Origin: Anaerolineales bacterium
Lineage (GTDB): Bacteria; Chloroflexota; Anaerolineae; Anaerolineales; Villigracilaceae
DNA: 41,288 nucleotides
Direction of reading: 5' to 3'
Assembly: GCA_014379595.1 (NCBI GenBank)
Contig: JACMLM010000060.1
Location: 1 to 41,288 of the forward strand
Every line of letters starts with the position of its first letter. Position 1 is the first letter of the stretch. The position numbers and the translations under genes are program-made. The notes beneath the pieces are model-generated. The model ran no database searches and was not told where the DNA came from. It saw only the letters and a program-made list of their open reading frames with translations. Shown piece after piece: positions 1-41,288 of the stretch.

Positions 1-315
1 AAGGATTACAGCGCCGTACTCGTGCATCGTTTGGAAGCGCTTGAAGTGGAGTGTTTGCCCGCCGACCTGCCCGAACGTATTACTGTTGATATTTCCACTC
101 TTAAGGAGATCGGCAATAATATTCATGTGCGCGATATTATCGTCCCTGAGAATGTACTTGTGTTGGACGATCCTGATGAAATTGCGATCATCGCTACAAT
201 TCCCGTCGTCCAGGAAGAAGCTGATGATGCCGCTGCTGCAGTGGTTCCTGATGCTGAAGCAACGCCTGCGATCAGCGTGGATCGTGGTAAGAAAGAAGAA
301 GAAGCAAAGAAATAA
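1..315 (+). CDS. rplY: 50S ribosomal protein bL25 (Ctc/TL5 type), 3' part
   Basis: The reading frame is open from base 1, so the 5' end lies outside the window; the first in-frame start-like codons are internal. The visible ~104 residues match the C-terminal beta domain of long bL25 proteins (Ctc/TL5 form): a stretch on 'lPADLPERITVDIS', then 'VRDIIVPENV' and 'DPDEIAIIATI'. A low-complexity acidic/Ala tail ending in Lys/Glu follows. bL25 binds 5S rRNA in the large ribosomal subunit; the extra C-terminal domain is typical of the Ctc/TL5 version. The gene ends just before a clear terminator and faces the leftward Nudix gene, so it closes its transcription unit. The family call is sure; the N-terminal 5S-binding domain is not visible here. 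Confidence 0.9.
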   Translation, partial: KDYSAVLVHRLEALEVECLPADLPERITVDISTLKEIGNNIHVRDIIVPENVLVLDDPDEIAIIATIPVVQEEADDAAAAVVPDAEATPAISVDRGKKEEEAKK

Positions 316-329
316 ATTTCCTGCAAAAC

Positions 330-362
330 AAAACCCGTCATCATTTCGATGGCGGGTTTTTT
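330..362 (+). terminator. Rho-independent terminator after bL25
   Basis: An 11-bp stem (AACCCGTCATC / GATGGCGGGTT, one G-U pair) with a short loop is followed by a run of T. It begins 15 bases after the bL25 stop codon. Confidence 0.9.
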
Positions 363-375
363 ATTGTTTAAGGAT

Positions 376-436
376 GTGGTCTCCCCCTACGGGGACTTCG
401 CGATACGCCCCGAAGTGCGCGGGGCTACTCGACCAC
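376..436. repeat. Palindromic extragenic element, GTGGTCTC...GACCAC family (copy 1)
   Basis: Outer arms GTGGTC and GACCAC enclose G/C-rich inner hairpins (CCCC/GGGG pairs). A second element with the same ends and a different core lies at 18376-18419. It sits between convergent genes. No ORF is associated, so it resembles a REP-like dispersed palindrome rather than an insertion sequence. Confidence 0.6.
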
Positions 437-464
437 CGGGTATTCTGAGCAATGAAAGAGGAGA

Positions 465-1070
465 TTAGTCATTTAAAATATCAAGTGCTTTCAAAAAACT
501 GACAGTCATTCGCGCGGTGGCGCCCCAAAGCAATTCACCATCATACGGATGGTACGCGATCAATGACCTGTCTGAATCGCGCAATGAAAATTCCCAATAG
601 TTATTGCGATTTGCGAGCCACAATAGGGGGATGGTAAAGACGCGTGCCACTTCGAAGCCTGCTACTTTAAAGGCATACGGCCACGGGATGACACCCACGA
701 TCGGACTCACCCGAAAACTGCTGATGGTCACAAATTGGCTGAGCCGCCCGAGCACACGCACATCGGCAACTTTCATGCCGATCTCTTCTTCGGCTTCACG
801 TAAAGCAGTTTGTTCGGGCGTGGTCTCGCCTTCATCGGATGAACCACCTGGGAAGGAGACTTGTCCCTTGTGTGATTCGACTCTGTCCGTGCGGCGCGTG
901 TACAACACATGCCATTCATCTCTGAAATAAGTGAGCGGCACAAGCACTGCTGCAGATCTCAGAATCGTCTCTGGCATTACAGGAATTTCAGCATAGCCAT
1001 CTGAATCTGTTGCGTTTTGTTGCGCTTCAGAAAGTTTTTGAATGATGTATTCCTGAGTTAATTCTGGCAT
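465..1070 (-). CDS. Nudix hydrolase, probable CoA pyrophosphatase (NudL/PCD1-like)
   Basis: This 201-residue protein has a Nudix box at about residues 76-99 (GGSSDEGE ... REAEEEIGM). One extra residue sits between the first acidic position and REAEEE, which is how I recall NudL/PCD1-type enzymes. Immediately upstream is SHKGQVSFPGG (66-76), the segment that separates CoA pyrophosphatases from other Nudix proteins. Such enzymes cleave CoA or acyl-CoA to 3',5'-ADP and (acyl-)phosphopantetheine with Mg2+ or Mn2+ held by the Glu cluster. It is a cytoplasmic, stand-alone gene, convergent with bL25. A palindromic element separates it from the gene upstream at 1171. The Nudix assignment is certain; the CoA substrate is inferred from the flanking motif. 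Confidence 0.85.
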   Translation of the reverse strand: MPELTQEYIIQKLSEAQQNATDSDGYAEIPVMPETILRSAAVLVPLTYFRDEWHVLYTRRTDRVESHKGQVSFPGGSSDEGETTPEQTALREAEEEIGMKVADVRVLGRLSQFVTISSFRVSPIVGVIPWPYAFKVAGFEVARVFTIPLLWLANRNNYWEFSLRDSDRSLIAYHPYDGELLWGATARMTVSFLKALDILND

Positions 1071-1079
1071 GGTATATGG

Positions 1080-1138
1080 CCACAGAGTGCACAGAGAAAG
1101 AGCAGAGAAAACCTCTGTGGACTCCGTGCTCTCTGTGG
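1080..1138. repeat. Palindromic element, CCACAGAG...CTCTGTGG type
   Basis: The left half CCACAGAGTGCACAGAG pairs imperfectly with the right half, which contains CTCTGTGG twice (1113-1120 and 1131-1138). The element occupies most of the gap between the Nudix gene and the zinc-ribbon gene. It resembles intergenic repeats seen in many environmental genomes and has no coding content. Confidence 0.6.
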
Positions 1139-1170
1139 TGAATGCTTTTCGTTATACATAAAATCAACGA

Positions 1171-1743
1171 TTAAGAAGTACCGCGAATTGGGCTGCCGCA
1201 ATAATCACATTCTGCGGTGAATTCATCCAGCCATTCAATTTCGTAGGATCTAATTACCGCGCCGCAGGATGGACAATGCGTGGGAAGCATCGGTCTGCGA
1301 GGGACGGTGAGCCGCTCGGTTGGAATTTCTTTTTGGTCGTTGCCGCCTAATACACTTGCGATCTCGTCTGCTTCCGCATTTAGGTTACGTGCCGTAAGTT
1401 CCTTAATGGCCCGCTGACCAAAAGCTTTCATACGATGAATGCGTCCCTGTGAGGCGAAGATGGTGAGTCCACGCCGCAAATGAGCCACACCGATTTCAGT
1501 TTGTCCGCTTAAGATGGCGGCGCGCCCTGCTTCCATAAATAAGAATGGTGCGCGTTGTGGGAATTGTTCTTCAGCGCGTCCTGCTAATTCCTTGAATGCC
1601 TCTGCTGCGCCTGCATAATCTTCTGATGCCATTAATTGATTGGCTTGTTGCAGCATCTGAGGAACATCAGGCCTTCCCATTCTGCGTAATAATCTTTGCA
1701 TTCTACGACGAAACACAGTTAATTCTCCTGTGTAAGGCGACAT
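1171..1743 (-). CDS. Helical-repeat protein with C-terminal zinc ribbon, function unknown
   Basis: This 190-residue protein has no named match that I recognise. Residues ~25-130 are helical and Ala-rich, with TPR-like pairs (QQANQLMASEDYAGAAEAFKE; FMEAGRAAILSGQTEIGVAHLRRG). The C-terminus has two CxxC knuckles (C157/C160 and C179/C182), a typical four-Cys zinc ribbon. There is no signal peptide or membrane segment, so it is probably cytoplasmic. It follows trmI by 17 bases on the same strand and probably shares its transcript. The combination suggests an adaptor or scaffold rather than an enzyme; that is inference only. Confidence 0.7.
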   Translation of the reverse strand: MSPYTGELTVFRRRMQRLLRRMGRPDVPQMLQQANQLMASEDYAGAAEAFKELAGRAEEQFPQRAPFLFMEAGRAAILSGQTEIGVAHLRRGLTIFASQGRIHRMKAFGQRAIKELTARNLNAEADEIASVLGGNDQKEIPTERLTVPRRPMLPTHCPSCGAVIRSYEIEWLDEFTAECDYCGSPIRGTS

Positions 1744-1760
1744 TAATGTCGCGCTACAGT

Positions 1761-2591
1761 TTATTCTTCTATGCCAACTTCATTTGTCAATTCTAGTCCG
1801 CGTGGGTCGGAGCTGGGTTCGATTTTTCTGCCAAACAATAAAAAGCCTGTGTGAGCGACCATCCTGTCTGTTGGGCGGATGCGGTTGGGGTCAGATTTAT
1901 AATGGCGAAGGATAAGTTCACAAACTTCTACAAATGCGAAGTTGTATTTTTTCAATGCATGTAATGTCTTTTCCACTTGATTGAAAGTGGGGAGGATGGT
2001 GCCGAAGAATCCGCCGGGCCTGAGCGCAGCACGGACTTGCGCAATATAGTCATATGGATTTTGCACATCGAGGAAGAACGCATCTGCATCAGTTTCGTCG
2101 AATCCATCTTTGATGTCACGCAGTTTGAAGTCTACGCGCGAAGCGAGCCCCAGGCGTTCTAAATTTTTTCGGGCAAGATTCTGTGTATCCTGTTTTTGTT
2201 CATAAGAGATGACTCGTCCCTCTGGACCGATTGTTGTGGCGAGGGCAATGGTCATCGAGCCTGAACCCGTACCCGCTTCCATCACATGCTGCCCGGGCGC
2301 AATACCCATCATCATAAGAATATAGCCAATATCTTTGGGATATAAAATTTGCGTGGTGCGAGGCAGATCATTGAGCAAATCTGCAATCGACGGCTGCAAT
2401 AAAAAGAATGGTGCTCCCATGTGACTGAAGACTTGTGAGCCCCATGGTTTGCCAATCAAGTCATCATGTTTCAGCACGCCGCGATGGCTTTGAAAATCTC
2501 CGCCAGCTTTAAGCGTAAAGTTGAAATGTTTATGAGTGAGGCCAACCAGTTGTGCGAGGTCGCCATCACGCGCGAGTGATGAATAGATCAT
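1761..2591 (-). CDS. trmI: tRNA (adenine-N1)-methyltransferase, TrmI family
   Basis: A class I SAM methyltransferase of 276 residues. Residues 1-70 form the small N-terminal beta domain of TrmI/Gcd14 proteins. The family signature around 'QILYPKDIGYILMMMGIAPG' leads into SAM motif I, EAGTGSGS (105-112). An acidic residue after the next strand (SYEQK) and 'DADAFFLDVQNP' as motif IV follow. TrmI makes m1A58 in the T-loop of tRNA, and the bacterial enzymes are tetramers. The gene starts 4 bases after the PrsW-like gene ends and precedes the zinc-ribbon gene, so it lies mid-operon. Length and motifs are normal for the family. Confidence 0.9.
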   Translation of the reverse strand: MIYSSLARDGDLAQLVGLTHKHFNFTLKAGGDFQSHRGVLKHDDLIGKPWGSQVFSHMGAPFFLLQPSIADLLNDLPRTTQILYPKDIGYILMMMGIAPGQHVMEAGTGSGSMTIALATTIGPEGRVISYEQKQDTQNLARKNLERLGLASRVDFKLRDIKDGFDETDADAFFLDVQNPYDYIAQVRAALRPGGFFGTILPTFNQVEKTLHALKKYNFAFVEVCELILRHYKSDPNRIRPTDRMVAHTGFLLFGRKIEPSSDPRGLELTNEVGIEE

Positions 2592-2595
2592 CAGT

Positions 2596-3840
2596 TTATT
2601 GTACTCCCTCGTCCATTTTCTCTATTTGCGGTGCAGGTAAAGCAGCAGGTATCTTTGTCAGCTTGCGATTGGATGCGATCAATACGATGAACATTCCGAT
2701 ACCTAACACGATCATGCCGCCGACCATGGCTGGAATAAAATTGAAAAGCCATTCAGGCCTTCCAAGCGATTCGCCTAGGGCAGAAATACCCGCTCCAATA
2801 GCGCAGGCATTCCATATCCCATGTATGGTGACAGACATAAAATATGCAGCAAAGAATCGTACAATGCTTTTTTCACGAAAAGCGGATGCAATTCCCCAGC
2901 CAACCAAGCCCGAAGCTGTCATGTGCAAGAGGCTTGTGCCTGCGCGTATGCTAACAATGACAGGCCAGCCTGTCGTTCCGTCTGCGCTTGCATTCAGGCT
3001 TTCGAGTAACGCAAAACCTGCGCCGCTCAGTACGCCCATTGCAAACCCCTGAGCAGTTGACTGGATTCTTGTTGCAAAAATCCAAACGGCTAACGGCTTA
3101 AGCAATTCTTCTATCAGTGGAACAATGACTGCAATATAGCCAACAATGGTTGCGATGACAATTGGGTTTGTAAGATATGGCCCCACCATGCTTAGAATCC
3201 GATCTGGATTTGTTTCTCCTTCCAATATTTTGCCCATGCTGGCTAGTTCTTGAAAGAGAGCGGGTTGTGCGATGGCAACAATGACAGAACCCACAACGAT
3301 GATTCCCAATAGCACAATAATTTCCAGAATGATCATAATGAATGGGCCGACCGTCATGCTCAACCCAAAGATGCCAAAGACACGCCAGCGTGGACCCAGC
3401 TCGATCCCTTTTGTGCCCAGACCAAACAATAACCAAAGCGGCGGCACGATCACAAGCACCGTCAATACAGGTAAAACGATCCATGCGAGCCATGCAATCT
3501 CGGTATAGGCAACGCCTCCACCAATGGCGATGGATAGAACAATTATGCCGATGATCGCAAAGATTTGCCATTTTGCAAAAGGGAAAACAAAAGGCTTGTC
3601 AGCCTCTGCGCGCCCCATTGCTTTTTGCAAAACAAACCATGAGCAAATTAATAGTAAGATCATCTCGAAACCAAAAGCAAATGCGCCGATCATTTCTGAG
3701 GCCGCGCCTTCGCTATTGTTAAAAAGGTCAAGGATGGATGCTATGGCTGTTACGAATGAAATGGACAGTAAAGTTAATACTCCCATCGCAAAGACAATCA
3801 AGATCAAGATCGAGGGCCAGTGATTTCTATTTGTTTGCAT
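2596..3840 (-). CDS. PrsW-family glutamic-type intramembrane protease
   Basis: A polytopic membrane protein of 414 residues with about ten hydrophobic segments. Its C-terminal half holds the PrsW signature: EELLK (E244, E245, K248), FALLE (F276, E280), a His in the next helix (H306) and HGIWN (H340, N344). PrsW enzymes cut membrane-anchored proteins such as anti-sigma factors; EExxK separates them from CPBP/Abi proteases, which have EExxxR. The N-terminal half (1-200) adds several transmembrane helices beyond the minimal protease. The ATG overlaps the upstream stop codon (TAATG), so translation is probably coupled to the thioredoxin/cyclophilin lipoprotein. The substrate is unknown; the anti-sigma factor at 24572 is a possible but untested target. 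Confidence 0.85.
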   Translation of the reverse strand: MQTNRNHWPSILILIVFAMGVLTLLSISFVTAIASILDLFNNSEGAASEMIGAFAFGFEMILLLICSWFVLQKAMGRAEADKPFVFPFAKWQIFAIIGIIVLSIAIGGGVAYTEIAWLAWIVLPVLTVLVIVPPLWLLFGLGTKGIELGPRWRVFGIFGLSMTVGPFIMIILEIIVLLGIIVVGSVIVAIAQPALFQELASMGKILEGETNPDRILSMVGPYLTNPIVIATIVGYIAVIVPLIEELLKPLAVWIFATRIQSTAQGFAMGVLSGAGFALLESLNASADGTTGWPVIVSIRAGTSLLHMTASGLVGWGIASAFREKSIVRFFAAYFMSVTIHGIWNACAIGAGISALGESLGRPEWLFNFIPAMVGGMIVLGIGMFIVLIASNRKLTKIPAALPAPQIEKMDEGVQ

Positions 3841-5075
3841 TATTTCTCTTCAATATCCACGCTTAAGATCTTGTCGCCGGGCGGTAACAGGCCGCCTTGG
3901 GCCGGGTCACGTAATGTTAATTTTTCAGCCACATCCAGTCCGCTGATGACTTGCCCGAAAATTGTATAACCGCCATTCAAATGTTCAGCTGGTCCAAAGG
4001 TAATAAAGAATTGACTTCCATTCGTATCTGGCCCCGAGTTTGCCATGCCCACCAGGCCGGGCTTATTGAATTTTAAATCGCTGATCTCATTGTTGAAAAA
4101 ATATCCAGGGTTGCCTCTGCCCGTTCCGCTTGGGTCGCCGGCTTGCGCTGCAAAACCAGCGATCACACGGTGAAACGTCACGCCGTTGAACCAATTCTGT
4201 CTAGCCAGAAATAAAAACGAATTCACAGCTAGTGGAGCTTTATCTGGGAATAACTGAATTACGATATCCCCTTTTTCTGTGCGGATGGTTGCGATATATT
4301 GTTTGTTGGGGTCAACATCAAATGGCGGGCATTGCGTAAACTGCTTTTGGCCCAATGCGATCAAGCCAATCGTATCGCTCATATTTTGATAATCCAATAG
4401 ATATGACTCTTCTCCATTGACGAGAATCAGCGGAACAGCTGCAATATTTAACTGTTTCGCCGCATCATACATCGACATCATTCTGGTCGTTGTTTCAGGA
4501 GCATTGATCGCAGCTTCGAGTTGGTCGCCATTAATCCCTACTTTGACAGCTTCTCTTATAACCCACGCATTGAACTCTGCTGGTTTTAGATCTTTCCATT
4601 CGGCATGTTTTGCAAATAACAAATCATATAGTACCCAGAACTGACCTTGTTCATCGGCTGCCAGTGCGGCAATGATGGCTTTATCTGATTTATCCAGGAC
4701 GCCGATCAACGGCAGCGGACGAAAGACGAATCGCAAATTATCGTGATTCCGCATCAACTCCCCAACCACTGTTGCCATGCCACTGCATCCCTGGGATTGA
4801 AAATCGCAATACTCAACAAGTGTCACAGGTGCATCGGCGGGGCCAAAGGAAAAATCCGCATCAGTGACTGGAGGAAAGAGCGATGCAGAATTTGGTGTGG
4901 ACGTGGGTATTACATTAATCGTGTTGCAACTAATTATGGGGGTGGGTGTGTCAAGAATAACAGGTTGCTCGATAACCAGAGTTTCGGTTGGTGTAATCTC
5001 TGTTGCCGATGCACATGCACTGAGAATGAAAAGGCTGGTAACAAAGATAAATAATGTTGAAAAGGTATGTTTCAT
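3840..5075 (-). CDS. Lipoprotein fusing a DsbA-like thioredoxin fold to a cyclophilin PPIase
   Basis: This 411-residue protein starts with a lipoprotein signal (lipobox LSAC, C21) and a Pro/Thr-rich spacer. Residues ~72-245 are a DsbA/thioredoxin_4-type domain: APVTLVEYCDFQ, then the active-site position, and a cis-Pro loop 'IAAVPLILVNG'. Residues ~257-411 are a cyclophilin with FHRVI, 'MANSGPDTNGSQFFITF' and 'LNGGYTIFG'. The usual CPxC motif is S94-Q-G-C97, so the first, nucleophilic Cys is missing; C90 lies four residues earlier. The protein should sit outside the membrane. The cyclophilin half looks active (prolyl cis-trans isomerase); the thioredoxin half is probably not a normal oxidase and may bind substrate or act through C97 or C90. 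It is coupled to the PrsW-like protease gene. Confidence 0.85.
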   Translation of the reverse strand: MKHTFSTLFIFVTSLFILSACASATEITPTETLVIEQPVILDTPTPIISCNTINVIPTSTPNSASLFPPVTDADFSFGPADAPVTLVEYCDFQSQGCSGMATVVGELMRNHDNLRFVFRPLPLIGVLDKSDKAIIAALAADEQGQFWVLYDLLFAKHAEWKDLKPAEFNAWVIREAVKVGINGDQLEAAINAPETTTRMMSMYDAAKQLNIAAVPLILVNGEESYLLDYQNMSDTIGLIALGQKQFTQCPPFDVDPNKQYIATIRTEKGDIVIQLFPDKAPLAVNSFLFLARQNWFNGVTFHRVIAGFAAQAGDPSGTGRGNPGYFFNNEISDLKFNKPGLVGMANSGPDTNGSQFFITFGPAEHLNGGYTIFGQVISGLDVAEKLTLRDPAQGGLLPPGDKILSVDIEEK

Positions 5076-5093
5076 TGGTCTCTTTATTAGTCT

Positions 5094-5164
5094 GGAGGAG
5101 ATTGCTCACCGCACTGGCGTACGGCGCAAGTGTCGTCGCCTATTCGGCTCCTCGCAATGACATA
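5094..5164. repeat. Palindrome-like extragenic element (GGAGATTGCTC ... GCTCCTCGCAATGACA)
   Basis: It fills the 91-base gap between two leftward genes. The ends GGAGGAGATTGCTC and CTCCTCGCAATGACA match the ends of a dispersed repeat I know from several environmental bacteria (TGTCATTGCGAGGAG...GCAATCTCC), with a G/C-rich core able to fold. No coding sequence is seen. Confidence 0.55.
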
Positions 5165-5166
5165 AG

Positions 5167-6441
5167 CTATTGGTTTATCTCTTCCTGTAGTTGTTCAAAG
5201 TCTGTCATCCATGAAATGGTGTTGACAAAATCTGCCAGTGATTCGCTTTGTTCACGCAGTGCTCGTACAGCTGGGCCGACAGGATCTTGCCCTGCTGCAC
5301 CGCCCGGTGTATCTGCGTAGGCTCCATGAAATGCAAAATATGCCTGGTTGATCTTGCGGAGTAAATATCCATTTTTTAGAAATACAAGGCGGCGTGACTC
5401 CATATAAGCTTCTGCTTCTTCTATTTTTCCTTCTGCTAAAAGAGTATCTGCTGTTACACGAGTTTTATTCATCTCGGCGCGAAAGTCAAACGGCGGGCGG
5501 AGAAAATCTCCGGGTTCGGGATGGTCAAACGGAGCAGAGATCAGGCTGAGGGGTGGGTGCGAAGCTCTTATCAGTTCAGGATAAAAGCGCTCGATGACGA
5601 GTCCGCCAATTTCGTTTCCAGCAATCGAGGCCGTTGTCTCATTCATAGTACGAAGTTCAGGTGAACCGTTATAAAAAAATCCAAGTGGACGAAGTGTAAG
5701 ATAGTTGTGAATCCATTCATGTGCAATCGTGTTGAGCACCCAATTCATATCTGTACTGCGCATGACCATGGTTGGATACACTCCCACGCCGCCGATGTGT
5801 ACAACAAGTGATGAAGTGTTGAGTCCTTGATCTACACGGTCTTCGAGCGCCACTTGTTCGTCCACTGTTAAGTCTGTTTCAAGTGAGACGTTTGCAGTTT
5901 GTTCAATACGATCACGCGGGGAAACGATGAGCGCCAAAGGCAGCGGTGTGGCATGATACCAAACATTGGGCACTGGCTGACCAATAGCAGTAAGACCTAA
6001 TTCTGTAAGGATCTGGCTTACTTGATCTTGCAAGATCGATTCAGCGAATGGGGCAAGTTCTGTTTGTCTTGCGTAAAGTTTCTCAAGTTCAGAACGAGTT
6101 GGTTCTGTTGCAAGGTCTTTATCTATGATGGCTGCGTCGGCATAGAGCTGTTCAAGCAGATATTCTTTTTCAAGTATGGATTGAGTTGTACGTAAATATT
6201 CTGTAACGATCTGCTTTTGAGCGCCGTGCTCAATCGTGTACGGTACTCCAATGGAAGCAGAGCGTAATTTGAGCATGGCGGCGCTTCCCATCCATGAAAG
6301 ATAGTTGAATTCGATCTGGCGGGTATAGGCGCGTATTTTCTCGAGCTTGTCTGTCAGAGAGGGGTTGCTATAACCAGTAACAGAAGCAAGGATGACAAGG
6401 ACGAGCGTGAGTTCAAGTCCGCGAATGATACGTTGGAGCAT
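5167..6441 (-). CDS. Membrane-anchored zinc metallopeptidase-like protein (HEWIH)
   Basis: A 424-residue protein I cannot assign to a named family. Residues 7-22 form a hydrophobic N-terminal anchor or signal. Residues ~28-145 are mostly helical, with a possible coiled coil. Residues 210-280 hold the catalytic signature: HEWIH (241-245) and, 22 residues later, NETTA (267-271). That is the gluzincin arrangement of two His ligands, a catalytic Glu and a distal Glu ligand. A charged helical C-terminus follows, with a Gly/Pro loop at 'GAYADTPGGAAGQDP'. It probably acts at the outer face of the membrane. No Shine-Dalgarno sequence is obvious before this ATG. It is divergent from the MacA-like gene. 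Confidence 0.7.
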   Translation of the reverse strand: MLQRIIRGLELTLVLVILASVTGYSNPSLTDKLEKIRAYTRQIEFNYLSWMGSAAMLKLRSASIGVPYTIEHGAQKQIVTEYLRTTQSILEKEYLLEQLYADAAIIDKDLATEPTRSELEKLYARQTELAPFAESILQDQVSQILTELGLTAIGQPVPNVWYHATPLPLALIVSPRDRIEQTANVSLETDLTVDEQVALEDRVDQGLNTSSLVVHIGGVGVYPTMVMRSTDMNWVLNTIAHEWIHNYLTLRPLGFFYNGSPELRTMNETTASIAGNEIGGLVIERFYPELIRASHPPLSLISAPFDHPEPGDFLRPPFDFRAEMNKTRVTADTLLAEGKIEEAEAYMESRRLVFLKNGYLLRKINQAYFAFHGAYADTPGGAAGQDPVGPAVRALREQSESLADFVNTISWMTDFEQLQEEINQ

Positions 6442-6655
6442 GGATAAGATTATAACAAACGCCGCAATTGGCTCATTAGACCTTTATTAATCACCGCACC
6501 TAAAGCCCAGCTTTTTCGTAAACCTGAATTAGAATGAGTATGAATTTATCAAATCTACACAATTTTTACATATTAATTCGATAAACTTAACCTGTTGCAG
6601 GCGCGTAATACTGCTTTAACGCGGACTGCTAGTATTTTCGGAGGATAAAAATAGT
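6442..6655. promoter_or_regulatory. 214-base divergent intergenic region
   Basis: An A/T-rich gap between the leftward metallopeptidase and the rightward MacA-like gene; it must carry promoters for both. A GGAGG at 6640-6644 serves the MacA-like ATG at 6656. I see no convincing -35/-10 pair, hairpin or small gene. Confidence 0.4.
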
Positions 6656-7915
6656 ATGAAACAATTTTTTGCAAGGTTTTCCCGCAGAACGTGGATCATT
6701 GTGGGCGTGGTTGCAACCATTCTGCTTATCGTTTTTTTTGCTAACATGGGCGGCGAAGAAGTTGTCCTTTTTCAAACTGAACCCCTGGCACGCGGAAATT
6801 TGGTGGCGACTGTCGGCGCGACAGGCAGTGTCCGTGCCAGACAAAGTGCTATTCTTACTTGGCAGACAACTGGGATCGTGAATGCTGTCAATGTGGATGT
6901 GGGAAATCAGGTCTCTCGTGACGATATGCTGGCCAGCCTCGATAAGGCTTCTCTCAGCCAGAATGTTATTCTCGCAGAAGCGGACCTTTCCAGCGCTGAA
7001 AAGGCTTTGGAAGATTTGCTTAATTCAGACACAGCACGCGCAGAAGCATCACGTACATTAGATAAGGCAGAAGCGGCATATGAAAAAGCCTACAATTGGC
7101 GTATGCAATTAAATGGCAAGATCGATATTAAAGATTATTATTATCAAAACGGAATTCTAAAAGTAAGAGAATACAGAGGCTACGCCGATGAAGAAACGCT
7201 TGCAGATGCAGATGAAGACCTTGCGTTAGCTGAGGCAGAATTAAATGATGCGCGTCGTGCTTATGAACGTTTGAAAGACGGCGCTGATCCTGCCGAAGTG
7301 GCTGCTGCAGAAGCGCGCGTGGCTGCGGCACAATCCACTTTGAATATGGCTTCCCTTGTCGCGCCTTTTGATGGCACCATCACACAAGCTGAACCTGCAG
7401 TAGGTGACCAGATTTCTGCCGGCTCGACAGCTTTTCGTATTGATGATCTTTCACATTTATTGGTAGATGTGCAGGTCTCAGAAGTGGATATAAATAATGT
7501 TGCTGTGGGTCAAGCGGCTACACTTACATTTGATGCGATCCTAGGAAAAGAGTATCACGGCGAGGTTGTTGAAGTGGGTCAGGCTGGAGATACTGTGCAG
7601 GGTGTGGTCAACTTTACAGTTACAGTTGAATTGACAGATGCAGATGAATTGGTGAAGCCAGGTATGACCGCCGCAGTAAATGTGGTGGTTAAAGAGGAAA
7701 ATGATGTTTTGCTGATCCCGAATCGGGCGGTGCGTTTGGTGGATTCTGAACGAGTGGTATACGTGCTTGTTGACGGTCAGCCTGAACCAGTCAAGGTAAT
7801 ACTCGGTTCTTCATCAGGTATCGATAGTGTGCTGATTGAAGGTGACCTTAAAGAAGGCGATCCGATCATTTTGAATCCACCTGCTGTTAATGGCGGTCCG
7901 TTCGGCGGAGGCTAG
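6656..7915 (+). CDS. Membrane fusion/periplasmic adaptor protein of a MacAB-like ABC system
   Basis: A HlyD/MacA-type adaptor of 419 residues. It has an N-terminal membrane anchor (~12-29) and a lipoyl-like half around 'LARGNLVATVGATGSVRA'. A long helical hairpin (~95-235, Ala/Glu/Arg-rich coiled coil) follows, then the second lipoyl half ('LVAPFDGTITQAEPAVGDQI') and beta-barrel and membrane-proximal domains. It ends in a Gly-rich tail. It links an ABC permease to extracytoplasmic partners in drug, lipid or peptide export. GGAGG precedes the start by 11 bases. It is the first gene of a set with an ATPase (one base after its stop codon) and a FtsX/MacB permease. In a presumed monoderm-type envelope no TolC partner is expected, and none is seen. 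Confidence 0.88.
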   Translation: MKQFFARFSRRTWIIVGVVATILLIVFFANMGGEEVVLFQTEPLARGNLVATVGATGSVRARQSAILTWQTTGIVNAVNVDVGNQVSRDDMLASLDKASLSQNVILAEADLSSAEKALEDLLNSDTARAEASRTLDKAEAAYEKAYNWRMQLNGKIDIKDYYYQNGILKVREYRGYADEETLADADEDLALAEAELNDARRAYERLKDGADPAEVAAAEARVAAAQSTLNMASLVAPFDGTITQAEPAVGDQISAGSTAFRIDDLSHLLVDVQVSEVDINNVAVGQAATLTFDAILGKEYHGEVVEVGQAGDTVQGVVNFTVTVELTDADELVKPGMTAAVNVVVKEENDVLLIPNRAVRLVDSERVVYVLVDGQPEPVKVILGSSSGIDSVLIEGDLKEGDPIILNPPAVNGGPFGGG

Positions 7916-7916
7916 T

Positions 7917-8618
7917 ATGGATTGGGTGATCGAAGCTCGTGATTTGGTAAAAACTTATAAGATGGGTGAGTTTGATGTGCAGGCGCTGCGCGGTGTTTCA
8001 TTTAAGATCAGGCGCGGTGAAGTGGTTTCCATTATGGGACCTTCCGGCTCAGGCAAATCAACCATGATGAATACGTTGGGTTGTTTGGATAGGCCGACCT
8101 CTGGTGAATATATTTTGGATGGCGAATCAGTTGGTCAAATGGATGACGACCAGCTTGCCAGCGTTCGTAATCGTAAAGTTGGTTTTGTATTCCAGAGTTT
8201 TAATTTGCTTTCACGTTTAACTGCAATTGGAAATGTTGAATTGCCTTTGCGTTATGCAGGGCTTACTGAGGGCCGCCGTGAACGTGCAAAAGCTGCTCTT
8301 GAAGCAGTAGGGTTGGGTGACCGTATGACCCATCGTCCTTATGAGCTTTCCGGTGGTCAGCAGCAACGTGTGGCCGTGGCACGCTCACTTGTAAATAACC
8401 CCGCCATCATTATGGCAGATGAACCAACTGGAAATTTGGATTCCAAAGTTGGGAAAGAGATCATGACCCTATTGCTTAATCTCAATAAAGACCGCGGCAC
8501 AACATTGATCATCGTCACGCATGATGCTGCCGTTGCAGAGCAAACTCAGCGCGTGATCCGATTGCGAGATGGTGAACTCGAATCTTCTGGTGAAGAAAAA
8601 GAAGGGAGGAAGAAATGA
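7917..8618 (+). CDS. ABC transporter ATP-binding protein (MacB/LolD-like)
   Basis: A complete 233-residue nucleotide-binding domain: Walker A GPSGSGKST (41-49), Q-loop VFQSFN (91-96), signature LSGGQQQR (144-151), Walker B IIMADEPTGNLD and switch His in VTHD (H202). It belongs to the MacB/LolD/FtsE group that powers mechanotransmission-type ABC systems. I start it at the ATG at 7917, with GGAGG about six bases upstream; an in-frame codon at 7890 would overlap the adaptor gene without need. It ends overlapping the permease start (ATGA), showing translational coupling. Confidence 0.93.
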   Translation: MDWVIEARDLVKTYKMGEFDVQALRGVSFKIRRGEVVSIMGPSGSGKSTMMNTLGCLDRPTSGEYILDGESVGQMDDDQLASVRNRKVGFVFQSFNLLSRLTAIGNVELPLRYAGLTEGRRERAKAALEAVGLGDRMTHRPYELSGGQQQRVAVARSLVNNPAIIMADEPTGNLDSKVGKEIMTLLLNLNKDRGTTLIIVTHDAAVAEQTQRVIRLRDGELESSGEEKEGRKK

Positions 8619-9871
8619 CATTTGGACAAGCCCTTCTCGAAGCTATTGAGAGCTTGAATGGTAATAAGATGCGTTCGGGACTCACGGTCCTTGGTATTGT
8701 GATCGGCGTGGCTGCAGTGATCGCAATGCTTGCAGTGGGGAATGGTGCACAAGCATCTATTACAGGTTCTATTAGCAGTATCGGCACGAATTTATTATTT
8801 GTGTTCAGAGGTTCGCCCGAGGGCCAACAAGGTCCTGGTGGTGGAGGTGGGAGCGGGAACAATGATCGTCCGCTCACACTTGCCGATGCAGAGGCAATCG
8901 CTGATCCTTTTGCTGCGCCATCTGTTGAATCAGTTGCGCCGGTAATTCAAGGAAATGGTGCAATATCATTTGGCGGCGAAAATTCCACAACAACCATCAC
9001 AGGTGTCACTCCTGATTACTCCATTGTACGTAATCTCGAACTTAGCGAAGGCGAATTTATCAATCAAGAACAAATGTTGGGGCGTATGTCTGTCGTGGTG
9101 CTTGGACCTGAAGCCGCAGATGCGATCTTTGGTCGTCATGATGGAATTGTCGGTGAGACTATCCGCATGGAAGGTCAACCATTTCGCGTTATTGGTGTTC
9201 TGGTGGCAAAAGGCGGGGGAGCATTTGGAAGTGAAGATGATAGCGCTTATATTCCGTTCACTACTGCACAGGCACGTTTGCTTAAGCGTGGTTCGCGAGA
9301 TGAAATAGATATTCTTTATGTGCAGGCATCCACTGCTGAATCTGTACCGCAAGCATCAGACGAAATCGCAAATATTCTGCGCCAGCGTCACCGTACACCG
9401 ATTGGGGATGATGATTTTACTGTTTTTACGCAGCAGGATTTTCTGCAAACTTTTGAAACGATCACAGGTGTTCTAACAATTTTCCTCGGCGGTATTGCAG
9501 GAATTTCGCTACTAGTTGGCGGTATTGGTATTATGAATATTATGCTTGTATCCGTCACCGAGCGAACGCGCGAGATCGGTCTTCGCAAGGCATTGGGCGC
9601 ACGAAAGAAAGATATTCTGCTTCAATTTCTTACCGAGTCTTCATTACTTAGTTTGGTCGGTGGAATTATTGGCATCATGTTTGGCTGGCTCATCGCTTTT
9701 GCTGTAGGTCAGATCGCTACTGCAACTGGGAATAATTTTGTGCCAGTAGTCGAAACAGACTCCGTCATTCTTTCAACAAGTTTCTCGGCGATCATTGGCT
9801 TGTTCTTTGGGATTTATCCCGCAAGCCGTGCTGCGAGCCTGGAGCCAGTCGAAGCATTACGGTACGAGTAG
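8615..9871 (+). CDS. MacB/FtsX-type ABC permease
   Basis: A 418-residue permease with the standard layout. One transmembrane helix (~20-45) precedes an extracytoplasmic MacB_PCD domain (~50-270). Three C-terminal helices form the FtsX domain, including 'LLVGGIGIMNIMLVSVTERTREIGLRKALGA', the hallmark of the family. A Gly-rich insertion (GPGGGGGSG, ~74-82) follows helix 1 and is probably flexible. With the ATPase and adaptor it should form a dimeric tripartite exporter or extracytoplasmic machine. The substrate cannot be read from the sequence. Confidence 0.92.
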   Translation: MTFGQALLEAIESLNGNKMRSGLTVLGIVIGVAAVIAMLAVGNGAQASITGSISSIGTNLLFVFRGSPEGQQGPGGGGGSGNNDRPLTLADAEAIADPFAAPSVESVAPVIQGNGAISFGGENSTTTITGVTPDYSIVRNLELSEGEFINQEQMLGRMSVVVLGPEAADAIFGRHDGIVGETIRMEGQPFRVIGVLVAKGGGAFGSEDDSAYIPFTTAQARLLKRGSRDEIDILYVQASTAESVPQASDEIANILRQRHRTPIGDDDFTVFTQQDFLQTFETITGVLTIFLGGIAGISLLVGGIGIMNIMLVSVTERTREIGLRKALGARKKDILLQFLTESSLLSLVGGIIGIMFGWLIAFAVGQIATATGNNFVPVVETDSVILSTSFSAIIGLFFGIYPASRAASLEPVEALRYE

Positions 9872-9882
9872 GCATCTGAATA

Positions 9883-10605
9883 ATGAAGCAATTTTTGAAA
9901 CGTCGAAGCGTCATCTTTATTATTCTCTTGCTGCTTATCTCAACTCAAGGGTGTATGAGTACAGGATTGAACGTCCCTCCTTCGTTACCCACGGCGCAAG
10001 ATATTGAAGAACTTCCAACTGAAGAACAAATTGAAGTAACTGCTACCTCAACCATTAAGGTTGAAAAAAGCCCCAGCCCAACGGCAACGGAAATTATTCC
10101 AACAGCAACTTCCTTGCCTGCAGTCACGATCAGTGCTGTGAAGGGGAATATTTATATCCGCCGTGGACCAGGTTTAGCTTACAATCCGATCGGTGTATTG
10201 TATAAGGGTGCAAGCACTCAAGTGATTGCGCGCGATGTTCTCTCAAGATGGGTACAAGTAATTATTCCAGATTCTGAAATAACGGGCTGGGTCTCCATTC
10301 AAACGGAATATTCACAGTTAAACGGCGAGTTTGATGATCTGCCCGATTTCACTTTTACAGACTGGCCTGTACCAGCCTATCTGGAAAATTGTACAGCGCA
10401 CGACATGTATGTGATGCCCGGCGAGATCGTTATCTCATCCTATTTTTCGGCGCCAAAAAACGAAGCCTGGCTTAACCCCGGTACTTACACAGTGTATGAT
10501 CTTGCCGTCCCCGGTGAACCAGAAGTATTACAAGTGGACATTCGCGAAGGCGAGCAAGCTTCTATTAATAAAAATGGCCTGGGTGAAAAACATAAATGCC
10601 CATAG
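9883..10605 (+). CDS. Putative lipoprotein with bacterial SH3 (SH3b) domain
   Basis: A 240-residue protein with an N-terminal export signal (hydrophobic ~9-20, Cys24 after a weak lipobox) and a Thr/Pro-rich linker (~50-80). An SH3b domain lies at ~82-142 ('GNIYIRRGPGLAYNPIGVLYKGASTQVIARD...WVQV...GWV'). The C-terminal ~90 residues may form a small beta domain ('AWLNPGTYTVYDLAVPGEPEVLQVDI'). SH3b modules usually bind peptidoglycan or peptides. It lies 11 bases after the MacB-like permease and probably shares that transcript, so it may be a cell-wall accessory of the exporter. Confidence 0.75.
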   Translation: MKQFLKRRSVIFIILLLLISTQGCMSTGLNVPPSLPTAQDIEELPTEEQIEVTATSTIKVEKSPSPTATEIIPTATSLPAVTISAVKGNIYIRRGPGLAYNPIGVLYKGASTQVIARDVLSRWVQVIIPDSEITGWVSIQTEYSQLNGEFDDLPDFTFTDWPVPAYLENCTAHDMYVMPGEIVISSYFSAPKNEAWLNPGTYTVYDLAVPGEPEVLQVDIREGEQASINKNGLGEKHKCP

Positions 10606-10689
10606 ATTTTTTAATAACCTTCTCAGGTGGGATGTAAAACTATCCTGTTTACGATAAAATTAACTCATATCTAATTCAAGGAGACTTTC

Positions 10690-12186
10690 ATGTCTGAAAA
10701 ACTGAATCAATTGAAGGAAATTCTCGGAGAAGTGTCTGATCTGCAACATGCAGGAAGCGTATTGGATTGGGATCAGAATGTCAACATGCCTTCAGGCGGA
10801 AGTGAAGCGCGTGGCCAGCAGCTTGCCACGCTGGGTAAGATCGCGCAGGAAAAGTCCACCTCTGAAGAGGTGGGAAGACTGATCGATGACCTTAAGCAGG
10901 AATTCGAAGGCGCAGATTCGGATGATGCTTCGATGATCCGTGTGGCTGCCCGTAATTATGAAAAAGCGAAACGCGTGCCTGCTGAGTTTGTTGCTGAACA
11001 GGCGATTGTTACAACGAGATCGTTTGAGGCTTGGGTGGAAGCAAGAAGCAAATCTGATTTCTCCATTTTCCGCCCGCATCTTGAAAAAGTTGTAGAGTTG
11101 GTGCAGAAATATGTTTCGTTCTTCCCGCCGGCAGATCACCCTTATGATATTTTGCTAGATGATTACGAACCGGGCATGAAGACCGCCGAAGTAAAAGAAA
11201 TTTTCAATAACCTGCGCCCAAAGCAAGTGGACTTGATCAAGAAGATCAGTTCAGTGAAACAGGTAAAGGATGATTTCTTAAACAAAAAATATAATGAAAA
11301 GAAAGTATGGGATTTTGGCGAAGCCATTATCACCAAGTTTGGTTATGATTGGAATCGCGGCAGGCAGGATAAAGCTCCGCATCCGTTCCAGACAACATTC
11401 AGTGTAAACGACACGCGTATTACAAATCGTTTTGAAACTGATAATCCGCTTTCCACGATTTTTAGCGCCATGCATGAAGCAGGTCATGCCATGTACGAGC
11501 AGGGTAGTAATCCCGCTTATGAACGCACACCGCTTGCAGGCGGCACATCCCTTGCTGTGCATGAATCACAATCGCGTATGTGGGAAAATTTGGTTGGTCG
11601 TTCACTTCCATTTTGGGAAAACTTCTTCCCTGAATTGAAAAAAACTTTTCCTTCCCAACTTGATGGTGTGAGTTTGAAATCTTTTTATAAAGCGGTCAAT
11701 AAAGTTGAGCCGTCTCTTATACGCGTGAATGCAGATGAAGCTACTTATAATTTGCATATCATGCTGCGCCTTGAACTTGAGATCGGGATGGTGGATGGCA
11801 GCATTTCTATAAAAGACCTGCCCGAAATTTGGAATGCAAAGATGCGCGATTATATTGGCATCACTCCACCCAATGATGCGCAGGGAGTTTTGCAGGATAT
11901 TCATTGGTCATACGGCTCGATTGGTTATTTCTCCACCTATGCGCTTGGCAACCTCGTCTCGGCCCAATTGTGGGAGAAGATCAATGTTGATATCAAAGAT
12001 CTTGATGATCAGATTCGCAAAGGCAAATTTGATTCATTGCTTGGCTGGCTGCGCGAAAAGATCCATATCCATGGTCATAAGTATGACCCTCAAGATCTTG
12101 TGCAAAAAGTTACCGGGTCAAAGATCGACTCTGCGGCTTACGTCCGTTATTTGACTAAGAAGTATAGTGACATTTACGGGTTATAA
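10690..12186 (+). CDS. Metallocarboxypeptidase, peptidase family M32 (Taq carboxypeptidase)
   Basis: The 498-residue length is normal for M32. Family motifs appear in order: HPF (231-233), DTRIT (241-245), HEAGH (262-266; zinc His ligands and catalytic Glu) and HESQSR (291-296). The enzyme removes C-terminal residues from peptides with broad specificity and is cytoplasmic (no signal). AAGGAG lies before the ATG and a terminator follows, so it is probably monocistronic. Confident call. Confidence 0.95.
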   Translation: MSEKLNQLKEILGEVSDLQHAGSVLDWDQNVNMPSGGSEARGQQLATLGKIAQEKSTSEEVGRLIDDLKQEFEGADSDDASMIRVAARNYEKAKRVPAEFVAEQAIVTTRSFEAWVEARSKSDFSIFRPHLEKVVELVQKYVSFFPPADHPYDILLDDYEPGMKTAEVKEIFNNLRPKQVDLIKKISSVKQVKDDFLNKKYNEKKVWDFGEAIITKFGYDWNRGRQDKAPHPFQTTFSVNDTRITNRFETDNPLSTIFSAMHEAGHAMYEQGSNPAYERTPLAGGTSLAVHESQSRMWENLVGRSLPFWENFFPELKKTFPSQLDGVSLKSFYKAVNKVEPSLIRVNADEATYNLHIMLRLELEIGMVDGSISIKDLPEIWNAKMRDYIGITPPNDAQGVLQDIHWSYGSIGYFSTYALGNLVSAQLWEKINVDIKDLDDQIRKGKFDSLLGWLREKIHIHGHKYDPQDLVQKVTGSKIDSAAYVRYLTKKYSDIYGL

Positions 12187-12202
12187 TTTGGATTGAGTTA
12201 AT

Positions 12203-12236
12203 GAGACGCCCTGCTGATATGGGCGTCTCTTATTAT
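12203..12236 (+). terminator. Rho-independent terminator after the M32 carboxypeptidase
   Basis: A perfect 9-bp stem (GAGACGCCC / GGGCGTCTC) with a 9-base loop is followed by a T-rich tract. It ends only a few bases before the next start codon, leaving little room for that gene's own promoter or ribosome binding site. Confidence 0.85.
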
Positions 12237-12241
12237 TTATT

Positions 12242-13168
12242 ATGAAATATAAAATATTGGTCATCGCTTCACTTCTTACACTTTTATCTGCGTGCTCGCA
12301 AGCAGCAGACTCAGCGCCTACGCCTTTGGTTTCCCAATCGCTGCCAACAGCTGTTGCACTGACTGGGGAGGCGATATTAGCCACAGCTAATGCAATGACC
12401 CCGAATGTATTGCCAACGGAAACATTTCTTCCTACACAAGAATCTGTTTCAACTGCGCTTCCTACCATCACACCTACATTTGAGGCTGGCTTTACTGAAC
12501 TCGCACAAATCCATATCCTTGCACCAGGGCCAATGTCCAGCCTAGTATCCCCGTTCAATTTGCAAGTCATGCTTATATCCGGCGACAGTGAACTTGTGCA
12601 AGTGGATCTGCTTGGCGAAGATGGCCGTGTCCTGCAACGTGATTTGGAACGCGTGACTCAGGTCTATAATGGAAATTTTAGAAATTTCCGCCTTACTTTT
12701 GAAATTCGAGCTGTATCTGAAGCAGGTTATATTCGCATCAGCACAAAAGATAAACTTGGGCGCATTCAGGCGCTTAATACCATGCCGGTGCTTTTATATT
12801 CAATTGGTTCAGCTCAAGTCAACCCGGTCGCGAATATGATCTATGAGCGCGTGATGCTGGATGGAATAAAAGACGGCGACAAGGTTTCCGGGGGAGTATT
12901 AAATCTCAAAGGTAGACTCTGGCCCTTTAATGATCAACCTGTTTTCGTTGAGTTACTTCTCCCAGATGGAAGACCGATTTCTTCGCGCATCCTTACGTTT
13001 AACGGGATCGAAACTCAAGAATTTGAAACTACATTACCTTATAAAATAACTGAACCTACAGAGGCACGCCTCACTTTCCGTCAGGATAATCCGTTATTGA
13101 GCGTGACAGACCCTGAGCTAAAGAATTATATTTATGTATACACCATGGAAGTTTTGCTGAATCCATAG
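12242..13168 (+). CDS. Putative lipoprotein with Ig-like/Gmad2-like beta domains
   Basis: A 308-residue protein with lipobox LSAC (C18) and a Thr/Pro-rich spacer to ~85. A beta-rich region then begins 'IHILAPGPMSSLVSPFNLQVMLISG', which resembles the start of Gmad2/Ig-like cell-surface domains. A second repeat-like segment ('MIYERVMLDGIKDGDKVSGGVLNLKGRLWPFNDQPVFVELLLPDG') suggests two tandem domains. No function can be assigned. The ATG follows a terminator hairpin almost directly and has no clear Shine-Dalgarno, so read-through or leaderless initiation is possible. The last bases carry the promoter of the tRNA gene. Confidence 0.7.
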   Translation: MKYKILVIASLLTLLSACSQAADSAPTPLVSQSLPTAVALTGEAILATANAMTPNVLPTETFLPTQESVSTALPTITPTFEAGFTELAQIHILAPGPMSSLVSPFNLQVMLISGDSELVQVDLLGEDGRVLQRDLERVTQVYNGNFRNFRLTFEIRAVSEAGYIRISTKDKLGRIQALNTMPVLLYSIGSAQVNPVANMIYERVMLDGIKDGDKVSGGVLNLKGRLWPFNDQPVFVELLLPDGRPISSRILTFNGIETQEFETTLPYKITEPTEARLTFRQDNPLLSVTDPELKNYIYVYTMEVLLNP

Positions 13169-13180
13169 CAATGGTATAAT
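13154..13180 (+). promoter_or_regulatory. Probable promoter of tRNA-Pro
   Basis: A consensus -10 TATAAT (13175-13180) lies 10 bases before the mature tRNA, with TTGCTG (13154-13159) upstream at a short 15-base spacing as a weak -35. It overlaps the end of the lipoprotein gene. Confidence 0.6.
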
Positions 13181-13190
13181 GCACTCCGTC

Positions 13191-13264
13191 CGGGGTGTGG
13201 CTCAGACCGGTAGAGTGCGCGGTTCGGGTCCGCGAGGTCGGAGGTTCAAATCCTCTCACCCCGA
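13191..13264 (+). tRNA. tRNA-Pro (anticodon CGG)
   Basis: A full cloverleaf can be drawn by eye: acceptor CGGGGTG/CACCCCG, D stem GCTC/GAGT, anticodon stem CGCGG/CCGCG with loop TTCGGGT (anticodon CGG at 13225-13227, G37 as in tRNA-Pro) and T stem GGAGG/CCTCT with loop TTCAAAT. The discriminator is A at 13264. The 3' CCA is not encoded, so it must be added enzymatically. It reads codon CCG. Confidence 0.93.
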
Positions 13265-13295
13265 CAGGTTAGATCGCCTTACCCGAAGGCGGCAA

Positions 13296-13337
13296 AATAA
13301 TCTCCTTCAGAATTTCTTCTGAAGGAGATTATTTTTA
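13296..13337. terminator. Bidirectional terminator between tRNA-Pro and the DUF2142 gene
   Basis: A perfect 15-bp stem (AATAATCTCCTTCAG / CTGAAGGAGATTATT) with an 8-base loop, A-rich before and T-rich after, so it can stop transcription from either side. A smaller hairpin (CGCCTT/AAGGCG, 13275-13291) precedes it and may help tRNA 3' processing. Confidence 0.88.
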
Positions 13338-13356
13338 TTAAGATGTTATCGTAGGT

Positions 13357-13428
13357 GTGTCATTCTGAGCGTAGCGAAGAATCTCTACGATTATTTCAGA
13401 GACCCTTCGCTTACGCTCAGGGTGACAC
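13357..13428. repeat. Palindromic element (GTGTCATTCTGAGCG ... CGCTCAGGGTGACAC)
   Basis: A long imperfect inverted repeat of about 30 bases per arm around a short A/T-rich centre. The motif 'CATTCTGAGCG...GCGAAGAATCTC' is a dispersed repeat known to me from several environmental genomes. It lies between convergent transcription units beside the terminator. Confidence 0.6.
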
Positions 13429-13439
13429 TTAACTAATAG

Positions 13440-14741
13440 CTAATCCAAGAAAGGCTGATAATAAACAGGCACAACTCCAAATAACCATAATCCGATGTTA
13501 CAAGCCAACATGAAAATAACTATGATCAACGGCAGACGATCCTGTAATCGTTGCGGTAATGTATCGTGCCAACCGCTGACCATAAGAATGGATAGCGCGC
13601 CAATAGCTGGGAATAGGAAACGTCCTTGTGTAGCACCTGTGGTGAGTCCATTTCGTGCTACGGCTGCAATAGTGGCTAATGCAATGAGCCATGTCGCTAT
13701 CCATGTGTGGAATTGTGGATCTTGAGATTTTGTTCTTATCAGGTGGAGCGCATTCATAATTATGCCGATCAATCCAAATGAAGTTAATAAGATAATCACG
13801 AATGCTGGCAAAGACACTGCTATCCAGCCAACTTTCCCCCAATATGTCGAAATAATTTGGTCGGTGATGAGGCGCAAGTAATCAGATGTGATTCCGCTTT
13901 TGCGCAGGCTGAATAAACGCCATGTCACTTCGCCAAGAGCAGTTTTGATCGTTTCTGGAAATATAAAATAAATGATCCCTACAAAAAATAAAACTGCCAG
14001 GCCTGAATACACTAGCCATCTTTTTTGGGGCATGCGATAGAACCATGTCCATCCGATAATCATAAATAATGCCGCACTGACGGGAAGCACTGTCAGTTTG
14101 GTGGTCAATGGAAGAATGATAGCTAATGGAATTAAAATAAAAGACAGTAAGTTTGAGCGTGTGGATATCATTCGGACTGTCAGATAAAAAAGCAAAGCGC
14201 CTGCGAGTGTTCCTAAAGCATCATTACTCACTGATGACATGATGTGCAGATATTGTGGTATTAATGCGGCGAGTGTCAGTGAAGCAATACGCAGGGTGGG
14301 TTTTTGAGGCGCAATTAACTGAAATGCTTTCCAATTCAATAAAAGCGCGCCCGCACCAAACAAGATATTCATCCAGCGCAACGCATACACCCCCAGCAGA
14401 AAACGGTAGTTATCGGAAGTCCAATCAAATCTACGAATAGGGGTGCGAATATTGTCCTTGTATTCATGCGGCATGACATAATCTGAAAGATGCGTGTCAA
14501 TTTTATCCAGCCCTCGAACTACCCATGAGCCAAGATAATAAAATGCTTTTGGCTGATTCATTTCATAATTATGTTCCAAAGTGGGAAAGCGATCCTTGCG
14601 TGCAAGATACCAAACGATGTGATAATGTGCAGGTTCGTCGGGCGCTTCCCAAATTGGCATGAGCAGGCTGTAACCGACTGCCAGAAAAAAATACAACGAA
14701 AAAATTAACGCAAGCCAGCGGCGTTCGGTCAGCGCATCCAT
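13440..14741 (-). CDS. DUF2142-family polytopic membrane protein, GT-C-like glycosyltransferase candidate
   Basis: A 433-residue protein with about ten transmembrane segments. After the first helix comes 'PIWEAPDEPAHYHIVWYL', with the PDEPAH acidic/His loop typical of DUF2142 and related GT-C proteins. 'SSVSNDALG' lies near residue 170, another family feature. Such proteins are thought to transfer sugars from lipid-linked donors on the outer face of the membrane; the acidic loop would hold the catalytic site. It is the last gene of a four-gene leftward cassette and overlaps the kinase-like gene by 13 bases. The activity is inferred from fold and context. Confidence 0.75.
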   Translation of the reverse strand: MDALTERRWLALIFSLYFFLAVGYSLLMPIWEAPDEPAHYHIVWYLARKDRFPTLEHNYEMNQPKAFYYLGSWVVRGLDKIDTHLSDYVMPHEYKDNIRTPIRRFDWTSDNYRFLLGVYALRWMNILFGAGALLLNWKAFQLIAPQKPTLRIASLTLAALIPQYLHIMSSVSNDALGTLAGALLFYLTVRMISTRSNLLSFILIPLAIILPLTTKLTVLPVSAALFMIIGWTWFYRMPQKRWLVYSGLAVLFFVGIIYFIFPETIKTALGEVTWRLFSLRKSGITSDYLRLITDQIISTYWGKVGWIAVSLPAFVIILLTSFGLIGIIMNALHLIRTKSQDPQFHTWIATWLIALATIAAVARNGLTTGATQGRFLFPAIGALSILMVSGWHDTLPQRLQDRLPLIIVIFMLACNIGLWLFGVVPVYYQPFLD

Positions 14742-15772
14742 AGTTGGTTTACCGTCTTAATGATTTCATCTTCTGATGTGCCAATGCGCAGGCGATGCAA
14801 GTTTGCATGTCCCAGTAGCAAAGCAATCTTGCGCAGGTTTTCACTCCATAGTTCGGGCGTGTCATAAAGCAAGCTGTTGACCATGATCTCGGGCCAAAGT
14901 TCTTCTTCGGTCAGCGACTCGATGCTGCTTTCAGATTTATCCCAGCGTTCAAGCAAACAGTATTCGACTCGATTAATTTGAATCATCTCTTGATACGTTA
15001 ACTCATTATCCACGCGGTTCAATTCGACCCGATGTTTGGTCTCGTCTCGAACGGGTTCATCCACTGCATGAGCTGCTAATGCTGGAAAAAGTGGAAGCAT
15101 GTCCGAGCGCAGTTTGATGCGCCCGACGGGAAATCCGCCCATCCATAATTTATTATCATGTTCACCAATGTAAACCATGCTATCTGATAACAACTTGTAT
15201 CCATTTAACAATAATCGTAATGCAGTCGTGGATTTTCCCGTTCCATGCGGCGCTTGCAAAAGCAGGATGTGATTATCTTTCACTAATGCGCTGGCGTGCA
15301 ACATGCTATATCCGTGACGCGTAACGAAGTTGGTTAGGATCGTATTTAAGATAACCAGACAAATTTGTTCGGGCTGGTCTGCCAGTGATGAAGATACAAC
15401 TACATGTGCTTCACCGTGTTTCATGTCTGCAAAACAATTGCCCCATTCTCGCAAGTCCATGGAAAGCCAGTCGCCTGCGCCTGCGTAGTGGACGAGGTCA
15501 ACGAGTCGCTTGGGTGGAGGAGCAGGGATCGGATTAGGATCGTGAACCGTGATATGCACTCGCCAGGTCGATTCATTTTGGAAGTCTGCTGTTGAATACA
15601 TCTGTTCTGCCATTGTCGCAGAGTCCAGCACATGAGGATGATTGCTATCGAAGATAACAGGATGCCCAAAGATGCGGATTGTTCGTTCATATTTGGGCGC
15701 GTTGGCACGACGAGACCAAAAGTCTTCCATGTGAGGATTATATTTTTTGTAGAGTTCGTTGAAATCAGGCAT
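14729..15772 (-). CDS. HPr kinase/phosphorylase-like P-loop kinase (HprK-related)
   Basis: A 347-residue protein whose C-terminal half resembles HprK. It has 'MLHASAL' (H159), Walker A APHGTGKST (174-182), and 'LLSDSMVYI' with D197 where HprK has its catalytic/Mg-binding acid. A 'GFPVGRIKLRSDM' segment follows. The N-terminal ~150 residues are unlike the HprK N-domain. These HprK-like proteins occur in peptide-modification and polysaccharide clusters; in the paeninodin lasso pathway a homologue phosphorylates the precursor C-terminus. There is no PTS HPr nearby. The gene overlaps both neighbours (8 and 13 bases), so it belongs to the flippase/GT cassette. Substrate unknown: a peptide, protein or sugar is possible. 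Confidence 0.75.
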   Translation of the reverse strand: MPDFNELYKKYNPHMEDFWSRRANAPKYERTIRIFGHPVIFDSNHPHVLDSATMAEQMYSTADFQNESTWRVHITVHDPNPIPAPPPKRLVDLVHYAGAGDWLSMDLREWGNCFADMKHGEAHVVVSSSLADQPEQICLVILNTILTNFVTRHGYSMLHASALVKDNHILLLQAPHGTGKSTTALRLLLNGYKLLSDSMVYIGEHDNKLWMGGFPVGRIKLRSDMLPLFPALAAHAVDEPVRDETKHRVELNRVDNELTYQEMIQINRVEYCLLERWDKSESSIESLTEEELWPEIMVNSLLYDTPELWSENLRKIALLLGHANLHRLRIGTSEDEIIKTVNQLWMR

Positions 15773-17030
15773 AAGTTTTTGTCAATGCGGGGCGGGTTTT
15801 GAAAAGATAGAGGAATAATCCACTGAGGGTTAATAGCCAGCCTGTAACTCCAAAGGCGAGAACGGCGTTGGGCATGGAAGCTGGGAACAAATATAAGAGA
15901 AGCCATTCGAGTGCAACGGCGCATCCTAATAGAATAACAAAATCACGCGGCTTGTGAGCGAGATAAAAATTCATCCAGAGCGAACTCAATGAGACTCCTA
16001 TCATCGCAAATCCCATCCAACCGAGAAGGGGCGACGCGGCGCGATAGGCCTCGCCAAATATTAACTGGACAAGCTGTTTGCTAAAAATAAAATATAAAAG
16101 AGTTAATGCTCCATCAGCTGCGAGGATAATAGCAGAGGTGCGAATTAACAAACCATCAGGCAGATTTTTTTCTGCAAGAATTTTGGCGATGTGCGGAAAC
16201 ATGACAACGACAGCTACCCCTGGCAGAAGTGCAACAATGCGTCTTAGTAAGATAAGACTTGCGTATGCGCCTGCCAATTCACCTGTCAAATACCGATTGA
16301 CCCAAATCAGGTCAAGGCTGGTGAGGGACATAAATGCGAAGTAGGCGAGCAATGCATAAAGCGAGAGCTTCCATCCTTCCTGTAAAAAATTAGATGAAGG
16401 TCCTTCGCCTTTTTTCCAAACTGATTTTCCGAGAAATATGAATCCGCTTAATACACTTACCAGCCAGCCAAATGGTAATGCGATGATCGCACCTGTTAAC
16501 CCGAAACCTGCTTGAACAAGAATCAAAGCGAGGACGATGCGCCCGAGTGCGAGTGCGAAGCGTGTGAAGCCAAACGAGATGAAATTCTCTTGTCCTTGTA
16601 ACACACCTGCTGCAATAGGTCGCAGAGTGCTTAAAAAAATTAGAGTCGCACTAACTTGAATTGTCCAAATTGGCAGATTCAATAATTGCGCGATCACATT
16701 TGATAGCAGGAGAACAAGGATTGCCAGAGCAAGCCCAAGCCAGAATGCAGCACGCAGAAAGGATTGGAAAATGGCTGCTACTTTTCCTTCATCTCCCTTG
16801 CCGCGTGCTTCGGCCACAAAACGACTGACCACAGGCTGAAACACTCCGCTGGCCGTGACATAAACCAACGCAACTGAATTTAGTGTTTGCAACACAGCGA
16901 AATCAGCGGGAATCAAGACGCGTCCCATCCAAAAATGGAAGGCGAAATCAATTACATTGGCAAGGCTATCAAAAATAAATAGCGATGCAGTTTGAAAGTT
17001 TACATTGGATTGCAGTTGTGATAAACGCAT
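15765..17030 (-). CDS. Wzx-like polysaccharide/oligosaccharide flippase
   Basis: A 421-residue protein with about twelve hydrophobic segments in the MOP-superfamily pattern. The N-terminus 'FIFDSLANVIDFAFHFWMGRVL..ADFAVLQTLNSV' resembles the opening helices of Wzx/PST transporters. It would flip lipid-linked saccharides across the membrane. It lies between the nucleotidyltransferase gene (35 bases upstream) and the HprK-like gene (8-base overlap). A role in exporting a surface glycan or glycoconjugate is likely; the exact substrate is unknown. Confidence 0.82.
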   Translation of the reverse strand: MRLSQLQSNVNFQTASLFIFDSLANVIDFAFHFWMGRVLIPADFAVLQTLNSVALVYVTASGVFQPVVSRFVAEARGKGDEGKVAAIFQSFLRAAFWLGLALAILVLLLSNVIAQLLNLPIWTIQVSATLIFLSTLRPIAAGVLQGQENFISFGFTRFALALGRIVLALILVQAGFGLTGAIIALPFGWLVSVLSGFIFLGKSVWKKGEGPSSNFLQEGWKLSLYALLAYFAFMSLTSLDLIWVNRYLTGELAGAYASLILLRRIVALLPGVAVVVMFPHIAKILAEKNLPDGLLIRTSAIILAADGALTLLYFIFSKQLVQLIFGEAYRAASPLLGWMGFAMIGVSLSSLWMNFYLAHKPRDFVILLGCAVALEWLLLYLFPASMPNAVLAFGVTGWLLTLSGLFLYLFKTRPALTKTYA

Positions 17031-17046
17031 ATTGAATAGAACCGTT

Positions 17047-17065
17047 GTCGGGCTGCAAGCCCGAC
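17047..17065. repeat. Short perfect palindrome GTCGGGCT-GCA-AGCCCGAC
   Basis: An 8-bp perfect stem with a 3-base loop directly abuts the nucleotidyltransferase stop codon. The motif is like the common 'GTCGGGCTTGCAGCCCGAC' dispersed palindrome. It has no T tract, so it is a weak terminator at most. Confidence 0.6.
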
Positions 17066-18355
17066 CTACAGATTAGTATCCAGTTTGTTAAATAAAGATG
17101 CACTTTTGCCGAGCCGTTTGAGTCGGAAATATCTTTCCATGCCGAAGTAAATTGTGTCCCAGCCGAAGCGCAGAGTTTCTCTTAAGGCGATAATTAAATG
17201 ACCGACTCTACATACGATATTTGATTGTCCATACTTGCGTTGTAAAAAATCTGCGGGCGGGAAGAAGTATGAGGCTGTTTCAAGCAAGCGGATGGGGCGC
17301 AGGATAAATGCTCCATTGGAGGCTAGAAGCAATTGCCAGAAACGACTCGCAGGACGATTTTCGTATGTGGCTAGTTCCTGTTCGGCGGCGCGTGCCATTA
17401 GTTTTTTGGTAACGGCCCAGATGGTAGAGATAGGAAGCGCAGAAATGACTTCGTCAGGAATAGAAGCACCGAAGTGTTTTTTGCAAGTTTGCAATACCGA
17501 ACTAAGAATATCCACTGCACCCCAATCACGGGCAAGTTGAATTGTTAGCTCCCAATCAACATCTTTATTTTTCTTTATTACTTCGGTGACATCGAGATAA
17601 TACATCAACATGCCATCCGCTAGAATGATGCGTTGTAAATCATCACGATCAACGAGACTTGGCAAATAGACTGCGTGCTTGACCAGGTGAATTGCAAGGC
17701 TTAGCAATAGGTCTGGAATAGCCATCTCTTGAATCGGCGCATCAAGCAGTTGCTCAGATGTAGCACGATTGAAAATACTTTCATAATCCACGGTGAGCAA
17801 GGTGTATGGATGATCAAATGCCCAATGAATCTCGAACCACACGCTGAGGTCTGGAGAACTGCGTTGTTGATGAAGATGATGGCGGGTGAAATATTCATCT
17901 TTCAATAAATTGGGCCAATACTCGCCGATACCTTGTTCTTTCAACACTGCCATCGAGGCATCCACTTGATCATGCGGCACAACAATATCAATGTCACCGC
18001 CGGGCCGCATGGCAGGGTGGTTATAGATCTTCTCGCACAGCCAAAGACCTTTGAGAACAATGTTTTTTATTCCGCGAGATTCAGATGACTGGAGATAAGA
18101 GACTAGCGATTCGTTGAATTTGGATGCGGCACGCTGGTATTTCTCAACTTGTTCGTCGATTATTTTTTGAGCATTTTCAGGAACCGTAATATTTGCTCGT
18201 TCAAAGATTTGCGTGGCAAGTACGGCCATGCGATTATGGGTGAGAATATTTGCGAAGCGTAGCCAATCGATATTATTTAAATTGGGACGATAGTTTTCGT
18301 CGCGCCAGTGATTGGCAAATTCGTAAGCTAGTTTTTCTTCTGGAGTTAATTGCAT
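17066..18355 (-). CDS. NTP_transf_5-family (uncharacterised) nucleotidyltransferase
   Basis: A 429-residue protein with the family hallmark: GIKNIVLKG (95-103) followed by 'YNHPAMRPGGDIDIVV' (111-126). D121 and D123 are the pol-beta-like metal ligands. Helical regions surround this minimal nucleotidyltransferase core. The rest has no recognisable domain. Members occur next to lasso-peptide genes, HprK-like kinases and exopolysaccharide genes, and their targets are mostly unknown. Here it is the first gene of the flippase/kinase/DUF2142 cassette. The family call is good; the function is open. Confidence 0.8.
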   Translation of the reverse strand: MQLTPEEKLAYEFANHWRDENYRPNLNNIDWLRFANILTHNRMAVLATQIFERANITVPENAQKIIDEQVEKYQRAASKFNESLVSYLQSSESRGIKNIVLKGLWLCEKIYNHPAMRPGGDIDIVVPHDQVDASMAVLKEQGIGEYWPNLLKDEYFTRHHLHQQRSSPDLSVWFEIHWAFDHPYTLLTVDYESIFNRATSEQLLDAPIQEMAIPDLLLSLAIHLVKHAVYLPSLVDRDDLQRIILADGMLMYYLDVTEVIKKNKDVDWELTIQLARDWGAVDILSSVLQTCKKHFGASIPDEVISALPISTIWAVTKKLMARAAEQELATYENRPASRFWQLLLASNGAFILRPIRLLETASYFFPPADFLQRKYGQSNIVCRVGHLIIALRETLRFGWDTIYFGMERYFRLKRLGKSASLFNKLDTNL

Positions 18356-18375
18356 TTGTAAGTTACCTAGTTAAT

Positions 18376-18419
18376 GTGGTCTCGATAAGGCTGGAATGAA
18401 CATCCAGTCACTCGACCAC
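18376..18419. repeat. Palindromic extragenic element, GTGGTCTC...GACCAC family (copy 2)
   Basis: Ends GTGGTCTCG and CTCGACCAC match the element at 376-436; the core is a different small hairpin (CTGGA/TCCAG). It separates the ABC permease operon from the nucleotidyltransferase cassette on the same strand. Confidence 0.6.
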
Positions 18420-18435
18420 CTGTTGAAATTGAGTT

Positions 18436-19320
18436 TTACGCAGACTTCGCGATTCTTTGTTCGAGGCTGTAGCCAATTAATCCGAGGCTCAGTACGCTGA
18501 GTGTGATCATCAATCCTGTGGGGAGCACCCACCACTTCCACGCGTCACTTAGAAATGCTCCGCTGGCGCGTGCGAAATAAAGCATGGTTCCCCAGCTTTT
18601 ACCTGATGGGTCGCCGAGACCTAAAAAGCTCAAGCTTGATTCTGCAAGAATGGAAGCTGATGCAACCAAAACGATTTGTACCAATGCCAGTGATTTCACA
18701 CCAGACCATAAATGATTTGTCATAATCTGAAACGAGTTTGCGCCCAAGGCGCGTGCGGCTTCGATGTATGTCTCTGTGCGCATGGTCAAGACACGCGAGC
18801 GGACGAGGCGGGCAGGCGCGGCCCAGAAGAAGATGGCAAGTACAACGATTATGTTTCGTTGACTTGGACCGAGATATACACTGATCAAAATAACTAAGGG
18901 AAGAAAAGGGAGGACCAGTATCAAATCCGTGAGACGCATTAAGAGCGAGTCCACCCAGCCGCCTAAATATCCGCTGGCGAGACCGACGATGGTACCAATA
19001 ACAACAGAGATGAATGAGACGATCAACCCTGTAAATAATGAGGCGCGTGTGCCTGCGATGAGTTCACTGAATAAATCCTGGCCAATATCATTTGTCCCCA
19101 ACAGAAAACCTGCGCTTGGTTTTTGAAGTGGGAGCCCGACTCGTTCGGTGGCGTCATATGGGGCGATAATGTTTGGAAAAAATGCGAGGATGAGGAGTAG
19201 AGTCAAGATGAAGCCACCGACCCAGCCTGTGATGCGAATCAGACGTCGGCTCGAAATGACTGGGTTGGGTATAGTCGAAGCGCTAAGGGGACTTGAGTCC
19301 ACTGGATTCAGCGTGGTCAT
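18436..19320 (-). CDS. Dipeptide/oligopeptide-type ABC permease, DppC-like
   Basis: A 294-residue permease: N-terminal helix, the DppC/OppC segment 'GTNDIGQDLFSELIAGTRASL', then five helices with the EAA loop 'TYIEAARALGANSFQIMTNHLW'. It pairs with the DppB-like permease, whose stop overlaps its start by 4 bases. The downstream DppD/DppF ATPase genes expected in this family are absent, and the next gene is a nucleotidyltransferase of another cassette. Confidence 0.93.
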   Translation of the reverse strand: MTTLNPVDSSPLSASTIPNPVISSRRLIRITGWVGGFILTLLLILAFFPNIIAPYDATERVGLPLQKPSAGFLLGTNDIGQDLFSELIAGTRASLFTGLIVSFISVVIGTIVGLASGYLGGWVDSLLMRLTDLILVLPFLPLVILISVYLGPSQRNIIVVLAIFFWAAPARLVRSRVLTMRTETYIEAARALGANSFQIMTNHLWSGVKSLALVQIVLVASASILAESSLSFLGLGDPSGKSWGTMLYFARASGAFLSDAWKWWVLPTGLMITLSVLSLGLIGYSLEQRIAKSA

Positions 19321-20297
19321 GTAGTTGTCCTCTGCACACGCGGATCCAATAATGGATAGATCATTTCAGTGATGATGTTAAGAATTAAAATTGTGATAGT
19401 GAAGAGCAGAAAGCCGCCTTGCAATAATGGATAGTCACGCGACTTAACGGCTTCGAACATCATGTTGCCGATGCCGCGATAATTGAATACAGCTTCGATG
19501 ACAGTTACGCCACCGAGCAGTTGACCGAGGTCAAGCATGAATGCAGTCAGCACGGGAAGCAGTGCATTTCTTAATGCATGTCTGAGGACGACCCAAATTC
19601 CTTTTACGCCCTTGGCGCGGGCGGTGCGGATGAAATCTGATTCCATGATGCCGAACATGGCGGCGCGCATGATCACGAATGCAGTGGGTAGATATGCAAG
19701 TGTGAGAACAATAACTGGCATAAGTGCGTGACGAGTTACGTCCGTAATGTTATCCCAGCCTTTCAAACGTGGAATGGAATATGAATCACCTGCGGGCAGC
19801 CAGCCAAGTTCAATTGCAAATAATGGAATCAAAAGCATCGCCAGCCAAAATGGTGGAACTGCACGGAGAAAATAAATAATGCTTAACAAGCCGAGATCAG
19901 AAGATGAACCGCGTTTTGTAGCTGACCAAATTCCCAATGCTGACCCAATGACTAATGACAATGTGAGGCTGACACCAACGAGTAACAAAGTCCAGCGAAA
20001 ATTTTCACTTAAAACTTCGACGACAGATTTTCCGCCGCTGTAGCGATAGGATTGTCCGAGGTCCCCGCGCGCTAAATTGCCAAGATAAATTATGTATTGT
20101 TCACTTAGCGGTTTATCGAGTCCGTATTGCGCGCGCAAGGCATCAATTCGCGCCTGCCCTAATTGCGGCGCAGCGTTGCCCGCGATCAATTGCAATGGGT
20201 CACCAGGAACAAGGCGCGGCAGTAGAAAGTTAATCGAAATGGCGAGAAAAAATGTTATGGCAAATTCAATGGCGCGGCGGGCAAGGTTTTTTGTCAT
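19317..20297 (-). CDS. Dipeptide/oligopeptide-type ABC permease, DppB-like
   Basis: The 326-residue length is standard. Features are 'FLLPRLVPGDPLQLIAGN' after the first helix, 'LDKPLSEQYIIYLGNLARGDLGQSYRYSG' in the large external loop, and the EAA loop 'DFIRTARAKGVKGIWVVLRHALRNALLPVLT'. With DppC-like and the family-5 binding protein it forms an importer for peptides, but related systems carry oligosaccharides or nickel. Only a weak ribosome site precedes the ATG. Confidence 0.94.
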   Translation of the reverse strand: MTKNLARRAIEFAITFFLAISINFLLPRLVPGDPLQLIAGNAAPQLGQARIDALRAQYGLDKPLSEQYIIYLGNLARGDLGQSYRYSGGKSVVEVLSENFRWTLLLVGVSLTLSLVIGSALGIWSATKRGSSSDLGLLSIIYFLRAVPPFWLAMLLIPLFAIELGWLPAGDSYSIPRLKGWDNITDVTRHALMPVIVLTLAYLPTAFVIMRAAMFGIMESDFIRTARAKGVKGIWVVLRHALRNALLPVLTAFMLDLGQLLGGVTVIEAVFNYRGIGNMMFEAVKSRDYPLLQGGFLLFTITILILNIITEMIYPLLDPRVQRTTT

Positions 20298-20357
20298 CGG
20301 TGGATTTCATTGGCTCAATGTAGTTTTGGATGCAGTGCAACTGCGGACGAACCATAA

Positions 20358-21371
20358 TTATAGGTTGATCTCTTTGGCCAAGTCTTTCAAACGATTGTAC
20401 ACGATACCGAATTGAGAATCCCAATGCATACGAGGATAGGTTCCCTCAGGATGTGGATGAAGTGCCACGCGGCTCGCAGTACGGGTAAGCCAGAGTACCA
20501 TGACCAAGTCTGCGTGAAGCTGACGGTTTGTGCGCTCCGCGGGGGATGGGATGTGTTCTTCAATTTCAGCTCGGGAATGCCAATAGTGTGAGAGTAGTTC
20601 TGAGCGGGGAATGAGGCGCCCACTATCAAACGGTTGCAAGTCAATATAAGCAAGATCCATTTCGGGCATGCCAATACCAACATCCTGCCAGTCAATCAAC
20701 ACCGCGGGTTGCGGGCCCAAATCAAAAGGGAGTGGCGCGTTGGTGGGTGTTGTGTCATTGTGCAAAAGAGCTATGGTTGCGTTTTCATATTTTAAGCAAC
20801 TCTCACGCGCATACGAGATCAAATCTGATAATTGAGGAAGTGCATCCCAAATTCCCGCGCGTTGAACGATAGCAACCTGTTGGGGAATCGCGTCAAAATC
20901 CAATTGCGATTCGTGGCGTGGCTTTAACCATGATTCAGAAAATGAAATATTGGTTATGTGAAGAAGAGCATACGCACGCAGAACTGATCTTAATTCATCA
21001 CGTGTCCATTGATAAGGATGTTTTGGAATCCGATGTGTTAATGACAAATCTTCCATCACGATCATATGCCATCCACTGGCTCGATCAGTGGTAACAAGAT
21101 GGATGATAGGTTTGGGAATATTTATTTTGGGATATAAAATTTTATAAAAATTCGGTTCGCGTTCTGCTTCCAGCGGATCATTCAGACCTTTGGGATTGAT
21201 CGCTTTGACGATAACTGATTCGTGCGAAGAGTGACCCTGCGTTAGCAGGGTCACTCTATAAACTAAACTCCATGGAAGCGTGGTCTTGATCAGCTCTACA
21301 TGACATTCCTGCACATGTGAGCCAAGCGCCTGCTTGAGCAGATCAAGATCTGGTTGATAGGGTTGTTGCAC
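20358..21371 (-). CDS. Small-molecule phosphotransferase of the APH/choline kinase-like fold
   Basis: A 337-residue kinase-like protein. Features are the ATP-lysine strand 'VIVKAI' (K56), the hinge 'IVMEDLS' (104-110), the Brenner-type catalytic loop HNDTTPTN (204-211; catalytic D206, N211) and the metal motif IDWQD (D227). It matches the APH/EcKinase-type family that phosphorylates hydroxylated small molecules. It lies 8 bases after the binding-protein gene and before the permeases, so it may phosphorylate the imported ligand; that is inference. A perfect 13-bp inverted repeat is embedded in the reading frame near residues 39-48. Confidence 0.82.
   Translation of the reverse strand: MQQPYQPDLDLLKQALGSHVQECHVELIKTTLPWSLVYRVTLLTQGHSSHESVIVKAINPKGLNDPLEAEREPNFYKILYPKINIPKPIIHLVTTDRASGWHMIVMEDLSLTHRIPKHPYQWTRDELRSVLRAYALLHITNISFSESWLKPRHESQLDFDAIPQQVAIVQRAGIWDALPQLSDLISYARESCLKYENATIALLHNDTTPTNAPLPFDLGPQPAVLIDWQDVGIGMPEMDLAYIDLQPFDSGRLIPRSELLSHYWHSRAEIEEHIPSPAERTNRQLHADLVMVLWLTRTASRVALHPHPEGTYPRMHWDSQFGIVYNRLKDLAKEINL
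21228..21257. repeat. Perfect 13-bp inverted repeat inside the phosphotransferase gene
   Basis: Arms AGAGTGACCCTGC and GCAGGGTCACTCT flank the loop GTTA. The whole 30 bases are translated in frame (RVTLLTQGHS), so the palindrome adds or replaces ten codons without a frameshift. Confidence 0.8.
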
Positions 21372-21378
21372 GATGCGA

Positions 21379-23070
21379 TTACGGAATATCTTGTGCGCCT
21401 TCGGGCAGGAATGACCAGATGGTCACGATGCCAGTGCCTTTCAGATAAACCCAGCCATCATAAGCCGCAGGGCGATAAGCAAAGTTGCCGCCAGGTGACA
21501 TGAGAGGAATGAATGGAAGATTCTCTGTGAAGCGTTCCTGAACTTGTTGCCCAAAACCTTCAGTCTTGGATGGATCAGTATTCGAGGTAAGCTGCCCAAC
21601 AAGATCATCAAGTTCGGGATCGCAGATACCAGTGAGGTTGCCCCAGCCAACAGTACCGAATTCACAGTTTGTCAGGAATTTGATGAAGCCGCGTTGGAAT
21701 TGCGGGCCAGAAGACCAACCCCAAATGCCCATGTCGTAATCTGGTTCGGCTACAGCAACAAAGTTAGGCCAGATCAAAGCCACCGAAGAATCTATATCAA
21801 GGCAGTTCTGATGTGAGCCGAGACCTACATCATTGAGCCAGCCTGCAATTAATTCAGTTGCACGCACTTCAACAGGATTGTTTACATCACACAAAATACC
21901 AAAGTCTGTATTTGTGCCATTCAATTCACGAATGCCATCGCCATCGCCGTCCAGGAGTCCGGCAGCATCAAGTTCTGCGTTTGCTGCAGCGGGGTCAAAT
22001 ACATGCGGTATATTGAGCGACCAGGGCAGGTCGGGGTGGTACCAATTAATCGGCAGTTCCACGCCCTGTCCTAATAACACTACTTCAACAAGTGTTTTTG
22101 TATCGATCGCTTTGGATATTGCCTGTCTCACGGCAGGATCATCAAATGGTTCGCGTGATCCATTTGTGTAGAAAATATAGTTGAAAAAATCAGAACCTTT
22201 TGCAATTTCTATATCTTCATTACTTTCAAGCTCTGCTACAAATGCCGGCGGCACAGAGGAAAGTACTGCAGCTGCTTCGCTGGTACGAAGTTGATTGAAC
22301 TGTTGTGTTCGATCCTTGACGATCTTGGCAATGATCTCCGGGACTACAGGTTCGCCGCGGAAGTAATCAGGATTCGATTGAAGCCTGTAATATTGGCCTG
22401 GTTCTACTTCAACGAGTTTATATGCGCCGGTACCGATCATGCCTTGGAATTGGCTCAACTCACCGCTTGTGGCTACTTGATCTTTCCAGATATGCTCAGG
22501 CAAAATGAAAGTACCTGCCAACCCTTCGTTAAGGAAGAACGGTTGAGGCTCTTTGAGGTTGATTGTGAGGCCGTAATCACCATTGGCTTCCATTGTGTCA
22601 ATTGCGCCGAGGTTGTTCGCACGCCCAGCTGCGATGAGGAAGTTATAACTAAAAATTACATCATTCACATCGAATGTTTCACCATCATGCCATTTGACAC
22701 CTTCACGCAGGGTGAGTGTCCATGTCAGGCCGTCTTCGCTTGGCGTAGCAGATGTGGCGAGAGATGGAATGGGTTCAAGCTCAGGTGAGCGAATGTAAAG
22801 TGAGTCATAGATCCAGCCGACCATCCAAAAACCGATAAAGGTATTAAAGTTGGCAGGTGTGATCGGGCCTTCATCGTTGTCAACTAAAACAACAAGAGGA
22901 CCTTCTTCAGGAGCTTCCGTTGGCGCTTCAGTGGGTGCTTCGGTTGCAACTGGAGATTCGGTCATTACAGGTGAATCTGTTGCGGTTGCTGTGGCTGGAG
23001 AGCCGCAGGCTGTCAAAACAATACTAAAACATAGTATGCTGACAATAAGGGTTTGTATCTTGTTTTTCAT
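21379..23070 (-). CDS. Family-5 extracellular solute-binding protein (DppA/OppA-like lipoprotein)
   Basis: A 563-residue lipoprotein (VLTAC lipobox, C22, then a 'TEAPTEAPTEAPEE' spacer) with typical SBP_bac_5 segments: 'LATSATPSEDGLTWTLTLREGVKWHDGETFDVNDVIFSY', 'GTGAYKLVEVEPGQYYRLQSNPDYFRGEP' and 'FDDPAVRQAISKAID'. It captures the ligand for the DppB/DppC-like permeases downstream. AAGGAG precedes the ATG. A 34-bp repeat lies 32 bases upstream of the start (23103-23136) and is shared with the prenyltransferase gene, pointing to co-regulation. Ligand unknown. Confidence 0.93.
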   Translation of the reverse strand: MKNKIQTLIVSILCFSIVLTACGSPATATATDSPVMTESPVATEAPTEAPTEAPEEGPLVVLVDNDEGPITPANFNTFIGFWMVGWIYDSLYIRSPELEPIPSLATSATPSEDGLTWTLTLREGVKWHDGETFDVNDVIFSYNFLIAAGRANNLGAIDTMEANGDYGLTINLKEPQPFFLNEGLAGTFILPEHIWKDQVATSGELSQFQGMIGTGAYKLVEVEPGQYYRLQSNPDYFRGEPVVPEIIAKIVKDRTQQFNQLRTSEAAAVLSSVPPAFVAELESNEDIEIAKGSDFFNYIFYTNGSREPFDDPAVRQAISKAIDTKTLVEVVLLGQGVELPINWYHPDLPWSLNIPHVFDPAAANAELDAAGLLDGDGDGIRELNGTNTDFGILCDVNNPVEVRATELIAGWLNDVGLGSHQNCLDIDSSVALIWPNFVAVAEPDYDMGIWGWSSGPQFQRGFIKFLTNCEFGTVGWGNLTGICDPELDDLVGQLTSNTDPSKTEGFGQQVQERFTENLPFIPLMSPGGNFAYRPAAYDGWVYLKGTGIVTIWSFLPEGAQDIP

Positions 23071-23102
23071 TGATCTTCTCCTTGAAAGATTGTATTGTAA
23101 CC

Positions 23103-23136
23103 ATTAATACGCCCGTAAATAGATAAACGGATTAAT
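23103..23136 (-). promoter_or_regulatory. 34-bp repeat site A upstream of the binding-protein operon
   Basis: It begins ATTAATACGCC and ends AGATAAACGGATTAAT; both ends carry ATTAAT, and about 28 of 34 bases match site B at 23867-23900. Read on the minus strand it ends in TATTAAT, a possible -10, 32 bases before the binding-protein start codon. It is best explained as a shared promoter/operator, or as a small dispersed repeat. Confidence 0.55.
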
Positions 23137-23171
23137 TCAGTTTTCATTACACACGCCAGATAACTCAATAA

Positions 23172-23816
23172 TTATCCTCCGAGGGTAATATCTTGTTTTG
23201 AATACCATTCGAGCGCTTTGGTGAGGTGTGTTGGTTTAAAATCGGGCCATAATTCATCTACGATAAAAATATCGGCGTAAATGGATTGCACAGGCAGGAA
23301 GCCGCTTAACCTGCTCCAGCCTCCCCAACGAATGATCAAATCGATTTTTGAAACATCGCGTGATTTCAGGTCGTTGATGATCCCTGTCTGTTTGGAAGTT
23401 GTCATTTTTAAATTATTCAGGTCCCATTCCCAACCGTAGTTCACCAAAAAATTGACCTTGATACCGCCTTTTCCAAAAGTCTTTCTTTCAGAAGTATACG
23501 GCAGCAACTCCTTGGGAAACATCTTTGAATCGGTGTTGCCCACCACCAATAAATCTGCGTCTTCCTTGGAAAGTATCTTTACACCTTGAATACAGGCATT
23601 GATGATGGCATTTCTTTGGATTATCGGCCTTCTGGCATTCTCCATTGTATAGCCATAATAGGTAACCTCTTCGATGCCGGCTTTTTGGATCAACTTAAAA
23701 AGCATATACCCTGGGTCTATGCCTTTGTCCCAGCCTTTTATTCTCGGTATGCCTTGAGTATCTGCCCATCTTCTATTCCCATCAGGGATAATACCAATAT
23801 GTTTGGGTAATCGCAT
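23172..23816 (-). CDS. Short cis-prenyltransferase (UppS family paralogue)
   Basis: A 214-residue protein, shorter than typical UppS (~240-260). It keeps IPDGNRRWA (9-17; catalytic D12), 'YGYTMENARRP', 'VNFLVNYGWEWDL' and RWGGWSRLSGF (163-173; diphosphate-binding R163, R169, S171) with 'LWPDF'. The family condenses isopentenyl diphosphate into cis-polyprenyl diphosphates, the source of the glycan carrier lipid. The shortened form suggests a different chain length or a paralogue beside a housekeeping uppS elsewhere. GAGGTG precedes the ATG. It is monocistronic, with site B upstream. It may supply lipid for the glycan cassette; that is inference. Confidence 0.85.
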   Translation of the reverse strand: MRLPKHIGIIPDGNRRWADTQGIPRIKGWDKGIDPGYMLFKLIQKAGIEEVTYYGYTMENARRPIIQRNAIINACIQGVKILSKEDADLLVVGNTDSKMFPKELLPYTSERKTFGKGGIKVNFLVNYGWEWDLNNLKMTTSKQTGIINDLKSRDVSKIDLIIRWGGWSRLSGFLPVQSIYADIFIVDELWPDFKPTHLTKALEWYSKQDITLGG

Positions 23817-23866
23817 GTTAGCACCTCAGTGTTTGTTGATAGTACGAGTATGATTTTTTCTATATC

Positions 23867-23900
23867 ATTAATACGCCTATAGGCAGATAAACGGATTAAT
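23867..23900 (-). promoter_or_regulatory. 34-bp repeat site B upstream of the cis-prenyltransferase gene
   Basis: Same ends as site A (ATTAATACGCC / AGATAAACGGATTAAT), but the variable centre here makes a perfect GCCTATAGGC palindrome. It lies 50 bases upstream of the prenyltransferase start on the same strand orientation as site A, and 37 bases before the divergent sigma-factor start. Confidence 0.55.
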
Positions 23901-23937
23901 AATCTTTTCTGCTTATTGAATTCTGCGTAGTACAATA

Positions 23938-24516
23938 ATGCAGTTTGTGGAGTATCTTTTGTCAATTAGTTTTTCTGATTCCGAGCTAGTCCAAAAAGTA
24001 GCGCACGGCGATGAGCGTGCGTTTCTTATGCTGTATGACCGCTTTGCCTCTCATGTTTATGGGATCACATTGCGTGTGTTAGGCGACTCGATGCTTGCAG
24101 AAGAAGCCACTCAGGATACCTTTCTAAAATTATGGGGTCGCGCGAGGCAATTCATACCAAGTCAGGGTGCATTAGTTTCATGGCTGCTGACCATTGCACA
24201 TCGTACCGCGCTTGACCGCTTGAAATTGGAAAACCGTCGCATACCTGCGTCAAATGCGTACGATCCAGAAGAAGTTTGGTCGATCATTCCCGATGAAAAC
24301 ACAACAAATACAGATGCCCGTTGGCGAAGCTTGTACTTTGCAGTGCAGTCCCTGCCTGTGGATCAACGCCAGGTGATTGACCTCGCTTACTATAAAGGGA
24401 TGAGTCAAAGTGAAATTGCAGAAGTTTTAGGCTGGCCGCTCGGCACGGTCAAGACCCGGCTGAGAGCTGCAATGCAATCTCTTCGCGGGCAATGGCTCGA
24501 TGAAATTGTTAAGTAA
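23938..24516 (+). CDS. ECF-family RNA polymerase sigma factor (SigK/RpoE-like)
   Basis: A 192-residue sigma-70 protein with region 2 ('FLMLYDRFASHVYGITLRVLGDSMLAEEATQDTFLKLWGRA', ~30-70) and region 4 ('LPVDQRQVIDLAYYKGMSQSEIAEVLGWPLGTVKTRLRAAMQSLR', ~138-183), without region 3, as in ECF sigmas. It pairs with the anti-sigma gene 55 bases downstream. The ATG at 23938 has no ribosome site; TTG at 23959, six bases after GGAG, is a plausible alternative start, and TACAAT at 23931-23936 could then be the -10. The targets are unknown. Confidence 0.9.
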   Translation: MQFVEYLLSISFSDSELVQKVAHGDERAFLMLYDRFASHVYGITLRVLGDSMLAEEATQDTFLKLWGRARQFIPSQGALVSWLLTIAHRTALDRLKLENRRIPASNAYDPEEVWSIIPDENTTNTDARWRSLYFAVQSLPVDQRQVIDLAYYKGMSQSEIAEVLGWPLGTVKTRLRAAMQSLRGQWLDEIVK

Positions 24517-24571
24517 ATCTAATGCTCTGTTTTATGGCGTACTTAAAGTAGAAACAAATATTAGGAAATAA

Positions 24572-25315
24572 ATGTCTCGAGAAAACTGCCTTCCTTATCA
24601 GGAAAATCTTATTGCATATAGCCTTGGCGCCTTGGATGCCGAGGAGATTGCTGCTCTTGAATCTCACCTAAAGACCTGCACTGATTGTCAGACGGAACTT
24701 TTGGATTACCAGCAAATAGCAGCAGGATTAGTACTTGCCGTTCCACGACGGCTGCCGCCTTCGAGTCTGCGCCAGAAATTAGCTGGACGTCTCCCTTCGG
24801 CTCAAAAGCGGACCTCAAGCCTATTCGCTCTTTCTTTCAAACAATTCGCCGCTGGAGCAGTTTTAGCAGTTCTGCTCGGTTTGAATATTTTTTCCGCTCT
24901 CCAAATACAAAATCTTAATAAACAACAAAAAGCTCTTGCTGAGCGATTATCTGCTGAACAAAAAACCATCGCAATATTATCTCAACCAGGGACGCAAATC
25001 CTGTCAGTTAACACTGACCTAACGGATACAAGAGGTTCCATACTATTTCATAAAGACATGGCTACAGCCGTACTTATTTTATGGAATTTGCCCGAACTGG
25101 AAGCCAGCCAAACTTATCAGATCTGGTTGATTGATTCAAACGGTGAAAAAATTAGTAGCGGGCTATTTCTCTCCTCTACTGAATCAGACTACACAACAGC
25201 CTCAGTTCAATCTGCTTTCCCAATCGGGCAATTTGCTGCGGTTGGCATAACGGTCGAACCCTCTGGTGGCAGTCAACAGCCTACCAGTTCACCTATTGTA
25301 GTAGTCGAATTGTAA
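24572..25315 (+). CDS. RskA/ZAS-type anti-sigma factor
   Basis: A 247-residue membrane protein. The N-terminal zinc-binding anti-sigma motif is SHLKTCTDC (H32, C36, C39). A transmembrane helix lies at ~88-109. An extracytoplasmic RskA-like C-terminal domain follows ('SILFHKDMATAVLILWNLPELEASQTYQIWLID'). It should hold the adjacent ECF sigma at the membrane until the outer domain is cleaved or senses a signal. It is followed 9 bases later by manA, which suggests that mannose-6-phosphate isomerase is transcribed with the sigma/anti-sigma pair. Confidence 0.9.
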   Translation: MSRENCLPYQENLIAYSLGALDAEEIAALESHLKTCTDCQTELLDYQQIAAGLVLAVPRRLPPSSLRQKLAGRLPSAQKRTSSLFALSFKQFAAGAVLAVLLGLNIFSALQIQNLNKQQKALAERLSAEQKTIAILSQPGTQILSVNTDLTDTRGSILFHKDMATAVLILWNLPELEASQTYQIWLIDSNGEKISSGLFLSSTESDYTTASVQSAFPIGQFAAVGITVEPSGGSQQPTSSPIVVVEL

Positions 25316-25324
25316 GATGCAGAT

Positions 25325-26269
25325 ATGGCTTTAAACTCCTTTCTTAAATTAATTCCCCAATATCGTGATTATGTCTGGGGGGGTGACCGCCTTCGCCCGG
25401 GACATAAACCCACAGCCGAAGCTTGGGTGGTTTGGGAGGAAGATCGAATCGAAAACGGTATATTGACTGGGAAAACTTTGCGTGAAGCTGCCATTGAATA
25501 TGGATCTGCTTTATTGGGAGAGAAAGCTTTTGCACGTACAGGATTACGGTTCCCAGTCTTGATCAAGTTATTAGATTGTGCACAGTGGCTGTCTTTGCAG
25601 GTGCATCCTAATGACGAGCAGGCTGTTCGTCTGGAAGGTCCTGGTCAATTTGGGAAGACAGAGGCCTGGCACGTATTGGCCTCTCAACCCGATTCAAAAT
25701 TGATCGCAGGCGTAAAACCTGACACAAGCTCGGAAGAATTAGATGATGCAATTCGTAACGGAAGGATCCTCCAACATGCCCAATATGCAAATGTCTCTCA
25801 GGGGGATACAGTTTTTATGCCCGCAGGCACACTCCATGCACTGGGGCCAGGCTTGTTGATTTATGAAGTTCAGCAAACATCAGACTGGACGTATCGGGTT
25901 TATGATTGGGGTCGTCCTGAAACTCAAACGCGTCGTTTGCATATTGATAAGTCGATCCAAGTCACCCGACCTGATTTTAGTACGCCGATAATTCCCCTGC
26001 CATCTGTTGGAGATGGCACATGTGATGTACTTGTCCAATGTGAATATTTTACGCTTGAGTTATTAGCTGCGTCTTCACATGTCATTGACCTCGATACGCG
26101 CGGTGAAACTTTTCAGGCTGTTACAGTCATAGATGGGAAAGCGCGTTTGCAAGCTGATGATGAAAGCATTGAGCTCGAAAAATTTCAGACAGCATTAATT
26201 CCAGCTAGTGCTGGTAATTATCAATTTCAACCTTTGGGGAATTGCTGCGCTTTAAAATCCAGTTTATGA
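25325..26269 (+). CDS. manA: Mannose-6-phosphate isomerase, class I (bacterial short form)
   Basis: A 314-residue cupin enzyme with the zinc ligands in place: LQVHPND (Q92, H94), KTEAWHVL (E113) and AGTLHALGPG (H171), plus the 'QQTSDWTYRVYDWGR' active-site strand. It interconverts fructose-6-phosphate and mannose-6-phosphate, feeding GDP-mannose for glycans or allowing mannose use. It is the last gene after the sigma/anti-sigma pair and precedes the amino-sugar genes. Confidence 0.93.
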   Translation: MALNSFLKLIPQYRDYVWGGDRLRPGHKPTAEAWVVWEEDRIENGILTGKTLREAAIEYGSALLGEKAFARTGLRFPVLIKLLDCAQWLSLQVHPNDEQAVRLEGPGQFGKTEAWHVLASQPDSKLIAGVKPDTSSEELDDAIRNGRILQHAQYANVSQGDTVFMPAGTLHALGPGLLIYEVQQTSDWTYRVYDWGRPETQTRRLHIDKSIQVTRPDFSTPIIPLPSVGDGTCDVLVQCEYFTLELLAASSHVIDLDTRGETFQAVTVIDGKARLQADDESIELEKFQTALIPASAGNYQFQPLGNCCALKSSL

Positions 26270-26313
26270 TTTAATACAAGATACTCTTAATTTAAAGGAG
26301 GATATTGGATTAT

Positions 26314-27207
26314 ATGAATCCCAATCCGCTTCTCAAAAAACTTGGTTTTTCAGATACCGACCGCCTCGTTATTATTCATACTGACGATATTGGCATGTGC
26401 CATGCTTCAGTACAGGCTTTTAAAGACCTATGGGAATTTGGGACGATTACATCGGGTGCAGTAATGGTTCCATGCTCGTGGTTTCCTGCCACTGCCGAAA
26501 TGTGCCGTGCGAATCCTGAAATGGATATGGGAGTCCACGCGACTTTGAATGCGGAATGGGAAAGCTATCGCTGGAGTCCGCTTTCGACACGGGATCAGGC
26601 TTCGGGTTTGATTGATGCGGATGGTTACTTCCATCAATGGCATGAGGCTGTCTATCAAAATGCAAAGCCTGAAGCAGTAGCTGTTGAAGTCAATGCACAA
26701 GTTGAACGTGCACTAGCTTCAGGGATTGATGTCACACATGTTGATTCGCATATGGGCACGATCATGAATCAGAAGTTTATTCAATCGTATCTTCAAGCAG
26801 CTTTGAGCCGTGTGCTCCCAAATATGTTGCCGCGCATTGGTGCAATGGGGCTTGAGATGATGGGAATTACTGCGGAAGAATCGCAAACGTACGTGCCAAT
26901 TATGGCTCAACTTGAATCACAAGGGATTCCAATGCTGGATGGATTGTTCTCCATGCCTCTTGAACATGGCGACGATCATATTGGGCTGGCGAAAAAGATG
27001 TTAAGTGAAGTTCCCGTTGGAATTACACATTTTATTTTGCACCCATCAATTGATACACCTGAGCTGCGTGCGATTTGTCCTGATTGGCGAGCGCGGGTTG
27101 CCAATTACAATGCGTTTATGAGTATCGAGCTTAAAGACTTTATTAAGAATTCTGATTTTAAATTGATCGGCTATCGCCAGATACGTAATGCAATGAGGAA
27201 TGGATGA
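26314..27207 (+). CDS. ChbG/YdjC-family carbohydrate deacetylase
   Basis: A 297-residue protein with 'VIIHTDDIGMCH' (TDD 23-25), 'MGVHATL' (H75) and 'THVDSHMGT' (H142, H146). These are the Asp/His metal sites of the YdjC/ChbG TIM-barrel-like deacetylases. ChbG removes one acetyl group from diacetylchitobiose-6-phosphate; related enzymes act on other N-acetyl sugars. AAAGGAGG ends 11 bases before the ATG at 26314. An in-frame TTG at 26305 is only 2 bases from it, so I prefer the ATG. The stop overlaps the kinase start (ATGA), tying deacetylation to sugar phosphorylation. Confidence 0.88.
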   Translation: MNPNPLLKKLGFSDTDRLVIIHTDDIGMCHASVQAFKDLWEFGTITSGAVMVPCSWFPATAEMCRANPEMDMGVHATLNAEWESYRWSPLSTRDQASGLIDADGYFHQWHEAVYQNAKPEAVAVEVNAQVERALASGIDVTHVDSHMGTIMNQKFIQSYLQAALSRVLPNMLPRIGAMGLEMMGITAEESQTYVPIMAQLESQGIPMLDGLFSMPLEHGDDHIGLAKKMLSEVPVGITHFILHPSIDTPELRAICPDWRARVANYNAFMSIELKDFIKNSDFKLIGYRQIRNAMRNG

Positions 27208-28175
27208 GATATTTTTTAGGAATTGATGTGGGTTCATCGAAAACTCACGCAGTGATTGCAGACGAAGCAGGTAGGTGTATTGGGTTTGGCAAGGCATCGG
27301 GTGGCAATCATCAAAGTGTTGGGTATGAAGGCCTGCAAAATGTTTTGAAAAAGTGTTTTGAGCAGGCAAAGGAAATGGCAGGTATTTCAATTGATCAAAT
27401 TGTCGGGGCAGGATTCGGTGTAGCGGGTTATGACTTTCCATCAGATCGTGAAGAACATTTAGAAGTAATTGCTGCACTTGGGTTATCTTGTCCACTGGAT
27501 GTAGTGAATGATGGTGTTAATGGATTGCTTGCGGGTGCTACTCATGGATTCGGAGTGAACGTAACAGCGGGGTCCTCCAATAATTGTCGAGGACGCAGCA
27601 AGGATGGAAAAGAAGGGCGGATCGTCGGGAATGGCATTATGTTCGGTGAATATGGGGGCGGATTGGAAATTACCATGCAGGCGCTTCAAATGGTGAATCA
27701 TGCATCGATCCGCCGCCGACCTCCAACCAAGCTTACAAAAATTCTTTTGGATGCTACAGGTGCAAAAGATGAAATGGATTTAATGGAAGGACTCTCAAAT
27801 GATCATTATCATCTTTTCCCATTTACTGCGGTTGAAGTGATACAAGCCGCACGTGACGGTGACGAGGCTGCAAGAGAAGTTGTCCAGTGCGCGGGTGAGG
27901 AATTAGGATGGCTGGCAGTTTCAGTTGCACGCCAAATTGGAATGGAAGATGAAACTGTAGAGATCATTCAATCGGGCAGTATATTTAATGGGGGCGATAT
28001 TATTTTGAATCCCATGCGTGATATTGTGCTGAAGCATTGCCCCAAGGCAAAGATCATCCGTCTTGATGGGCCTCCTGTCGTTGGGGCGGTTTTGCTTGGT
28101 ATGGAGCAAGTTAACTTTGATGGATACGCAGTTCATGAGCGCCTTATTCAAACTGCCAAAGAAATTGTTAATTGA
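27204..28175 (+). CDS. BadF/BadG-type sugar kinase, probable N-acetylglucosamine kinase
   Basis: A 323-residue ASKHA-fold kinase. Features are the phosphate-1 motif 'LGIDVGSSKTHAVIAD' (5-20), 'VGAGFGVAGYDFPSD', 'VVNDGVNGLLAG' (phosphate-2/catalytic acid region), 'NVTAGSSNNCRGR' and the adenosine-side 'SGSIFNGGD'. The group includes eukaryotic-type GlcNAc kinases and bacterial glucosamine/GlcNAc kinases (MurK type) besides CoA-reductase activators. Context with a deacetylase and a SIS isomerase favours an amino-sugar kinase. It overlaps the deacetylase gene by 4 bases and ends at a strong terminator. Confidence 0.85.
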   Translation: MRYFLGIDVGSSKTHAVIADEAGRCIGFGKASGGNHQSVGYEGLQNVLKKCFEQAKEMAGISIDQIVGAGFGVAGYDFPSDREEHLEVIAALGLSCPLDVVNDGVNGLLAGATHGFGVNVTAGSSNNCRGRSKDGKEGRIVGNGIMFGEYGGGLEITMQALQMVNHASIRRRPPTKLTKILLDATGAKDEMDLMEGLSNDHYHLFPFTAVEVIQAARDGDEAAREVVQCAGEELGWLAVSVARQIGMEDETVEIIQSGSIFNGGDIILNPMRDIVLKHCPKAKIIRLDGPPVVGAVLLGMEQVNFDGYAVHERLIQTAKEIVN

Positions 28176-28216
28176 AAAGTAGTCAAGCAAAATTTATTTT
28201 GCTTGACTACTTTTTT
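28176..28216 (+). terminator. Rho-independent terminator after the kinase gene
   Basis: An extended stem (AAAGTAGTCAAGCAAAA / TTTTGCTTGACTACTTT) begins at the stop codon and is followed by T residues. It ends the deacetylase-kinase transcript and isolates the downstream regulator gene. Confidence 0.9.
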
Positions 28217-28348
28217 ATAGTGGGTATTGAGATTTATTTGTAAATTCAAATTTGCATATTCATTTCATTTTTTAATCTGTATGCGTGTTTTCGAGCCATC
28301 TTAGGTTTTTATATTCGCGCACGTAGTTTTGGGCCTTAAAACTCGCAC

Positions 28349-28376
28349 TTGCAATTCGCGCAAAAACGATTATACT
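28349..28376 (+). promoter_or_regulatory. Probable promoter of the DeoR-family regulator operon
   Basis: TTGCAA (28349-28354), a 16-base spacer and TATACT (28371-28376) form a good sigma-70-type promoter. Transcription would start near 28383, inside the heptamer array. The preceding ~130 bases after the terminator are A/T-rich, with a small inverted repeat ATTTG/CAAAT at 28236-28251 and nothing else I can name. Confidence 0.6.
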
Positions 28377-28377
28377 G

Positions 28378-28415
28378 ATGATTGTTTATGATTGATTTAT
28401 GATGGATTGTGATTG
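28378..28415 (+). promoter_or_regulatory. Four phased ATGATTG-like heptamers, candidate DeoR-type operator
   Basis: ATGATTG at 28378 and 28388, ATGATGG at 28399 and GTGATTG at 28409 are spaced 10, 11 and 10 bases apart, one per helical turn. They start right after the -10 box and end 6 bases before the regulator's ATG. Tandem direct repeats on one DNA face are known for some DeoR-family repressors (for example IolR). Binding here would block transcription initiation, giving autoregulation. Confidence 0.55.
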
Positions 28416-28421
28416 AAAATT

Positions 28422-29198
28422 ATGACCCTCGAAACTCTCTCCAGCATTGAACGCCAGCAGCAAATTCTGCGGTTTCTTGGCCGTCAGCAGCGTTTGTCTG
28501 TATATGAGATCTGCGAGCAGTTCAGTATTAGCGAAGCCACGGCCCGCCGTGATTTGGAAACCCTGGCTGAGCAAGGCAAGCTGCAACGTGTTCATGGCGG
28601 AGCAATCCCTGTTGGACAGGCTCCACCTGAATTACCGATTCTTGAACGTGAGACGGAACAGACGGATGAAAAGACTCGTATCGGACTCGCAGCCGCAAAC
28701 TTGATCGCTAACAACGAGACAATTTTTCTTGGCTCGGGCACAACCATTCTTGAAATAGCACGTAACTTACGCAATCACCGCAACTTAACTGTGATCACCA
28801 ACTCTTTGCCTGTATTGAACACATTGGCGGGTTTGGATCAGATCACAGTTATTTCATTGGGCGGAATGCTGCGCGAGAGTGAGCTTTCTTTTATTGGGCA
28901 TATCACTGAGCAGGCATTGACCGAAGTCCGCGCGGATAAAGTGTTTATGGGTACACGCGGGGTAAGCCTTGAGCATGGGTTAACCAACGAGTATTTGCAG
29001 GAAACTCTGACAGATCGCGCCATTTTGAAGATCGGGCGTGAAGTAATTATCGTGGCAGACTATTCAAAAGTAAATCGTGTTTCCACTGCTTTTCTGGCTC
29101 CACTGAAAAGTATGAATACTTTTGTGACCGATTCAAAAGCTGACAAGAAATTTATTCAAGCATTGAAAAAACAAGATATCAAAGTAGTGATCGCCTAA
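28422..29198 (+). CDS. DeoR/GlpR-family transcriptional regulator
   Basis: A 258-residue repressor. The N-terminal winged helix ('RQQQILRFLGRQQRLSVYEICEQFSISEATARRDLETLAEQGKLQRVHGGA', ~9-60) has the DeoR family pattern. The C-terminal DeoRC sensor carries 'FLGSGTTILEIARNL', 'VITNSLPVLNTL' and 'VADYSKVNR', the sugar-phosphate-binding fold. I choose the ATG at 28422 over the in-frame TTG at 28413, because the TTG lies within the heptamer array; neither has a good ribosome site. It heads the amidohydrolase, SIS and ABC importer operon and probably senses a phosphorylated amino sugar from that pathway. Confidence 0.92.
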   Translation: MTLETLSSIERQQQILRFLGRQQRLSVYEICEQFSISEATARRDLETLAEQGKLQRVHGGAIPVGQAPPELPILERETEQTDEKTRIGLAAANLIANNETIFLGSGTTILEIARNLRNHRNLTVITNSLPVLNTLAGLDQITVISLGGMLRESELSFIGHITEQALTEVRADKVFMGTRGVSLEHGLTNEYLQETLTDRAILKIGREVIIVADYSKVNRVSTAFLAPLKSMNTFVTDSKADKKFIQALKKQDIKVVIA

Positions 29199-29208
29199 AT
29201 GGAGAGCC

Positions 29209-30243
29209 ATGCTGCTTGAGAATTTCCGCCCACGTTCCAAACTGGTGACCAAAATAACTTTGGTAAACAAGCCAAAGTTCCCAGTCATTGATGCTCATGA
29301 TCATCTCGCCGACCCATTTGGCGGCGGTTGGGACAAGAAACCATTAAATGAATTATTGGATTTACTTGATGAAGCTAACGTGACTCACTATGTTGATCTG
29401 GATGGTGGTTGGGGTGAAGATATTCTCAATCGTCATCTTGATTATTTCAAAGCGAAAGCACCTGAACGATTCCAAGTTTTCGGCGGTGTAGATTGGAGTC
29501 AGTGGAAGGAAATGGGGAATAAGTTTCCTGAGTGGGCAGCACAGCGTTTACATGTACAGAAAGAACGTGGCGCAGATGGACTCAAGATTTGGAAACCGTT
29601 TGGTTTGCATGTTCGAGATGATAAAAATGAATTAGTCAAAGTGGATGATGCGCGCCTTTCTCCAATATGGGAAACCGCAGGTGAGTTGGGTTTTCCCGTG
29701 TTGATCCATGTCGCTGATCCTGTTGCATTCTTTGATCCGATTGATGAAACGAACGAACGTTGGGAAGAGATTGGTGCACATCCTGATTGGGCGTTTACGA
29801 GTCCGCCATTTCCTTCGTTTATGGAAATCATGGATGGATTTTTCAACCTTGTCAAACAACATGCAAATACAACTTTTATCGGGGCACATGTTGGATGTTA
29901 TGGCGAAAATCTTGGCTGGGTGGGAAATATGCTGGATGAGTGCCCAAATTATTACATTGATATTTCTGCACGATTGGGTGAACTTGGAAGACAACCCTAT
30001 ACTGCGCGGAAATTTTTTATTCAATATCAGGATCGCATCTTGTTTGGTTCTGATATGAGTCCTGATCTGGATGCATATCGTTTGTATTATCGCTTCCTTG
30101 AAACGGATGATGAATATTTCAATTACAACACTAGCGAAGTACCTGGGCAGGGACGTTGGTATGCGCATGGCCTATATCTGCCAGATGACGTGCTGAAGAA
30201 AATCTATCGTGAAAATGCGATGAAAGTATTAAAGATCAAATAA
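29209..30243 (+). CDS. Amidohydrolase-2-family metal-dependent hydrolase
   Basis: A 344-residue TIM-barrel enzyme with metal ligands in 'VIDAHDHLADPF' (HDH ~30-32), 'FPVLIHVADP', 'FIGAHVGCYGEN' and 'ILFGSDMSPD' (catalytic Asp). It fits PF04909-type amidohydrolases or lactonases rather than classical NagA, from which it differs in motif order. GGAG precedes the start. It lies between the DeoR gene (10 bases) and the SIS gene (2 bases). It might remove an acetyl group, open a lactone or decarboxylate; the exact reaction cannot be read from the sequence. Confidence 0.8.
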   Translation: MLLENFRPRSKLVTKITLVNKPKFPVIDAHDHLADPFGGGWDKKPLNELLDLLDEANVTHYVDLDGGWGEDILNRHLDYFKAKAPERFQVFGGVDWSQWKEMGNKFPEWAAQRLHVQKERGADGLKIWKPFGLHVRDDKNELVKVDDARLSPIWETAGELGFPVLIHVADPVAFFDPIDETNERWEEIGAHPDWAFTSPPFPSFMEIMDGFFNLVKQHANTTFIGAHVGCYGENLGWVGNMLDECPNYYIDISARLGELGRQPYTARKFFIQYQDRILFGSDMSPDLDAYRLYYRFLETDDEYFNYNTSEVPGQGRWYAHGLYLPDDVLKKIYRENAMKVLKIK

Positions 30244-30245
30244 AT

Positions 30246-31262
30246 ATGGAAACTTATCACACCTACAACGAAATCAAGTCTCAAACTGAAGTATGGGCGC
30301 AGGCTTTGGATGTAGTTTCCGCTTCACGCTTCGCGCTGCCGAAAGCTGGTGACTACGATCAGGTCATTTTCACAGGCTGCGGCTCAACGTATTATCTATC
30401 GTTATCTGCCGCAGCAATCTATCAAGAGTTGACAGGTTGTGCCGCGCGCGCGATACCCGGTGGAGAGTTGTTGCTCAATTCGCAAACTGTTTTGACGAAA
30501 CAAAAAACTTTGTTAGTTGCCATTAGTCGTTCAGGTACAACGACTGAAACTGTAAAAGCAGTGGAGAAATTCAAAAAAGAAAAACGCGGCGATGTGGTTG
30601 TCATCAGTAACTATGATGAAGTGTTATCGCAACTGGCAGATGTAAATATTGTGATCCCAAAAGGACAGGAAGAGTCTGTGGCACAGACTCGCTCCTTTGC
30701 TTCCATGCTTGTAGCTGTGACCGCGTTGTGCGCCACTATGGCAGAACGTGATGACCTATTGGATGCGATGAGAAAATTACCAGAGATTGGTAATCAGTTG
30801 ATTGGTAGTTGCGAATCTTTTGCAAAAGAGATTGGCGAGAATTTGCATTATGACCGTTTTTATTTTCTCGGTTCAGGCATTCGTTATGGACTGGCGTGTG
30901 AAGTGAATCTCAAAATGAAAGAGATGACATTGACTCACAGCGAGCCATTTCACTTTTTGGAATTCCGTCATGGACCGATGAGCATGGTCAACGAAAATGC
31001 CGTTGTGATCGGGATGGTTTCAGAGTCAAATTTCAGCCACGAAAAAGCCGTCTTAAATGAGATGCAGGCGCTCGGGGGAAAGATCGTGTCGTTCGCGGAA
31101 TCAGATTCTGATGTGTCGTTTAAGAGTCAAATTCCAGAACAGGTGTATGGGGTTTTGTATCTGCCTGTTCTGCAATTGATGGCGTACTATCGCTCGCTGG
31201 CAAAGGGATTAAACCCCGATAGGCCAACAAATCTAACTGCTGTTGTGAAGTTAAACATCTGA
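30246..31262 (+). CDS. Double-SIS sugar-phosphate isomerase/deaminase (GlmS C-domain-like)
   Basis: A 338-residue protein with two SIS domains and no glutaminase domain. The first has GCGSTYYLS (44-52) and SRSGTTTET (94-102), which bind the sugar phosphate. The second has 'FLGSGIRYGLACEVNLKMKEMTLTHSEPFHFLEFRHGPMSMV', matching the GlmS isomerase region with its catalytic Glu and HGP. Stand-alone proteins of this type include NagB-II glucosamine-6-phosphate deaminase, AgaS and FrlB. Given the deacetylase and kinase, deamination of a hexosamine-6-phosphate to fructose-6-phosphate and ammonia is the best guess. It ends just before the ABC importer genes. Confidence 0.87.
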   Translation: METYHTYNEIKSQTEVWAQALDVVSASRFALPKAGDYDQVIFTGCGSTYYLSLSAAAIYQELTGCAARAIPGGELLLNSQTVLTKQKTLLVAISRSGTTTETVKAVEKFKKEKRGDVVVISNYDEVLSQLADVNIVIPKGQEESVAQTRSFASMLVAVTALCATMAERDDLLDAMRKLPEIGNQLIGSCESFAKEIGENLHYDRFYFLGSGIRYGLACEVNLKMKEMTLTHSEPFHFLEFRHGPMSMVNENAVVIGMVSESNFSHEKAVLNEMQALGGKIVSFAESDSDVSFKSQIPEQVYGVLYLPVLQLMAYYRSLAKGLNPDRPTNLTAVVKLNI

Positions 31263-31338
31263 GGAGGTGCAAACGTAACCGTCATTTGCTGTGTTTCTAA
31301 AATTTCTTTTGTCAGTTATTAAATCAAAGGAGAAGAAA

Positions 31339-32658
31339 ATGAATAAGAGATTTTTATTTCTATTGAGCCTGCTGGTAACGATGTCTATGCTGTTAAGCGC
31401 CTGCGGTGGAGGTGCTGCTCCCACTGATGCTCCTTCTACAGATGAAAAGGTGGAACTCCGTGTATGGGGGCATCAAGCACCCGCATTCAACGCCGCTGAT
31501 CAGGCGATGTTTGATGCTTTCACGGCGCAGAACCCGAATGTAACAATTAAATATGAAACTTTCCCATGGGATGTTTTTATTCAGACCATTCAGACTTCTC
31601 TGCCTGCCGGTAACACTGCAGATGTCATTTTGATCCCAGGTGGTTATACCTGTCGTTATGCCTCGGGTGGACAATTGCTTGAGGTGCCTGCCGACGTGAT
31701 GACGCTTGATGAAGCGAAAGAGGTTTTCTATGCAGCTCCGTTAGGCGGACAGACTTGCGATGGCAAATTGTATGGCTTCCCTGCTGAATACAATATTGAA
31801 TACGGTGGCGCGTATGTGAACCCTGCTTTATTTGAAGCTGCTGGTGTTGCTTATCCGCCCAAATGGGAAAATTGGGATGCAGTCGTTGCTGATGCTCAGA
31901 AGTTAACCACAGTTGGTGATGATGGTGTGATGACGGTCGCAGGTTTGCACTATACAAACAGCGATCAGTTGTTCACCTATTTCCTCGCTGGTATTTTGGA
32001 ACAAGGAAGTGATTACTTTGCTGAAGATGGAAAACACTTCAACTTTAATTCTCCCGAGGCAGTGGCAACCATTCAGAAATTAATGGACATGGCGCAGACC
32101 GATAAGGTTGTTGACCCGATTATCTTCAACGCCGATAGTGAATGGGTTGGTGAGTCGTTCGCGCAGGGCCATAACGGAATCGGCATTCTCGGTTCATGGT
32201 ATGCGGGTGACGCGAAGTTGGCTTATCCAGATTTGGAATTTGATTATGTTACTTTGCCTCCAATGATGGGTTCTGATTACAAATTCGCTTCCGTAGGTGG
32301 CTGGGGTTATGTAGTTGGTAAGAGCACACAACATGCAGACCTCGCTTGGAAGCTCGCTGCATTCATGGGCGCAGACGAAGCGAACGTACTTGCTTTCAAT
32401 TCAACATCGGGTACCGTCCCTGCGATGAAATCCGTTGCGGCTGATCCCAAGCTGTTAGAGAGTGCACCTTTCATTGCTGCGACATTACCGCTTTTGGAAG
32501 CTGGTCAATATCAAGGCAACCTGACCGACTCTGATCAACTCTCATATGAGATTGTCTACCCGACCATTCTCGATGCGATTCAAGGAAATCTCACAGCCGA
32601 AGAAGCTGCGAATAGTATTCATGAATCTGCGAATGCAATGGTAGATGCGGCGCAGTAG
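31339..32658 (+). CDS. Sugar ABC transporter substrate-binding lipoprotein (MalE/UgpB-like)
   Basis: A 439-residue family-1 binding protein: lipobox LLSAC (C~22), then 'VELRVWGHQAPAFNAADQAMFDAFTAQNPNVTIKYE', 'IQTSLPAGNTADVILI', 'YNIEYGGAYVNPALFEAAGV' and 'GIGILGSWYAGD', all typical. The start is the ATG at 31339 with AAAGGAG upstream; the longer in-frame extension from 31291 is not needed. It delivers a sugar to the two permeases downstream. The amino-sugar context suggests GlcNAc, chitobiose or a similar ligand; that is inference. Confidence 0.93.
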   Translation: MNKRFLFLLSLLVTMSMLLSACGGGAAPTDAPSTDEKVELRVWGHQAPAFNAADQAMFDAFTAQNPNVTIKYETFPWDVFIQTIQTSLPAGNTADVILIPGGYTCRYASGGQLLEVPADVMTLDEAKEVFYAAPLGGQTCDGKLYGFPAEYNIEYGGAYVNPALFEAAGVAYPPKWENWDAVVADAQKLTTVGDDGVMTVAGLHYTNSDQLFTYFLAGILEQGSDYFAEDGKHFNFNSPEAVATIQKLMDMAQTDKVVDPIIFNADSEWVGESFAQGHNGIGILGSWYAGDAKLAYPDLEFDYVTLPPMMGSDYKFASVGGWGYVVGKSTQHADLAWKLAAFMGADEANVLAFNSTSGTVPAMKSVAADPKLLESAPFIAATLPLLEAGQYQGNLTDSDQLSYEIVYPTILDAIQGNLTAEEAANSIHESANAMVDAAQ

Positions 32659-32695
32659 TAGTGAGAAGTAATTTGTAAAAAGTAATCAGTGTAAA

Positions 32696-32746
32696 AGTGT
32701 AGCGTGTTTTTTATTTGCCGAAGACACGCTACACTCTACAATTTTT
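32696..32746 (+). terminator. Hairpin with T run between binding protein and permeases (attenuator)
   Basis: A perfect 12-bp stem (AGTGTAGCGTGT / ACACGCTACACT) with a 16-base loop, then TTTTTT at 32741-32746. It lies inside one operon, so it is probably a partial terminator or mRNA-stabilising structure that makes more binding protein than permease. Confidence 0.7.
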
Positions 32747-32792
32747 TCATCCTTCATCATTCTGCTTTCATCCTTTAAATAAAGGAACGCCA

Positions 32793-33785
32793 ATGCAAAT
32801 CACTCCTATCTTCAAAAAAGAAATTGTCAGTGAAAGCGGTAAGCTTACGGCAAAACAACGCCGCTTTGCATATACTGGCATTGTGCCTATCCTGCTTTAT
32901 ATGGGATTGTTCACATTATTTCCGATCCTTTGGGCAGTGGTTATGAGTTTCTTTAGCTACACTCCCATTCGCGAAGGGAGCTGGTTCCTTGGCCTTGGCG
33001 GACAGAATCCATTCGTTGGCATTGAAAATTACATTGAGTTGTTCACAGGTACAGGCAAGCCCGCAGAGGTATTCCGCCTCGCTGTAAGAAATACTTTTCT
33101 TTTCACTGCGCTTGTTCTTCCAATGAATCTTATTATCACATTGCCTCTTGCCGTTTTGCTTGAAAGTATCGGCGAAAGATTCAAGACCTTATTCCGCGCG
33201 ATCTATTTTCTCCCCACCATTTCATCTTCTGTCGCGCTCGTTATAATTTGGGATTATATGTATGCGCCTGGCTGGGGGTTGCTTAGTATTATGTTCAAGG
33301 CGGTTGGACTCGTGCCGCCGAAATCGTGGCTGCAAGATCCAAACACAATTTATTTTGGCGTCCCGCTTGCCATGCTTTGTGTTGTTATCGCGCATGTCTG
33401 GCAGGATTTTGGCTATAACCTTGTCATCTTTGTCGCTGCTCTGCAATCCATCCCGAAGACTTTACGTGAAGCTGCCCGCGTGGATGGGGCTAACATCTGG
33501 CAGGAATTCTGGCTCATTGTCGTTCCGCTTCTTCGTCGGACCGTTTTGTTGACCAGCGTTCTGACAGTGATTTCATCTCTTCAAGTTTTCGTCATCTTCC
33601 AGCTGCTCACGCGCGGCGGACCGAAGAATCAAACCCAAACCATGTTATTAAGCATTTACGAAAATGCCTTCCGCTTCGCAAACAATCTTGGACTCTCCGC
33701 CGCGATGTCCATGATCCTTTTTATCATTATTTTAATATTGACCGTTACTCAATTCCGCATTCTCAGAACGGAATGGGAGTATTAA
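32793..33785 (+). CDS. Sugar ABC transporter permease, MalF/UgpA-like
   Basis: A 330-residue permease with six helices and the EAA loop '[27 protein letters not shown]'. The start is the ATG at 32793 with AAAGGA upstream; the 26 in-frame codons before it overlap the hairpin region and are unlikely to be translated. It pairs with the next permease. No ATPase gene is present in the operon. Confidence 0.94.
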
Positions 33786-33786
33786 G

Positions 33787-34641
33787 ATGACTACGGAAAC
33801 TCGAAAAAAACCTTCCATTGGCTTCATGCTCGGCAAATCTGGTGCATACGCCGTCCTCATTCTGGGCCTTGTAGCTACACTCCTGCCATTTTTTTATATT
33901 ATTGTCACATCTCTCAAGACAGACGCCGAACTTCGCCAAACTCCACCCGATTTCTTTTCGAAGGAACCAACACTCAAGCATTACATCACTATTCTTACAG
34001 ACGAAAAAATCCCACTTGCACGAAATCTATTTAACAGCATTTTTGTTTCCGTCTCGCGTGTGTTCATCACATTGTTTACCAGTTCATTCGCGGGTTATAT
34101 CTTTGCGAAATATCACTTCAAAGGAAAAAATCTTGCCTTTGGTGTCATCTTGATCCAGATCATGATTCCATTTCAAGTGGTCATGATCCCCAATTATTTA
34201 CTTGTTGTAAAACTAGGCCTTATTGATTCTCTTTGGGCACTCATCATTCCTGCCTTTGTAGATGCCTATGGCATTTTTATGATGAAACAATTTATCGAAT
34301 CTATGCCTGCCGAACTCATGGACGCCGCCCGCATTGACGGGGCAACTGAATTTGGTATTTATAGCAAAATTATCCTCCCACAAATGGGACCTGTGCTTGC
34401 TTCACTGGGCATCTTCACTTTCATGGCAACCTGGAATGATTATCTCTGGCCGCTGATTGTGCTCACCTCGCCAGAAAAACGCACGATTCCATTATTGGTG
34501 GTTTGGTTTCAAACGCAGCATGTGTCCAATCAAGGCCTTGTCCTCGCTGCGTCCATCTTAACTCTCCTGCCAATTTTCCTCGTTTACATTTTTCTCCAAC
34601 GCTGGATCGTGGATCAGGCGACTTCATCGGCATTTAAATGA
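33787..34641 (+). CDS. Sugar ABC transporter permease, MalG/UgpE-like
   Basis: A 284-residue permease with the CUT1 features '[17 protein letters not shown]', '[27 protein letters not shown]' and the EAA loop '[30 protein letters not shown]'. It starts 1 base after the partner permease. With the binding protein it makes a CUT1 importer that must borrow an MsmK-like ATPase encoded elsewhere. Confidence 0.95.
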
Positions 34642-34642
34642 T

Positions 34643-36532
34643 ATGAATCAACTTATCTCTTTCCTACCTTCGACGTTGCTCAGGACATGCTTTCTTCTTT
34701 CATTTATGACTTCCTGCGCCTCGCCTCAAACTGGACCTGAGCCTGCTCCTGTTACCCATACATACGTTGCCTCTGACGCATTCATCCTCAACCCTGAGCG
34801 CGGATTCTTTACTCCATACACTTTGCCTAGTTCAGCAGGGTTCAGTGCAATTCGGATTACTGGCAATACACTTGTGCATCTCAACATTCGTTTGGATGAC
34901 TACCGCGAATCAGATATCCCTGAAGAAATTTTGCATGGGTTGCAAGTCAACTTTGAGGATGTTCGCGAAGCGGGAGTGAAAGCGATTATTCGCTTTGCAT
35001 ACAATCAAGGTCCGTTTCCAGATACTGAACCTGATGCAAGTAAATCCCAAATCCTAAAACATATCGAACAGTTGACTCCGTTGCTGCAAACCAATGCAGA
35101 TGTGATTGCATGGGTCGAAGCAGGTTTTATCGGCGCGTGGGGCGAATGGCACACATCCACAAATGGATTGGATAACATCACTGACAAACGCGAGATACTC
35201 AACGCGCTAATCGCGGCCATTCCAAATCGTTTTGTGCAAGTGCGTTACCCCGCCAATATTATTGAGATGTATCCAAACCCCGAAGATGCTGCTAGAGCGC
35301 GCGTAGCAAGTCACAACGATTGTTTTCTTTCAAGCGACACAGACGTTGGTACATATGAACGTGACGGCGTTATCACCATTGAACGTGATCTGGCTTATCT
35401 CTCTGAATTGACTCGCTTTACACCCATGAGCGGTGAATCTTGTGCGCCCAACCCGCCGCGCTCGGAATGTGCATCCGCTTTGCAGGAAATGGCGTTATTA
35501 CATTTCAGCGCTATCAATGAGGCCTATCACAAAGGTATTCTTCGTAGCTGGGAAGATGGTGGTTGTATGGAAGAGATCAATAACCGTATGGGTTATCGAT
35601 TCTTCATGACTGCTGCTGACTTTAATGAACAAGTTCAGCCTGGTGGGGTGCTCGATCTTACAGTTCATATAAATAATATTGGATTTGCTTCGATCATTAA
35701 TGAGCGTCCGCTATATGTTGCTCTCACAGGGCAAGATGCCTCTCCATATTTGGTGGAACTTGAAATAGACCCAAGAAGTTGGGAACCTGGAATGACACTG
35801 CTTAATACAAAACTTCATATTCCATCGAATGCAAAAGAGGGAGAATATCGTCTCGCGCTGTGGCTTCCTGATGGATATGAATCGTTGCGCAACAATCCAT
35901 TGTATGCAATTCGATTTGCGAATGAAAATACCTGGGATGAAGTAACTGGACAGAACGTGTTAGGAAATGTGTCTATAACAAAATCAGTGAGTGGAGAATA
36001 CGAGCGAGGCAATGAATTCAGTGTCATATCTGTAGAATCGGAAACTGCACGAGATATCCACTCTGTAAGTGAAGAGCCAACACCTGTATTTACAGCAACA
36101 CCTGTTTTAATAGCTAGCCCAGAATCTGTAAGCAATGAATCGGAGCTTATTTCAAATATACAGATTCTGAATCAAGATACATCCATGACCATTAAATTTG
36201 ATTTTGCGGGCAAGGTCGAAGACTATAATGGCTTTCAAGTTTTTCTAGATATTGATCAAGACCCAGCCACAGGTTTTTCATCCAATGGCATTGGTGCAGA
36301 CTATTTACTTGAGAATGATACTCTCAATGTTTATGCGGGCGAAGGCAGTGACTGGAATTGGTCGCCAACAAGCGATGAAATTCTTTTTGATAATTCTAAT
36401 AATGCAACTCAGTGGATTTTTGACAGCGCTGGGTTTGGAAAGCTCGCTGCAATTGACTTTGTTTGCCAGTTGGCGGATACAAACTGGGATACTGTATTTG
36501 TATCAGAAAAACAATCCTATACATTGAAATGA
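34643..36532 (+). CDS. DUF4874/DUF4832 lipoprotein with C-terminal beta domain
   Basis: A 629-residue exported protein (hydrophobic ~9-23, SCAS near C25). Residues ~45-200 resemble DUF4874 ('FILNPERGFFTPY', 'VIAWVEAGFIGAWGEWHTS'), a glycosidase-like barrel segment. ~200-450 is DUF4832-like ('YRFFMTAADFNEQVQPGGVLDLTVHINNIGFASIINERPLYV', a beta sandwich). ~500-629 is an extra beta domain ('GFQVFLDIDQDPATGFSSNGIGADYLLEND'), CBM-like in look. Such proteins are often found beside sugar importers and are presumed carbohydrate-active, but the activity is unproven. It is coupled to the upstream permease (1-base gap) and overlaps the DUF2723 gene (ATGA). Confidence 0.82.
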   Translation: MNQLISFLPSTLLRTCFLLSFMTSCASPQTGPEPAPVTHTYVASDAFILNPERGFFTPYTLPSSAGFSAIRITGNTLVHLNIRLDDYRESDIPEEILHGLQVNFEDVREAGVKAIIRFAYNQGPFPDTEPDASKSQILKHIEQLTPLLQTNADVIAWVEAGFIGAWGEWHTSTNGLDNITDKREILNALIAAIPNRFVQVRYPANIIEMYPNPEDAARARVASHNDCFLSSDTDVGTYERDGVITIERDLAYLSELTRFTPMSGESCAPNPPRSECASALQEMALLHFSAINEAYHKGILRSWEDGGCMEEINNRMGYRFFMTAADFNEQVQPGGVLDLTVHINNIGFASIINERPLYVALTGQDASPYLVELEIDPRSWEPGMTLLNTKLHIPSNAKEGEYRLALWLPDGYESLRNNPLYAIRFANENTWDEVTGQNVLGNVSITKSVSGEYERGNEFSVISVESETARDIHSVSEEPTPVFTATPVLIASPESVSNESELISNIQILNQDTSMTIKFDFAGKVEDYNGFQVFLDIDQDPATGFSSNGIGADYLLENDTLNVYAGEGSDWNWSPTSDEILFDNSNNATQWIFDSAGFGKLAAIDFVCQLADTNWDTVFVSEKQSYTLK

Positions 36533-38055
36533 AACGAACTGACGTTGGGATCGCCCTCTTGATTTTCATTGCTTCATTAATTCTTTATATCCGCACGCTT
36601 GCTCCATCTTTGCTGTATGGTGACTCGGCAGAGTTTCAAACAATCGCTTATACGTTAGGCATTGGGCATCCAACTGGCTATCCTGTATATATTCTGCTTG
36701 CAAAGTTATTCACGTTTCTGCCTTTCGGTGATGTTGCTTATCGAGTTAATTTACTCTCTGCAGTTGCCGCTGCGTTGACCATTTCACTCGTATATCTCAT
36801 TCTTCGTAAACTTGGTACATGGCAAATTCCTGCTATATTGAGTGTGTTCTTTCTGGCATTTGCAGAATTATTTTGGAAGCACGCATCCATTGCTGAGATA
36901 TACACTGTATCCGCTGCGTGCCTTGCTCTTATTATTTATGCAATTCTTGCTTGGAGAGGATCAGGAAATCCGCGCTGGCTCTTTGTAGCTGGAATTTTCG
37001 GTGGCTTGAGCTTGGGAATCCATACAACCGTGTCACTGAGTGGAATTTCGATCTTTCTTTATCTTGTTTTATCTACTCGTCAAAAAACTGACTGGATTCA
37101 AGCCTCCCTCGGCTCTATCCTTGGCCTCGTTATTTTTCTTTCATCTTTCCTCTTTCTTGATTACCTCAACGCCTCTGCTGGTTACTACAACACAGTCGTT
37201 TACCACGCGCTCAGTGTGTGGGGAATGACTCCCGCTGATTTTGACTCGCCATTTGAGCGACTCGCCTTTCTTTATTTTCCTCCCCAATTCAGCGGGCAAT
37301 TTTTGGCAGTTCCCAGTGAAATGATTATAGAACGTTTGAGGGATTTTTTCAGCGATGCATCTTGGAATATATGGATTGCCTTAATTGGCATAGCCTCTCT
37401 TTTTGTATCTCGAAAAAATTCTGTGTCTCGCTGGTGTGAAGCAATTTTGTTGTTTATTGCATTCTTCACCTTTCTTCTCTTTGCTGCCTCGTATGATGTA
37501 TATGACTATTACGTTTTTTATATCCCTGCAATTTTGATTTTAGTGATCGCCATTGGATTGGGATTTAACGCAATTGCCGAATTAATCTCAGCTATCCCGA
37601 AGATGCCAATCTTTATCCCTGGCATTGTCGTTAGTGTTTTGATCCTTGCAAGCTTATGGTTTTCATTCCCAAGCGCACTTTCTTCGTGGAAGAATCGCAC
37701 TCCGCCCATGATGGATGATTATGAAGGGCTGTTATTTGCTTTTCCAGATACACGCCGCATTGAAGCAGAATTAATACTAAATGATATTGAAGATAATGCC
37801 ATTATCTTTACTGATTGGGATGCTGCTTATAATTTTTATTATGTAGCCCATGTTTTGCAAGGCAGGACAGAAATGGATTTCCATGAAACTTATCCACAGG
37901 AAGATATGAGCGGACTTGCAGATTCCACGCTTGCCTATATTGAAGCCAATATTGATATGCGTCCCATTTACTTCACGGAGTCTCCGTCAGAGTTGGTAGC
38001 ATTTTATAAGATAACGAGAGCAGGCTCGGGCTTGTTCCGAATCGCAGAAAGATAA
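36529..38055 (+). CDS. DUF2723-family membrane protein (GT-C-like)
   Basis: A 508-residue polytopic protein with about eleven helices. The N-terminal 'LAPSLLYGDSAEFQTIAYTLGIGHPTGYPVYILLAKLFTFLPFGDVAYRVNLLSAV' is the DUF2723 signature; the acidic pair GDSAEF is the likely catalytic or metal site of a GT-C fold. A C-terminal soluble domain (~395-508) follows. The start is the ATG at 36529, overlapping the upstream stop codon; an upstream in-frame codon at 36463 would overlap that gene. Homologues are suspected protein O-mannosyl/glycosyltransferases. It may glycosylate the exported proteins encoded on either side. Confidence 0.85.
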   Translation: MKRTDVGIALLIFIASLILYIRTLAPSLLYGDSAEFQTIAYTLGIGHPTGYPVYILLAKLFTFLPFGDVAYRVNLLSAVAAALTISLVYLILRKLGTWQIPAILSVFFLAFAELFWKHASIAEIYTVSAACLALIIYAILAWRGSGNPRWLFVAGIFGGLSLGIHTTVSLSGISIFLYLVLSTRQKTDWIQASLGSILGLVIFLSSFLFLDYLNASAGYYNTVVYHALSVWGMTPADFDSPFERLAFLYFPPQFSGQFLAVPSEMIIERLRDFFSDASWNIWIALIGIASLFVSRKNSVSRWCEAILLFIAFFTFLLFAASYDVYDYYVFYIPAILILVIAIGLGFNAIAELISAIPKMPIFIPGIVVSVLILASLWFSFPSALSSWKNRTPPMMDDYEGLLFAFPDTRRIEAELILNDIEDNAIIFTDWDAAYNFYYVAHVLQGRTEMDFHETYPQEDMSGLADSTLAYIEANIDMRPIYFTESPSELVAFYKITRAGSGLFRIAER

Positions 38056-38137
38056 ATCCAACATGGAGGTGAAGCGAATCAACATTCAGATCGAAATGCT
38101 TTTGTTGTTGCGAGCGGCGGGGTGCGTCCATTGACCA

Positions 38138-38179
38138 GCTGTGTTCCCTGTCTGGCATGCGGAAACGCGATGTCACAGC
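38138..38179 (+). other. Structured leader before the beta-helix gene, candidate cis-acting RNA
   Basis: The 151-base gap is more G/C-rich than its surroundings. A 6-bp stem GCTGTG/CACAGC (38138-38143/38174-38179) encloses a second hairpin CATGCG-GAAA-CGC(G)ATG with a GNRA tetraloop. A 23-codon ORF (38064-38135) without a ribosome site precedes it. No known riboswitch consensus that I recall fits. Confidence 0.3.
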
Positions 38180-38206
38180 GGTCTTATTCAAGTCTAGAGG
38201 ACAATC

Positions 38207-40330
38207 ATGAAACGTAATTTAGTTTTCTCGATATGTACGATTTTGGCGTTGTTGGTGGGTTCGCTTGCCATGCCTTCGCCAGCCTCAGCGGCTTCCAGCA
38301 CCCTTCTGCCTGTTTCATATACCACCACCAGCGGTGGCAGCGGAGGACAGCCCGTTGCAAACCTGACCGTGCAGGATCAATCAGGTTCGCAAAATAACTG
38401 GAATAAATACGTTGAGTTCACCACGCCCGGCACGAATACATATGCGGGCTATCGCACGTACACTGTACCTGGTTCAATAACTCCGTCGTCCATTACTGCA
38501 ATTCAAGTGGCCGCGAACTTTTTAGGGCCAGCGCCTGCACAACAAACTTGGACATGGAAAATATACAACTGGAACACATCTGCATGGGTGACGCTGGGTG
38601 CAAACTCAGGTAACAGTTGGAGCGCATGGAAACTATTCACGTTCAACGCAACTGGCACGATGTCAAATTATGTCAACGGCTCAAATCAGATTCGGATTCA
38701 ATTAGTATCAAACAACACTTCTGATAATTCTGACCTTGACTACGAAGCAGTTACGTTGACATATACCAGCGGCGCTACCGCGACACCGACAACGGTTCCA
38801 CCAACTGCAACATTTACTCCCGTTGGGCCTACCGCCACATTTACTTCCATTCCGCCAACAGCTACATTCACTTCAATTCCGCCAACCAACACACCCACAG
38901 CCACTCCTCCAGCAGGAACATGCACACACTTTGTAGCAACTAACGGACTTGACACCAATAACGGCACATCCATCAGCACGCCGTGGAAGACCGTGCAAAA
39001 AGCTGCTACATCCGCTGTGGCTGGGAACATCGTTTGTGTACGCGGTGGAACATACAATGAGAAAGTGACACTGAATGCATCTGGCACAGCTGGTGCTTAC
39101 ATCACCTTTCAAAATTACACAGGCGAAACCCCGATTCTAGACGGCACAGGCATCACAGTCCCTGCGGCAGATAATGGAATGGTCTTTATTCAGGATAAAT
39201 CCTATATTGTATTCAAGGGTTTTGAAATTCAGAATTACAAGACAACTGCCAGTGGTCGCGTGCCGATCGGTATTCGTATTGTAGGCACGGCACACCATAT
39301 CGAAATTCGTAACAATAAAATTCACCACATCGAACATAATCGCACTTCAGCAAGTGGAACCGACGCACATGGGATTGCTGTGCATGGCACGTCAGGTACA
39401 ACCGCACTTGACCAGATCATCATTGATGGCAATCAACTCTACAATTTGAAGCTAGGTTCATCCGAAGCATTGGTTATAAATGGTAACGTGACCAACTGGC
39501 AAGTGACGAATAACATTATCCACGATGTTAACAACATTGGCATTGATGCTATTGGCGCCGAAGGTACTGCTCCCGCCAATGACCAGGCACGCAATGGTTT
39601 GATCGCCTATAATGATGTGTACAACATCAATACGGCTGGCAATGTTGCTTATGGCAATGAGCGAAGCGGAGGCTGTATCTATGTGGATGGCGGCACCCAA
39701 ATTATCATTGAATATAACAAGGCTCATAACTGCAACATCGGTGTTGAAATTGCCAGTGAATGGCCCGGTAAATCCACCAGTTTTGTCACGGTCCGCAATA
39801 ACTTCATTTACAACAACACAGATGCTGGCATTGCCATGGGCGGTTATGATACAGGGCGTGGCTCCACTGAAAACTGCGTGATTGTCAATAATACGCTTTA
39901 TAACAACGCCACAATTGCTGATGCCTGGGGCAGTGAATTGTATGTTCAATATGATACACGTAACAATATTATCAAGAACAACATCTTCCAGGCCAAGAGC
40001 GGAATGCCATACATCCTGAGTTGGAGTCCTGTCATGACCAACAATGTGATGAATAACAATCTTTTCTATAACGGCACGACCTGGCAATGGAAGAACGTGA
40101 ATTACGCTACCTTCGCTGCTTATCAATCTGGTACAGGCAATGATGCAAACGGACTCAATAATGTCAATCCGTTGCTTGTCAACGCGGGAGCAGGCGATCT
40201 GCATTTGCAAGCGGGCTCTCCTGCTATAAATACCGGTCAGACTATCTCTGAAGCTGGCAGTTTGGACATTGATGGTCAGGTTCGTGTACAAGGTCCATCT
40301 ATTGATATGGGTGCAGACGAAAAACAGTAA
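38207..40330 (+). CDS. Secreted right-handed parallel beta-helix protein
   Basis: A 707-residue exported protein. It has a signal peptide (1-~28, cleavage after ASA) and an N-terminal beta domain (~30-188) that may bind carbohydrate. A Thr/Pro linker with PPTATFT repeats lies at ~190-238. The DUF1565/beta-helix region is ~240-690: 'CTHFVATNGLDTNNGTSISTPWKTVQKA', 'NIVCVRGGTYNEKVTL', then Asn-rich rungs such as 'IRNNKIHHI' and 'VTNNIIHDV'. The end 'LDIDGQVRVQGPSIDMGADE' is the usual terminal cap of such proteins. Many are polysaccharide lyases, glycosidases or epimerases, but no catalytic set can be named. GAGG lies about 9 bases upstream. The last codons lie in an 18-bp direct repeat. Confidence 0.88.
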   Translation: MKRNLVFSICTILALLVGSLAMPSPASAASSTLLPVSYTTTSGGSGGQPVANLTVQDQSGSQNNWNKYVEFTTPGTNTYAGYRTYTVPGSITPSSITAIQVAANFLGPAPAQQTWTWKIYNWNTSAWVTLGANSGNSWSAWKLFTFNATGTMSNYVNGSNQIRIQLVSNNTSDNSDLDYEAVTLTYTSGATATPTTVPPTATFTPVGPTATFTSIPPTATFTSIPPTNTPTATPPAGTCTHFVATNGLDTNNGTSISTPWKTVQKAATSAVAGNIVCVRGGTYNEKVTLNASGTAGAYITFQNYTGETPILDGTGITVPAADNGMVFIQDKSYIVFKGFEIQNYKTTASGRVPIGIRIVGTAHHIEIRNNKIHHIEHNRTSASGTDAHGIAVHGTSGTTALDQIIIDGNQLYNLKLGSSEALVINGNVTNWQVTNNIIHDVNNIGIDAIGAEGTAPANDQARNGLIAYNDVYNINTAGNVAYGNERSGGCIYVDGGTQIIIEYNKAHNCNIGVEIASEWPGKSTSFVTVRNNFIYNNTDAGIAMGGYDTGRGSTENCVIVNNTLYNNATIADAWGSELYVQYDTRNNIIKNNIFQAKSGMPYILSWSPVMTNNVMNNNLFYNGTTWQWKNVNYATFAAYQSGTGNDANGLNNVNPLLVNAGAGDLHLQAGSPAINTGQTISEAGSLDIDGQVRVQGPSIDMGADEKQ

Positions 40331-40435
40331 TAGAATTCTTGCATAAGTATATTTATTAACTGTTTTTTCGGCAGTTGTACTGCCGAACCGTCAGCAGTAC
40401 AACTGCCGACGGAACAAAGACGAAAAACAGTAATA
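40315..40435 (+). repeat. Pair of 18-bp direct repeats (40315-40332 and 40418-40435)
   Basis: Both copies read AGACGAAAAACAGTAATA; the first contains the beta-helix stop codon and is 103 bases from the second. Weaker similarity continues after each copy (TAATA...TTC/ATTCATAAG). The segment between holds a long perfect hairpin, so a local duplication or insertion has occurred here. Confidence 0.85.
40369..40408. repeat. Perfect 15-bp inverted repeat between the direct repeats
   Basis: Arms CGGCAGTTGTACTGC and GCAGTACAACTGCCG with a 10-base loop. A T run lies before it and none after on the plus strand, so it is not a normal terminator for the beta-helix gene. Confidence 0.8.
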
Positions 40436-40451
40436 AAGTATTCATAAGAAA

Positions 40452-40481
40452 ATGGGGCAGGCTTAACAAAGCCTGCCCCAT
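40452..40481 (+). terminator. Strong hairpin just before the GH4 gene (possible terminator or 5' stabiliser)
   Basis: A 13-bp stem ATGGGGCAGGCTT / AAGCCTGCCCCAT with a tiny loop. No T run follows (TAAAAC instead), and the ribosome site of the GH4 gene starts only ~6 bases later. It may end beta-helix transcripts weakly or shape the GH4 5' leader. Confidence 0.5.
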
Positions 40482-40500
40482 AAAACAAAGGAGCACAATA

Positions 40501-41288
40501 TGACGAAAATCACATTCATCGGCGCGGGCAGTCTCGGATTCACATCCGAACTCGTGCGCGACATCCTCACTTTTCCGCTTTTGGAAGATGCCACCATCTC
40601 ATTGATGGACATAAATTCTGAACGGCTTGAATGGGCAAAAAAGGGAGTCGAAAAATTGATCGCGGCTGGCAACCGTCCTGCAAAAGTGGAAGCGTCAACA
40701 GATCGAGCAGTTGCGCTCAAAGGCGCAGACGTTGTATTGACTACAATCCTTGCAGGCTCAACGGAAGTCTGGCGGCATGATATTGAAATCCCCAAAAAAT
40801 ATGGTGTAGATATCAATGTTGGTGACACACGCGGACCCAGCGGAATATTCCGCTTTTTGCGAACAATCAACCCCATGCTGGATATTGTGCGCGATATGGA
40901 AAAATATTGCCCGAATGCAATGTTGTTGAATTACACCAATCCAATGGCAATGCTGTGTGCCGCGCTTCAACGACAGACATTTATTCAAGTCACTGGCTTA
41001 TGTCATTCCGTGCAAGGTACAGCCATGATGCTCGCCGAATGGATCGGTGCGCCGTTCCATGAAATTGATTATCTGTGCGCGGGTATTAATCATCAGGCTT
41101 GGTATCTCGAATATAAGTGGAATGGCGTGGATGCGTATCCGCTGATACATAAAGCGATCACGGAGCGGCCTGAAATTTATAATCATGAACAAGTCCGCAA
41201 TGAAATGTATCTCGCGATTGGAAAATATGTCACCGAATCAAGCGGGCATAACTCTGAATACAATCCCTGGTTCCGTAAACGCCCTGAC
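40501..41288 (+). CDS. GH4 glycosidase, alpha-galactosidase (MelA)-like, 5' part
   Basis: The first 262 codons are present; the gene runs off the window edge. Family GH4 features are the NAD-binding '[21 protein letters not shown]' (3-23), '[10 protein letters not shown]', '[17 protein letters not shown]', '[16 protein letters not shown]' and the metal-site segments 'GLCHSVQGT' (Cys ligand) and '[13 protein letters not shown]' (His ligand). GH4 enzymes cleave alpha- or beta-glycosides by an oxidation-elimination mechanism with NAD+ and Mn2+ in the cytoplasm. The LCHSVQ and INHQAW wording points to the MelA/AglA side rather than 6-phospho-beta-glucosidases. AAAGGAG lies before the ATG. It would split disaccharides brought in by the importer. 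Confidence 0.9.

Follow-up and report, generated by a model that had tools for sequence, protein, structure and literature searches.

The window analysed here, a stretch of 41,288 nucleotides from an Anaerolineales bacterium (genome G000), contains a rare locus of conserved gene order that encodes an HprK/PEPCK-like kinase, an NTP_transf_5 protein (NTF5), a Wzx-like flippase and a DUF2142-like membrane protein. We tentatively favour the view, at somewhat less than an even chance, that an enzyme pair responsible in RiPP pathways for phosphorylation and phosphate-glycosylation (or nucleotidylation) has been moved to a lipid-linked substrate and operates in a rare, conserved import-modify-flip unit.

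The four cassette genes lie on the minus strand, as do all genes and residues of this region given with coordinates below, and are joined by overlaps of 13 bp and 8 bp and one gap of 35 bp. They encode the DUF2142-like polytopic membrane protein (433 aa; 13440–14741), the kinase (347 aa; 14729–15772), the flippase (421 aa; 15765–17030) and NTF5 (429 aa; 17066–18355). The preliminary description had noted four leftward genes that overlap or nearly touch, which these ORFs bear out. It was right about the four genes but not about the extent of the unit, as it overlooked same-strand genes upstream. Located 80 bp upstream of the NTP_transf_5 gene is a gene for an OppC-like permease (18436–19320; PF00528), followed by genes for an OppB-like permease (19317–20297; PF00528, 3.7e-41), an APH-family small-molecule kinase (337 aa; 20358–21371; PF01636, 3.5e-10) with its HNDTTPTN motif kept (20739–20762), and an SBP_bac_5 solute-binding protein (SBP5; 21379–23070; PF00496, 1.1e-68). 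A gene for an accessory, UppS-like cis-prenyltransferase (23172–23816; PF01255), 101 bp upstream of SBP5 and likewise overlooked, is a tentative member. Three PF01255 proteins including this one are encoded in G000 and one in six of the seven other genomes searched; no counterpart of the gene was matched in L029, the related locus of genome G340. Sugar-related ORFs at 25325–34641 are catabolic by appearance, and no glycan-synthesis operon adjoins the eight-gene block. Foreign origin is not indicated by base composition, the G+C content of the cassette (0.448) being inside the range of its flanks (0.446–0.464).

The order NTP_transf_5, flippase, HprK-like kinase, DUF2142-like protein was found again in two other Anaerolineae MAGs, at loci L028 (genome G210) and L029. 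At L056 it is kept up to the contig end, with the first two genes present. In genome G041 (loci L011 and L037) the cassette is rearranged; L011 has the first three genes, including an orthologous N-terminal flippase fragment next to NTF5 at the contig end, which removes the rest. The shared order in L028, L029 and L056 and the linkage in L011 rule out random adjacency of the four genes, and the co-occurrence of the four families, which the preliminary description had proposed to look for, proved to be conserved. Identities to the L028 proteins are 68% for the kinase, 66% for the flippase, 63% for NTF5 and 50% for the DUF2142-like protein. The cassette genes are under purifying selection, with dN/dS values of 0.055–0.146 among comparisons with unsaturated synonymous sites; these values are rough, dS being high. 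Kinase matches of at least 44% identity occur in four of 400 genomes of the order, and the window kinase is the single match in its own genome at E≤1e-3. A search of the phylum (400 genomes) for a wider spread of the kinase clade yielded just G000, G210 and four distant kinases. A scan of an 84,980-species collection with the NTF5 alignment retrieved four loci of the NTF5 subfamily, and one with the single kinase as query retrieved no relatives; both scans depend on short peptide patterns and may miss relatives.

The kinase matches the HprK_rel_A profile TIGR04352 (4.2e-12; 45.7 bits) far below its curated cut-off of 200, which was passed in none of 201 genomes of the order. Its AF2 model (pLDDT 88.3) resembles PEPCK (1xkv_A; Z 14.8 over 273 residues) and the HprK catalytic domain (3tqf_A; Z 13.4 over 134 residues). 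Structure prediction, another check proposed beforehand, thus places the protein in the HprK/PEPCK superfamily, with a predicted P-loop kinase fold that includes a Walker A motif (15230–15253; with Lys180 and Ser181) and a conserved histidine. The coordinates of His159 (15296–15298), P-loop His176 (15245–15247), Asp197 (15182–15184) and Ser198 (15179–15181) were checked. His159 and Lys180 are present in all 26 kinases aligned, and Ser181 and Asp197 are kept. Ser198 occupies the position of HprK Asp179, a residue described as proton acceptor/donor in the available text of PMC9399212, and the window kinase therefore lacks the catalytic aspartate of HPr(Ser) kinase proper. This position is serine or glycine in six of six kinases from the cassette (four) and two sister loci, but aspartate or glutamate in 20 of 20 other relatives; His176 is found in the same six and in none of the 20. 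In all four distant phylum kinases the site reads Asp-Asp and the P-loop histidine is missing. Because the Asp179 equivalent is lost in this clade, phosphorylation should not be assumed from homology alone. Judged by the alignment, His176 could be a replacement base.

At the sequence level, the assignment of NTF5 to the NTP_transf_5 family is firm (PF14907; 1.1e-31, 110.7 bits against a gathering cut-off of 31.2). The catalytic acids are kept, namely Asp121 and Asp123 in the motif RPGGDIDI (17984–18007) and Glu175 (17831–17833). R117, D121, D123, E175 and H177 are unchanged in all nine aligned NTF5 proteins, five of which are non-cassette proteins with 16–19% identity to the window copy. Searches of the sequence against solved structures gave no convincing match, and Foldseek on the AF2 model (pLDDT 81) gave none at E≤0.001; statements on the fold therefore derive from comparison of the model. 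It most resembles MenT1 (Z 12.4), followed by ANT(2'')-Ia (Z 10.3) and LnuA (Z 8.1); the likeness to FKRP (6kal_B; LicD/FKRP type) is weak and lower than that to MenT1 and ANT(2'')-Ia (Z 6.5, rmsd 3.8, 143 residues aligned). NTP_transf_5 proteins, named 'uncharacterised' by Pfam, occur in 75 of 201 genomes of the order at E≤1e-5.

The window flippase has no Pfam match at E≤1. Its designation as Wzx-like comes from about 11 hydrophobic segments in a hydropathy scan and from two orthologues (74% and 65% identity) that match PF01943 (Polysacc_synt) with 47.5 and 28.9 bits, above the cut-off of 28.2. The DUF2142-like protein has eight hydrophobic segments and matches PF09913 (3.7e-5) with 23.1 bits, and its L029 counterpart with 21.1 bits, both below the gathering cut-off of 30.1; the L028 copy gives no match at E≤1. 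In the motif W-E-x-P-D-E-P-A-H (14625–14651), residues W31, E32, P34, D35, E36, P37, A38 and H39 are unchanged in three of three orthologues. We take the protein to be of GT-C type from its clan membership and this motif.

Both enzyme types are at home in RiPP biosynthesis. The preliminary description had tied them to lasso peptides, a link that is upheld by the available parts of two publications (PMC8498205, PMC13381572) and by the relatives. Genes for PqqD and/or Asn-synthase are present in 18 of 21 other fetched loci that have the kinase and NTP_transf_5, but in none of the five cassette loci searched with the same profiles. Of the three exceptions, L031 and L048 are short contigs (5.7 and 3.1 kb), and L032 (18.9 kb) is a genuine one. 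At L032 the kinase and NTP_transf_5 genes lie side by side without PqqD, Asn-synthase or a matching flippase, so that missing RiPP genes are not unique to the cassette. Among the relatives, 22 of 47 HprK_rel_A-type matches have one of the 74 NTP_transf_5 matches (E≤1e-20; weaker ones were left out) no more than 10 kb away.

The claim that precursor, RRE and cyclase are missing beside the pair also held, and no leader peptidase turned up there. Gaps inside the eight-gene block are at most 80 bp and, extended by 30 bp on either side, contain no ATG-initiated ORF of at least 15 codons; in L028 and L056 gaps are about 15 bp or less. A precursor gene that overlaps these genes or lies elsewhere could escape this search. 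The 101 bp that separate SBP5 from the UppS-like gene contain one ORF of 26 aa. A Pfam scan of the window ORFs, small and antisense ones excepted, revealed no Asn-synthase, PqqD or PF13471 protein, and no Asn-synthetase-like cyclase was found in the other cassette loci. A single Asn-synthase-like protein is encoded amid glycosyltransferases on contig C10 of G000 and scores below the lasso-cyclase cut-off. PqqD/RRE (PF05402) was unmatched at E≤0.001 in G000, G210 and G340; it was matched in the remaining five of eight genomes searched, i.e. G041 (two, on other contigs), G121, G085, G151 and G144. The genomes are 88–95% complete, and a divergent RRE may escape. A profile built from the relatives' PqqD proteins found none in the cassette loci. 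A search for the B2 leader peptidase (PF13471) does not discriminate, as it matched none of the eight genomes, including those with PqqD-type loci. A nearby canonical lasso operon that might use the kinase, named earlier as a refuting finding, did not turn up among the scanned window ORFs, and G000 has no PqqD match.

The pseudomycoidin lasso cluster likewise has an HprK-like kinase (gene K) and a nucleotidyltransferase (gene N), the latter presumably a member of PF14907. In place of precursor, cyclase, leader peptidase, RRE and ABC exporter, none of which was found here, the cassette has a flippase and a GT-C-like protein. In pseudomycoidin, according to the available portion of a review that also covers paeninodin chemistry, the kinase phosphorylates a C-terminal serine and the nucleotidyltransferase puts one or two hexoses on the phosphate (PMC8498205). 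Kinase, NTP transferase and exporter are also clustered in the LPP RiPP family of Bacillota (lppA-K-B-S-D-N). As far as the available text of PMC13381572 goes, those clusters include a precursor, an RRE and an SpI peptidase along with an MsbA-like exporter, and deletion of the LPP NTP-transferase gene caused no detectable change in a heterologous host. Beside the cassette, none of these four components was found. In the HprK_rel_A/PqqD/NTP_transf_5 loci of Anaerolineae relatives such as G121 and G151 the kinase adjoins NTP_transf_5 as well, but these have PqqD and a glutamate at the Asp179 position. The closest non-cassette kinases, at sister loci L030 (G065; 33% identity) and L031 (G084; 29–30%), share the His176/Gly198 signature and have NTP_transf_5 in the locus, yet the arrangement there is Exo_endo_phos, kinase, DUF3048, ABC transporter part and NTP_transf_5, replacing flippase and DUF2142. 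PqqD and Asn-synthase genes lie within about 5 kb of the L030 kinase. By analogy only, the pneumococcal lic/tacF system for teichoic-acid phosphocholine combines an importer, an APH-like kinase, an NTase-fold transferase and a MOP flippase. The latter is TacF (PMC13385700, available part). The cassette differs in its Opp-type importer, its extra HprK-like kinase and the lack of a visible cytidylyltransferase. No description of the kinase, NTP_transf_5, flippase and DUF2142 arrangement was found in the literature searched.

The kinase and NTP_transf_5 probably descended from a RiPP-tailoring pair stripped of its precursor, RRE, cyclase and peptidase. We infer a glycan or lipid as substrate because a flippase and a GT-C-like protein accompany the pair; the scheme below is likewise conjectural in its order of reactions, its transport direction and the parts it gives to importer and APH kinase. 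A small compound resembling a peptide or glycoside would enter through the SBP5–OppBC importer, whose ATPase would be encoded elsewhere, and be phosphorylated by the APH-family kinase. At the inner membrane face, the HprK/PEPCK-like kinase would phosphorylate a hydroxyl on a lipid-linked acceptor. NTP_transf_5 might then attach a sugar- or nucleotide-linked group to this phosphate, much as the pseudomycoidin enzyme hexosylates phosphoserine. The flippase would turn the decorated lipid-linked product across the membrane, and the GT-C-like protein may finish or transfer it outside. Points against this scheme are the sub-threshold DUF2142 match, the lack of a glycan-synthesis operon next to the block, the lost Asp179 equivalent, the importer-free cassette of G210 and the L032 pair, which stands without RiPP genes and without a matching flippase.

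How far the importer belongs to this scheme depends on its linkage. The SBP5–APH–OppB–OppC block is directly upstream of the cassette in G000 and G340, with SBP5 in the same place in L029 (83% identity). OppC adjoins NTP_transf_5 in L029 and L056; in the latter, OppB–OppC are directly upstream, with OppB cut short where the contig begins. G041 has the set divided between two contigs, OppC being at the contig end of L011, about 3 kb from the kinase, and SBP5, OppB and APH on L037. The APH gene occurs in three of 400 genomes of the order (E≤1e-15), all of which have the cassette. G210 has the four cassette genes without the Opp/APH block and no APH match in its genome; the importer is therefore dispensable to the cassette. 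This, and the fact that linkage among five known loci is explicable by shared descent, makes it a serious possibility, if one we hold with limited conviction, that Opp/APH and cassette are neighbouring operons of unrelated function inherited or transferred together. Against it stand the survival of the linkage through rearrangement in G041, where adjacency is deduced across two contigs, and the absence of APH genes without cassette in the 400 genomes. An Opp-type importer accompanied by an APH gene that is seen just with the cassette, together with the ANT(2'')-Ia and LnuA likeness of NTF5, would also suit uptake, inactivation and efflux of an antibiotic-like compound through a MOP-superfamily exporter. 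That is quite unlikely, as the flippase orthologues match Polysacc_synt, a resistance system would hardly be expected to include a GT-C-like protein or an importer, the NTF5 family is linked to RiPP tailoring and the best model match is MenT1 rather than ANT.

It is rather unlikely that the two enzymes act on a peptide whose gene is unlinked, with the flippase exporting a lipidated or hydrophobic product, even though the pair is known from RiPP tailoring, the L030 sister kinase has PqqD and Asn-synthase genes nearby and the importer may transport peptides. PqqD is unmatched in three of the genomes, the eight-gene block is too tight for a precursor, and the Wzx-like flippase differs from the ABC exporters found in the LPP clusters and at L035 and L050, two loci that also carry PqqD. 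The loss of the proton-handling Asp179 equivalent could mean that the kinase-like protein has given up catalysis and serves NTF5 as an ATP-binding regulator or scaffold. This is distinctly doubtful given the retained His159, Lys180/Ser181 and Asp197, the purifying selection and the P-loop histidine that could stand in as base. The boldest proposal is that the catalytic base has moved from the Asp179 position to this histidine and that, without RRE or peptide, kinase and NTP_transf_5 equip a lipid-linked surface molecule, exported solely by the partner flippase, with a phosphodiester-linked decoration, a new phospho-decoration pathway carved from a RiPP cluster; as a whole we consider it unlikely.

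Under the favoured reading of a RiPP-type pair moved to a lipid-linked substrate, the cassette would connect RiPP tailoring with surface-glycolipid modification. A locus without RiPP machinery would help to define what the kinase and NTP_transf_5 pair recognizes. The exchanged kinase residue poses a question of enzymology open to direct test.

The four leftward genes at 13440-18355 form a compact cassette, and an ORF check confirmed the positions assigned to them in the preliminary description. The NTP_transf_5 (NTF5) gene is separated from the flippase gene by 35 bp, while the flippase and kinase genes overlap by 8 bp and the kinase and DUF2142 genes by 13 bp. A tRNA-Pro gene (13191-13265) lies outside the block, past its end. 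G+C content does not set the block apart from its surroundings in the window, which is an entire contig of a 4.47-Mb genome (G000). The proposed family assignments held to different degrees: that to NTP_transf_5 is firm, and the HprK_rel_A-like kinase and DUF2142 matches fall below the Pfam and NCBIfam cut-offs. The supposed flippase of the window found no Pfam match; two of its orthologues exceed the PF01943 cut-off.

Upstream of the cassette and on the same strand follow genes for OppC, OppB, an APH-family kinase and SBP5, no more than 80 bp apart, and another 101 bp upstream lies a gene for a divergent short cis-prenyltransferase (UppS-like, PF01255; 23172-23816). G000 encodes three PF01255 proteins, and six of seven other genomes searched encode one. 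An accessory cis-prenyltransferase upstream of the block would fit a lipid carrier; translated comparison revealed no counterpart in L029, the cassette locus of genome G340. Genes for an ECF-type sigma factor and then an RskA-type anti-sigma factor (23938-25315) are oriented divergently from the block. They are followed by a sugar-related set (25325-40330) which includes PMI-like, YdjC, BadF-type ATPase, DeoR regulator, amidohydrolase and SIS genes, an SBP_bac_1 importer with two permeases, a DUF4832/DUF4874 protein, a GH114-associated protein and a TMEM260/PMT_2-like membrane protein (36463-38055).

Conserved co-occurrence had been suggested as a check, and translated comparison showed the four-gene order to be kept in L028 (G210) and L029. 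The latter locus has all eight genes in the order of the window; L028 has the cassette without the Opp/APH genes. L056 reads OppB (a fragment at the contig start)-OppC-NTF5-flippase up to the contig end. In L011 (G041) the kinase and NTF5 genes are divergent; one end of the contig holds a flippase fragment adjacent to NTF5, the other an OppC fragment some 3 kb away from the kinase. Any DUF2142 gene of these two loci and any kinase gene of L056 would be out of view because the contigs end. Since another G041 contig, L037, carries SBP5-APH-OppB reaching past its end, L011 and L037 are probably neighbours. Across the eight genes dN/dS was 0.045-0.157 in unsaturated pairs, a rough estimate as dS is 1.7-4.2. 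The G041 NTP_transf_5 and kinase genes each hold an in-frame insert with a common 55-nt repeat, 91% identical (L011:792-846 and 2252-2306). The in-frame insert of the G340 kinase, some 28 residues long, is different. These inserts resemble Rickettsia palindromic elements.

The cassette is rare. Among 400 genomes of the same order the kinase has ten matches (E≤1e-6), four of them close (at least 44% identity; G000, G210, G340, G041), two from sister loci in G065 (33%) and G084 (30%), and four distant. None of 36 same-genus genomes has a close match; in four the match is weak (E 3.6e-4 to 1.4e-6). Three of the 400 encode the APH protein (E≤1e-15; G000, G340, G041), each of them also carrying the cassette; cassette-bearing G210 has no match. 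An NTF5-alignment scan of 84,980 species genomes returned four loci from Anaerolineae or Anaerolineales MAGs, three matching those of G340, G210 and G041 and a new one, L056; the searches are bounded by their patterns and draws. The cassette sample comprises five loci, every one from a MAG.

Across the order, PF14907 matches (E≤1e-5) occur in 75 and HprK_rel_A matches (E≤1e-4) in 42 of 201 genomes. For 22 of 47 kinase rows, one of 74 NTP_transf_5 rows, counted at E≤1e-20 with weaker ones left out, is no more than 10 kb away. Profiles of PqqD and Asn-synthase type, made from the relatives' own proteins and run against six-frame translations, detected one or both genes in 18 of 21 non-cassette loci having the pair (L017, L018, L030-L035, L038-L050; selected by matches, not at random). 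The exceptions are L031 (5.7-kb contig), L048 (3.1-kb contig) and L032, where the pair stands alone in 18.9 kb. Against the lasso cyclase model the Asn-synthase of L043 reaches 1.6e-114, under the model cut-off. The same profiles match none of five cassette loci (window, L028, L029, L011, L056), in agreement with the RRE and Asn-synthetase-like cyclase reported as lacking. Genome-wide searches gave no PqqD match (E≤0.001) in G000, G210 or G340; matches came from G041 (on other contigs), G121, G085, G151 and G144. G000 also contains a separate glycosyltransferase-rich locus (L063; G000:C10:47500-67000) with an Asn-synthase-like protein, a nucleotide-sugar epimerase/dehydratase and a fatty-acid desaturase.

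The AF2 model of the kinase (pLDDT 88.3, seven sequences) resembles ATP-dependent PEPCK 1xkv_A over residues 18-347 (Z 14.8, rmsd 5.1 A, 273 residues) and HprK 3tqf_A over residues 155-347 (Z 13.4, 2.5 A, 134 residues), and the profile alignment with solved HprK runs through the same site. Work on the Enterococcus enzyme assigns Asp179 the role of proton acceptor/donor and counts both Ser157 and Asp179 as substrate-binding (PMC9399212). The 18-residue spacing of HprK Lys161 and Asp179 leads from Lys180 of the window kinase to Ser198. At position 198 the four cassette kinases (window, L028, L029, L011) and both sister kinases (L030, L031) have Ser or Gly, against Asp or Glu for the remaining 20 of 26 aligned; at position 176, in the place of Ser157, all six have a His that the 20 lack. 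Four distant kinases from a phylum search retain Asp-Asp. In a tree built from a small set with some long branches, the four cassette kinases cluster with support of 96/94 and the six with 86/83, below the starred level. The correlated exchange suggests that the catalytic base may have moved within this group. The sister loci themselves share a second arrangement, Exo_endo_phos-kinase-DUF3048-ABC transporter part-NTP_transf_5 (L030:10254-15600 and L031:119-5730), with a His176/Gly198 signature.

For the NTF5 protein, Asp121, Asp123 and Glu175 are unchanged in nine of nine aligned sequences, three other cassette proteins being 48-73% and five non-cassette proteins 16-19% identical to that of the window. 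Its model (pLDDT 81) gave nothing below E 0.001 with Foldseek alone; the core (78-294) resembles MenT1 8an5_A (Z 12.4) and ANT(2'')-Ia 4wqk (Z 10.3), with a weaker likeness to FKRP 6kal_B (Z 6.5).

The link of such kinases and nucleotidyltransferases to lasso tailoring is borne out by described clusters in which the C-terminal Ser is phosphorylated by the kinase and, in pseudomycoidin, its phosphate is decorated with one or two hexoses by the nucleotidyltransferase (PMC8498205). The HprK-like kinase of the LPP family phosphorylates a Ser of a peptide, deletion of the NTP transferase is described as without visible effect in the host used, and an ABC transporter accompanies the pair (PMC13381572). 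An ABC transporter likewise accompanies the pair in L035 and L050, and is present as membrane part or ATPase in L030 and L031. In its place, the cassette has a Wzx-like flippase and a DUF2142-like protein. DUF2142 proteins are reported together with Wzx-like flippases in streptococcal cell-wall polysaccharide loci (PMC9746298). Given this exchange and the polysaccharide precedent, a lipid-linked substrate would be the most economical reading of the cassette.
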